64,000 nucleotides of DNA from the NCBI GenBank assembly GCA_026419785.1, contig JAODTK010004398.1, positions 186,001 through 250,000 on the forward strand, given 5' to 3'. The notes below the pieces were generated by a model. The model was not told the DNA's origin. It did not search any database and saw only the letters and a program-made list of their open reading frames with translations. Shown here piece after piece: positions 1-64,000 of this stretch; within the stretch, counting starts at the first letter, position 1, and every line of letters begins with the position of its first letter. A program made the position numbers and the translations under genes. The stretch comes from Sclerodactyla briareus. Lineage: Eukaryota > Echinodermata > Holothuroidea > Dendrochirotida > Sclerodactylidae.

Positions 1-999
1 TCACGCTGACGGTGAGGGGTTCTTACATGTACCGAATGTTGGAAACAGTGTATCAAACAGGAAGTTCCGCCTGCTCCTACCTCCAGGTATTTAGGCCATC
101 TTTCGAGTCCAGTGAAACCTGTCAGGGGCACTCACCCCACACTCTGCCATTATACACTAAGGTTAGTACCCTTTTAAATTAACTTTAGATGGCCTACTTT
201 GTTGAGAATGCTCATAAAAAAATCGTTTGAAGTTTGTCATAGGCCAAAAAAACAACACACTGAGGGTTAGGGTATGCATTGGTACACTGAGAGCTTAATA
301 TCACAAGTAGACTTGTAAGTTTATAAGTGTGTCCTGAGACTGGACCAGTGAGACCACACAAAACCACTGTGGACTATAGGACAACATGGATGGAGGATAT
401 TATACTCATTACTGCGTTGCACAAGATGATATCAGTCTGTCCTAGAAATTGTTGGGTATAATGAAAAGGCGGACAATTGGGAGTCATACAGGTGTAGGTT
501 ATCGTAATACTACACACTTCACTAATTTGGTGGCAGTGAAGGTGCAGGGATTTCTCACATTGGGGTATAACATGCCACTTGACTGAGGGATATATATCGG
601 GGCACTGGGCACATTATGTCAAATATTTTTGTAAATCTTGACAAAAGCATCTTAACTTGCGAGTGGCAGGTGGCCCCACAAGAAATATTCATACGTCCAA
701 ACGACATGTAGGCTCACATGCATAGGAAAATACATGCAGGTCGGCCTAGACGAACAATACTTTTCATTACAACATCTCTCTAAAATGTTTTGCTGTGAAG
801 ATGTCAATGTCAAACGTCAAGTTCTACAACATCAGTGTTTTAGGATGTCTGACCCGTTCACACAGGGCATTCCTTGAGATAGGAGCTAGGAGCTGTGTGA
901 TGAAGGAGTGTGTTTTTTTGTAAAATACAGTAGTCTAATTCACGTTATGGTTTGTCTCAACAAGACGAATCTGGTCATCACAAAATAACACTCAATGGT
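1..999. other. Unassigned sequence
   Basis: AT-rich, with no exon, transposon protein or repeat I can recognise. Only short ordinary simple-sequence runs are visible. Confidence 0.6.
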
Positions 1000-1800
1000 A
1001 CCAAGGTCAAAAGAGGCTAAAGGTCAAAATGAGGTCAAAGTCGGTCAGCCGATGTAGTTCTCCCAGAGAGGAAACAAAACTTCCCATACACGTCATCCCT
1101 CTAAAATGTTACCGTTGCCAAGATATATAAAAAGGATTGTCATAAGGTGATCTTAATGACCTAGACTCAACCAAACAAAAAAACAAATAGGGTTCATCCC
1201 TCACCCTACGTGCAACAACATACTAATTTTAACTGATACATCTTTGCGTTTGTTAGATATCGTGTGCGAACAAGGCTTTTTAACTTTGCCCTGTGGTGAC
1301 CGTGAATGACGTTGAACTGGCACCAAAAAAAAAATAGGGGTCATCCTCATATGTCCAACCCAACCTACTTAAGTAAACTTGATACTGCTGCGTTCGTTTA
1401 ATATATTGCTGACAAGAGGTGTCACACACACACACATGCACACACACACATACGACAGTGAGTGATGCATAAATTCCTTTTGCCTCGGCAGGATCACATA
1501 GGGTTATGTCTCCCCATAAGAAAGTACATACCAAAATTTCAAACCTGCCTGCTAGACCGGCCAACCATTCTGGACTTATGTTTCACACTTTGACCTCTGG
1601 TGACCGCAGGCGGACCTCTGACCTGACACCCACCAAACAATAGGGTTATGTACTAATCATGGGGAACACCACATAACCAGTATGAACATGATCCATCCAA
1701 GTGGGGTCGAGATAGTGTTTTGTTAAACAAGCCAAAATTTGCCAAAATATCCAGTTTTCAAAATTTCCAATGTTTTTTCACAAATTTGACCCCGGTTCCA
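1000..1800 (+). repeat. Repeat family B modules (CAATAGGGTTCATG)
   Basis: Repeated phrases ACAATAGGGTTATGTACT, GGGGAACACCACATA, CATCCAAGTGGGGTCG and TGTGTTCACAAGG-like text alternate with TTTGACCTCTGGTGACC. A CA microsatellite is embedded at 1422-1450. The modules run directly into the family A copy at 1808. Confidence 0.75.
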
Positions 1801-1807
1801 CATAAAA

Positions 1808-2930
1808 ACAAGAGCACCAATGGTAGTGTAGCTCCAAACCACACAAAATGTACTAAGATGAATTACAAGGACACATTTGTTATGTTCAAGACATGAGGCC
1901 AAGAAGGAAGTCTCAAGAAATGGCCTATTGTTGCTTTGACAGCCTTTGACAATGATTTTCATGAGGCCAAAAATGTAGCAGTCAATGAACATTGTTACTC
2001 CGTTATAGTCAACATTCATAGAAGAAAAGAAGCCCAATTGATGAGGGAAAAAGGCAATTTCATACAATGGCCTACTGTTGCGCACCCCTCAATGACTCTG
2101 ACCTTGACCTTCACAAATAACCAAAAGGTCAAATGAACGGACACTATATGATATTGTATCAAAAATCTGCACACAAGCTGAAAAGAGCACATCCCAAGGA
2201 ACATTATGACCCACCCAGTTTCCAAGAAAATCTAAGTTACTTGTAGGAGAAGATACTTTCGGAAAAATTATACAGTAATGGCCCCTATATTGCCCCTGAC
2301 CTTCACAAAGTCAACCTGTCCATGGGTCAATTAAACAGTGTCCCAGTTGTGGTTGACATCCATCACAGAAGACTGTTTTGGGGGACCAGAAGGCAATTGT
2401 TTGACACACTGGATTAGAGTAGATCATCATCATGATCAAGCCCATCAGCACTGTAGGAGGAGAAACATTTTGCGTGATTGCACCGTGATGGGCCCTTCGG
2501 GCCCAAAATGGGCTTCGGGTCCAAGATTCCTGAGACCCTGAAGGTATGGCTACTAAGCCCTCATTATGACCTGAACATCAGCACTGATTTGTGCATCAAA
2601 ATATGTAGAAGCATGATGGGCCCCTACATGGGGCCTTCGTCCAGAAGTTTGCCAAACACCCCCAAGGGACCCAATAAACAAGGAGCTTACATCGTAACTA
2701 AAAATCAATTAGTACTTGAGAAGGAGATGCATTTCAAGACTAATGTGTGAAATTCATGAAATGGGCGGCTTCGTGCCCAAGTGGACAAAACCTTTGGGCA
2801 GACGGGGCGGGACAGGCAGCAGGAGGAGACGGACGGACGGATGGACACACAGACAGACAGATAGATAGAGTGAAATGGGCATCACAATAGCACACCCAGC
2901 ATAGCTGGTTGACGCTACAAAAAAACATAA
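1808..2930 (+). repeat. Repeat family A, copy 1
   Basis: Same start (AGAGCACCAATGGTAGTGTA at 1811-1830), same TGACCTTCACAAA and GGGCCCTTCGGGCCC modules (about 2489), and same terminal hairpin (2889-2914) as the copy at 10105. It is shorter because fewer internal modules are present. Confidence 0.85.
2826..2875. repeat. Short GACG/GACA/GATA tetranucleotide tract
   Basis: GACGGACGGACGGATGGACA then CACAGACAGACAGATAGATA, inside the 3' part of repeat family A. Confidence 0.85.
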
Positions 2931-3345
2931 CGAACCCAACATCCCAAAATTTGGAGTTTCTACAGTAGCATGTTGTCTTTTTGAGATATTGCCAATCAAT
3001 ATTGAGGAAACATCAAGGAATCTATGACCATCACAAGGGGAACGGTGCGAACGAAAAGGCCGCCCATGACCCTACACAGTAAATGGTGCACTGTAAGTTG
3101 CATCGTGATACTGGAAGACGAAAAAAGATCACTAAGGAATGAATGGGACTACTCCTTGATAGGTTGCGAATGAGGAGGTAGGTCTTCTCGAATCCCATCC
3201 AAGCTGTTTGGTGGTACATTGACTTGTATATAGGAGGATACTGCAGTTCCCCCCTCCCCCGTGATGTCATAAAACAATTTAGACAATAGCTGATTGTAAC
3301 TTGAATCAGCTGAAGTTTTGGTATGGGGTTTTGATGTCAGCATTC
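2930..3345. repeat. Dispersed repeat family E, copy 1
   Basis: Shares AACATCCCAAAATTTGGAG, AGATATTG, ATCAAGGAATCTATG, ATACTGCAGTTCCCCC and GTGATGTCATAAAACAATTT with 26440-26820. It runs on from the family A copy. Confidence 0.6.
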
Positions 3346-3857
3346 AGAAAATCCTAGCCATCTCACTGGCCTTTATTGAAGGGTCGAAATTCCTGGGGTT
3401 GGACGGTCAAGGGATTGGATTTTTTTTTTTTTTTTCTAGCACGTCGTGGTAACGATGAGACAGTGACATAAGTTTAATCATACCCCATTGGTTTGGCTAG
3501 CCACACAGATGAACAAAATTTGACTGGCCATGTATTATACCTTGTGGTTTGATACAACACTGCTATTAATGTTGAAGGTACCCATAGGACTGTCCGCTTA
3601 TCCTTCTTGATAGCATTGCACTCCAAACACTGACCTCGATATCAATTTACACTTCTATCGAGAGAAAATTCCTGTGTTACAGCAAGGAGGCTGCACCCTC
3701 AATCACGAACCCCAACCTCACCACCTCGTGGCAATAAATCACCAGCCTGCCCCGTGCCCGCTGCTGACTTGGATCCATCACGAACAAATTGTGTGGCTTT
3801 GATAGTCCACGATCTTTTGGTTTGTGTTCCATAGGTCGGTGCTTGAGAAGTCATATC

Positions 3858-3905
3858 ACGCGCGCACGCGCGCACACACACACACACACACACATGCACG
3901 CACAC
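3858..3905. repeat. CG/CA microsatellite
   Basis: (CG)n merging into (CA)n: GCGCGCACGCGCGCACACAC and onward for about 45 bp. Confidence 0.95.
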
Positions 3906-4179
3906 CTCACGACACCCTGCAACTGTCTGAACAACCTTGAGGCTTGTATACACAAGACTATAATGTGTGGCTTCTGCCCTTTGAAATGCGTCCATGCGTA
4001 TGACAGTTGACAGGCTCAATAAATCCATCACAACTGTACAGTGGCCATACGCTATAGTAGCAGCAACAGTCACATGTTTCAAAAAATTGGGTTGTTTTTG
4101 TTAAGCGCTTAGCATATTTCCACCAACCTGATCTAGAGGCTGAAAGATGCCATAGCAAGTCAGTGACTGTATAGCCATA

Positions 4180-4320
4180 CTTATAGGTTGATGGAAAATT
4201 GACAAACTTTGAATTTCTACATTAAATTATGCAAATTAGACACATTAAATGACCCCATGACCCCAAATCTATGTTGAAATTGTTAAAGCTGATGACTGCC
4301 AAATTTTAATGGGTGCATGC
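4180..4320. repeat. Dispersed TTATGCAAATTAGA repeat, copy 1
   Basis: AAATTATGCAAATTAGACAC, ATTAAATGACCCCATGACCC and CAAATCTATGTTGAAATTGT match the blocks at 20260-20460. Confidence 0.65.
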
Positions 4321-4799
4321 GCTCTTGGTCTTGATGAATTCTCCAGGTGAGAAAACCAGGCAAGTCCGGCAGAGCAGTGTCACTGTGAGTCATCACAGGC
4401 GGATTGGGTGGCACATAAACGGTAAAGTTCTCCGATCAGGGATGGGATTTGCATACATCTGCTTCAAAGAGCAGTTTGCAGTGTGCAGCTGTCTTTGACG
4501 AGGTGCCACGCCGATGATAGACATTATTAGCCCATAGACACGGGGCCTTACTTCTAGATAGCCGAATCGTAGCTACTGCATGTGGCATAATGAGAATCCC
4601 TGGCGTAACATCACCACGCTCCGACAGGCGCGTGAATGCGAAGGATAAATCAATAGATAGAGGAGATGCACCCAAGGAGGAGAGATGGATCCAGTCTCTC
4701 CTTTGTAGCTCTATGCTTCACCTTGGGCTGTTATTTTAGTTCCAAATTTTTAAACACGAGGAATAGGACATCATCTCGTAACAGCCTGGCCAAAAATGG

Positions 4800-4854
4800 A
4801 CGCAAAGTTTGAATTTGAAGGACATCCCAACGGGACTGCTGAGAATTACGGTAA
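4800..4854 (+). CDS. Possible small exon with start codon and strong donor
   Basis: AAAATGG context, then MDAKFEFEGHPNGTAENYG running up to GTAAGTGTG, a consensus 5' splice site. There is no homology and no partner exon is recognised, so this rests on local signals only. Confidence 0.2.
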
Positions 4855-4859
4855 GTGTG

Positions 4860-7800
4860 TAGGAATGGAGAAGATATGCATTTCGTTCTTGATGATTACA
4901 GCTCTTATGCCCCTTCATTGACCTTAGACCTCAAGACGGCTACCGTAGGTACCTCCAAGTAACATTAACACGGCATCAAGTACACGATAATCCAACTCGA
5001 TCTGTAAGGGGTTGCCAAATTGGATTTTCAGATTTTGGGTTCAGAGTAGGTGGTAACCCTTCAAAATATTAATGACTCAACTTTGACCTACAAATTGGGC
5101 AGGAAATTAAAATTACTTTTCCTGGATTTCTACTGATTAACCTATTCGGGAAAACATCATTCGCACCCCCCCCCAAGGCCCAAGCCCACCAAGGCTCCAC
5201 CCCCCAGGCCCCTCCGCTCGCAAGTCACACAAACTGGAACAAGTTCTCATACACCATAACAACCTAAAACCACAGCAGACTCCTATTGAGGCAAATAGTG
5301 CAGCAGAGCATACCAAATGTTATTGGGAGAAATTGTCCATTCGTTTATTTTTTTTGGATGTTCGATCTGTCGTCGGTTTGTTTAGAATTGATCACACCCT
5401 TGCGGAATCTTTGGCACAGGGGCGCAAACAAACTCGTTGAAAGTTAGGGGTCCAAAGCAAGTTGAGGGTCCAACAGTAAAGAGCTAATATACGTATGGGC
5501 GAAAAATGTTAGTATGGAAGCCCCCATAAACACCTCTAATGTTTTTCTGGTTGCGCTATTGCTTGGCAACCGTAGTAGAGGCTAAACTAGTGGCGAATGT
5601 GAACTTACAATTTAGTGATGCCTCCTAATACCTGGGCATGGTCAGCCAATGTGGAGTCCGTGTCACATGAGTGTCCACTATTCCTATTGGATAGTCACAA
5701 ACTGACTGAAGGGGTGGTGTCAGTAATGAAAAATAAAAGACCCACTCATAGAAATAGGACCCAACTAGTAAACCACTAGTCAACTAGTGGGTCATTTTCA
5801 AGGAATTTAAGTCATCTTATCAAAGTAAGGGTACGTTGACTCACCCTGTTGGGGTATGAGGGGGGGGGGGGGAGGAGAAGTAGGCATCATACAATGACAA
5901 AGATGGTTTTATTATAATTAGTTTAGGTTCAGGTCATATCAGACATTCCAGGGATTCTACTCGAACTGTATGTGGAGGAAAACAGAACATTCAGCAAACA
6001 TTCTACTGAGCACGGTGCACTGTGATGAGAACGATAAAAATTCTCTCACTACACGCCGTACCAAATAGCAAAGGTCACACGCAAACACTAACGATAAAAT
6101 ACGGACAGAACCCGTGAAGCGATAAACTATCGATGAACTGGAGAATTAAAGTGTTGACCAATCAGGGGAGGAAATGATTACAGTGATGTCACAACTATTC
6201 AATTTTTATTGCTTATAGTGCGACCCGCTCAACCATTAATCCTCTTACATTATAGTTAGTTATGCTACAATGGACCAGGGCTGTGGTAGCAAACCTTTAT
6301 GCAACACATGGATATCGCCAACATTTATTCAATAAAACACTATTCAGCCACTTAATACTGCGCTAAAAAAACGGGAGTACACCCCCATTCATTGCAATGC
6401 CCACTCATTATATTCATTGATTCCCCAATCGGGACATACGAACTCGATACTGATCGGAGAATTATCCCCCGGCTCTCCCTACTTCCCAGACGGCCAGTGA
6501 ACCCACCAAGGAATCTCGAGTAACAATTTTGACGCTGAGGTGTTGAGGCGATTTTGACTGTGACTCGGATATCTATCCATGAGCACCCACACATGTCGTC
6601 GATATTTGACTAGGTTGCTTGAGGCGTGATCCATAATAGGTATGGTGTTCCACTACTTGTGTTAAACACCAGTTGACGCAAGGTAAACAGGACAACGTAT
6701 CGGACAGTCCGCCGCTCACCTCAGAGAGCATGGTTGATTACGGAGGAGGAGCGAGCGGCCGCGGGTGCATCAGAGGATGATTGCCTCACGCATCTGTTAC
6801 AATCAATGAAACAATACCTGATGAATTCTGACGGAATGAGCCAGAATGACAAGTGAAACGAGGAGGAGAAAAACACTGCAATAGAGAGTAGGGTCTTCAT
6901 CATTCATGTTGATAGGCCAGATGAGCCCGGTGATTTCACAGTCCATGTCTTTTTTGAGTTGAAGACTTCGCAGTGGAGACTTTGCACAAAGGGGAAAACT
7001 TATTACATATGACTGAAAGATGGCAACAGGTCAAAAATTTATCATAGAAAAATGAGAAAAAATTTTTTCAGTGCAGAATCGGGAACCGAGAGCAGAGTAC
7101 TACTCTGGATCGCTAAGTTGTCAGAGAGTCTGATTATGGCGGAGAGTGTGTACATACAATACTAACTCCAAGTTTATTACGAGACAGCACAAAGATGTTA
7201 TCAGTACGGGTACCTTATTCTCTCTAAACACATTCAGCCCAGTGTTAACAATGTAAACGCACATGACACACAATAGACCAAAGTTTGGCCTCCTAATGTG
7301 TACGTTAGTCAGATTCAAAACACCTACGGGCCATATTCGAACAATGTTAGCATGCCATTTGAGTAAATAAACCAAGCTGTATATGTATGTACTGTGAACC
7401 TCGAATTTATGGCCGACTGTTTGTCACTGTGATATTGTATCCTACACCACAATAAGCAGCAATGTGGTGCAAATGAATATTGCCAACAGGAAAGCCGTTG
7501 AACCAACCTAAATTAGGACAAAACTGTTTACTGTAAGTCAAATGTTCGCTTCGTTTCTGAATGTGTTATGCTACACAATAGTGCCATCACACCCTGGGTT
7601 GTAACAAGTGTGGGGATTTGTCAACACCTACAAAAGAAAGTTGGAGGGGTGCAGGTTTGATGAGGGGTGGGGGTATTCAGAGGTATCACGTTTTGTTGTC
7701 TGGTTGTGTGCGGGCAGGTATTAGTTTATAGACCTACTCGGTACGGTGTGTAGGCTGTGTGACTGTGTGTAGAAATACACTCCTTGCAAACATGCTAGGA

Positions 7801-7970
7801 CAGACATTGAAAGCATGTGCAAAATTGTTTCCAAAAAACCTTCCCGTATTCAATGTGTATTCGATTGTGCCGCCTGACTACAACCTCAAACGGGGCGCAG
7901 GGAATTGACCTAGCTTTTTACCTTTACTGTAAGTCCCTAGGCCATAGGCATGACTAGGTCATTGTCTCTT
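4860..7970. other. Unassigned intergenic or intronic sequence
   Basis: No supported gene. It includes a run of ten C at 5167 and of 14 G at 5858. A minus-strand frame at 6721-6903 begins with a hydrophobic stretch and ends at a GTGAGC donor-like site, but lacks homology. Confidence 0.5.
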
Positions 7971-7974
7971 AAGG

Positions 7975-8560
7975 GAAATTTAGCCAAAAATATTTAAATG
8001 TATATGATTGTGCATAAACATCATGCCAATTCAAACGTTGTTTCATGTATAGCATGTTCGTTATAAAGTTATGGGGATTTTCAAAAATTACAAATTTTAC
8101 GATTAAGTGGCAATTTTGCAAATTGGCACACAATGATGACGTCATATCTACAATTTGACGAGAAAATTCTGTAAGAAAATATGTCGCTTCCTTAAAAATC
8201 ATGCCAATCAACGTTGTTCATGTTCATAGCATGTTCGGTTATAAAGTTATGGATTTCCAAAAAATTACAAATATTTACTGCTAATTTGGCAATTTTGCAA
8301 AATGGCAACATTTGATGACGTCATATTACCAATTTGAGAGAGAAAAATGTAGTAGAAAATGTCGCTTCCCTTATGATGGTAGATATGAGTCACAAAAAGT
8401 TTGCCCAGTTTGCCGAAATCGCAACTTTATGAAAATTGAGGAAGCATATCTTCAACCGAAAATTGCTATGAAACCTGGAACAAAAGTGATATTTAAATGA
8501 TTTTTTATTCCTTTAACAATAACACAGGAAGAATACTAATTCGGCTGGAATTCACTTTAA
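7975..8560. repeat. Dispersed repeat with internal duplication (TGATGACGTCATAT)
   Basis: A ~190-bp block (CATGCCAATTCAAACGTTGT, AGCATGTTCG, TTATAAAGTTATGG, GATGACGTCATAT, GTCGCTTCC) occurs twice in a row (about 8015-8195 and 8199-8375), followed by a unique 3' part that recurs at 14240-14430. The TGACGTCA palindrome appears in both blocks. Confidence 0.85.
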
Positions 8561-8833
8561 GTTAGAGTGTGCTTGTAGGAAAGGGGAAATTATATGCAGG
8601 AGAGCCCTTCACTCGACATACTGCCGCTGCAGACAAAACACAGAGTCTAGTTCTCTGACCCAAGGTGGACATTTTGGGAGGAGCTAAGTAGTTTTATGGC
8701 CTACTATTTCCCGTTCAGGATTATCCTAGTGAAAACTGACAATCAACGACTCAACGAGAGGGAGCCATAATCCATCGTAGTCATTGCATTGCACATACAC
8801 TGCCTCGGCCTATTAGGGTAAAATTTCTAATCG

Positions 8834-9109
8834 TTGACCCTAATGAAGGTGAACGTGGTAGGAAAATCAAGCGTTGCACCCACACTCGACACAAAATCTA
8901 AGATATTGTGCGAAATCTCTTGTACCCAGAAGGTTGTCACAAAAGCAGACAACTGCATGGGGACGGCTGAACCCGGACAAACCATCATGATATGTCCCTC
9001 CCCTATGAAGGAAGGGACTCGGTTTTGTTCTGTGATGACAGTGATCCTGATGCACCCTGATGTGATCAGTTTCCATGTTAACGAAGTAGGTCGTGTGTGC
9101 AAAAATTAA
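8834..9109 (+). CDS. Unrecognised 91-codon open frame
   Basis: Starts MTLMKVNVVGKS, ends VNEVGRVCKN, and contains six cysteines (CEISC, NCMG, ICPS, FCSV, VCKN). I recognise no domain, and there is no signal peptide. It could be an exon, a remnant of a mobile-element protein or chance; an antisense frame of equal length argues for caution. It would lie downstream of the last CAND1 exon found, on the opposite strand. Confidence 0.2.
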   Translation: MTLMKVNVVGKSSVAPTLDTKSKILCEISCTQKVVTKADNCMGTAEPGQTIMICPSPMKEGTRFCSVMTVILMHPDVISFHVNEVGRVCKN

Positions 9110-10104
9110 GTTCGGGGCCGGATTCCAGGGTTGCTGCCAAAACCAAGGCCTGGATTCACTAATCTTCCAGGAAGCTTTGATATTTGGAACAGTCAGGGTA
9201 CAGTACTGTAGCTGGTGTACTGTGAAAAGCCAAAAAGCATAGAGACTGTCAAAAATCCCAAGGCGAATAAGTAAGGATTTTTATGAGAAAAGCAATTGGA
9301 ACCCTAGTTGAGCCCAAACTGCCACTCCAACTATTGTTGTCTGTCAGAGAACATTTGCAGTGCATTTATCTTCATCTTGAAGAAGTAGCACTTAAAAAGT
9401 AGAGATACTAAAATATTTTGGCGGATAAAATAGTCACATCAGGGCGAAAAAGGGAAAGGGCGAAAGTAAAGATTACGATTTCCGAAATTTTGACCAGAGT
9501 GCCACTCTGGATTTATGGAGGCTGGAAATGGACCAGGAAGTGGTCAATCTTCTGTCCTCTGATATCGTAGGGATATCAGTAGCACCTAATACTGTCTGAT
9601 TCCGGTTTTGGTAATGTTTTAGTATTTATACAATTTTCCAGATATGTTCCAAGTTAGAACCCTGTCTCAGGGGCGGCGCAGGATTCCCCCAACAAGAGGC
9701 AAAGTTTCATGACAGGGTCAGATTTCCCTGATGACAGTTCAGCAGTATCTTTCACCATAGTGCACCCTCAACCTACCTGCACACCCGAACCATCATTACC
9801 TCTTTATCTTCTTCTCTCTTTCTTCGCATTCGCTCCGCACCCGACCAACCCTCTCGATTTCCCCCGTGGAGGGGGGGGGGCACTGCTCTGTCTATAGTAG
9901 TTTATTCAATTATGTCCACATATTGAATGACTTCAGGGACTAGTGCTTATTGCACAGAATACACAAAACATTGGATTCTCAACTGCTGTTCTTGACCATT
10001 TCGCGATCAGTTGCCGCTGTACAGTATACAGGTATTCATTTATTTTCAATCCGTCTCGATGGAGAGAGGGATTTGCAGTTGATAATGAAAACCAGCCAAA
10101 ATTT

Positions 10105-11990
10105 ACAGAGCACCAATAGTGCTGTAGCTCGAAAGGCACAATGTAACCAAGACGAAGTCATTATACATTGGTAAATGTTCAAGATCAGAGGCCAAGAAGG
10201 CAGTTTCAAGCGATGGCCTATCGTGCCTTTGACAACCTTGACATGATCTTATATGGCCAACAGGTCTTAGCAGTCAAGAACATTGTTACTCACTAGTCAA
10301 ACTCCATCAAGAATGCCCAATTGAGATAAAAAGGCAATTTCACACAATAGCCTATTGCGCCCTTTAATGACCTCTGACCTTGATCTCCACAAATCACAAA
10401 CGTAAATGAACATTCGGGTCCAAGTTTGGGTCAATATCATCAAAAGAATGACTGTGGCATTCTCTTATGTGATGTTGTATCCAAAATCTGCAAACAAGCT
10501 GATAAGAGCACCTCAATGGAATATGGAAACAGTTTCAAGAAAAATCTAAGTATGGTAGGAGAAGATAAATTTTGAAATTTTATAATAATGCCTTTATTGC
10601 CCATGACCTACACAAAGGTCAAACATGTCTCATGGGTCAATTAACAATGTGTGCAAGTTTGGTTACATCCATCAACAGAATGACAGTTGGGGCCCAAAAG
10701 CAATTGTTGACACACTGGATAGAGTAGATAGGCTGTAGGGCTCAAGGGGGTCCTTGGGGACCAAAAATCCAATAGCAAAATAGTATGACTTTCTCATAGA
10801 TCAAGCATCAGCACGTAGGAGGAGACAATTTGTGCGTGACTGCAGTGATGGGCCCTCGCGGCCCAAATGGGCCCGAAGTCGAAAATTCTGAGGCCGAAGG
10901 TACTGCTACTAGACCCTCATTATAGATACGAACATCAGCACTGACTTGTGCATCAAAATTTGTAGGAGCATTTTGCATGATTAAACATGGTGGGCCCTAG
11001 GGCCCCGAACATTGGGCCTGCAGACAGAAGTTTGCAACCCCCCAAGGACACTGACAACGGAGCATCATGGAACTTTAATCATATCAATTAGTACTGTGGA
11101 AGGAGATGCATTTCAAGTACCAATGTGTGAAATCCATGAAATGGGCCCACCGGCCCAAGTGAGGGTTGACCGTGGATCAAAAATTCCTGAACACCCCAAA
11201 GGTATTGACTGGTTAGCCCATCAATATGACCAAATTTTAGTACTGTGCACAAAACTTGTAAGAGAAAGAAGGCATTTTGGGGAATTCACATTGTGGGCCC
11301 GGGGTCCTAGATCCCTGGGCACCCTGAAGGTACGGCTACTAGACCCTCATTATGACCGAACATCAGCATGGTGCAACTGTTGTGGAGAGACAGATTTAAC
11401 AGATTCATATCAATGGGTCCTGAGGGCCCAAAATTGGGGGGCCCTGGGCCAAACATTCCGAACACGCAATGGCCTCTACCTAACGGATCATTACATTAAC
11501 TCTTGAAGAGAATCAATTGAAGCTGGTGGGGAGGAATGCCCATTTCAGCACCATTGTGTGAAATATCATAAAATGGGCCCTCAGGCCAAGTCGGCACCTT
11601 GGAACAAAAATCCTGAACACCCTAAAGGGACGTCTATTAGACCATCATTATGACCGAACATCAGCACTATGCAACTAAATTTGTAAGAGATACAAGATTT
11701 TGCGTTATTTCACATATTGGGCCCTTTGGCCCGAACTGGGCCCGGCCAAAAATTCCTGAACACCCCCAATGGCCCGTTGTGCCCCTCAATGCCATTTGAC
11801 CTTGACGTTTAGGTGGTCAACGATGACCCATCAGTCAATAAACATTGTGACTAAATCTGGTCGAGATCATCAAGAACAAAACATTTTGTGGCCAAAAAGC
11901 AAAAGTTACAGACTGCGATAGATAGGATAGATAAGTAGATTGACATTGGGAACACAATAGCTCAAACTAGCAAGTGGTTGAGCTAAAAAC
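10105..11990 (+). repeat. Repeat family A, longest copy, with ~145-bp period of GGGCC palindromes
   Basis: Starts with a hairpin-forming AGAGCACCAATAGTGCTGTA (10107-10126) and ends with AGCTC...GAGCT (11959-11984). Inside, a module of TGACC/GACCTTGAC text, AAAAATTCCTGAACACCC, ATTATGACCGAACATCAGCA, TTTGTAGGAG and a GGGCC(N)GGCCC palindrome recurs with palindromes near 10849, 10992, 11142, 11296, 11416, 11573 and 11720. It has no protein-coding signature, and its class is unknown. Confidence 0.85.
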
Positions 11991-12270
11991 AATAGGGTTC
12001 CTGTACTCCTCATAAGAAGCTGCATACCGAATTTCAACCTGAACGCACCAGGCCTTCTGGAATTATCGTGATAACAAGATTTTCAAAACTTGACCTCACA
12101 TGACCTTCGACCTGCCCTCAAAACATAGAGATATGTACTCGTTATTGGGAACCCATATACAAAGTATGAACTTGATTCATCCAAGCGGGTTGCGTGTTAT
12201 CGTGTTAACAAGGCTAAGCGTCACACACACACACATAATGTCAGTGATGCATAGATTCCTCTGACTTCGT
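11985..12270 (+). repeat. Repeat family B, adjoining family A
   Basis: AACAATAGGGTTCCTGTACT, CTGGAATTATCGTG, GACCTCACATGACC and AAGTATGAACTTGATTCATC follow the family A terminal hairpin directly, so A and B probably form one compound element. It ends in a short (CA)n. Confidence 0.75.
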
Positions 12271-12489
12271 CAAGGAATCAAAAACAGCAAGCTAAATTTT
12301 GTAGAGCTCTAATAGCCTTTGAGACATTTACGTTCGATTGAAGTGTTTTGCACAGCGAAAGTAAGTTATCAGTTACTTCTGCTTTCACTGAGGATACTGG
12401 CTGGGCTCAATTAAGAGCATGATAGCCCGGCGGGTGCAGGGGAAAAACAAAAAAACAAAGGGATACACTTGTGACTTGAAAGCAATTTA

Positions 12490-13960
12490 CTAAAGGGGAT
12501 AAACCAACCAGCTCAGGAAGTGCGTCCACTCCTTAATAGTCCGTGGGAAAAAAAATTCCTTGTACACATTTCAAACGACCAAAGGGATACGGAAATTGAG
12601 AGTATTGCATGGCGAAGACCCCTACGGGGTTGTGTGGATTCGAGGGAAGTTTCCCTAGGAATATCTACAAGATTATTTACTTTATAAAGTAATGTCAGGA
12701 CGGAGCACTTTGCGGCGATGCTGGAGGGGAACCCAGTGTAGTGAGAAAAGAAGATTTCGTAAACAGTACTGGGGTGCACCGGATAATTGTTTTGACAAAC
12801 TAGCACCTGATCTTTTTACTTTATCAATAGCATCAATATTGGGTTGATTGGTTGGGTCCAGACAACAGAAGCGTTATTCCAAGTGTGGCCTACTAGAGAC
12901 AAGAATGCGGTTTCACACATTTCTCAGAACAGTTGGAGAGGTTCCTTCTAAGAGACCAAGCACTCTTAAGGCTTTAGTAGTTGTATTTGCTACGTGTAAT
13001 TGTTCCACTCCATGTTATTCTGGAGGTGCACTCAAGGTAGGGATGAGACGTGACTAATTCCAACTTGTGGTTTTCTAAAAACGATCGGTGTGATGGATCG
13101 GATTTTATGTTTGTTACATAACACTCTGATGCATTAATGGTTCATCTGCCAGTCTGTCTGGCCACCGTAGAGCATTCCAAGTCCTGCTGTATGCGCCTTA
13201 ACGGTCTTGTTCAGAAGAAATCTCCCTAGAAACTACGCAACCATCACAACAAACTGTATTAGAAGGACAAGCTGTTTTGCATGTCATTTTATGTCAAAAA
13301 AACAAAAGTGGACCTAAAACTTCTGTGGAACTCCTAGCCAACCATTTGATAGTACGAAGACTGCCCCATAGAACACCGGCCTGGTGTCTCCCACCAAAAC
13401 GATCTAATCCATAATACAAGCTGTTTGTTGATGCCGATATGCATGGAGCTTTTTGAGTAAGCAAATGGTGCACCACAATCAAAGCAAGGCTTTGCTGAAG
13501 TCCAAGATGATAACATCCACTTGGTTTCCTATTATTAAAGCTTTAGTAAGTCATCAACAGTAAGAACTAATTGAGTGCCGCAGGAACCGCGGGTTTTTCG
13601 AAGCCATGCTGATAGGTTCATTCAATATGTTATTTTGTTCAAGGTAGTTCATTATTTGGCTATGCATTCATGCTTCCATGGACTTAACAAGCAATGCAGG
13701 TAAGTGACACGGGACGGTACTTTGTGGGATGAGCTCTTTCGCCCTTCTTGAGAGAGTCACTTTTGCCTGTTTTCATTCCTTCGGAATTTGAGCTTTTTCG
13801 AGAGATAAATTGAAGATGGAGGTGAGTATGGGGGCAACCAGTTTGCAGTATTTGAGGACACGGTAGGGTAATGCCTTCAGGTCCAGTGCTTTTGACGGTC
13901 TAAACTGCCAAAAAACACCATTTTCAGTGACTATGCATTGCCTGCTGTCAGGCTAGTTTG
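12490..13960 (-). mobile_element. Decayed non-LTR retrotransposon (CR1/jockey-type), RT and C-terminal part
   Basis: Minus-strand fragments in shifting frames give, in order: RPSKALDLK and LPYRVLKYC (pre-RT), KYRPVSLTCI (13696-13723), VDVIILDFSKAL, LKKLHAYR, LGVPQ (about 13320-13345, the GVPQG motif), CVVSREISSEQD (after the catalytic FADD), then LGLL, VRPHLEY, VDPTNQ, DAIDKVKRSGARFVK (the C-terminal signature). This order is typical of CR1/jockey-group LINE ORF2. Many frameshifts and stops make it non-functional. The 5' endonuclease part is missing. It is in the same orientation as CAND1. Confidence 0.88.
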
Positions 13961-14034
13961 CTTGAGTAAGGGGAGGTATAGTGGTCAGTATTTTCAGAGT
14001 AGAAATACCGCTTTGAAGTAGTTGTTTAAGGGCG

Positions 14035-14440
14035 AAGGTGCAGCCAAAAATTATTTAAATGTCATATGATTGTGCATTTGAAATCATGCCAATAAACCTG
14101 TTTTAGCATGTTCGGGTTATAAAGTTACAAATTTTTAAAGATATTGATTTATAATCACTGCTAGGTTTCAAACGTTGCCAACATTTGATGACGTCTTAAT
14201 CTAAAACAATTTTGGAAGAAAACTCTAAGAATTAGTCTTAACTTTTCCCTTATAATTGGTATGCCATCATGAAAAGGTTGCCAGTTTGCCCAAAATCAAC
14301 AAATTATATGAAACTTACTTGAGGATGCCTATCTCCCCAACCGACATGCTATAAACCTGAAACAACTGATTTTGAATGATTTTCATTCTCTTTACTTTTA
14401 CACCAACAGAGTATTATTTTGGCTGTAATTGCTTTAAGGA
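14035..14440. repeat. Second copy of the 7975 repeat, single block
   Basis: Matches the sequence at 7975-8540 in order: AGCCAAAAATTATTTAAATG, ATCATGCCAAT, AGCATGTTCGGGTTATAAAG, ACATTTGATGACGTC, GTTGCCAGTTTGCCC, ATGAAACTT and TTTTGGCTGTAATTGC. Only one block is present here. Confidence 0.85.
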
Positions 14441-14820
14441 CTCGGCTTTAGCTTTTGGATCATTATTAAACCTCTATCTCTTAGCATTGGAATACCAGTA
14501 TTATCTCTTTTTCAGAGCCTTAATGTATCTCTGAGGTAGGTTTTTGGGGAACGTGAAAAATTTGACAGAATCTCAAGAATATGTTCTCATTTCATTGCAG
14601 TCCCAGTGCATGATACACTGTTGCCACAAGCAGAATGATCAAATTTTGAGGCATTCCATAAAAAAAATGAATTATAGCATGCTGATTTTTGAAACTTTCT
14701 TAGCTCAGATTCCATCCAATTTTTGCAGTTTTTTCCTGGCAGAATTCCTAGAACAATCCATTTTTTAGGTCGCCCAGCGTTTTACCTCCTATGGCTTCAC
14801 TACTGAAGATTGGCACTCAC

Positions 14821-14940
14821 ATGCAGGATATGGCCCTCTCTTTGACCTCCTGTCTATTTCTGCCGCCTCAGTCAGCCCCGTCAAGGTGCCCTCAAATAGG
14901 TCCAGCAACTAATGGCGTGAAGTCAAACGATGTTTCCACC
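14821..14940 (-). CDS. CAND1: CAND1 exon, EIDQEVKERAISCM motif (last exon found)
   Basis: Acceptor CATTCCGTAG and donor GTGAGT. After slips it reads SFDFTPLV, GTLTGLTEAAEID and KERAISCM; the family has SSFDATPYIKDLFTCTIKRLKAADIDQEVKERAISCMGQI. This is the most 3' CAND1 exon I could identify. The following QIICNLGDNL exon was not seen in 1-14820. Confidence 0.86.
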
Positions 14941-17900
14941 CTACGGAATGAATTTGACGGAGGGGCAGGTTAGTGGTATGACACAGAATTTCCGATAGCT
15001 ACAAAGCTCTCTGTGTACTGCGTTGTTTTGTCCTCCATACTGGCCAGTGTGATAAATTCCATACTGCAATGTTCCACAGAGACGGTGACCCGAACATGTT
15101 TTATATCAGTTTGCTGTATAGAGTAATACGCTGCAAATGCAATTCCAAAGAGGAACATGAAAGAAATTTTGAAGAATGCCACTTATATTTATTCTGCGAT
15201 TCTTTCAAACAGGATATGGAAACCAGGAAAACTACTTGTTATTTTGGGCATGACGAGAAGCTCACCAATCTGGTGGCAGCGGGCATACAACACAGTCCCC
15301 TTCCCATGTGTCCCCGAGGTGTGTGTTTGAGTGCTTTTATAATTATTAAATGCGCGCATTTTATAATTGCTCGTTTTAGTATTGACCGTAAAATTCCTGA
15401 ACTCTATTGTTCAGCCTATTAAATGATTGATGTCACGGGCTGGGTCCAAGTTCATGTCGTATGGACAATGTGAAAAGTGGGTGACTCCGTCGCAGATCGA
15501 TGTAGTATGGCAGTTAGTGAGGTTGTCGCATGCGCAGTAGGTTTACCATTACGTCATAGTCCGCGTCCCCATCATGATATCTGAAGCTCCCTAATCACAG
15601 GTCTGTGACTACTTGCCTATAGGTCTGATGACCCTGACCAGCGTCTGGGTCACACACAGGGCCTCGGACGTGGTCTTGTAGAAGGAGTCCCCGACTGCTG
15701 AAGTGACGGGCTGTCGACAGAAGAGAAGGCCAACTTGAAGAAATGTAGGCATCAAAAGTAATAACGAGCACTGATACAGCCCGTGCCTACATGATCGTGA
15801 GGCCAGATATGGGCACTCTTTCAGTCCACGCAAAATGCACACTCCACTTTCATGTGGCCTAGAAGAAATAGGCAGCTAATAATTACAAGCTCACTTGCAG
15901 GGCACAGGTTTCATAGTGTAACTCATTGCAAGGTCTATCCTAGATATACTGTCAAAGGTGCAACCACTTGAGTAAGGAGGAGGGGGGGGGGTTCCCCAAC
16001 TTTCATGAGAACCTCCATCCACAGATCTTTACCCCCAAACCCTTCGGCATATTCCCCAAATCGGGTATTCTCAATATAATTCATGTGGTCATAGCTGTCA
16101 TTCTCTGACAGCCCATGAGCACTGAGATTGGACGATAACCAAATTTTTGTCAGGTTGCCAACCTAATACTACTACTGCGGTCATTGTAACTCGAGGTTCC
16201 ACCCTCGAGCTCTCCCTTCCCCATTGTACTTTGAATATTCAGGTCAGGCATTTGTTTTGGCAAATTCCCAATTTTGCTTCAGTCAGGCAAAAACATTGAA
16301 TGAACTGTTTCAAAGGGGTGGGTTAGTGTTTACCTTTCTCCAACTATGAGATTCCTCTCTGAAACTCCCTGACTAGGTCTCTCTCCCAACTCAATGTACC
16401 AGTACTAAATCAACAGATTATGTTATATCTAGAGACTGTCTCTCTTTTGCATCCAAAACTATCTAGATATTATTGTTAATTTATGGCTGAAGAGACATTC
16501 ATTTTATTTAGGCCAAACTTTCTTCTCTAAGTTTGGAGGTGCGACTTTCCTCCCAGTACTTTCTCGACCAACTGATTGGCCCCTGGAAAGAATCATCACT
16601 TACGGTACGAGGATTTTTTAAAATGCGGGGTCAGGGTTGTTGGTTCAGAAGTAGCCAGTTCAGAATACCATCACTTAACAGTACAAAAGGCATGGTGAGT
16701 ACGGGTGAATGGTTGTGGTGGTCGAGACAGTTCAGAGGCAATACTTACCTTTAAAAGGACAGTGAGGTGCTTGTGGAAAGGTTTTGGTTTGGGAGAATAC
16801 AGTTCAAGAATGCCATCACTCTTACGGGTACAAGGACAGTGTGAGGTGCTGGTTGAAGACCTATCGTTGTGGTTTAGTCGTAACAAGTTCAAGAATGTAT
16901 CACGTACCGGTACAAAGATGAGAGGTGGTGGGTTGAATGGTTGTGTTCGGGAGAGAATTGATAATTGCATCACTTAACCGGCACCGGGATGGTGAGGTGC
17001 AGGTGGGTAGGGTATGGTTGAGGAGTAGCCAGTTTTAGAATTGCATCAACTTACGCGGTACAAAGAAGTGGTGAAGTGCAGTGGGGAGAGTTTGGTTTTG
17101 AGGAGTAAGCCAGTCAGATGCATCCTTACCGTTACAAGGATGGTGAGTGCGGGTGGGAGGGTTTAATGGTTTAAGGAGTAGCCAGTTTCAAGAATGCATC
17201 ACTTCCCGGTACAAGTATGGTGAGGGCTGGGTGGGAGGGTTATGGATGGGAGGAGTAGCCAGTCAAGAACCCATCATGACCGGTACAAGGATGGTGAGGT
17301 GCAGGTGGGAGAGGGTTATGGTTGAGATGTAGCCCAGTTCAAGAGGCATCACTTACCGGTACAAGAGGTGAAGTGAAGGTGGAAGAGTTATGGTTGAGGA
17401 GTAGCGAGTTCAAGAATGCATCAAATACCGGTACAAGAATGGTGAAGTGAAGGTGGAAGAGTATGGTTGAGGAGTAGCCAGTTCAAGAATACATCACTTA
17501 CCTGTTACAAGGATGGTGAAGTGCGGGGGGGGGAGGGTTATGGTTGAGGAGTAGCGAGTTCAAGAATGAAGCATTACCGGTAAAGTATGGTGAGGGCGGG
17601 TGGGAGGGTTATGGTGAGGAGTAGCCAGTTCAAGAATGCATAACTTACCGGTACAAGGATGGTGAGGTGCGGGTGGGAGGGTTATGGTTGAGGAGTTAGC
17701 CAGTTTTTCAGGGGGTTTTGTTGGGGAAGGGGGGGGGAATGCAATCACTTACCGCGTACCAGGATGGTGAAGTGCGGGTGGGAGTGTTAGGGTTGAGGAG
17801 TAACAGTTCAAGAATGCCATCCCTTACCGGTACAAGGACTGTGAAGTGCAGGTTGGGAGGGTTATGGTTGAGGAGTAGCCAGTTTCAAGAAATCATCACT

Positions 17901-20900
17901 TCCCGTACACTAATGGTGAGGTGCGGGTGGAAGACCTGTGGGTTGTGGTTCAGGAGGAGACAGTTCAAGAACGCCGGGGGTCAATCTTCATGTTCAACTT
18001 CCGTTCTTATCACTGTGAAGAGAAAGAATGGACATGTTAACATATTTCCAGCACCTTCTGACCAATTGTATCTAGGACGAATTTTGGTGAAATTCACCCC
18101 TGAATCTTTCAGTATTTTTTTTTTCCCCATCTCTGTCAAAAGTGTCAATTCTGTGTTTGCTAGTGATATTGCTCTCAACGGATCCTTATTGAAGAGCAGA
18201 GTAATGATCAATGTTTTAACCATCATACGAACATTCCATAACTAACTTCATATGTCAATTCATTTGAATTGATAACTATAATCAATTAATTGTGGGCAGA
18301 TTGTCCTATCAGACATCAACTCTGCAATAGTGTAATTTTATACCTAACCTTTCAACTGTTCATCTCACATTCTCATCATTTCCTGTTCCATTTTGCTAAT
18401 GTGTCAATTGTTCATTTTTATCCTCAAATCCCTCCTTTTTTTTTCATGAAGTATCTTGAAATACATCTACTCCTTATTAGTAACACGACCTAGAAAGGTT
18501 CAGTGGATGTGGTGGCAGCAAGGCAGGGATTTGGTTACCTCGCCCCTGCGAAACATGAATGAGCTCTGAGAGTTGGCCCTGCACCTCCCAGGGTTTAGCC
18601 TATATTCATAAATACCACGTGACCTATTTATGTAGAATTGGTGTGTAAAAGTGAATTATAACCAGTTACGATTTTGCTGACCAACACCGGCTGACCAAAT
18701 AAGGATGAGCGCCGCGAACGCATGCCTTGCGTTCGATGTAAGCGCGCAAGCATTTGATGAGGTTAGCTGTGAAAACACGAAAGCAATGTACACGGGGTTG
18801 CACGCGTGAATGTAGCTTGCACGGGTATCAAACACTCTTGGAACGTTTTGATGCGAAATAATAGTAGGCATTACTATCACACTTTTTGTATGACAACAAA
18901 ACTAGAAGTGATTAGTGGACTTATCATGAATGGGAATAATAAACAGGAAAATCGGGACCTTTGTTTAAAATTCAAAGCCCTCGACTGCGCATCAGCTTTC
19001 TAAACCTCTATTATTACTGCATCGGTTTAATTTGTTTATGATTCCCTAACGAACAATCAACTAGGTATATTTTACCACCGCGCCACCCCACTCCCCCTAG
19101 AAAGGGTGGGGTATTGTACAATATTGACGAGTGGGATAAAGGCCAGGGGATTTTTTTCTCTCTCAGGACAAGAGACAACACTGTTTGTCAGTTCTCCCAA
19201 AAGGAACGGAATAGCCTGTAAATTACTGAGCCAGAATTTAAAGACTTCATTACAATCATACAGATAATAATAATAATATCTTGTCTTATAGTAGCGCTTC
19301 CCAGGTCGAAGACTTGCCTCAAAGTGCTTTACAAATATTACCCCTGATCATGGTGACTTTCAAACCACATACCATACAGCACCGCATGCTCGCTTGTTCT
19401 TCCCGATGCACCATTTTCAGTACAGAGTGGGGATGAGCTCTGCGAGTGGTGGTCTGACACATCTCAGTGACCACCCTACTCGATAAGACCAACACACCGA
19501 GACTCACTGTGGAAAGGGGGGGTCGGGGGGGAATGTTGTATATTTCTTACTTGGAGGAACGGGTGTTAACCAGATCGTTACCCCAGGGAATACTGGATGC
19601 CCGGCACCAGGCTGGGGAGTGGTTTGCCAGGGCCGACGGGGTGAGCATGGATGAGCTCCGATCAGCAGGGTGAGACACCCATGCCGGGTTTTGATGCTCT
19701 TCTCCTTCATCTGACGATGGACCGACTTCACGACTTTGTCCGGGGTCTGCTGCCGAAGGAGTGCCACAGGAGTGAGAGACAGGGAAAAAAAAAGTTGATA
19801 GGGGTGCGTTTTTGTCGACTGTTGTGATAGATAATTTGTTTATAAAAATCACCATTCACAGAAAGAAAGACAAGGCGATCGCCCCCAGTTGTCTCTCGCA
19901 TGGTGAGCGATCAGTGTTTACTTCTATAAGTAACCATGCAAACATTTACAAGGAATTCAATGTGTGCTTAAAAGATTTGGGTATTCGCCATTAAACGAAA
20001 CAGCCTATAATCAGGGATCCAATTTTCAACATTTGTGAAGGGATGATTATGACACATGTGTCTACTAACGGAGTAAAAGTTTTGTGGAAAAGGTGGGACT
20101 CAAATGAACTACAAGTATGCAATTTCAGGCAATTTACCAAGGTTTCACGAAAAATCCGGGCAAAACTTTAAAATTAAGCAAAAATTATGCAAAAATTTAG
20201 AATTGTGAATGGCCGCCAGGACCCTGAATCATGATCATTTTTTTTGGAACTCTTGAAAAGTAACCATACCCACCAAGGTCATGAAAATCCAAGCATCTTG
20301 AAGATTTTGCATAAATTATGCAAATTGGGTACTTTGAATGACCTCATGGACCCCAAATATTTGTTAAAAAGTTTTGGGACTGAAAGTTTCGACTATATTC
20401 ACCAATTTTCGGGAAAATCACAAACTTTTGAGTTTTGCATAAATTATGCAAATTAGATGACTTATACCATATTTTATGCTGAAACCTAATCAGTTCATCT
20501 ACCGTATATATCGCCTCTATGAGACAATCCAAGTCACCATAGCACTAACTTCATCGCAACCTGTTAACGAGCCTAACCATACTTCATAAAGATGGCCTAA
20601 GTACCTTACTTAATTAGTGACTTTTGTGCCCAAACAAATCTAATCAGATCGGGTTTCACCCAACCGAAGCTACCCTGAATATTTTGTCGCATGCACTTCC
20701 CTCAAAGATATCTGCTACGAGAAAGTGTGACCACACACACATACACACACACACAACGCCATAGTTATGACGCGTCTCCTCCCAGGTCCCCCTCCCACAA
20801 ACCCCTAAGACACAAACCAAGTCCAAAGAAGGCCCTAACGAAGAATTTTGCACAGCGACTATGACTCGAACGCAAAAGAAGTCACGTTATCAGTATCACT

Positions 20901-23900
20901 GTGTTGTCAAGGAGGACGTAATTTTGTATACAACTCCGTGTAGCATTGGCCGTGGCCTGACTATCATTCTCTTGGGACTGTTTGCTCTGTAGATGAGTAA
21001 ATGGTGTAACATGACTGTCAGACCCAATCACGTCACTAATTGAGGAATGAAGTTGACTAAAACGCAAGCCTAAGGTCTAGTAGCATTTTCGCAAATAGCA
21101 AGTTGCGGTGCACTGTGGATAGATTTGATGATGCTGGGATTACTCCAGGGGGAATTTTGTGTTAGCCATGTATTGGAAAAACTTGTAAATTTCAATTACT
21201 TCTATCTCTGTGCATCTTCGCCTGCAAAAGTTAGTACATTGTCATGTATATTTTTTTATATCTTTATTGTGACAAATCGATGGAATGCGATAATGACTAG
21301 ACTGAAAAAGCGATTTTATCGTTGTTTTTACGCTGAAATTCCTATTGGCCTTCCATAGATTGCCTACTTTGCCCCCTGAGCTAGACGACAATGCATTGCG
21401 AGATGCTATTTGCGAAAAGGTCTATTTGGGTACACTGGTAAGCTGACCTCGCACAATCAGTGTGCAGAGTGATCTTTCAATAATCTCTGATGAAAATACA
21501 CAGATCCTAAGACAAACACAAGACTCCACAAATATTTCCGGTCAGGGTATGCGCTAACTCACTAATTTTGGGGTCCGTCAGCACCTAAACCGACAAAAAA
21601 AAAAATGTTCTTCTTTGTCCATGAACGCTTGACGCCTACGCTAGCGCTATGTGTGATCTCCACACTCATCAATATTAAAATATATAACTGCGATAAATGT
21701 CTCAATTCAAAAGACAATGTGATGGTTCGGACATAGGCGAAATGAAAGAGCTCCACGGCGACAAATGTGTCTATACCCCTGGCCCGCCCGATGGGGAGCA
21801 TGCATACTTGAATTGAAGGTATTGTAAAACATATTGTTCTGACTTTCGAACACTACATCGGAAGTTATAAGTATTGAATTATTGTTATACCTATATGCAC
21901 AGTCTTCTATTGTGAAGGTAAATTGATGATTGGATGATGATTCTACCTACTACACGCATATATATAAAGATATACATAGTGTACTATCCAGCTGACAGGC
22001 ATCGTTCATTTACGCCCGCTATACAGATTGGTCAATATTGGACTCAAAACTCCTCCACAAATTGTACAACGGTTTGCTGAGAGAACATATTTACAAGAAG
22101 TGTTCCAGTTCCGACTCTGACCGGATTCAAAAAAAATTGAGTAGTGAACAATTTTTTTAAAGTGTTAATGGTCATACAACAAGTCTTTCACAGGCACAGG
22201 TGATGAATGAGAGTAAATTAGACCCCACAAACATTAAATGAAAATCTAGATTGTGTTGTCCTCTTCAATCTTTTTTTTCATTCCTCAATCAAATTCATTA
22301 TTGATAATAGAGCTTCAGATTTCACAGACGGGGCGTCTAACAACTGGATTTCTCCACAATGTCTGACCATGCACTTAAAACGATTTCTATGATGCCTCGA
22401 ATACAAGTTGCGTGTTAGATGTGTGTGTTTCATGACTGCGCTTACAGGATGAGTGTTGAATGTGGAATTTATTGTTAGCTCTCTAGCAACAATACCAAAT
22501 TATGTCACGCGCTGTGCCCAAGTTCACGTGGTAGAGACATGCAAGTGGTGGTAGAATCCTGTCGTAGATCGGTGAAGTAGGACATGGTGTGAGGTGCGCG
22601 GGAAGGTGTGCGAGGGACGGTGTGCGAGGGAAGGTGTGCCGAGGGAAGGGAAGGTGTGCGCAGGGAAGGGTGTGACGAGGAAGGTGTAAGGTGTGAGAGG
22701 GGGAAGGGTGCGAGGGAAGGTGTGCGAGGAAGGAGTGCGAGGGAAGCGTGTGCCAGGGAAGTGTGCGAGGGAGGTGTGTGCCGACGGAAGGTGTTGCCGA
22801 GGAAGGAAGGGGTGCGAAGGAGGTGTGCGAGAAGGTTTTGCGAGGGAAGGTGTGCGAGAGAAGGGCTGCGAGGGAAGTCGTGCGAGGGAAGGTGTTGCGA
22901 GGGAAGGTGTGCGAGGAAGGTGTGCGAGGAGGAAGGTGTAGGAGGAGTAGTGATGCAAGAGGTGGGAGGGGAGTTGCCAGGAGGGAGGTGTGCCGAGGGA
23001 AGGTGTTCGAGGGAAGGTGTGCGAGGAAGGTATGCCGAGGGAGGTGCTAGGAGGAGAGTGTGCAAGAGTGTGGGAGGGAAGGGTGCGGAAGAAGGTGTTT
23101 TCCAGGGAGGTGTGGGAGCGGAAGGTGTGGGACGAAGCTGTGGGCGGAGAGGGGGGGGGGGGGTGAGATGTGGGGGTGAGAAGGGGAAGGAACGGAGGGG
23201 ATGACAATGGGAAGTAAACTGACCCTTCTTCCTGCTCCATAGCATCAGGTCTAGGCCACTGTGATATTCACTGGCCTGGTCGTGTCGTAGGGAGAGCGAT
23301 GTAGGCCTGGATATGTTCCGCCTTCACATCTCTTCTCTCTTGCAGATTGAAGAATAGATTCAACAGAAACACTCACTATTTTGCTCATCAGTGGAATTCA
23401 CACCAGTCCCAAATGTAGCATTCAAACCAGTGTCTCAAAGTAGCATTCAAACCGTGTCGCAACATGCATTTAACCAGTGGCATCAATGTTAGCATTCAAA
23501 CCAGTGCCTCAACATAGCATTCAAACCAGGTTCTGAACATAGAATTAAACCAGTGTCTCAATGTAGCATTCAAACCAGTGCCTCAATGTAGCATTCAAAC
23601 CAGTGTCTCAAAGTAGCATTTAAACCAGTGTCTCAACGGCATTCAAACCCGTGTCTCATGAAAGCATTAAACAAGTGTTTTAACATAACACTAAAACCAG
23701 TGTCTCAAAGTAGCATTTAAAGTGGTGTTTCAACGTAGCACTCAAACCAATGTATTAAGGATCATTGAATCAGTGTCTCAACTTAGCATTCCAACCAGTG
23801 ATCAAAGTAGCATTAAAACCAGTGTCTTAAAGTAGCATTCAAACCGGTCTCAATGTCGCATTTCAACAGTGCCTCAACATAGCATTCAAACCAGTGTCTC

Positions 23901-26900
23901 AACATAGAATTTTAAACCAGTGTCTTAACGTGCATTAAACCAGGGTCTCAGACATTTAAACCAAATGTCTAAAGTAGCATTTACACCGATGTCTTCAAAT
24001 AGCATTACACCAGTGTATTCAACGCAGATTTAAAACAGTGGTTAACAAACACTGAAACCAGTGTGCAACGTAGCTTCTAAAGCGGTGTCTAATGCAGCAC
24101 TCAAACCAGTGTATAATGTATCATTTGACGCAGTGGTCTCAATGTAGCATTCAAACCAGTGATTCAAAGTGATTGAACCCCCCAGTGTCTTCAAGTAGCA
24201 TTCAAACCAGTTCCTCATTGTAGCATTCAAACCAGTTGTCTCAACATAGAATTTGAAATAGTGTCTCAACTTGGAATTCAAACCAGTGTCTTGAAGTAGC
24301 ATTCAAAACAGTGTGAATGTCTTAATGTAGCATTTAACATGTGTCTAACGTCGTAGCATTCAAATCAGTGTCCTAAAGTAGCATTTCGACTTTAAACAGG
24401 TGACATCTGGCACATGGCATAGGCACTCTGCGTTCTGACCATCTGCAAATGTGCAAGATTGTGTAGCAGCGATTGACATAGCGGCTTCGGCAAGGCCCTG
24501 CATCCAAATGGAAGGGATAGTCATTTCTGCCCATATACATTACTTATATCACGTAAAAAAAGAAAAATTGCCCCGATTGACAATGACTTGCACAACATTC
24601 TTTAATGGCATAGAAAAATCCTGGTATGGGTTCGAAAGTGAGTAGTAATTTCAAGGGTTTTTCCAGTTGTAGGGGCTCGCTAATCATCCTGTTCCAAGGC
24701 TCTCAGTCTGTGACTTTGGTCTCTTGGTGTATCCTCATCCGGTGAGTATAATCTCTGTTTTGTTCCAAGTGGACATCATAAGGGATAGATGGATGGACAA
24801 GAGCCCTGGTATGGCTAAATCTGTAAAGATGATCTAAACCTACCTGATGCACGTACGGTGAGCTTCGTTGGGACAGCGTCTAACAAAAGACTCAAAACCT
24901 GTTGGGGGTAAAAGGTTTTAAAGGAGATATATTGAAAAGGATTCAGTGTTTATAGGTTACAGTCAGTGTTAATGATCCCACCACAAGGCTGGAAGCTGGG
25001 GGTTGATTTCAGCAATATGTATTATTTCAACAGCATACAATTTTCTCCTCCAATATCTGGGGGTCAGACCACCATAAAAGTGGGGGGACAATCACAAAAT
25101 TATCCAGTTTATGGAAGCAAATACAAAAGTACGGACATATATATCGTAGTTGGGGGGCTACTGTACGGAGAGATTATAGTTTCAGCCACCCGGCAGTCAG
25201 TTGGTCACCCACCTGAAGACAGTACTCTTGTTTAATTCGTGTCACCTTCCACCTGGGCAGTATGAAAAATCAACGGTATTGATCTGTCCATGTGTTCGCC
25301 GACTCGATGACCAGCTTGGCGACCGGAAGAAGAGAAAGACCAATGCATTACTATCTCTAACAAATAACTTGAATATGGATGCTTAAAAGTGTATATAGTT
25401 TGAAAGAATACCTGAAAGACGATGCAGTTCAACCAACTCAAGAGGTGGGAGCAAACGTTAGGTTCCACTGAGCTGAAGTTACGGGTTGTGTGTCATTTCA
25501 TAAGATGGGCCATAGGGTCCAAGTGGAATTTTGGATCAGAAATTCCTGGAAAGCCTGTAGGTACAATCTATTACACCATCACTATGATAACATCAGCACT
25601 GTGCCACCCAAATTTGTAGGGAGACACATTGCATTTGACACATGATGAGCCGTCAAGCCAACACTGGGCCTCAAGTCAATTCCTGAGAACCCTAAAGGTC
25701 GGATATCAAACATGATTATGACCGAACATCAACGATGTGCAACAAAATTTGAAAAATTGAATTTGTGGGAGAGCAATTTGCATGTGATTCTACATGATGG
25801 GCACTACGGGACATAGGGGGCCTTGGACCAGGAGTTTGCAACACCCCTGGTGGACCACTACCCAAGGAGCAATCACATGTTCAATTCCTACAGAAATTAA
25901 TTGAAACTTGTGTGAGGAGATGGCAGTTCAAGTACATTGTGTGAAAAATTTCATAAAAGGGGAGTTTTTTTGTTTCCCAAGGGGTTGTAAAACAGTTAAT
26001 TTTGAGCTGAAATCAATAAACTCTGTTAAGATCAATATTCTCTCTGACCGCACGGTTCACTGGAGTTCATAAGGCCTATCTACAGAAGTATACTGGAGAA
26101 TTTCAGATCGCCCCTTAAGTGAATGTTCCGGCAAGTCCAAAAAAGGAATTCATCGGATGTGTTTGCGATGCCGTCCCAGGTCCAGCTGAGTCTCAATGGA
26201 AAGGGGACAAAATTTGTCAGGTAGAATAAATAATGTAACCACGAAACATCCATGAAAAGCGCTTGAAGCAATGACGACTATAAGCAAAATTTGTGTTCAG
26301 TTTGTCTGGAATACCGTCCAGGCACCAACCTCAAAAGAGGAGTAAACGGATGCTTCACCACAAGTACAATAAAGCCCAAAATTAAGACCATGGTCATGGT
26401 ATCAGGAGTTTCTTTGACCAAGAACAGGTGGAAAAGAATATATCAAAACCCCCACACCCTAAACTTGGAGGTTCCAGGATGTTGCTATGTTGGGGATATT
26501 TAAAGATGACTTTTGGGAAATTTAAGGAATTCATGGAAGACTGCCCACAGACTTAACACAGTTAAATGTCACATTTTTGTGCCATGCTAACAGAAGTACA
26601 AAAAAAAGGAGAGTGAATGAGATTATTCTTTAATGCTTTGTGAAAGATTTTATTCGCTCCAATCTATAGTTTGTTTTGCAACAAACAACGGTTGTTTATA
26701 GGGGATTCTGCGGTTCCCCCATGATGTCACAAGGCCAAATTTGCCAATAGCGACTGTTGTGCCTATCTGTTCCATCTAATCGGCTGCTGAAATTCAGTCT
26801 GGGGTATTCTCGGCTGTCATAATGCAATACCATGAGAGTACAAAAAGTCCAACATATTTATGTGGACATTGCCTTAATTATATTGCATAATCATATAGGA

Positions 26901-29900
26901 CCTTCCCACCAAAAGAGCCTACCATGGAGTGCAAGTTGCTCCCATTTTGGTTGCAGGTTATTCATGATGGGTCCCCAATTTCCCCCTGGTTTTGGGGTAA
27001 GGAAGGACCATGTGGCTGCCATCAAGGACACACTGGGAGAAACTGAGGGGCCCTCCTCGGATCTGGAGCCCTGCAGGGAATGAGCTGATCCCATCCCCAT
27101 CAAGTTTATGACCTCCAAAACCGAGTCTGAAGTACAATGGTCCAAAATAGACTACTTTAAAATTCCAGACTGTATGTCCAATAACTTCTCACCAAATGTC
27201 CTTTGAGCAATGATATGTACTGAGTTTTATTGACCAAAGATGTTTACAAATAATACGCTGGCCAGAATATTGCACCCGTTGATATTTTAGTTAAGCATCA
27301 AAGGGCAGTAGCGCGTCCTACTTTCCACGCAATAACAATTCTCCACAATCACGTTGGACGCGCACACCAAAAATTCAAACACTCATATCTTTGCCTCAGT
27401 GCGGTTCCAGGCGTGCCATGTTCGGTAGCTTCTGTAGGCGAATTTTGCTCACAAAAGTTATAGCAAAAATAGAAGAAAAATCCCATGTGACGTCAAGAGG
27501 GACCCTTGCACAGGTACAATATCTATTTTTCCACTGTCATCAACGTAAGCCTCTGCAATTCGACGCCATTCGCAAATATTTTGATAACATTTCCCAAGAG
27601 ACTATTTAAAAGTTGCTTTTCGGGGACAATGTACTTGGGGAGGTCTGCCCAGGTTTTGCTAATTGTAAACTGTTTTTCCCAGTTTGGCTGACTGGACAAT
27701 CTGGCAAATTATTTTCACCACAGCCCATCCTGAAACAAGGACACGTCAAGGACCCCATTATATTTCTCATTATTCTGACAGCACCGCACAATGCTTGTTT
27801 AATATGCATGGTGCTGAATTTATTTCATTATTTATCCAAAACTAGAGAACCAATAGTGGTGTAGGGGCTGAGGTGACTATATAAACAAGCGCAAGTTGAA
27901 AACGTTCTTGATAGCTGCGGACGGGCGAATCCTGGCGAATACACTGCCTGTTCTCCACCAATCCACATTTATTGTTGTTCACATTAATTGACCTTTATTG
28001 ACATCTTGTCATAACCTTGGAATGGCGTCGAACATGTCTACCACAATAACCTAATATTGCTCTCAGGCCAAGCACAAAGTACCCCCCAACTAACTCATTC
28101 CTTAGGCCTGTGTCATCAGCTAGATGTATGTACCCAACAAAAACTTTGTGTATTCAGCACACCTCCTAGGCCTGTAGCAGTGACCAGTGGAAAGACACTT
28201 GGATCCACAAATGGAAAAATCTAGCCCAACACAGGTGATGACAGATCTTTTCACATCCCCCCCATTGCTGTATGCCAGCCACTCAGTGCTGACAGACAAT
28301 TGTAAACAGTCCCTGCTCTACATGCAGGGCCAGCCTTGCAGCTCCAAGGAGTAAGGTAAACAAACCACTCTCAAGAAGTTCAAGTGGGAAGGGCTGCAGG
28401 GATAGACAAATGGAGTGGGTATTGAATTGGATTCAATTATTAAAATCTATCACACTATGCCAACGAAAATGTAACTCACCTAGCCAGTGGCATGCTACAT
28501 CCACCCACCAAGTTTCAACCTGATTGCAGTATGTTCAGAAGTTACGATGAGGACTTATTGGCGGTAATTAATTAGATTTAATTGAAATTTCATCACATTA
28601 TGCAAACAAAAATGTTACTCAGTCATTGCAAATTCCTTTTTCAAAATCTGTTACGAGAGCATGGTGAGGCATGAATTTGGTTCCCCCCGTGACGAGTAGG
28701 ATGACACAAGAACGAAAGTTTGGAACTCCGAATTTGTGATTGGAGTTATCAAACATTGTTTTTTTTGTTTTTTCATCCATGTTAGTTCAAAAATTTAATC
28801 TGAGGCGCTCCACTGACCTCTAAGAACATGAGACATGGATGCTTAGTAATAACTGAAAAGATCGAGGAAAAACATCTTCAGATTAATATTTATATAATAA
28901 TAAATAAAGTGCAACATACCTGATAGATGCTATGAACTGTATGAAGGGTCCTTGTGAGTGGAGGGGTTGTATTAGCACCCAGCTCCTTGAGAAGAAGAAA
29001 TCTATCAGGTCGTTGAAGAGATTCTTGGGGAAGCTTCAAAACCAGGTGGTGGACCTAAAGAACAGGAAAAACATAACAAATTATGACTGAATATTTGGAA
29101 ATATGAAGTTATCAAATTACAAATGTGGCGTTCCCCAAATTACATCAGCTTTCCACATAGAAGTGGTCTAACCCGTCTACGTTCCGTTGCATTCTTCTGA
29201 TGCGTCACACGTCTAATCATTGGGCCAGTCCACACCAATGCTTCTTGTTCAGTCACATCTCCACAAATAAGAGGCCAATGGCACAGAGCTCACCTTCAAT
29301 TCCTAGATGGCAGATATAGCATCTCCTATCATTTTGTTTTTTAAATTGCCTTTCATCCGATTTCTTCTAGATAGTTTGAAGCAACCATCGAAGGTCTGCC
29401 ACGACGTTGCAAAATGAAGCATTTATTGGGTAGTTTTCAGCTATGGTGAATTTGGGCATGGACTATCAAAATTGTCCCTGGATACCCTCTGACCTCAAAA
29501 AATAGCCATATCCACAACTGGTCAAATTAATTCTGACCAACTTTCATTGATTATTCAAACTATATGTGTGAGTAGAAGTTGCTGGAATGTTCCAAATACA
29601 AGTGGCTGAAATGAAACCTACCCAACATGACTTGGACCTTACATGTTAATGATTCCTGAAGACCCTGGAGAAAGCTTGGTGATTGAAAGTGACAGGTGGA
29701 TGCAGGTGGATAGGATGCAGGAAGTATGTGAGGCGCAAAAAATCCTGGCCTGCTGTTACAGTACTATAGTCCATATTTCCAGTGCACCCCGTTTCAAAAC
29801 ATACTAGAGGTGGACAAGGACCTAGCGCTTCTGTTCCCCAATATTGACTAGAGCCTCTAGAAACACACAAGCCTCCCTATTACCAACGATCACCAGAGAG

Positions 29901-32900
29901 AGTATCTGCCGGTTTATGGTGAACGTTCTCCAACTCTGCAATTGATGCACTGCATTCCTGATGCATGTGGTTGAGGGACTGTACCGGTCACCTTACAATG
30001 AGCAAACTGCCAAGTCTTGCTTACAGGTGACACGCAAAGGAGGGGAGGTGACCTTTGAGGCTTGGAAGAGGACTTACGAGGGGATATGATGGCTCTCTTC
30101 CGACTGCATTATGGAGATGCTCAGCTGTGGAGGAGTGCGGCCCTGTAGGTAGGATGGAAGCTCAAGAAGCAGGGCTGAATTGAAATAGGTCAAACGAAAA
30201 CAGTTTGAGACTAGAATTCCGTAGGAGCGGATGCGAATACAGAAGACACCAAATTTGTTTGCAGGACAAATTTGGTTTTTGTAGCAGCGACAAAAAAATC
30301 ATCCAACTAGCGTGAGTAAACAAAGCTACTGTGTGTACCAATACAACATTGAGCTGCATCACAGGCAGCAAATTGATTCTGATTTTAATTGATAATATGG
30401 ATTTCAGGAAAAGGCCATGTGAGGGTTCATCAAGGAGCCATAGCCAGCCGTATTGAACGTAGAGGATGAGCACTAGCAATCAGGGAACCTTGCCTATTAC
30501 CGTGGATGAGACACTGGCAATGACTACCCTTCCATCTGTGCTTAGTGCCATGCATAGAGATATGAGGCAGGGGTTTTTACCATTCCCAACCTGCTCCCGA
30601 GACTGCCATTTATGTGCCCTATGAGTAGGTCAGCAAACTCCAGGATCCGATATTTTCTCGGAACCTGGAGAAGCGGAAGATCCAGTTCAACTGATTGCCT
30701 CCCCCCCAAACCCCAAAAAGCCCAAAAGAGGAGACTTATTGCGAATATCCCGAACAAACCCCAGAAACAGGCAGAAAACGAAGTAAAGAACAATGAGCAA
30801 GAATTTTAACCCGGGAAGGTCAGCTTTGCAAAGTGCAGTCGAGTGATACCATTATGCCATCTTTCTGCCAAATGAATAAAGCAAGGACAGTCTGGGAAGT
30901 ATTTCATTGCAAGCAAATTAATGTCTTTCTTTGTGAGTTGCTTAGCTGTCCTGGCCCTTTCGATCATCCTTGAGGTGTACTTCTTCTGGGAATCATTTTC
31001 CCCTCTCTCTAGTAGAAGGAGACTTTTACATCCATACAGCAGACTGCATTCGCACCTATGAAATCCGAGCCTTAGTTGGAATTTCAACAGGCGCTAGCCA
31101 AAAAGTGTCTCGTCTGGTTGCTGCGACGGTGGTTCGTATTATTAACTACACAAACAACAAACTAGTTCATGCAGCACCATCGCCATGTCAACGAACCATC
31201 ACCAGATTTCACATACAACCATAAAAAATTCCTAAAAAATTACTATAATAACTGACCAATAGTTTGACTCTTTACATACAAGTCCCTGATTGCAATTTTC
31301 TTTTTCATGCCCCCCACCCCACTCTCTTTCAATAAATACCCAAATTTTCAATTACAGTTTTTATCGCTCAGTATAACTCATTCTTTGGCCCCAAAATCCA
31401 TTGAAATGGTCTGAATCCTTAGTAGCCCGGGTTTCTTGACGTTTGAAATCAACATTTCCTTCATTATTATTGCCTTTTATTTCCCAAGCAGCCCAGGACA
31501 TGCCACCCCCCCCCCCCACAACAGGCAAGCAAACAAATTCCACGCTAGCCCCCAAACAATAACAAACTAATCAGAATGTGTACACCCAAACCGGGTGCTC
31601 AAACAAAATTTCGTCGTAATCAGCCTCACGGGCTTGTGAGAAATTCCTGCTAACAAGAAAGTGTTACATACACAACCACACATGCCAAAGTGACAACAAA
31701 GTTATTCCTGAATTTCATTCAGGCGAGACAAAAACAGCTACAGAGGAGAATTAATTTTTGGTCTTTCCTTGGTCTCTCTGGTCTCTCTTGTTTGTCCCTT
31801 CCAACCTTTGTGCTGAGGCAACAGGTAACATATGACCCGGGCCGGGATACGGACCAGGGTCCTCTGTGTGGTGAGACCACGCCAGTTGGCTATACAGTTT
31901 GCCCACGCCTCTCCCCACAAAGTCTCTCATTCTTCCTCTTTACATTGTCAGACTCCTTTGGAATGCTTTGCCCTCCCCTGTTCCCATTCTTCCAACTTCA
32001 AGTTCTCGAGTCTGACGTCACCGAAACTTTTACTCTTCCCACGTTTACCAGGGCCTTTGCCATCATATCTCGTGAAGAGTATCGTGTTGCAGCATTTTTG
32101 AACGTGTATATTTATATTTATGTGAGGTGCTGAATACAGGATGAAAGAAAACTGTACAATATCACGTCCAAACCTGTGAGAAGAGCGCCCCGAAGAATAT
32201 CCAAGGCCTCTAGTTTTACCGAAAACATTTCTGCTGAACAGAAAAGATGATAGGGAGATAGGATTAAATGAAGCAAGATTGCAGATAAAAAAATGATAGC
32301 TGTGTTCACCTCCATGAAAAGCAATTTCTACCAGTGATGATGGGCATGGACTGGGGGCCCCCATAGCAGAAGATAAAAAGGATTGCCAGGAATTACACTG
32401 AGGAGAGGAAACACTTATTTGACTACTCTAGACTCGACTACATACAGTGGAAGCTAGGGTTTAGCCATAATGCAGGACACAGGATGCATACAGAGGGTAT
32501 CAGAAGAGTGTAGACGAAAAAAGAAACTTTTCCCGAACAAATTTTCTAAAAGATGCCAATTAGCAAGACAGTGCACCGTAATCGAAACTAGTTAGAAGGG
32601 TTTCAATGCTGATGTTTCGACTATTTGGCTTGAGGTGGGTAAATAAACAGAGGGCATGTTATACGCATAGGATTAATGCATGGTTGAAGCACCCGAGTGC
32701 ATTCAGCAATGGATATACCAAACGAGCAGGCATTAAATGTGATAAACACGCCGACAGTTAATTGAGTGTTCAACGAATACAACGCAAAAAACATTTTACC
32801 AATAGAAACAACTAATCGAGATATCACTGATAAGTTATCTCTGCCCCCCCCCCCCCCCCCCCGATCAGAGCGGTAACATTGTAGCCACGGTTCCGCTCAA

Positions 32901-35900
32901 GTTCTTATGGTCCTAAATATCGATTGATGGGCAGGGTATTGGAGACAGAGTGCCCTGCTGGGGACCAACGGGGGAACGCTGATCTGTCTATGGGCCCCAA
33001 ACACACGCCTCTCCATCGCCATCAATGGCCACTCAATTTCATCTACAAGTGGCTACAGAGACCTGCAAGTCACAGCGACCTCCAGGCAGCAAATGACACA
33101 CCCGAACTCTTGCAGGTCAAAACCAGATAGTGGAAAAGCCAATGTGACCAACGTACCTTGGTAGATCGCGTTTGTAGCCGCCCTGTGAGCCCTTGCAAGA
33201 TGTGGTGGCTATGTGTTTGATGAAGTTGGCAGCCGTTAAGACGGTCTTCAGCCTGTTGGAAGGGACAAGGTATTAAAGCTATAATGCAAAAAAAATCATG
33301 CCCTGCAAAGGAACCGGTGTTACAAAGGATGGGCTAATTTGACTGGCATCAGGTTTAGAGTGGGGTCATTTCGAATAGTGAACTGTGGATATCAGGCAAG
33401 TTTGCACTCATGGCCATTGAGGTCAGTGGTTCAAACCTTTTCCCCAATTTCCCCTTTGCCTTTCGCTTGAAGACGTTTCCCCTTATAAATACATTATAAT
33501 TGAAGTTGATAGGTGGGGAGATGCCGGAAGGGTTCACACCTTGCGGTAATGGGGTATTGTAAACAAGAAGAATCACAACTCGACAAATTCTGCAACAGGA
33601 TTACCTTTTATACATTTTTGTATCCCGAATCTTGAAATTTTCCACCTGGGGAATTCCCCCGGTGGGGAAACCAGCCATAGGGTGATGATAGCGACCATAA
33701 AAAGCTCTGCCCAATTTCTGGATGTATCACACTGAGTTCTATCAACCTACCATCCACATTGCTGAGAGTATAGGGTTCAACTAGCCGGAGAGCAAACCTT
33801 CAAAGACCATTTCCCTGCCTATTTCAGATAATCATCATCTCTCGGCTCAACCTTACTGAAGGTAGAGTAGAGGTACGTCACTTCAATGGAGAATAGTGAC
33901 AAGTTTTGTCCCATAGCCCAGGAATACAGTGTACATTGTTATATGGGTCAGTTGACTGTCACTCACTCATGGTGAGCGCATGCCTGGAAGGCAAGTGCCG
34001 CATCCCCCGCCCCTGCCAATGCCTGGGTCTTTGGGCAAGCGACCAGGATTGGGGCCTGGCCCACCCACTCCCCCACTCCCTGGATGCTGTGCAACCATGC
34101 CTACGTGACCCAACCCACGGATCTCATCCTTCCAGAACACGGTGGGAAGGAAGTTTGCCAGCAGAAGAAGAAGCCCAAAAGAGTGTAAGTTGGGATCACG
34201 AATCAGGCAGTCTAACCTCTCCATCCCAGCCTATCGAGACCCTGGCATTAATACATGATTCCTGTCAGCGGTAACCAAGGATGTGGCAGAGTTACGGTAG
34301 TAAACCGAAAGCCAAAGGCTTAGTGATTCCGACCTTTATGACAAAACTATAGCAAGACCAAGGGACAAATGGGAGATTGTACAGCTTCATTGTGGGAAAC
34401 AAACATCTGACAAAATTTCCATTTTTTTTTACCAACCAATAGGGTTCCATTACTCTTGATAAGATAGCTACACCACTAATTTTAAGGATTTCAGATTTGA
34501 CCTCTGGTGACCTCAAAAAAACAATGGGTTCATGAACTCATTATCGGGGAACACAAACCAATGTGAGCGCTTCATCATTCAGGTGCGGGGAGTTATCATG
34601 TTCACAAGGACATAATTCGGCCAACATATGACTTTTCACAAATGCCACTTTCGAACCAAATTCAACCCCTGACCCTATACCAAAAATAAATAGGGTTCTG
34701 TACTCCCATAAGACAAGCTACCACACCAAAATATCCACCTGTCAGAACTAACCATTCTGGACTTACGTGTTCACAAGGGTATCAGGACTTTAACCTCTGG
34801 GGACCTCAGATGACTCTGATTGACCCCAAAACAATAGGGTTCATGTGCCTCATATGGGGGGAACACACATACCAAGGTGATGAGCTTTCATCAACAAGGT
34901 GGGCGCGTTCGGGTTCACGAGCCGAAATGGCCAAATTATTGGACTTTTAAAGTTTCGGTTTTTGCCAAAAATTCACCCCAGACCGACCTAACACCAAAAA
35001 CAATAGGGGTTCCTGTACTCCCCGTGAGGGAAAGGAAGGAAGCGATTACACCAAATTTGAACTGATCCGACCAACCATTCTGGAAAGATAGTGGTTCACA
35101 AAGAGGGTTTTCAGACTCTTTGACCTCTGGTGGCCTTCAGATCCTCAGATGGACCCCTCTGACTGTGCCAAAAATTTCTACTAATTGAGGCATGGGAAGA
35201 TTTGCGACGGGTCCACAAACTTATCATGCATTATTAATCATGTGGGAGTAGTCTATGTCCATGGTGTGATGAATTGAGACCATACTGACTCAAACTGCAA
35301 ATATAGGCCAGATACTGTACCGTTTAGTATTAATTAAGCCTGGTTTTCACTTCATGTGCTGAGCAATACAGGAACTCGTGGGTTCCTGGAGTTTTGCTTT
35401 GGATTATCTCAATGTGAGTCCCACGAATCAGCTGTGGAGCAAGCAATTGGACATGGATTCTTCTCTTCCTCCAGGTTTTGAAGAGGAAGAGAGGATGGTC
35501 AGACCTGGAGTTCCACGAACCTAGGGGGAGGGATGAGTGGCCAATGGTGTGGCCCAAGAACCAGAAGCAGGTGTTGGGATTGCTTACCCCCCCCCCATGC
35601 ATTGATATATCTGAGCATAGCGAGAGAGAAAGTGGGAGTTATCGCGGGGCTATTACGATCAAAACGGCCAGGGTTTCTTGATGGAGCCCTTACTTGCATG
35701 GCTTCCTGATGATATCAGCTTGCCGTTTAGTCCAGCTGGCGAAAGGACACCAGTCCTCTCCCCTCTCATCAGCACCCAAAGATGTTGAAAATCACACGAA
35801 CATAGGCATCTCACCCTTGGGACAGACAAATTTACCTCCCCCAATCCGACACAAATGTGAATCAGATTGACAGCAAGAATGACGCGAGAATTGCACCAAT

Positions 35901-38900
35901 TAAACATGTGAGTAAAGCAAACACTAGGAAAAAATGTACTACCAATGTGGAGATGCCCTCAGTGTTCCGTGTCAGAAAGATGTTGTTACAAAGCGTCCGA
36001 CGATGGTTCCCACCCTGCATAGTCACTTGACTTTTGACACCAGGAGGACCAAAGACTGGAGGAAGGAAAGATAGATATAACATAAAAAAGGGCGAGGCAA
36101 GATTAGAACGTGAATTGGAAAGATTATCACGTTAATTATAAGATAAATGCCTTTCTGCCGTACTCGAATGGGATACTCCCCAATATCTATCCGAGTTGGT
36201 GATCCTAAATCCTGCAGTAGGTATACATGGATCCAACAGCACGAGACAAAAGAAGAAAAAATGAATCCTTGTTGGTATTTTTATTCTACCCTGGACTCTG
36301 CATGGAGGCCGGGGAATGTCACACAGTCAATTGACTTTCATAAAACCTTTAATTGGCCCTCCCCCAAGCATGCATTGTAGTGCTTATGGATCCAAGGTCC
36401 AAGAGGAAATTGCCTTTGCAGGTCCCATACCTGGAAAGGACATAGGCCCAACCTACGGCCCATGGACCGAATCCAGCCTGCAATAGGTACTTCTTTTCCT
36501 GCCTCCGAATGCTCATGAGATCCAAAAACTTGTATTACTTGTTTATTCAAAATTCAGTTATCATCATTATAATAAACTACTTTTGGCCCATTAGAAAGTT
36601 GTGAATTTTGAATCTGGACCCAGGGGCCAAATGCAAATCAGGACAAATGGAATTTTGTTACATCTCCTCAGTACCGGCACATATGACATTTTTCACAAAT
36701 ATCCCTTGTTTGTTACAAATAAGTTGAAAAAAACCCAACCAACCACACAAGTAAATTCTACTCGAATTAGGACCAGCATCTGGGAATTTATCGAATTCAC
36801 AAATTGTCCAATCTAGAACCCTTGGGACCTCTGTCCTGATCCACAAAAGAAAAGAGATAATGTATAACCATGGGAAACCACACATTAACTGGTATGAGCT
36901 TCATTAATTCAGGTGGGGTCGGTCGGGGTATATCATGTTCACAAGTTGGAAATGGTCAAAATATTGATTTACACCAAAATTTCAAGTTTTCACAGAAAAC
37001 TATCCTCATTCTTCCCCAAAACAGAAAGTCTTTCTCCCCCCCCCGGTAGAAAGTTAAACACCTAAATTCAGATCACAACAATTTAGAACTTGGAACTCTG
37101 ACTGACCCCCAAAACAATAAGGACAAACAATTCATCATGAGGACACACACAACCAAGTATGGGGTTTATGACTCGGACTTATTCAAGTTGTCATCTTTAC
37201 GAACTGGGCGGCCACAGAGACACACACACAAAATGACATGACTGCAAGATCCATGCACTACCAAGAAAATAAAAAAGACAGAATTTGGAGTTGAAAATAC
37301 ACCTGGTGAAATAAACAGGTATTAACGAAGTATTTCCCTAAAAATTCAGACAGACGAAAATGGTAGCAGTCAATGGCATCCAGACCATCCCCACCAACCC
37401 CTTACCGCAGGAACAGTTATTACTACCCAATGAGAGTATGCCAGCAAATCATATTACAGAAAGATAGAGACTCGCACTGGGTCATAGATGGGATAATTGT
37501 AACTTCAAACAACGCACCAAAGGAAGAATGGAGCAAATCTTAAATTTACCATTCCACAGCTGATTTTGGACTTCCCCATTCTTATCCTCCAAGGCTTGAG
37601 TAACACCTCACTACCTGAGAGAAAAATGTTGAGAGATGAACATACGCCAGTGGGTTCTGTAAAATACTGTAGCAAATGAGTGGTGAAGTTGAAAATGAGG
37701 GCACCTCCATGATTCAGGTAGATGGGTAATGTTTTAAAACACCTCATAGTGTACCTCGGGTTCTGAGACAGTACAAGTTATCCCATTCAGTTGCCTCTTA
37801 TGAGCGGCAGGAATACCATGGGGATATTCTATGGGGAATACAATTAGTTAGTTTTTTGGTTAGCTTAGTGAAAAAGAAATCCTCATGGGAGACCGTTGAG
37901 CCACAACATCCAAAAGAGAAGAACAACCCAGATGCTCAAAGAATTCGCCTACACGGTTCCTGAAAAATAAACCGGACTGTTGAATGCATCACCACTCTTA
38001 GACAGAACAACATATTCAGGAAGGATATTCCTCATTAATAACTCTCTGGAGAAGAAATGGTCCGCGTGTCCAAATTACAGCGTTTACCACGAAAACTTGA
38101 GGGCAATGACCCCTTTGGTGGTAACTTTGGAAAACGCAAGAAATAGTGGAAGGAAAGGCAATGAATCCAGAACAATGACACATGGCACATGATCTCATAG
38201 GACTAGTGATATGTTGTGGGACAGAGTGAATGGGAACCCACTGCCGATTTCAGCAGTCACATTCTACAAAAAAACTCTAGAATCAATTGTTTTTTTTTTC
38301 TTTTTTTATGTCAAGTCAATCTACCACCACAACAGGCACACGGAGGTGGACGTTTGAAGGGGGGGGGGGGGGGGTGGGCAGCAGGCCAGAGGAGTCGTCG
38401 AATTTCATTACGGGAATTATACAGCATATATACAGCATATACAACACTGACGGATGCACTGCCAACATGTACTATTGTCATGAGTGGAACGCAGACGCAT
38501 TCCATCGGAACGGTATAAATTTACGAGTGGTGTGCTTGAGCTTCACGGTGGGTTGGAAGGCAAGAGTAGGCCAAAAGTTGAAACTGCTAGTATTCTTTTC
38601 CCATAACAAGAATTGCTGAGACAAAAAGCACATGTTTTATTGCCATTTCTCTAGTATCTCAAGTATTGAATCCTGGTGGGACTTAAAATGACTCAAAGAT
38701 AATTTGAAACCTACGTGATTAACATTCAACAAGTGCATTGAAATCCAATTGAGCCTGGAAAATTGCAAAATTTCATATGACTAAGATGACTTTCCATTCA
38801 TTGCCTTGTTTTCCACGGATCAGTAAAAGGCCAACAAATTGCACAAATTTGACTCCGTGACCAAAATCCACACCATGTATTCAAGACCAAGTAAATTCCA

Positions 38901-40705
38901 CAACCAACAAGTGTGGTAAAGCCAACAAAGTAAGAAGAAGCATATATGTGTCGCAAATTGGACATCCCGGTGGCTTTGACATCATTATTAGAAAGTTCAT
39001 GAAGATAGATCCTCACCACTTTGGTTGGTTTGACAGTTTAGTCATCCACTCGGACACTTTATGAAAATTAAAATTGAGGAAGAAAGCTCTCTCCCCGTTG
39101 ACATTTGACAGGATGCCAGGTTTTTTCTGGACCAACTGAATCCACCCCACAAGTTTTGGTGACAACTTCATACTTTCACATAAAACCGCAAAATAGAGGA
39201 CAGCAGTCAGTAACACTGCTCACTTTAGAACCCACCAAGATTCTCTAGAGGAAAACATGTGTGCAAAGTTCAAATCAATCGGATAAAGCATTAGAAGGAG
39301 TTATTACGCTAATGCGAAAGTCATCCAGCAGCTGCGGCCAACTGGAGACAGCGAACCCAACCCCATAATATCTCGGAAGTGATATGAATGAGGGATACAA
39401 TGAGTACAATCTCTATTAATACCTCAATCTTTCACTTGTTTTAACTAGCAGTGAACGTACAGAGAACCATGCTCAAAAGGACTTAGTTCCATTCCATGTT
39501 TTTAGTTGTGGGAGACAGCAGCTCTACAAGTCTCAATGTCTATCTGTAGTCGTTCGTCGTTCCTTAGTTCGTCCCGTGTTCATCAGTACATTCATAAATT
39601 CTAAACCGTACATGCGATAAGGATGAAACTTGGTAGTGGATGAAGCTCGGATACTGGCTAGGACTGAGTACATTAATGTTGCATTGGTGTGATTAGATTT
39701 AATTAAATCCAATTAATTACCCCAGTTTCCAAAACTTCCATTGAGCTTCTCTAACTGTGAGAGAGGTGTTTTACAGTACTCCCCCTCTGCAGAGCAGTGT
39801 TTACTTATCTGTCAGGCGGGTCCAGGTCTGCAAGCCTGAGCTCTCTGACTGAAGAGAGGTTTGTTGCATTACTCAATCCCTCTGCAGAGCAGTGTTTACC
39901 TATCTGTCAGAAGGCAGGTCTGAGCCTAGTTGAAAATAAAACCTATGTCCAGGGGAAGAGGATTCGTCTGTCATCACATCCGCCCTAGATGTTGGGTGAG
40001 CCAGAAAGAGTTGTTACACATGTTGGGTTTGTTGCCATACATATAAGCAATATACATGACTAGGAAATAGGAATTATTCAGTTGCACAACTTTGTGCTGG
40101 GCACGGATATAAAACATTAGGCCAATGTGGTAGGAATGTTCCAAGCCATTCCATGGTTATGACATATGTCAGTAATGGTCAATTAAATGTGGACAAACAA
40201 TAAATGTGGATTGGGGAGGAACATGCAGTGTATTCGCCCGACTTGCGCTTGTTAGTCTCTGACCCAAACCAGGGATTTAACTCCAGCCTGCAAAGCTGCT
40301 ACAACCAACACAGCACTGGGAAAGGAATTTGAGCAACGTTGAAAAATTATATATACGATATTAGTATTAAAGACTCACTCACTCACTTTCTCTTCCCACT
40401 CTCAATACCCAGACAGCGGGAATTGCAACGCACTCCGACAATATCCAGAGGATGAATATGGCGCTCAGTCCCTCAATTAGCCCCCAAGGTGTTTCAACTG
40501 GTCAGCAATGTTGTTGCCTTAATAACAGTTTTTCCAAATGCACGACTCCAAACTGCAACACTAACACATAATTTGCTGGCTCCACAAATGGGGAAACATA
40601 CCGTCCGTTCACTGTCGTAATCCAGTTGATCGGAAAGTCCTTCTGCGTTCGCTATGAGGTGTTAGTGGCCATGACCGGGAAAATCCTTGTCGCTCTTGAG
40701 GTCAT
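14821..40705 (-). CDS. CAND1: CAND1 gene, partial (14 exons recognised), introns included
   Basis: CAND1 is a nuclear and cytoplasmic HEAT-repeat protein that wraps around unneddylated cullin-RBX1 and exchanges substrate receptors on SCF-type ubiquitin ligases. Fourteen minus-strand exons translate, in the right order, to conserved CAND1 stretches, including SSDKDF, LLEDKNGEVQN, LVSKVK, VRKRAII, RQAGHRVGEHM, FESFVRRCP, PDAMEQEE, QMKEKSIKTR, NHNPQVFHPHL, VGDSFYKTTSEAL and KERAISCM. Most are bounded by AG acceptors and GT donors. They cover roughly residues 15-500 of about 1230. Exon 1, the acidic-loop exon(s) and everything after KERAISCM were not found. Nearly every exon contains single-base frame shifts, mostly apparent deletions, while splice sites are preserved; this suggests assembly error, though a pseudogene is not excluded. 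Introns hold LINEs, a SINE relic and three minisatellites. The naming is secure from the ordered matches; completeness and functionality are not. Confidence 0.93.
15432..15530. repeat. ~95-bp segment duplicated at 22503
   Basis: GTCACGGGCTGGGTCCAAGT, TCATGTCGTATGGACA, AAGTGGGTGA, GTCGCAGATCGATG and TAGTATGGCAGTTAGTGAGG align with 22503-22598. Both copies are in CAND1 introns. Confidence 0.7.
15617..15710 (-). CDS. CAND1: CAND1 exon, VGDSFYKTTSEAL motif
   Basis: A 94-bp exon with no internal frame slip. It reads PVTSAVGDSFYKTTSEAL followed by CVTQTLVRVIRPI; the family has VGDPFYKITSEALLVTQQLVKVIRPL. The acceptor is CTTCTGTCGACAG. The 3' end reads TATAG then GCAAGT, so the donor is either a GC-AG type site or a GT site with a base error. 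Confidence 0.95.
16570..17901 (-). repeat. About 18-copy, ~75-bp minisatellite made of a CAND1 exon end plus its splice donor
   Basis: On the minus strand the unit is about 65 bp copied from the 3' end of the CAND1 exon (from TTCTTGAAC through CTTGTACCG) followed by GTAAGTGAT, after which the next exon copy starts. Donor-like sites occur near 17898, 17822, 17747, 17645, 17573, 17501, 17424, 17352, 17277, 17203, 17126, 17048, 16972, 16900, 16822, 16746, 16673 and 16599. Inner units share a 7-bp deletion (loss within CACAGGTCT), whereas the parent exon and a unit at about 16840-16890 keep GGTCTTC. One unit near 17701-17740 carries a G-rich insertion. Confidence 0.93.
17902..18012 (-). CDS. CAND1: CAND1 exon, NHNPQVFHPHL (parent of the 75-bp array)
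   Basis: The acceptor is TTCTTTCTCTTCACAG. The exon begins GDKN with the preceding GG, then NMKID, FLNCLLLNHNPQVFHPHL and TI, matching family LNDKSSSSNLKIDALSCLYVILCNHSPQVFHPHV. The donor is printed as CGGGAAGTGATG; neighbouring repeat copies show CCG/GTAAGTGATG, so two bases appear lost. Joined to the next exon it gives LVP-PVTSAVGD, matching the family's LVPPVVACVGD. Its 3' 72 bp plus donor are the template of the array that follows. Confidence 0.93.
19264..19500 (-). mobile_element. 3' end of an L2/CR1-like LINE
   Basis: Starts with (AAT)n on the plus strand, followed by TAGCGCTTCCCAGG and CAAAGTGCTTTACAA, the same layout as the 3' end of the LINE at 54318. The orientation is therefore minus and only the terminal ~230 bp is present. 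It lies in the intron between the CAND1 exons at 19582 and 18012. Confidence 0.6.
19582..19773 (-). CDS. CAND1: CAND1 exon, HRQMKEKSIKTR motif
   Basis: Reads TPVALLRQQTPDKVVKSV, then HRQMKEKSIKTRHGCLTLL, matching family TPLTMLQSQVPNIVKALHKQMKEKSVKTRQCC. The rest (ELI, LANH, SLVPGIQYSL) appears after several one-base slips and matches LTELVNVLPGALTQHIPVLVPGIIFSL. The donor is GG/GTAACG. The 5' edge is inferred from homology; a CAG at 19750-19752 is an alternative acceptor that would drop TPVALLRQ. Confidence 0.92.
20130..20470. repeat. Dispersed TTATGCAAATTAGA repeat, copies 2-3
   Basis: The phrase GCATAAATTATGCAAATT appears at about 20308 and 20435 with GAATGACCTCATGGACCCCA between, the same text as 4215-4280. 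It lies in a CAND1 intron. Confidence 0.7.
20720..20757. repeat. CA microsatellite
   Basis: CACACACACATACACACACA run of about 35 bp in a CAND1 intron. Confidence 0.95.
22503..22598. repeat. Second copy of the 15432 segment, abutting the 14-bp array
   Basis: GTCACGCGCTGTGCCCAAGT, TCACGTGGTAGAGACA, GTCGTAGATCGGTGAAGTAG and GGTGTGAGG match 15432-15530 and run straight into the G-rich minisatellite. Confidence 0.7.
22588..23160. repeat. G-rich 14-bp minisatellite in a CAND1 intron
   Basis: Imperfect tandem copies of GAAGGTGTGCGAGG (plus strand), about 38-40 units with many one-base variants, ending in a run of about 14 G. It lies just downstream of the CAND1 exon at 23224-23338 in the direction of transcription. 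Long open frames on both strands here are products of the repeat and not proteins. Confidence 0.95.
23224..23338 (-). CDS. CAND1: CAND1 exon, REENVKAD...PDAMEQEE
   Basis: Contains VKAD, QAYIAL, RPV and PDAMEQEEG; the family has [37 protein letters not shown]. The likely donor is GTCAGTTT. The 5' boundary, near CTGCAAG, is uncertain by a few bases. The exon is sandwiched between a 14-bp G-rich minisatellite starting about 65 bp downstream and a 25-bp minisatellite starting about 50 bp upstream. At least four single-base slips are needed. Confidence 0.9.
23385..24395. repeat. 25-bp minisatellite in a CAND1 intron
   Basis: About 40 imperfect tandem copies of a unit close to GTGTCTCAACATAGCATTCA plus AACCA. 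The copies are contiguous with no unique spacers, so it is not CRISPR-like. It occupies most of the interval in which the missing acidic-loop exon(s) of CAND1 should lie. Confidence 0.95.
24844..24898 (-). CDS. CAND1: CAND1 exon, FESFVRRCP motif
   Basis: A 55-bp exon with acceptor TTTTACCCCCAACAG and donor GTAGGTTT. It reads FESFVRRCPNEAH with no frame slip up to that point; the family has AFESFVRRCPKEVYPHV. The expected continuation (CLKYL, YDPNYNYDD and the acidic loop, then WKVRRAAAKCL) is not visible between here and 23338. Confidence 0.87.
25213..25322 (-). CDS. CAND1: CAND1 exon, RQAGHRVGEH motif
   Basis: Reads RQAGHRVGEHMDRSIPLI, a clear match to family RQAGHRIGEYLEKIIPLV. After slips it ends DDELREYCLQ before donor GTGGGTG. 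The acceptor position shows TTCCGG instead of CAG, either a base error or a lost splice site; exon phase (S-R-Q across the junction) fixes the boundary. Confidence 0.92.
25440..25990 (+). repeat. Repeat family A, internal fragment
   Basis: Contains the ATTCCTGGAAAGCC, ATTATGACCGAACATCA, TTTGTAGGGAG and CATGATGGGC modules of family A without the terminal hairpins. It lies within the CAND1 intron between the exons at 28920 and 25322. Confidence 0.75.
26440..26820. repeat. Dispersed repeat family E, copy 2
   Basis: The counterpart of 2930-3345: CCTAAACTTGGAGGTTCCAG, GGGGATATTTAAAG, TTTAAGGAATTCATGG, GATTCTGCGGTTCCCCC and ATGATGTCACAAGGCCAAAT in the same order. It lies in a CAND1 intron. Confidence 0.6.
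27840..28060 (+). repeat. Dispersed repeat family D (direct copy)
   Basis: ACAAGCGCAAGTTGAAAACG, GGCGAATACACTGCCTGTTC, CCAATCCACATTTATTGTTG, AATTGACC and GTCATAACCTTGGAATGGC appear in reverse complement at 40128-40330. The stretch begins with a truncated family A start (CTAGAGAACCAATAGTGGTG). Confidence 0.75.
28920..29054 (-). CDS. CAND1: CAND1 exon, HLV...LFNDLID...TPPLTRT
   Basis: A 135-bp exon with acceptor TTTTCCTGTTCTTTAG and donor GTATGT. It begins VHHLVLKLPQ, continues in a second frame as NLFNDLIDF, then reads KELGANTTPPLTRT and IASIS. The family has VFVDLIEHLLSEL, then TTRTYIQCIAAISRQAGHR. The end joins directly to the RQAGHR exon at 25322. Confidence 0.86.
30078..30142 (-). CDS. 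CAND1: CAND1 exon, AVRKRAII motif
   Basis: A 65-bp exon from acceptor CCATCCTACCTACAG to donor GTAAGT. One frame gives AALLHS, ASP and RKRAII; the family has TCLLPQLTSPRLAVRKRTIIALGHLV. Its last bases CTC join the next exon's GTCCACCACCTG to give LVHHLV, matching LGHLV in frame. Confidence 0.77.
30591..30664 (-). CDS. CAND1: Probable CAND1 exon, LEFADLL
   Basis: A 74-bp segment with a pyrimidine-rich acceptor (TTCCGCTTCTCCAG) and donor AG/GTTGGG. It reads SEKIS, then after one slip LEFADLLIGHINGSLGSR. This is placed on the family's EDVSVQLEALDIMADMLSRQGGLL by its LEx-ADLL pattern and by lying between two secure CAND1 exons. Similarity is weaker than for the other exons. A small exon for the NFHPSIL stretch that should follow was not found. 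Confidence 0.5.
31830..31910 (-). repeat. tRNA-derived SINE head or tRNA relic
   Basis: The minus strand shows TAGCCAACTGG, a full match to an RNA polymerase III A box, and about 30 bp further GGTCCGTATCCC, close to the B box GGTTCGANTCC. The whole resembles a tRNA 5' region through T loop, but no clean cloverleaf is evident. It continues into AT-poor sequence on the lower-coordinate side, as in a SINE body. It is inside a CAND1 intron. Confidence 0.6.
31940..32100 (+). mobile_element. Possible LINE C-terminal fragment
   Basis: Split plus-strand frames give LLWNALPSPV and then TFTLPTFTRAF. A RLWNSLP-type phrase is common at the end of LINE reverse transcriptase proteins. It is short, frameshifted and weakly supported. 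It follows the SINE-like segment directly. Confidence 0.35.
33157..33252 (-). CDS. CAND1: CAND1 exon, GLKTV...LTGRLTNAIYQ
   Basis: A 96-bp exon with acceptor CTTCCAACAG and donor GTACGT. It begins LKTVL and ends, after one slip, with LTGRLTNAIYQ. The family reads GLKTVIGELP, then KKITGRLTSAIAKQ. The middle (ATTSCKG) corresponds to the variable AANVCKK region. Confidence 0.8.
34290..35200 (+). repeat. Repeat family B, tandem run of about three units
   Basis: About 300-bp units made of two half-units: AATAGGGTTCATG...GGGGAACACACA, then AATAGGGGTTCCTGTACTCC...AACCATTCTGGA...TTTGACCTCTGG. Unit starts are seen near 34519, 34690, 34835 and 35002. It lies in the CAND1 intron between 35943 and 33252. 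Confidence 0.8.
35943..36055 (-). CDS. CAND1: CAND1 exon, LGPLVSKVK motif
   Basis: The acceptor is TTCCTTCCTCCAG and the donor GTAGTAC. The exon carries LGPLVSKVK, then a stretch matching the family's ETIVDTLCTNM, then ISTL, corresponding to family RDISSIGLKTV. Several single-base slips split it across frames. It abuts the LKTV exon at 33252 after a 2.7 kb intron. Confidence 0.85.
36560..37260 (+). repeat. Repeat family B, diverged copy
   Basis: Contains ACTTTTGGCCCATTAGAAAG, GGGACCTCTGTCCTGA, GGGAAACCACACATTAAC, CATTAATTCAGGTGGGGTCG and CCCCCAAAACAATAAGGAC. It ends in CACACACACAAAATGACATG, like the copies at 1422 and 12220. Confidence 0.65.
37550..37614 (-). CDS. CAND1: CAND1 exon, LLEDKNGEVQN motif
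   Basis: A 65-bp exon between acceptor TTTTCTCTCAG and donor GTAAAT. With one-base slips it reads VVRVLLKLLEDKNGEVQNQAVEC, one of the best conserved N-terminal stretches of CAND1. As printed, the frame is broken (a TAA falls in LEDKN). The upstream join to SERT and the downstream join to LGPLVSKVK are both in phase. Confidence 0.87.
39782..39925. repeat. 105-bp tandem duplication
   Basis: CCCTCTGCAGAGCAGTGTTT followed by ACTTATCTGTCAG occurs at 39782 and again at 39887 (ACCTATCTGTCAG), with CAGGTCTG and GCCTGAG in both. Confidence 0.8.
40128..40330 (-). repeat. Dispersed repeat family D (inverted copy)
   Basis: The reverse complement matches 27876-28050: CTAACAAGCGCAAGTCGGGC, GAATACACTGCATGTTCC, CCCAATCCACATTTATTG, CATAACCATGGAATGGC. 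It lies in the first CAND1 intron visible in the window. Confidence 0.75.
40602..40705 (-). CDS. CAND1: CAND1 exon 2 (N-terminal HEAT repeat)
   Basis: Acceptor AATAATTCCAG precedes ATGACCTCAAGAGCGAC, read as MTSSDKDF once one base is allowed to slip. MATN follows, and the exon ends DYDSERT before the donor GTATGT. The family N-terminus reads LLEKMTSSDKDFRFMATNDL, so this is the second coding exon and exon 1 should lie at higher coordinates. The last codon joins in phase to the next exon (SERT then VVR). At least two frame slips are needed across the 104 bases. Confidence 0.9.
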
Positions 40706-41372
40706 CTGGAATTATTTTTAACGCATGGGAAGAAAAGAAAAGGAAATGAGCAGGATATCTAGAGTCTTATAGGGCCTACAGTGCAGAATGCAAACTGAGA
40801 ACGCGGTAGTGTGCTTGGAGAAACCAAATTTGAGATGCGATGCCAACATGGACTGTCCTATTGCCTTTGTCCAGGGTTGGCTTTTGGTTTCACCCTACAT
40901 GTAGTGACAGCAAGTAAGTGATACTTTGTTCAAATATTGTGAGTGTGGCGTAAGCGTTTTTCTTCTTGAATGTATATCGGATTTGTAAATAGGAGCCTTG
41001 GGATCAAGGAGAACCTATCAAGGTATCAATTGGCAACGTGTGAACACTCATTTATAGGGCGCTTTGTGTTGGTAGTCCATGAAGGCAAGCCAGAAATATA
41101 ACAATATTTTACTCATTTGATGGTGTATCACCACCAAAAATTTTTCTATGTCATCAATAGGTTGGTTCGGGGTTAGTGTCTATCCCATATGGTCGATGTA
41201 GTTGGAAAGTGGTCTTCTTCCGTCTGGTTGGAAATGGAATGGATAGCCTTATCAGATTAAAAACAGAGATATCTGACCTTTCGATCAGTGAATCAGTGGC
41301 CAACAATCTGTCTCTATGGGTCCTGGCTCCTATCCTAGATTTCAACCTCGGTCCTGTGATCGCACCATAATT

Positions 41373-41675
41373 CACAAAACTACTGGTTTGTGTGACCATC
41401 ATTGTGAACTACGAATACTTACCCCATATTGCCACTTTGCACCCCACCCGCCGCCATTGAACATCGGGCAATTTTTTACATAGTCGGGGTGGCAACCATC
41501 GTCCTTCTTATTTTTATAGGCAGAGGCGCCAAGGGATTGAGGGGCAGAGGCCCGCGATTCCGACGAAGGAGGACGCCCCGTGATGGCACGGAAGGAAGTG
41601 GGGACGGTTAGGGTGGGTAAGTCCAATATGGGTAAGTATTCGTAGTTCACAGATTCACAAACCAGTAAGTTTGTG
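41373..41675. repeat. Inverted repeat (arms ~52-59 bp, ~190 bp apart), MITE-like
   Basis: The left arm 41373-41431 (CACAAAACTACTGGTTTGTG ... GTGAACTACGAATACTTACC ... CATATTG) is the reverse complement of the right arm 41624-41675 (CAATATGGGTAAGTATTCGT ... AGTTCAC ... CACAAACCAGTAAGTTTGTG) with few mismatches. Read outward, both arms carry ATGGG/GTAAGTATT-like splice-donor text. The loop is GC-rich. Confidence 0.88.
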
Positions 41676-44600
41676 AAAGTCTATTCATTACTCAAATACT
41701 CCATATTGAACTTTGCACCAGACTAGCACACGGGGCACTGGAGGCGGGTTCCGTGCCGTCACTAACAGGGTTGTTGTAGGTTGTAGATGCAGAGCAGGCC
41801 TCGTGCGGCTAGGCCGAGACTGTGTTGGAGACAGAGATTGAAAACGAACGTCGTGTGGTAAACCACACACGGACGCTCGCATACCGTCTCGCGAAGAAGC
41901 GTAGGTCGGGAGAAGGAGGGGCCGGACATCTCCAGGCTCGCGGGGCAACGGGGTTGTTGCACATTAGTGGAACCCGAGCGAACCCTGCTCAGAGATATGC
42001 GGCCTTGAGAGGCTCTCTATCCCACGGAATATGAGAAAGCCTTCAATGCCGGAGGAGAAAATGACTACATAGGAAGAAGAGGTGAGTGCCGTTGACGAAA
42101 GAACTCTTTCACCAGTACCAGTGCCTCGTGTCCGCACCGGGACACCCCACATCCATGAAGCCTCTCAACCGGTGGCTAGAATTCCGACGGTGTGCAGATG
42201 TAAGTTCTCTCGAGGTGTCGAACCCGGACCCACGGGACCGCTCGGGGGGTCGACCCACCGCTCGAAGAGCTGACCTGGTTTGGATGTCGAAAGAGTAGGT
42301 GCGCGGCTGCGACCGCAGGCGTGGGAGTACCAATTTGGCCTGGGAGGGCCTAAAGAGTTGGATCAGGGGGGGGAGGCCACCCACGGCTCGGGGAGTCGAC
42401 CTGGCTCAGGAGGGCCCAGAAAGATTCGCAGGCCCGATCTTGCTCGGTAGGGCCGACCTCACACAGGAGGGCCAGGGAGAGTCGGATTACGGCTATGGAA
42501 GCTCGTGATGAACCAATCCCAGGGGATCGAGGCCGAAGGGAGCGGCAGAAAGAGTGGGACCAACTCTCTGGAGAGTCGGCAAGGCTCGATCCTCGGTCGG
42601 TTTAGAGCTGATCTCACCCAGGAGGCAGGAAGCGTCTGACCACTGCGCTGGTGAGTCGGCGGTATCCGATCCTAGGCTCGGTAGGGCCGATCTCACACAG
42701 GGAGGGCAGGAAGGGGCGGGCTCCGGCTATGCAAACCCGGGATGAGCGAACCACTGCACAGGGGAGCGGGCTTCGGAGGGCGTTGTGAAGAGTCGTCCGC
42801 GGCTCCAGAAGAGACGGGAGAGGGGAAAGTCGAACCGTGGCGCGGGAGGTCGATCGGGTCAGGAGAGTCGGAGAAAGTGAAGGCTCCAGAGGGGTCGTAG
42901 AGGGCTAACCCTCGGCCCTGGAGAGCCAGTCTGGCCCAGGACGGCTGATAGAGAGTCAGACCACGGAACTGGGGAAAACCGGGAAGGACGACCCTCGGCT
43001 CGGGAGAGCCCATCTTAATCAGGAGGCCGAAAGAAGTCCGACCACAGCCCCGGAGGGTGGGAGAAGAGGTCGATGGGTCGACACACGGCTCGAGAGGGCC
43101 GACAGAGACGGTTCACGGGTCTGGAGAGCCTTACCACGGCTCCGGAGGGCGACCCGGTTCGGGAAGGGCCGGAAGAGACGGTTCACGGCTATGGGGGCAG
43201 ACCTGCTCTGGGTCTCTAGTGATGGCAGTCCCGATGGGAACACGGAACGCCCCACCACCATGGCACTCCGCGGTCAGCGGGGTCCGGCCTAGCCGGTCTG
43301 TAACAGGGCTGGATTGTAGACGGGACAGAGACGGCTTGCAAGAGAGTACGGATACCTCGGGGGCTGGCCGGTGGTGCTCCGTAAACGGGCCGTAGGGTTC
43401 TGTCTCTCAGCGGAAGGTCGGGTCGATCGAGCGAACGTGCCGGCCTCGGGGAAAGCGCGTGCCACGTGAAGGTGCAACTGCGCAAAAGAAGTAATAGGGT
43501 CCACGGAGAAGAGCGGACGAGATCTACTAGCAGAGAACGGGACTCGGCGAGACTGGCTACTAGGTCAAGTAGGCATACAAGGCGAGACGTAGTCCGCCAG
43601 CATTAATTCCGGCACGTCTATGACGGCAGTTCCCTGTCGTTGAGCCCCCGCTATCTGCAGTAAGCTGTCTATGTAGGCGAGCCCTCTAGAGTCGCGGCTA
43701 CGGATGGAGGTGAGCGGAGAGTGGGCCTGGTAAGAACCCGAGGGAAGGTAGCGAACTGCTAGTCTCTCCCCGGAAAGCAGGTACGCTTGGAAGCCCGACC
43801 CTGACCGACAATTAACGGACCCTGGTCCTCGACTGGCAACGGCTGTACTGTTCGATAGATAGTGGAGCCATGCAACTCCGCCCCGGTGGCCCTCCGGCCG
43901 GGGGGGGGGGGGGGGGGATGGCTAGATAGGAGCTCCATTCGGCCTGCGAACACTAGAGTCTTCCAGCATCAGTGGCATCCGCGAGCCCGCTGGTCTCTCT
44001 TTGAAGAGAGATCCGACTCTGGAAGGGGTGGCGCTCCTGGGCGGCCGCAGCAGAAAACCCCGCCGCTGACCCGAGCGGCTCCCCTGTCTGGATGAGGAGG
44101 ATTTAGACGGTGCTGACGTAGACCTGTGGTGAAAGACTCCTTCCAAGTTCGGCTCCTCCAGGGACTTAACATTTTTTCCGTCCCGCTAGCCGCACTCTTG
44201 ACTGAATATATTACGTGTTGCGTGGGTTTTGTTTGTAGGCCCCGGCCCACGATGGTGGTGACTGAAGGGCAACTCCACGAACGGGATGGTCACCAGGGCC
44301 TGTGCGATGTCCGTGCAGCCTTATGTCACCCGCGATACAAGTCTGACAGGACCTGGCCATGGAAGGAGGGCCCACGGGACCAAGGAACGCGATAGAGTCA
44401 CTTGTACAGCGACGCGTAGCGAAGTCGTCTGTCCCGAATTCGTAGTAACTAGATCGGAGAGGACGAGAACAGTTCTGGCGATGAGGGACCTTAACAACGT
44501 CCCTCGCCGAAAAAAACAAGACAGCCAGCCTGAGTCTCGCCCTAGGTTGATCTGGGATCAACGGCACACTAACAAGGATGCTGTCCATCCGACCCCCGAG

Positions 44601-45200
44601 GACTACCGGCGGGTAATTACCTCGCCGGCTTCCTGGGGTGTAGAACACACTGATCCACTTGAGTCGCAATGCCTGACAAGAGAGACTCCCGCCGCTACGG
44701 CTGTTCGGACGGACTGCCTCGTACCCCCGGGACCTCCCGAGAGATCTCGTATCGGGGAGTGTCTTGTCGTGATTCCTCCCCCTCTGCCGGGACAGAAGGA
44801 CAGCTGAAGATTCTGAGGGGCCGCCCCGCGGCCTAACCTCCCCTACGCGGAGGCCGGGAGGGTCCAAGAGCGTCAAGCCGTACGGGCCCGGAACGTCGGC
44901 CGCCTAAACTGTCTGAAAAACCGGCGAAACTGGCGGTAACATCACCCCGCAGGGCTCGCGGCTTGGCTATCCAATGTAAACTTCTTTGAACTAGCCGCTA
45001 TCCGCATCCGAGCAGAGACCTTCCTAGGAAGATGTTGATGATGTTGGGCTCTGCCGTGTAGGGCTTGGATCGATGCCTGTCCCCTGGATCCCTGGTCCCT
45101 GGCGCTGGTTGATGCCTGAGCCGTCCCGGCCCGCCAGGATACGCGGCCGCAGAGGGACCGGTCCGACCGCTATCGTCGGGACCTGGGCAGTTTAGAGGTG
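41440..45200. other. GC- and CpG-rich block with gene-like open frames
   Basis: Base composition jumps sharply from the AT-rich surroundings and CpG is plentiful. Open frames of up to 221 codons exist on both strands (for example the minus-strand one at 44211-44876 and the plus-strand one at 44286-44807), as expected when stops are rare in GC-rich DNA. A Ser/Arg-rich minus-strand stretch at 43922-44146 looks the most protein-like, but I do not recognise it. The block lies 5' of the first CAND1 exon found, so a promoter CpG island or a GC-rich mobile element are both possible. Confidence 0.5.
42190..43260. repeat. Degenerate ~40-bp GC-rich tandem repeat
   Basis: A unit near CCACGGCTCGGGAGGGCCGA followed by CCTGGCTCAGGAGGGCC and GGAAAGAGTC recurs at least 20 times with heavy divergence, clearly at 42395, 42440, 42655, 42880, 42990, 43085, 43135 and 43165. 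Confidence 0.8.
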
Positions 45201-45204
45201 TAAC

Positions 45205-45300
45205 CAACTAAGGCTGCCAACGGTTACTCGGTTTAAAACCCAGAAATCCGGATTGACTCGGATTCGGTTTAACTCGTTTTTGAAATTTGCGGAAAACAGA
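45205..45300. mobile_element. hAT-like terminal segment, at the end of the GC-rich block
   Basis: GGCTGCCAACGGTTACTCGG, TTTAAAACCCAGAAATCCGG, ATTGACTCGGATTCGGTTTA. It resembles the family C ends at 47085 and 51748 (GATTGACTCGGTT) and marks the boundary of the GC-rich block. Confidence 0.45.
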
Positions 45301-46589
45301 ATAACCGTAAACGCCGAAAAAAACGGGAGTCACGACATCAACGGCTAAAAACCTAGTTATTGGAAAAATCTGCACGCAATCAACACCGGTTTAGAGTGGC
45401 GAGACCCTGAGGGTCTTTTGAAAGTTCATTTTAAATTTGTGCACACGCCATTGACGCCTTATAGTAGTAGAAATGGCACTGGGGACTGGAGGATGTTTGT
45501 ACTTCCTTGCAGCACTAAATCATATGATCTAAATAGAACTTATCCATTTCATTACGCTTTGTTCGTGTCCTTCTTTTACATTACCAGCGTCTTAAAGTAC
45601 ATCATATCCCCAAGTTATGTGGCTAAAACTTTACTCTTTCACCTTCCAGACAGGTAAGTTGAATGTAATGGTCATTTCGTGTGTGCACATGTTAGCACGA
45701 CCATTCATGGTTTGGACTATTCCATTTATGACAAGGTAACAAACTCACAGGAGTGTGTGACGTTGTAGCACGGGGTACTAAAGTGACAAGCTTCTCATTG
45801 TGTCAACATTCAGCTGTTTCGAATAATTACCTAAGATCAAACACCGCGTACTAAAATCCAAAATTATGTATTTTCGCCGATCCAAGCCGAACGTACATCG
45901 CAGATCAATGCGCAACCTGTTGAAAATTATACAACTGCCCCACGTTGTGTTGCGAGCTATGTAATTTCATTTTTGCCAAATATACCTGCCGCCACGGGAC
46001 ATCCGCAGCTTCGTGGTAAGAATAAAACTGCATGCAAAGCCTATATGTGCTGCTAATCGATCAATGCTGTTGAACTAGTTTCAAGACATAGCCCTGTTTG
46101 GAACACGTGGTCATCACCGACTTACGTTCACTAGCATTTGACAATGGCATTCCCCACGGCTAAGTACAGGGCGGTACACAACTACCAAGTCGGCCACTCC
46201 TATTTATTTGGTACAGGCCGCCGACAGCAAACCTTTTTATCGCACACAAATTAACATCTATATGGAAAGTTTCTGACTCTTGTGAAAAGGACTGGAATAT
46301 TTGCGATCGTCTATCCACTTGATCCCGAACTGGCAATGTATTTTCGCTGGGGGCATACAATTCTATGAATGAGTAATGTGAATCAGTGGGCAATGGTGAA
46401 AGAAAATATTTATAACATAAAGGTTTTAGCGCAGATCTGCGTGGTTTCAGGGCTGATTTTCGACTGTGCCGTGCTGACTTCAGTTTTCTTGCTAAACTAA
46501 TCCAGTTAAGTTTGGGCTGTGGAGCTCACCGGTAATTGAACAAGCCATCTGTTTGTACTGTGCATGTGCGGCGACAGGCGCACGTTGCA

Positions 46590-47160
46590 GGTTTTAAAAA
46601 AGAAATGACACTGGTTTATCTTGATGCTCTGTGCAGGTTTTGATGTGCAATTATGTGTTCATTCCCCCATTATTATAATGGAAAAGTCTGATTGATGAAA
46701 AAAGACTCTGCTTCCCACTCGTACTTACACAGCTGCAATAGTGTTGGGGAAGGACAAACGAATGAGGAGGGGATAACAATGCTGGATTCATCATTAATGG
46801 CAATGACTAGATGAAGTTTGAAGTTATGGAAACCCACATAGCAGATAATGCTGACTTGTTTCTTATGATTGTCATTAGAATTGACAATTCAGTTACTAAC
46901 AACATAATGCTGAGGGATAACATATATTTCAACTGGATACATACCTGTTGTGCCATGAAGTTAAAAACCATCTCGCCCTGGGCGGGACCGTGTTTGGAGT
47001 TCACGGAGAAAGTTACTTCCCCCGGGCACAATACTTGTTTGCCTGTTCAATCGAATGCATCGGCGATCGAACCGAAAAAAAAAAAACCGGATTGACTCGG
47101 TTAGCAAAATCGGAGAAACAGACCTGTTTTGCTCAGGCACTAAACGTGCAAGCCTTAACA
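46590..47160 (+). mobile_element. Repeat family C (hAT-like end), copy 1
   Basis: Aligns over ~550 bp with 51285-51820: TGTTCATTCCCCCAT, AGTCTGATTGATGAA, GGATAACAATGCTGGA, GGAAACCCACATAGCA, GGGACCGTGTTTGGAGTTCA, GGATTGACTCGGTTAGCAAA and AGGCACTAAACGTGCA. The ACCG/CGGTT-rich end resembles hAT terminal sequences, but no transposase is visible. Confidence 0.7.
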
Positions 47161-47580
47161 CCACACCACGACGGACCCGGCTGGGCCGGCCCCCCACCCC
47201 CGACCTTAGCTTGCTTGTCAGGACTCCCGGGCCGTCCCAAGGTGTGTAACCCACCACCCCGTTCGGACCCGGCGGGCTGCCCGACCTAGCTTTGTCGGGA
47301 CCTACAGGCCGTCCCGAGGTGTAAGGACACCCCGTTCGGCTGGCCGGTTTCTGGGCCGGGCGCCGACTCACCAGTCGGACGGACCAGGGCAAGACGAGCC
47401 AGGCCCACTTCGGCCCGCCCCGCCGGGTCGGCCACCCCACCTCACCTGTCGGGAAACCTCCGGACCGTCCTGGGGTGTAACGACACCCCGTGCGGGTCGG
47501 CGCCGACGGGATCGGACCAGCAGAGCGGCCCTCTCCTCGAGTGCGAGATCGAGCCACCCCGGCCCCGCCCCGCCGGGCTT
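47160..47580. repeat. GC-rich repeat, three units of ~47 bp
   Basis: GTCGGGACCTACAGGCCGTC then CCGAGGTGTAAGGACACCCC, followed by GTTCGG, occurs near 47211, 47296 and 47450, separated by GC-rich linkers with CCCGCCGGG-type motifs. Confidence 0.8.
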
Positions 47581-47869
47581 AGGGTGTCATGTGACCCAGA
47601 GCTTCTGCCTGTGCTCCCGCGGTGCTAACAAGCACCTGCCCACGGGCCCCGGAAGGGGCACAAGCTCGGGAAAGTCCCTCGTCTTCGAGCGACGCCCTAT
47701 CACGCCGGTCTTCTCTGCAGTCGGTAGGGAGTCTTCGTAGACAAGTCGGCGCCTCCCAGCGTTCCTGTGTCCCAGGTGCGAATGGCCGGCAAGCGTCCGG
47801 TAGCCGCACACTTTCCCGTATCTGAGGGGGGAAGTCCCGCTACGGAAAATAGCCTTCAGGAGTATACCT

Positions 47870-48340
47870 CATCCGAAGATAACAATAACAATATCACAAA
47901 GAGGAATCATTCCGACAAGATATTGATATGTCATAATACGAGTGTATTGCAGTATAAGATTATACAAAAATACATAACATCAGCCGATAAAAAATCGAAC
48001 GGTATACCATAGTAATATCAAAGATAGGAATCATTACCGACCTGATGCGATATTGTCATATTACTAGTGATTGCGTATAAGATCTACAAATCATCAGCCG
48101 GTAACAATATCACCAAAAGGAATCACTTCCGAAATGTTATGCAATATGTCATAGTAGAGGTATTGCAGTCTAAGATATACAAAATACAAACCATCAAGCC
48201 GATAACGAACGGTATACAATAGCAATATAACAAGAAGGAATCACTTCCGACATGATATGCGAAAGGTCATAACCGAGTGTATTGCAGTATAAGCTATACA
48301 AAATACAAGTAATCGGCGGTAACGAATCACGATAAGACGA
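47870..48340. repeat. AT-rich tandem repeat, about four units of 90-135 bp
   Basis: Each unit contains AACAATATCACAAAGAGGAA, TCATTCCGACATGATAT, GTATTGCAGTATAAGAT, ACAAAATACA and CATCAGCCGATAACG. Units begin near 47880, 48010, 48105 and 48225. Confidence 0.85.
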
Positions 48341-49789
48341 GTTAACGTAGACTACAAGCCAAGTTAAAGAACAAAGTTCCCCCATTCCCCCGCTCTACCC
48401 GTCTTGCGTAAACTGCCCTAGAGCCGCGCGCGGAAGAACACACCCCCCGGGAGAAAGGGACAGGGGAGGGAAGGGGAAAAACCCAAGGGAGGGAGGGAGG
48501 GAGGGGGGGGGGCCTCAGCTAGGGAAAGCACCGGACAACAGTCCAGCCTACTGACCCTAACAAAATAGGAGCCCACACCCCCCCGCGTGTGTTAGGTTCG
48601 GGGGAAGCCATGCACAGCCCTATTGTGCTAGGAGCAGCCTAGGCTAAATATGGACTTACGCAAAACGGGATCGAGCGGGAGTAAAAATCCCAAAACCAAT
48701 ATCACGCAAACCGCTTAGGAAAAACATATCCTGATAGACGACGTCTGGAGAAAAAAAGCTCCTAGCAAGATTGAATGTCGATTGAAAGCAGATGGGTGAT
48801 TTTCGGCGAGAAACACGATGAAATTCTTAGCCAAGATGCCTTCAATGCCTAACGTCAACTGGCAAAAAAAAAAAGGAGGACGATAGGGTTGCTAGCAGGC
48901 CCATACTTTGTTAAAAATTGCCAGATGTTCAATGGCACGGGGGGGGTGCAAGTGACCGATATGGGGTATAATTGAGAAGTGAAATAGTTATGTCTGTACT
49001 CTCAGTAGAAGACATTGTGGAGGCCATCCAGTCAAGGTTTAAGGTCCTTTGGGGGACATCTCGGCACGTCCAGTAAAAAATCAGAGCAAATCTGCAATGT
49101 GATTGGTCAATGACAATGTCACTAATACTGCCATGTTTCGGTTATTATCACTGAGATGTCTTGAGCCCGGATTGTTCCAGAAAGATTCACCCATACCACT
49201 AAGAGTATAAAAGTTTGACAAAAAAAGTTATGCCCAGAGATGATTCAGATACAAGGCAAATGTCCAGGTGAGGCAACTGTTTTCCCAAGTTGGTAGCATG
49301 AGTTCAGAATTAGGGTGAATCGGGGTAAATGCTTGAGCTGCTTAACCGCCAGTCAATTCATAGACATATCGCACAAGGGACAGAGGGCACTTTCGAGCAA
49401 CTCCACTACTGATAAACACAAGAGGGTGACATGTTCATGCAACTAAAGTCTGTGTACTCGACAAAAGATTGGACTGATGAGAATAACACATCCTTCCCAG
49501 AATCAAGTACGCAACAGTATTTGCAATGAGGTCTACGCAAGAAGAGTCTCACCTTGTGCGTGTTAGTATAGCCTAGGTTAGTTCTAGCCTTCTAACTTAG
49601 AATATAGAACGTGAAGGGCCTGTGGGTAATATAGGTGTTAGCAACGGTTTCACCTCTTGGAATTGGAATGCTGCAATGTTCACTGAAGATTAAATCTTAA
49701 GTATACCCTATGCACCGGGACAATTACATTACTGTGCAAAATGAGTCAGGAGAATGCAAGACCATACATACAATTAAGGGGGGGGGGTG

Positions 49790-49935
49790 GCAGGGTTGTC
49801 GGTTTAGACCGTCAAAAACCGGGTTTGACTTTTTTTACAGAAACCGGTTTACCGCACTAAACGAGTCTGTGCTTAAAACGAACTGCTGCCCAGAAACCAA
49901 AGCTAGAGCTAGCCGCACGCATTGCTGAGAGAGGC
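49790..49935 (+). mobile_element. hAT-like terminal segment
   Basis: CAGGGTTGTCGGTTTAGACC, AAAAACCGGGTTTGAC and AACCGGTTTACCGCAC form the CAGGGTTG...CGGTTT opening often seen at hAT ends. Similar text occurs at 45205-45260 and, inverted, as ATACCGCCGCAACCCTA at 58303-58321. No paired end or target duplication was established. Confidence 0.5.
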
Positions 49936-50799
49936 CAAATAACCGAAGCACGAGCTCTCATTCACAACTCCGCGCAAGCGTTAACTGCGCTCCCAAGGGC
50001 CATACCCCTCCCCGATGCCCCTCGCACCCAAAAAGAAAAAGTCTGCACCGCCCAGGAAGCTCAGAAAATATAAAGGATGGTCATGGCGCATCCCACGATT
50101 GTATATGGATAGCCGCCGCCCAAGATACTTATAGTTGAATGTGTATCCGCAAATTACTGCTGACGAGATTCAGAGAATGATCATATCGTTTGTTTGTCAT
50201 CCTTCCCAGCGTTTGTTTAGCTTTTTGAGTTTCATTGTTGTAGTACTTATTACTAGCGTTTCATCTTAAATTATTCTTCTTTCAGATGGGGAAGTATTGG
50301 TCACTTGTATATATGTCAAAAAAAATGACCAAACCTCTGGTTGTGGATCGTTCCATTTTTTACGGGTAATACAATTTTGCAATAAGTCGAATAACGAGAC
50401 ATTACGCGAATCCCCATCATGCCGAGTGATGCGATCATGCGACTGAGCAATTAATTACTAGATGAAAAGTAATTAATGGCCCTGGCACCGCTATCGGTGC
50501 TGGTACCGGTATTCACGCTGCCTAAAATACTGCTAGCGATCATTATACTTACACTGCATACCTGCAGTCACTGTATGGGCATCTATTTCAAAATGTTCTC
50601 CTTCATACATCATTTTTTCACGTAAAAAAGATTGCCAAAAAGATAATTTCATGTAAACAAATAACTGTCATACTTCTGGTTTTGTATTGATAGCTGAACA
50701 GAATTCATGACAGCGTACTGTATGGCAACAGCACATGCATGTGATTGTGACCACTGTCCTGCTGGTAGTACTAGTACCCAGGCAGAAATAATACATGGT

Positions 50800-50965
50800 C
50801 GCTAATGCCAAAACCAGTAAGCCCTAACGTAACTGTGATTATTTCAGCAGAAAACCGAAGCAAGGACATCTAAATTTGTCGTAAAAAGCACCAAATCAAT
50901 GCTAAACCTTCAGTATGATTGTTTTATCCACCAATGTCAATTACTCACCTCGTTTAGGGCTATGT
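50800..50965. repeat. Copy of the 54160-54320 segment
   Basis: AACCAGTAAGCCCTAACGTA, ATTTCAGCAGAAAACCGAAG, AATGCTAAACCTTCAG and TTTTATCCACCAATGTCAAT match 54170-54310 in order. Confidence 0.7.
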
Positions 50966-51284
50966 TAAAAGTAGTGCCAAGCATTGAGCGTGCGCGCTAG
51001 CACATACAAGCTTTGCAAGTTACGAAGGGTGAGCTTGGCAATGTTCCACAGCGGCTGGGTATTCGGCAAATGATGCAAATACACACAGCTCGGCGCAACA
51101 CGTGGGGCAGATTATCAATTTTTAAACAGATGCAGATAAAGTTGCCGATTTACACGGGGTCGGATGGGAACGGCAAAAAATACAAGTATGACAGCACTGG
51201 ATTTTGGTAATTTCAATTAGTCCCGGGATTGGTAGCAAATACCGGTAATTTCCGCCAGTCCGTAATGGTAATCTGTGCATTTGA

Positions 51285-51820
51285 CCGGTTTTAATAAAGA
51301 AGGGACAGTGGTATGAGCTCAGTGCAGGTTAATTTCAATTATTTGTTCATTCCCCCGTGTCATAATGAAACAGTCTGATTAATGAAGAGGATTGGCGTGC
51401 ATTATAAAGCTAAAATTCGTACTCGACATAGATGAAGGAGGAGGAGTATAACAATGCTGGAGTTTGGCACTAATGGCATTAACTATATGAAGTCACGGAA
51501 ACCCATAGTATCAAGATCACGCTGACTCGTTTTCTAATTATTGCTTTTTCAGCATTACAAGTGTAGTAACCAATCTGCTAAGGGATGTACATATCTTTGA
51601 ACTGGAGATATCGCACCTATCGCGCCTGAATTAACACTCGCCCCTCCGGTACGCCGAACCGTGTTTGGGGTTCACAGAGCAGTACGTCCCTTGGCGCAGA
51701 TACCTTTTGTTTGATGATGCCGACGGCATCGGTCAAAACCAAAAAAACGGTCTGACTCGGTTAGCAAATCGGAAACTAAACCGTTTTCTCATGAACTAAC
51801 CGTGCAGCCTTACCTACAAT
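51285..51820 (+). mobile_element. Repeat family C (hAT-like end), copy 2
   Basis: The counterpart of 46590-47160: TTGTTCATTCCCCCGTGTCA, CAGTCTGATTAATGAAG, GTATAACAATGCTGGAG, GGAAACCCATAGTA, AACCGTGTTTGGGGTTCACA, GGTCTGACTCGGTTAGCAAA and AACTAACCGTGCAGCCTTAC. Confidence 0.7.
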
Positions 51821-52125
51821 GTGTAAGAGTGCGAGGACAAATGAACACACAGTTAAGAGTAGTACAGTGGCCCATGTTAGCCATTTGGTAGTGAACAAAG
51901 ATTACTTTTTAAAAACCTGTGTAGATCTTCATAAGTTCAGTGTTTGGTTTTCCATAACGAGGCCGCCGGATTCATAGAAAATTAACATTTTTCTGCCTTT
52001 CTGAATTTAGCCAGCTGCAGGCTGTTTTCTGGTTACCAAATCGTATACTTTGATTTCACTGGACACTGAGATGTGTTGAGACCGTCACTGCTCCTGAGAT
52101 TCACCCACAGCACCATTTTGAAAAA

Positions 52126-53642
52126 ACTAGAGCAGCAGGGGCTGTAGCTTCAAACCGCACAAATGTACCAAGACGAATGTGTAGCCGTTTCAAACACGGC
52201 CTATTGCTGCCCCTGTTAACGTCCAGCGAGGAATGACTAATTGGAGAGAAAAAGGCAATTTCACACATGGCCCTTTGTGTCCCTTTAATGACCCATGACC
52301 CTTGACGCTTCACCTTGTTCAAAGATGTCCCAAAGGTCCGAGGAACATGGTTCCCAGTTTGATCAACATCCTCGATAATGACTGTTTTGGCTTCTTTTCA
52401 TCAGATGAACATAACTGTTTCAATTCATAATCACACCTATAGTATGTTCATCCAAAATTTGCAAACCGAACGAAAGATGAGAACATTATGGCACATTTTC
52501 AAGAAAATCAATGTACTTGTGGGAGGAGATACATTTGGGAAATAAACACATAATGACCTATATTGCCCCTTTAATGACCTTTGACCCTGACCTTCACAAG
52601 TCAAACATGTCCCATGGGGTCAATTAACATTGTGTCCAGTCTTGGTCGGTTCACAGTGTGGAAATACAGAATGGACGTTAGGGGCCAAAAAAGCAATTGT
52701 TGACACACGGGATATAGTAGGCTGTAGGGGCCAAGTGAATCCGGGACAGAATTCTTGAAAACCGGCATATGAGGTGATGGCTATCCATCATTATAGCAAA
52801 CTCAGAACTGTGCAACAAAATATGTAGGAGGTGATGCATTTCATGTGAATGGGTCATCGGTCCCAAGTGGGACCTTGGATCATAAATTCCTGAAAACACG
52901 GGAGGTACGACTGTTAGACCATCATCATGACCGAATGTCAGTACTGTGCACCAAAACTTGTAAGAGGGAGCATTCTGATAATTCCACATGATGGGCCCTC
53001 AGGCTGGGTTCTAAATTCCTGGGCAACCCTGAAAGCATGGCTATTAGACCATCATAATACTGAACATCAGCATGGTGCAAGTGCAACTAATTTCGTAGGA
53101 GATACAAGATTTTGCGGTTTCATATGATGGGCCCTGAGGCCCAAACTGGGCCTTGAGCCAAAAAATCCCTGGACCCCAAATTCCTAAACACCCCAATGGC
53201 CATCTACCCAAGAATTATTACATGTAAATTTGAGAAAAAATAAATTGAAGCTTGTGGGAGGGGATGCATTTCAAGTACCATTGTGTGAAATTTCATAAAA
53301 TGGGCCCTCAGGCCCAAGTGGGACCTTGGACCAAAAATTCCTGAACACCCGAAGATACGGCTGATAGATATCTTTATGACGAACATCAACGTGGCATCAC
53401 AATTTGTAGGAAGATACATTGGAAATTTCACACATAATGGCCCCTCAATGACCTTTGACCTTGACCTTCACAAGGTCAGACATGTCCCATGGGTCAGGAA
53501 CCTTGTGTCCAAGTTTGGTCGACAACCACCACAGAAGACTGTTTGGGAGCCAAAAAAAAAGGCAATTGTTGACACCTGGATAGATAGAAGAGTGACATGC
53601 AGATTCCAATAGCTCAACCAGCATAGATGGTTGAGCTAAAAT
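52126..53642 (+). repeat. Repeat family A, copy 3
   Basis: Begins AGAGCAGCAGGGGCTGTAGC (52128) and ends with the hairpin AGCTCAACCAGCATAGATGG through TTGAGCT (53611-53637). Internal GGGCCCTCAGG-type palindromes lie near 52991, 53128 and 53302, with GACCTTTGACC tracts near 52570 and 53450. Confidence 0.87.
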
Positions 53643-54159
53643 CACTGCAGAGATGATTTCACAAGGCAGGGGGTTCCAGGTGATTTGGCAGCGTTTCTAC
53701 AAAGATGGTTAGATGAGCTAGAAATGTGAGTTTGAATCGGATGAACGCTAGGCTGCGGGAACTGTTGGTTCAATGCAGGACCTGTCGATCTTGGTGTTTG
53801 TAGGCTAGTATTAGTACATAGAACGTAGGGGGCCTGTAGGCTGTGACGAGCCGGTCAATTGAGTCCCCACTCGAAAAAATGTCTGGACCCGGGTAGAAAA
53901 ATCCACATACCCGATACCCAAAAGGCATCACATGAGCATATTTTAATTACAAAAATCAATTATGCCATTTTCTTTGCTCCAAATTGATTTTCTTACCTCC
54001 AATGTTGAGCGCGACATGATTATCTCCATCTAAAAATGGTAAACAGTCGGGAAATCGACGACCCATCAGTTGCCAATCAGACCCAATAAATAATCACAAC
54101 AATACAATCTACATGCTAAAACGTCCATCGGACGCACGGCTGACTGGCCCGCACAAACT

Positions 54160-54317
54160 CCTTAAAAGTGCAATTACCAGTAAGCTCTACGTAACTGGAC
54201 TATTTCCAGCAAGAAAACAGAAGCAAGCCACAGTCTAAAGTAGTCATAAATGCCAACAAGGAATTGCTAAACCTTTCAGATAGAAATGTTTATCCACCAT
54301 TCCCTGATTAATCACGT
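54160..54317. repeat. Copy of the 50800 segment, cut off by the LINE tail
   Basis: TTACCAGTAAGCTCTACGTA, TATTTCCAGCAAGAAAACAG, ATTGCTAAACCTTTCAG and TTATCCACCATTCCCTG match 50810-50950. Similarity stops at the ATT-rich tail of the LINE, consistent with LINE insertion into this repeat. Confidence 0.7.
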
Positions 54318-57133
54318 TCATAATAATAAGAATCATGGGGACTTGAATAGAGCGCCTCCATGAAAAAGCTCTAGCGCGCTTTACAGACCCTAATAACAAA
54401 CAGGAAAGCCGAATAGGAAACAGAAGAAAAACAGAAAGACACAGAAGGAACAAAAGACAAAACAAGGGAAGCAAACACAAAAGACAGAAAAAAAAGGATA
54501 AGTCAACAGAAATGGGATGCGGAGGAACGTTTTAGACGAGACTTGAAAGTAGCCCAGTCGGGGCCGACGAATAGAGTTGGGAGGAGAATTCCATAAGTGA
54601 GAGCAGCAGAAGAAACGAACGATCCCCATGGAACTTGGTGGACGAGCGTGCCATAAATTTGAGCTGATGCTCAGATTGCTGACCTTAAAGATTCTAGGAA
54701 GGAACATGCAGTGAAGCAAGCTCTGAGATGAAATCAGGAAGCCATACAGTTGACAGCTTTGTAAGTGAGTTGAAGAATTTTAAAAGCAATTCTCAGCCTA
54801 ATAGGGAGCCAGTGAAGCCTGAAGAGCAGTGGAAGTGATATGCACAACGAGGAACACAGAGAACAAGTCAAGCAGCAATGTTTTGCCTCGATGAAGATTG
54901 TCAATGAGGTGGTCAGGGAGGCACACAAAACAAGGGGTCGTACAAGCACCCAGCCTAGATGTGACAAGGCATGGATCATCATGGGGTTGTCTTCGATCGA
55001 GTACTGACAAGGTTCCCTTCATTCTAATTGCGTGCAGAGCCGCTAGCTTTACAAAGGGTTTGCAAATGGCTAGACATTACATTTTCAAAGGAGAGTCCAT
55101 GATTATTCCTTACAATTGCAGACTTGAGAGAATTACAGGTCGATGACAGAGTTGTCGGACATGATGTAGAAACCCAAGAAGAACTACTGAAGTGTGAAGA
55201 GAGGTAAACAAATCTGTTCTTCTTAGTCATTCAGCACAAGCATATTGAACGGCACAGGATCTTAGTCGGTTGTGATACAGGGCTTCATCTGATTCACATG
55301 ACTGCACATCAGAAGGGCGAATGTCAGATCGAGCTGGTCGTCGCATAGGCGACAGACTGGATAGCGTGGGGCGCGGGCTGCAACAATGTATTGTAGTGGA
55401 GCACTGAGAGAATAAAAGCATAGGCCCAATGACAGATCCCTGAGGGACACCACAATCAGAAGGGTAGGACGGGGGGAATAGCATTATCAATAGTAACAGA
55501 CTGAGTTGGACAGCACAAGAGCTAGCAAACACTCAAGCGCCTTACCGTAAAACCGTATCTCTCGCAGGCGAAAAAATGATCAGCTGAGAATGGTCTATGG
55601 TGTAGAATGCAGACCACTAAAATCGAGCAGAACCAGATAGATTCGTTGCGCCTATCAAGGCAGATACGATGTCGTTCTGTTACACGAAGCGTGCAGTTTC
55701 TGTGCTATGAAAGGACGTAAGCCTGACGTATAGGGGCATGAAGCTGGTTTTCAACAAGCTAGCGTTTGACACCTGATCGACAGCCACTCTTCAATACCTT
55801 CCCAAGATGGAAGATTGAAATCGGGCGGTAGTTGGCGAAGCCTCAGCATCCAAGCCTGTTTGTCAGCAGCGGAGTGACACATGCATGCTGCCAGTAAAGA
55901 TGGTTATAAAAAACAACGGGAAGACGAGTTGTTTTACGATCCCAGTAATAGTAGGAAGAACAGATGAAGATGGATATTGCGAAAGTTGGCAGGTAGAGGA
56001 CCAACGAGCAGGACTTGTAGTGGAGAGCTTGATGATGCCGAGTACCTCATCTTCAGAAACCACAGAGAAAATATTTGTAAGCTGGTCATACAAGACTCGG
56101 TAGCGGCCATAGAGAGGAGCGGTGTAGAGAAAACAGGATTCAGATCATCACAGAGTGTCATGACCCTTACTGCAGAAAAACTCTGAGAGCATTTGCCTAT
56201 CTCAGCTCATCATGACAGGCAACGATCGTTGTGCCTTAGGAGACGTGGGTTTATTGATGACACGAAAGAGGTTCTTTTGATCGGACAGTGAGATAAGATC
56301 AGTGTGATAGCGGCTTTCAAGAGCCAGGAGGCTTTGTAATGGATTACAATGTTTCATATAAATTTCCTAATCTCAGCAAGTCTGGACTGCAACCACTTGC
56401 GTTCAAGGAAGACGCCGCTCTCTTTGGCAGCACGGAGAGTATCCAGAATAACCAAGGTGCATCGGGACGGAAGAATGGCCCAGTTCTATGCACCAATCGG
56501 CATGGCTGTCGAATGCACTAGTCAGGATGTTATTATATTCACGGACCAAGGGATCCAGGTCCATAGCAGGAGGAAATGAGCGAAAGAGAGAGAGGTCTGG
56601 ATGTGAGCGGACGGGCATCAATGCTGACATTATGTAGGGCCACGGGGCGGTATTTGCTTGGAGCATGGTCAGACCGCAGATGTTAAGACGACACTGATTG
56701 CATAGTGGTCTGATGATAAGCCATGCTGTATACTAGGATAACTTACAAGGTCGTCATCCTCCCTGGAGATGAGTAGTCCAGCATGTGATTAAAGTAGCGT
56801 TAGGGTCACGGATAGTGCTGCAGATGTTAAGTGTCCAATAAGTGAGAAACTTACCGCATCACGGTCATTCACAGGGTCACAACATCACATGGATATTGAT
56901 AAAAACCCAGTCAGTAACAGCTGGGTAGAGCCGAAGTCAAAATTTCCAGGAGGGAAGAGATTCATCAAAGAACAGTGATGAAGTAAGCTTGTTTTTTTTG
57001 CTAGGTGGGGGTATTCAATGGAGTAACCAAGATCTTTCAGAAACTTCACATTATTACTCCCTTGTTGTCTGCAACAACAAATTTCAAATAGGGCTCTACA
57101 TAAAGAAAACAGGTTGTATATTAGTTCTAGCAT
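54318..57133 (-). mobile_element. Decayed L2/CR1-like LINE with endonuclease and reverse transcriptase
   Basis: Read on the minus strand from 57133: an endonuclease piece (FDFGSTQ, LLTGF, VNDRDAVSF), LVREYNNILTSAFDSHA, QRERRLP, SDQKNLFRVINKP, VSEDEVLGIIK, NYRPISIFHLGKVLK, CGVPQGSVIGP (about 55430-55460), CDDQLDLTF (YADD region, about 55330), and LHWLPIRLRIAFKILQLTYK (about 54770-54830). The 3' end carries AGCGCTTTACAG-type sequence and an ATT-rich tail near 54318, as in marine invertebrate L2-like elements. Stops and frameshifts throughout show it is dead. Confidence 0.9.
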
Positions 57134-57405
57134 TCACTGTATGCTGATTAAATAAGAAAACAGAGAATTCACGCAATGTGATAACTGAATCCACGTGGCG
57201 TGTGTCATACGAGCGTTCGAAGAGATACGAATATTTGGTAACCTGGCATAGAATGGAATAATCCTCTTTAACTGTTAGCGTACAACGTGCAAGAGCGGTG
57301 GTGATTGGCTGGCATCTCCGTATTTGGCAGTCGGGTGGTTGTGATATATCACGTTTTTCTGAAGGTTCTACTAGTTTGTTGTGACCTAAAGTTCATGGGA
57401 ACAAT

Positions 57406-57660
57406 TTGATGATTTCCCTGTATTTATTTGTTGGAATCAGTTGTCCAACAAATTATTCATTTTTTCGTTCTATGAAATATTCGGCGAGCTCAGGAGCGGA
57501 CACAGTAAAAACCTATGATTGGAGACGGCACGTTGAGGAGTTCACAAATGGAAAAATTGCACAATACCCGTGCTGTAACTCCGAACTGGCTTATCAAAAA
57601 GCCCGTTATTCGCGGAAATGGTATATGGTTGGCGTACCCACTGTGACGCTGGAAATCTGA
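57406..57660 (+). CDS. Unrecognised 84-codon open frame
   Basis: From MKYSASSGADTVK onward it contains YDWRRHVEEFTNGK and SELAYQKARYSRKWYM, a composition more protein-like than most frames here. It has no recognised domain. It sits just beyond the 5' end of the LINE at 54318-57133, so a mobile-element origin is possible. Confidence 0.2.
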   Translation: MMISLYLFVGISCPTNYSFFRSMKYSASSGADTVKTYDWRRHVEEFTNGKIAQYPCCNSELAYQKARYSRKWYMVGVPTVTLEI

Positions 57661-57669
57661 CCGCCAACT

Positions 57670-60600
57670 AATCAGAGCAGAATTATATCACAGTTTAACT
57701 AACCAATGACCCCACGTTCTGCATGCAAAACATCGTCACAGCGCTTGTCACTCAACGTGGATGTATATTTGCAGAAACTTCCCTGTTAGTTTTATAGAAA
57801 AAACAGTTGTTTGGTTGCTAAAAATATTGGAAAATATTTTTACGGCAATTTGAATTGATATAGCGATATTCTCAGGGCTGATCAGGGGAATTCCACGCAA
57901 AAGTTTTGATTCCTTACGATTTTCCCGGTTAATGTAAGAGGAATTTTTTATTGAAATGAAACTTCTGTGATAAAAACAACCACGTAACTAACGTTGCTCA
58001 GTTGGTTCAACAATACTTAAATTAACAGGAATGGTCACGCAGTCCTTTAAAAATGGTCAACATTCATTTACTTACCATGAAACAAAATGGTATTTTCAGT
58101 AAAACACTACTAAAAAGTTATTTATTGAAAAGACAAATGCTGAAACCACGATGTGCGCGGCCGCCTAAATTGACACTTACTACAAGCACCAGTGATTTTA
58201 GCCAGCACCGGTAATTTCAGCCAGTACCGGTAATAGTACCTGTGCATACGGGCGTCGACTGCGAGTACCGGTGCCGCGATTACCGGTTCTAACGTGAATA
58301 CCGGTATACCGCCGCAACCCTAACATAGACGTTTAACGTAGCGGGGGAAGTTTTATCGTCGCTCTGTACGAAATCAGAGGCGGTTACTAGTGTTGTTGTG
58401 TAGTGCACTGCACATTTCATTGGCCGGAGCGCACTGAATGAGAGCAGGTGAATAACATGTGTTTCAAGTTCCAACTTGGAACAGGGAGCTATATTTAGAA
58501 GTATCGTCAACTACCCTCAATTTGCGCACCTGTCCTATCCCTAGCCACACTAAATTCGTAGCCTAAGCTGGTAGCCTAACTCCAAAAATTGGCAAATTGT
58601 TTCAGTCTTCGTTAGATTGTTGCCATCGTTCTTCATTAGTCAAATCGCAATTTTTCAATGGAAATTGAGTATATTCTTGTACCTGTTATATTACTTCCAG
58701 AGAAAAAAGTCTTCTAATTAGTGGCAGGTCCCGACTCAGTTCCAAATGAGCAAATTGAGGAGGGGGTTCGAATAAAAATTACTGATTTTGTTAGGCCAAG
58801 TAAAAAAAAAGTGGCAGTTTCGTCCGTCTCCGCCCGCACGCTTTTTTAGATAATTGTCAACTTCTTTTTTGTTTGACAACTTCACTTGAATAAACTTCTT
58901 CAAATATGGTTTAAAGGAAAAAGCTACTACTAAATGGGCCATGCAACTAGGTAAGGAACATTTTGGGATGGCTTTGTGGCCACTTAGGGGTATTAAAACT
59001 ACAGGGAAAGAAAAAAAAAGAAAAAAAAAGAAGGCCTCATTGCTCATTTCCAGAAACTGCTGTACGCGAATTTATATTACAGTTACAAAATATGGCGTAT
59101 GTGGGGCCGTCTGAGAGCAAAAAAAAAAAAAAAAAAAAAAAGGCCCTCATGCCCAAACCTTCAGCGAAGTTAGGCGAAGCGAAACTATTTTTTTTTTACT
59201 TGCCTTATTTTACATAGTTTTCTGAATTTTCCGGATATGGCCCGTTTAGGTATCATTTTGAAGAGCGTGAGGAGGTGTGATTCCAGATGGTCATATTATC
59301 ATAAGATCGCAGTCATACAAAGGAACTTATTGCAGTCAGAGTGCTAGGTGTGCAAATTGAGGATGGACGCATGCTAGTGCACAGCATTGGGTGAGTGAGC
59401 TAGCATTGTACAACTTTGCATGCAGTTTCATTATAGCTAGGTTACAGTACGCTAAAGCTGAGGGGGCCAAGTTGGATCAAACCGCGAGTCTGGCGATTCT
59501 TTGACTGGTCGCCACAAATAATTTAACTCGCATTTTGTGTGATGGCGAGCGGAAATGTGGAGGCATGCGTGCGTCAACTTTTAACCAATCGGGACTGCAA
59601 ACTGATGTGCCACCAAACATTGTGAAGTTTCAGCGACTCATTCCTAAATTATTTTTGCAGTAAATCCAGGTGTATGGTAGAGACACACAAGTCCGTTCAC
59701 CCAACTAGCTAGCTCTTGTACACAACCCACATACATTAGGCTATCCTACTGCTAATACAATGTACGATCAACCTGGCTGCGGTTTCTTTCATTATCGCAT
59801 GAGCTGGGAGCGCAGTAGCGGACGCCGTGCATTTGCGCGATTTTTGGCCAGTAAACTTCCCGGTGGCATGAAAAAACCCGCCGCCCGAAAAAATTTTGGG
59901 GTCGGGTACCATGGTCTGAAAATTAACCCGAAAAAGTCACAACTCCCTAGGGCCTAGGCCAGGGGTCTGTAGCCTAGCCTGGCTAGACCTAATGCGAGCC
60001 TAAGCTACCCAAGTCACTTGCATTTCAACGATAGGCTAAAAGTGAACACATAATTTTGAGGCAATGTGAAATACATTCTCCAATAAATGGAGATATGATA
60101 GGAGGGACACTCGTTCATGAGAGAGCTGTGTTGTTCTTCGTTTTCGAAATAAGAACGCCCGAAATCACAGAAATGCTTGTGACAACAAATCGAAAAGATT
60201 AAAGTCGGGTTCTGAAATTTCATCGAAGACGACCTTAAGACATACTGCGCAGGCGTAGTTTGCGATGCTGCGTGGTTATATTTTTATTCCTATGCAGAAG
60301 AGAATGGGATATAGCTCATCCCTGTATTCGTAATGAAAATCAGAAACAGGTTCCGAATTCAATTAAAGCTTATAAAGCTGATTAGGAAATTGTGAACGGG
60401 AATGATAGTTCAAACAAAGTGATGTATACTGTTTCGATATTCAGTAATTTGGAATGTTTCCCCCTATAAATGAGTATGTGAACAATTAATTTTTAATACA
60501 TATTGAGGTCAACCATGTGCTTTGCGTGCTCGGCGATCGCGGTGGAATAATTATTATGGTTTCGGCTTCGTCGGCCGTCTCCGCTACCACCGACTTGAAA

Positions 60601-61250
60601 TCTCAGATTGGTTCGAACGGGCTACTTTGCCATCCTTTGCGATTTCGGTCGCAATTTCCGGTAGAGCGTAAACTGCATGATGCATCTGGGCCAGACAGAA
60701 GTGGTACCGGTAGTATTTTTAGATCATCCGAGGTCAAACTGCATACTAGGTGGCGCAATAAAATGCGGTATCTCGAACTTTATCGCATTCGAACAAATCT
60801 TGGTGTGGGTGTAGCCTATACACGTTGGCGGTTTTTCCTGCACCCGCCAGGCTGCCGATGTCTAACTTCTGTTCCTCTTCACCTCTTGTGGTTGAAGGCC
60901 GCCATTCATCTACCGTGCAAAATTGCATGGAGCTATTATCTTGAAGGGACAGGCAATGACAGGCCAATGTTCCTTTATGAAGAGAAACAAGCACAAACGT
61001 AAACACCTTGGTAGCTGCGGGCAAATATGCCGGATGTGGATCGGTCAAACTGATTAGGAAACCGATTTTTATCCCTAAGATGCACTCCCCTACCTCCGCA
61101 AAGAACCTCTCTTCTCTCGCTGCTAGAATTCATGACAAATCCTGACAATGACGACATTGAACAACCAACGATTGTGTAGACTAAAACCCACAATGTGGGA
61201 AACACCTTTCATACTGCGTTACCCGTTTTCATACCAACAGAAACTGGAGT
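57670..61250. other. Unassigned sequence upstream of the microsatellite
   Basis: Includes the ACCGGT-rich end at 58180, A-rich tracts at 59010-59035 and 59118-59140 each followed by GGCC(C)TCATTGCCC-like text (a possible pair of retroposed tails), and a 161-codon frame at 60517-61002 that I do not recognise. Confidence 0.4.
58180..58325. mobile_element. ACCGGTAAT-rich terminal segment
   Basis: CAGCACCGGTAATTTCAGCC, AGTACCGGTAATAGTACC, GTACCGGTGCCGCGATTACC and AATACCGGTATACCGCCGCA end in ACCCTA. Related text occurs at 50480-50520 and 51225-51290. It is probably the right end of a hAT-like element. Confidence 0.5.
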
Positions 61251-61258
61251 GTGATGTG

Positions 61259-61416
61259 TTAGATAGATAGATAGATAGATATATAGTAGATAGATGGATG
61301 GATGGATGGATGGATGGATGGATGGATGGGATGATGGATGGATGGATGGATGGATGGATGGATGGATGGATGGATGGATGGATGGATGGATGGATAAGAT
61401 AGATAGATAGATAGAG

Positions 61417-61452
<36 letters not shown>

Positions 61453-61475
61453 GATAGATAGATAGATAGATAGAC
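61259..61475. repeat. Compound GATA/GATG microsatellite
   Basis: About 217 bp: (GATA)n, (GATG)n of roughly 25 units, then (GATA)n, with two single-base interruptions. The minus-strand open frame of Ser/Ile/Tyr/His repeats is an artefact of it. Confidence 0.98.
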
Positions 61476-61497
61476 ATTGTATTTGAAATATAATCTT

Positions 61498-61650
61498 ATG
61501 GGGTGCGTCAGAAAGGGTTCATTGGCCCCATTTTGAAGGAATCAACAGCACTCTTACAGCCCTTTTTTCCAATCGTGGAGCATTGTGCTGTCCTCCTGCG
61601 AGCTGCTAATATTCAAACAGAGCATGAAACGCAACGTGGGCACCCAATTC
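61498..61650 (+). repeat. Inverted repeat, left copy
   Basis: GGGTGCGTCAGAAAGGGTTC, TTGAAGGAATCAACAGCACT, GGAGCATTGTGCTGTCCTCC and GAGCTGCTAATATTCAAACA are the reverse complement of 63195-63343. It follows the GATA microsatellite directly. Confidence 0.85.
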
Positions 61651-61659
61651 ACTCAAAGA

Positions 61660-64000
61660 GGCGGTCGGTACATTTCGCTCTGTTTCGGGACACCGACCTT
61701 CATACCATACAGAATTCAATACGAGCCAGTTTGCCATAAACAATGCTGCCTGTGGATAGCCTCTGTCGAGGCCTTCCGGCGATATATTTTCTATTCGACT
61801 TTCAGTGTATGGGGTTTCTTGATTGCGCCCTCAGTATAAGACGCCTGTGGGATTTTTGTCACGCCCGTGGCAAGGACAGATCTAGGAGGACTGCTTGGAA
61901 ATAGAGGGCGTTACTGTATTTCCAAATGGTGAGCTTAAAAATATCGGACAGAACACGGAAGGAAATTCATTGGCCGAGACGCCTTGCCAAAGGCTAGGCC
62001 TGTGGAGAGTTATGCATGACTACGGTGGGCAAAGCCTACGTGCCAACTCTGCTACTATCCTCATGACATACAAGGACATTCTTGTTTGGCGTGGCTAGAT
62101 ATAATTTCACCGAACTTTCGCCCTCCATTCATGGTTTTCCATCTCTTTTTCACTCTTGATAACTCGATTTAAGTCATTTGTCTTCCTAGGTTATCTGGGG
62201 AGGACGACGCACCACGCCCCTCCCCCATATACATTGTTCGCGTGTATACTGTAAATGGAGAACGGCATTTACAATAAAAAATCATGGTTTTGTATGCGGT
62301 TCGTATGGCTTATACGGCAACATAGAGCTCATTTCTCGCCCCAAAGGCTCACTTCGTATGTCAAATGTTCCACGTTAGAACTTTTGGCGTTCATACCTCT
62401 TCGCCCAATTGCCGAAAATTATCCACCGCAGTACGCATTCATACGATCCGATAAAAATAATCGACTACGATAAAGGACTGTTCAAATTGTTTGCGATACG
62501 ATACGATAATTTTTCGGAACGTCGAGTTAAATAAAAGTGATTATTTACAATAGGAGTGGTACATTTGTGCGATACGATCGAAGAATACGATAAATTAATC
62601 AAACGTCAAGTTGAAAATATTTCAACGTATTTCATCGTACATAAATTTATCGGATGCGATAAAATTACGCAATTGCAGTGATAAAATTCGAAATTGGCGC
62701 GAAGGTGTGGAACGCCAAAGTGTATTGGGGACATGTGGTTTTGGACGTAAAATTAATGGGTTCAGATGGTGTATGGGTGGTAAGTTTCAGGGAAGGCAAC
62801 CTGATCGCTGATAGACCGCTCGAGTTACTAATTCTGATGATAAACCCTTTACAAACGCACGACCGTGAGGTAGGGGGGGGGGGGGATGGTGCGTTGGCAT
62901 CACCCGATAACAAGATGAAGAAAAAGGAAGCTATGAAAGAGTGAAAAAGGAGATGGAAAGCCGGGAAACTAGAGGTCTAGAGATAAAATTATAGCGAGCC
63001 ACGCCCAAACAAGAAGGGCGTGGAGGTCGGTGAGGATTATAGTTTTAGGGTTGGACAGGTAGGTGGGCAGTAGCCATGTATAATTTTTCACAGGCATATG
63101 CTCTTGGCAATTGGATTCGAGAAAATTAAGTTATGGTGATGAAGGACCACACAGAAGTCGGGTGGGAAGTAAGTTACGACGCCTCTCTAGATAAATGGGC
63201 TTGCCCCGAGAGCATTTTATGCTGTTGAAATATTAGCAGCTCACAGGAGGGCAACACAATGCTCCAAGATCGCCCCAAAAGAGTGTAAGTGTTGTGGATT
63301 CCTTCAAACACTGGGCAATTATACTTCTGAACGCACCCCACAGGAATTGCGGCGATTTGTTGTTGGGGATGAGGGGGGGGGGGGGCGGACAAGATGAATA
63401 TTATCTACGCGGAGCGCCACCACAGGTTGGCGCGGAGAGTACAAGATTTTTTTGTTTTTCGTTGGACAGACCCCGTGGATTGCAGGAAGTGGCACTTCCC
63501 GTGCCTTATGGGACCGTAAGCAACATTCCTAAAATGATGACACATTGTTTTTTGTTTTTTTAGAAAGGTCCCAAACTTATGACGCATTGGGATCATTCAG
63601 GTGTTGGCGTTGTGCTGTGGCATTCGTAAGAACAAAATACCATGCAAGTGAGGTGTACAGTCAGAAAGGAGTCATGGAAATTGTCATTGCAACAGCCAGT
63701 ATGTTCTCGCGAACGCGCGAAGATTTTGCAGAATCCCATTTGACAACGACATTGCACTGAATCCTCTTTGACCTATCACTTAGATATAGCCTGAGTTTTT
63801 TACTCAAGATTACGGCCCTAATTTTTATCTTCTTTGGCGGACCAAAGCGCATGGGATGGACACTCCAATCAGTGACCATCAAGTGGCCAAATGAGTATAC
63901 ACAGAAGTAAAACCGCACTGCGCCGAAGCGCTCGCGAAAAGTTGTATCTTTGACATTCCATCGGAAATCAGGCAATCGTTGGATATAACTCATCTTATGA
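61660..64000. other. Unassigned sequence at the right edge
   Basis: Apart from the inverted copy at 63195, it shows recurrent CGATACGATA words at 62480-62670 and poly-G runs at 62874 and 63374. No exon could be supported. Confidence 0.4.
63195..63343 (-). repeat. Inverted repeat, right copy
   Basis: GTTGAAATATTAGCAGCTCA, GGAGGGCAACACAATGCTCC, TTGTGGATTCCTTCAAA and CTGAACGCACCCCA match the reverse complement of 61498-61620, with further partial similarity outward. The two arms lie about 1.55 kb apart. Confidence 0.85.

Follow-up and report, generated by a model that had tools for sequence, protein, structure and literature searches.

The stretch of Sclerodactyla briareus DNA analysed here (64,000 nucleotides; the window) carries a gene for CAND1 (cullin-associated NEDD8-dissociated protein 1) on its minus strand, running through the window and past its left end. 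The recognisable pieces of the gene are collinear on this one strand, from residue 5 (at 40733) to residue 1193 (beyond the window but still on this contig), and among at least six matches in the assembly CAND1 pieces lie on one contig only, with no second copy detected. The exon that concerns us, encoding about residues 486–520 in human numbering, spans 17904–18012; its 3′ splice site is the AG at 18013–18014, and the exon starts at 18012. It was located by tblastn and by frameshift-tolerant alignment, and contains two frameshifts. Alone and taken literally it gives a tblastn E value of 0.008, and in the frameshift-tolerant alignment it scores 98, compared with 106 (51 frameshifts) and 90 (5 frameshifts) for reversed-sequence controls; its literal translation reads LTISVREV, not LTILVP. 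A 56-residue peptide in which the proposed end of this exon is joined to the next exon matches solved CAND1 with an E value of 2e-18, its first part being idealised. The next exon (residues 523–553, 15617–15710, minus strand) is free of frameshifts, starts with CCC GTC ACT and matches the Pfam family TPR_CAND1 by itself. The intron that ends at 15710 has an acceptor of its own, GACAG, before CCCGTCACT (PVT). The GCAAGT that follows this exon, at 15611–15616, is either a GC donor or a base error.

The exon that precedes the one of interest (residues 423–484, 19584–19773, minus strand) has three frameshifts. Nearer the start of the gene, and also on the minus strand, the exons for residues 73–108 (35943–36050) and 5–49 (40599–40733) have seven and six, respectively; their scores of 62 and 65 fall below the best control score of 74, and both were accepted on gene order. 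In the first frameshift-tolerant alignment, controls reached 106 on reversed sequence, as above, and 72 on the plus strand, and with controls so high only the matches that follow gene order were taken from it. A harsher alignment, for which 74 is the best control, supplied nine of its 14 rows, the five that were dropped scoring 41–46, outside gene order and within the control range. Its list is incomplete: the exon at 17904–18012 and the matches at 25321 and 14995 are absent from it, though present in the first alignment, probably owing to the way in which matches are masked. Three of these nine alignments, holding 16 of their 24 frameshifts, fall below the best control and were accepted on gene order, while the other six contain 8 frameshifts in 903 nt.

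From the end of this exon into the intron that follows extends a tandem array. Wrap-around alignment resolves 18 head-to-tail units on the minus strand, at 16593–17971, with a consensus of 74 nt. Each unit consists of the final 62–69 nt of the CAND1 exon together with that exon's 5′ splice donor, the consensus comprising 62 nt derived from the exon and 12 nt of intron that start with GTAAGTGAT; the parental unit has 7 nt more. Unit 1 (17892–17971), with literal donor GGAAGTGAT, carries the exon end plus donor and retains the 7 nt, as does unit 15 (16811–16895), and the deletion is present in the other 16 units. Units 2–13 (16966–17891) form a more homogeneous core that bears this deletion, with a mean pairwise identity of 81% (over ungapped columns and with the insert of unit 4 removed). 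Units 14–18 (16593–16965) are more diverged, at 58% identity to one another, although units 14 and 17 are visibly badly aligned. A C-rich stretch at 17713–17739, found in unit 4 alone, is a real insertion or a base error. Past the last unit the intron flank (16570–16592) starts with TTCTTTCCAG.

These results bear out much of what a preliminary description had proposed. The period of about 75 bp and the copy number of about 18 are upheld, since Tandem Repeats Finder reports two blocks, at 16966–17705 (period 74, 9.9 copies) and 17737–17930 (period 75, 2.6 copies), and the alignment gives 18 units; with such a period and a tandem arrangement the array is a minisatellite in the usual sense (units of about 15–100 bp). 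The derivation of the unit from the CAND1 exon end, fused to its donor, is upheld by 15 of the 17 other units, each of which outscores all 200 dinucleotide shuffles when aligned to the literal exon end; the two exceptions are units 12 and 14. The proposed 7-bp deletion, common to the inner units and absent from the parent and one distal unit, was found as described. Matches to the array above shuffles were absent both from the upstream half of the parent exon and from the intron flank past 16593. In the assembly (319 Mb, 3171 contigs) the array was detected at one locus, which is not proof of rarity, and a second allele was not found; a 32-base pattern, allowed up to three mismatches, occurs at three places, all inside the array.

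How might such an array have arisen? The breakpoint in the exon, GGCG-TTCTT-GAACTG (TTCTT at 17967–17971), and the intron after the last unit, GATGA-TTCTT-TCCAG, have the pentamer TTCTT in common. A tandem duplication seeded by microhomology could have taken place between two such TTCTT sites, copying some 80 nt that start midway through the CAND1 exon and extend about 11 nt into the next intron. It would predict what is seen, namely a first unit joined to the exon, a last unit joined to unrepeated intron, and TTCTT at both breakpoints, although a match of only 5 nt could be due to chance. The original unit would have been 80 nt long, or 81 nt if the C found at many inner junctions (GATGCATTCTT) was original. 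The last unit has GATGATTCTT where many inner junctions have GATGCATTCTT, a mismatch that leaves one base of the duplication model unsettled; reading codons, an 81-nt unit would give 27 open codons and an 80-nt unit would soon reach TGA. A 7-nt deletion may then have produced the 74-nt form, which would have filled the core as the array expanded to about 18 copies. Expansion from inside predicts the greater likeness among units 2–13 than among units 14–18.

The consensus also suggests how the gene would be spliced. Its exon end has CCG before GTAAGT, in phase with the CCC GTC ACT at 15710, and use of the first donor would remove everything as far as 15710 and join LVP to PVT; human CAND1 has LVPPVV at this junction. 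The first unit would remain the true exon end, and its donor would splice away all other copies with the intron, leaving the protein unchanged. Use of a later donor would add one or more 74-nt units and then, on the consensus, a stop. The preliminary description had stated that read-through of one unit meets TAA in the next donor, which is right for the 74-nt consensus. Its further statement that the first donor restores the LVP–PVT frame is likewise true of the consensus, but not of the literal exon, which is twice frameshifted. That the donors are near-identical was an overstatement: exact GTAAGT is present in seven of the 18 units, and GT is missing at the expected position in units 1, 10 and 17, unit 17 having a GT one base earlier. 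Unit 1, the expected bearer of the working donor, has GGAAGT in place of GTAAGT, literally CGGGAAGTGAT. With this donor and an exon twice out of frame the first donor could not work as printed, and we assume a base error behind both the altered donor and the altered frame.

We conclude that the locus probably represents an exon-boundary duplication that expanded within the intron. Splicing from the first donor would normally remove it, and any leak would be minor. On the sequence evidence, a real duplication turned intronic minisatellite, passive in splicing, is the most likely account. Later donors would probably see low-level use at most, with early-stop transcripts that are likely to be decayed, and the effect on the gene would be near neutral. 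This expectation may be too lenient. SRSF1 is reported to shift choice towards the intron-proximal of two competing donors and hnRNP A1 towards the intron-distal one (PMC5585400), and with two such opposed factors the outcome of donor choice depends on context; a preference of SRSF1 for the intron-proximal donor would make the later donors more harmful than we have assumed.

It is quite possible, if somewhat short of probable, that assembly noise accounts for much of the difference between units, and perhaps for the exact copy number, with a true array that is more uniform and possibly longer or shorter; this would be compatible with the exon-boundary duplication just described. The 24 frameshifts noted above fall within 1273 nt over the nine CAND1 alignments. 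Actin pieces are split into adjoining frames (C1260:170309-170820, where one piece has a TGA, and C2792:267460-267940), stops occur in six of 14 HSP70 matches, and in the array itself 60 of 88 substitution alleles are confined to one unit. With frameshifts in CAND1 and breaks in actin and HSP70, base-level claims about single donors are unreliable. Exon-level error alone is nevertheless insufficient, since the 1332 cells of the array contain 84 indels, 48 of them insertion events and 36 deleted bases. This rate is higher than that of the exons at either estimate, so either the repeat was less well assembled or the copies in the intron have truly decayed. The remaining 28 substitution alleles, like the 7-nt deletion, are common to two or more units, and some of the variation is therefore probably real. 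Homopolymers show no excess of deletions (18 of 36, compared with 53% expected), one actin match stays open over 402 nt, and a pair of the nine CAND1 alignments are free of frameshifts. For the assembly as a whole, the actin and HSP70 pieces on contigs C1260, C2792 and C2424 signal an uneven base quality.

Could the repeated donors themselves be functional? The copies might bind U1 in competition with the first donor, such that the length of the array would set the productive share of CAND1 transcripts through unproductive splicing and decay; we consider this unlikely. Donor strength was scored between 18013 and 15711 with a simple matrix and a cut-off of at least 4, the donor score of the exon for residues 560–593 being left out. 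By this measure 17 GT sites reach the cut-off, and 13 of them are inside the array, 12 at the donor position of the unit; these sites, and the TAA met on reading through a 74-nt unit, speak in favour of such competition. The donor hexamer, however, is without clear extra conservation. It is changed in 10.2% of cells, compared with 13.0% in the other columns, and seven of the 74 cyclic six-base stretches are better conserved; being hardly better kept than the rest of the unit, it gives little sign of selection on the donors.

The closest known parallel also speaks both ways. The human ABCA7 intron-18 VNTR, as described in PMC5954066, begins with the exon-18 donor and repeats a 25-bp unit that opens with the two bases of the donor. 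Its copy number is highly variable and is linked to disease, and a donor one unit on retains one 25-bp unit, out of frame. There exon-19 skipping and lower expression both correlate with the length of the VNTR, as a functional array would lead one to expect, but retention of one unit is unchanged with VNTR length (PMC5954066). A ladder of about 18 donors acting as a length-dependent brake on CAND1, a cullin regulator found once in the assembly, with each extra unit a decoy donor that soon ends translation, is in our judgement quite improbable. If true, the level of CAND1 would track a fast-changing minisatellite.

Very unlikely, in our view, is that CAND1 here is a decayed pseudogene and the array a product of decay in a dead gene. 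The parent exon and seven of the nine CAND1 alignments have frameshifts, the first donor is altered, and among at least six CAND1 exon matches one has an in-frame TGA and another a TAG, the latter past the exon end. The same kind of damage is seen in other genes, actin and HSP70, which are broken as well, and the residues between the CAND1 frameshifts are well kept, with 40 of 60 identical to human over residues 1133–1192. In-frame stops are absent from the nine alignments, albeit under a scoring that penalises them, and the search for a second copy, of limited reach with at least six matches, detected none. A dispersed repeat was rejected on the match of the array at one place only, itself no proof of rarity, and chance similarity of the units to the exon on the shuffle comparison, in which 15 of 17 units lie above all 200.

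The exon-boundary duplication favoured here can be set beside known systems. Like the ABCA7 VNTR, it is an intronic tandem array that begins at an exon's donor and repeats it, in which the next donor would keep one unit out of frame, and the units vary slightly. It differs in that the CAND1 unit is 74 nt long, not 25 bp, and is mostly coding-exon sequence, and in that the array is known from the sequence of one assembly. The structural resemblance, an array that starts at the exon end and whose units repeat the donor, is to be read with the exact hexamer in 7 of 18 units and the literal first donor altered. A minisatellite with multiple splice donors described in 1995, likened here by its title alone, would similarly provide several donors from one repeat. 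Donor-bearing repeats are thus already known as a kind, and the present case stands apart in the gene involved and in the length and mostly coding nature of its unit. Within the literature covered on donor-bearing and exon-derived repeats and on CAND1 intron repeats, which leaves out most subscription journals, we found no report of this array; the accessible portions of PMC12783039, PMC2883569 and PMC4233971 have no bearing on it.

A further comparison is with intron gain by tandem duplication, in which the copied piece must bring an acceptor as well as a donor, and a new intron results. The CAND1 array resembles this model in being a tandem duplication across a splice-signal sequence. In contrast, the piece copied here has a donor only and lengthens an existing intron; the acceptor half of the exon is absent from the array, and the origin of a new intron was rejected on that ground.

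At present the finding is a structural one, made in an assembly that is noisy. It offers a natural case in which a splice donor has been multiplied along with its own exonic context, and which would allow one to study how the spliceosome chooses among many similar donors and how far exon definition reaches. Should length prove to matter, it would be another donor-bearing repeat that sets gene output.

Two further minisatellites lie within CAND1, at 22594–23046 (14-bp unit, 32 copies) and 23396–24314 (25-bp unit, 37 copies), flanking the exon with residues of about 384–418; both have about 70% matches and many indels. An exon origin for these two was rejected by eye, their units being unlike the neighbouring exon or donor. 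Elsewhere in the 64 kb, a block at 42001–48000 is rich in G+C (0.62 in 42001–44000 and 0.51–0.52 to 48000, the other 2-kb intervals having 0.40–0.47) and has long open frames on both strands. No tRNAs and no Rfam families at gathering score were found within the window. A 178-bp unit is present in two tandem copies at 8015–8369 (83% matches, 10% indels), and a TAGA microsatellite at 61260–61474 (54 copies, 92% matches, 4% indels) is cleaner than the minisatellites of the window.
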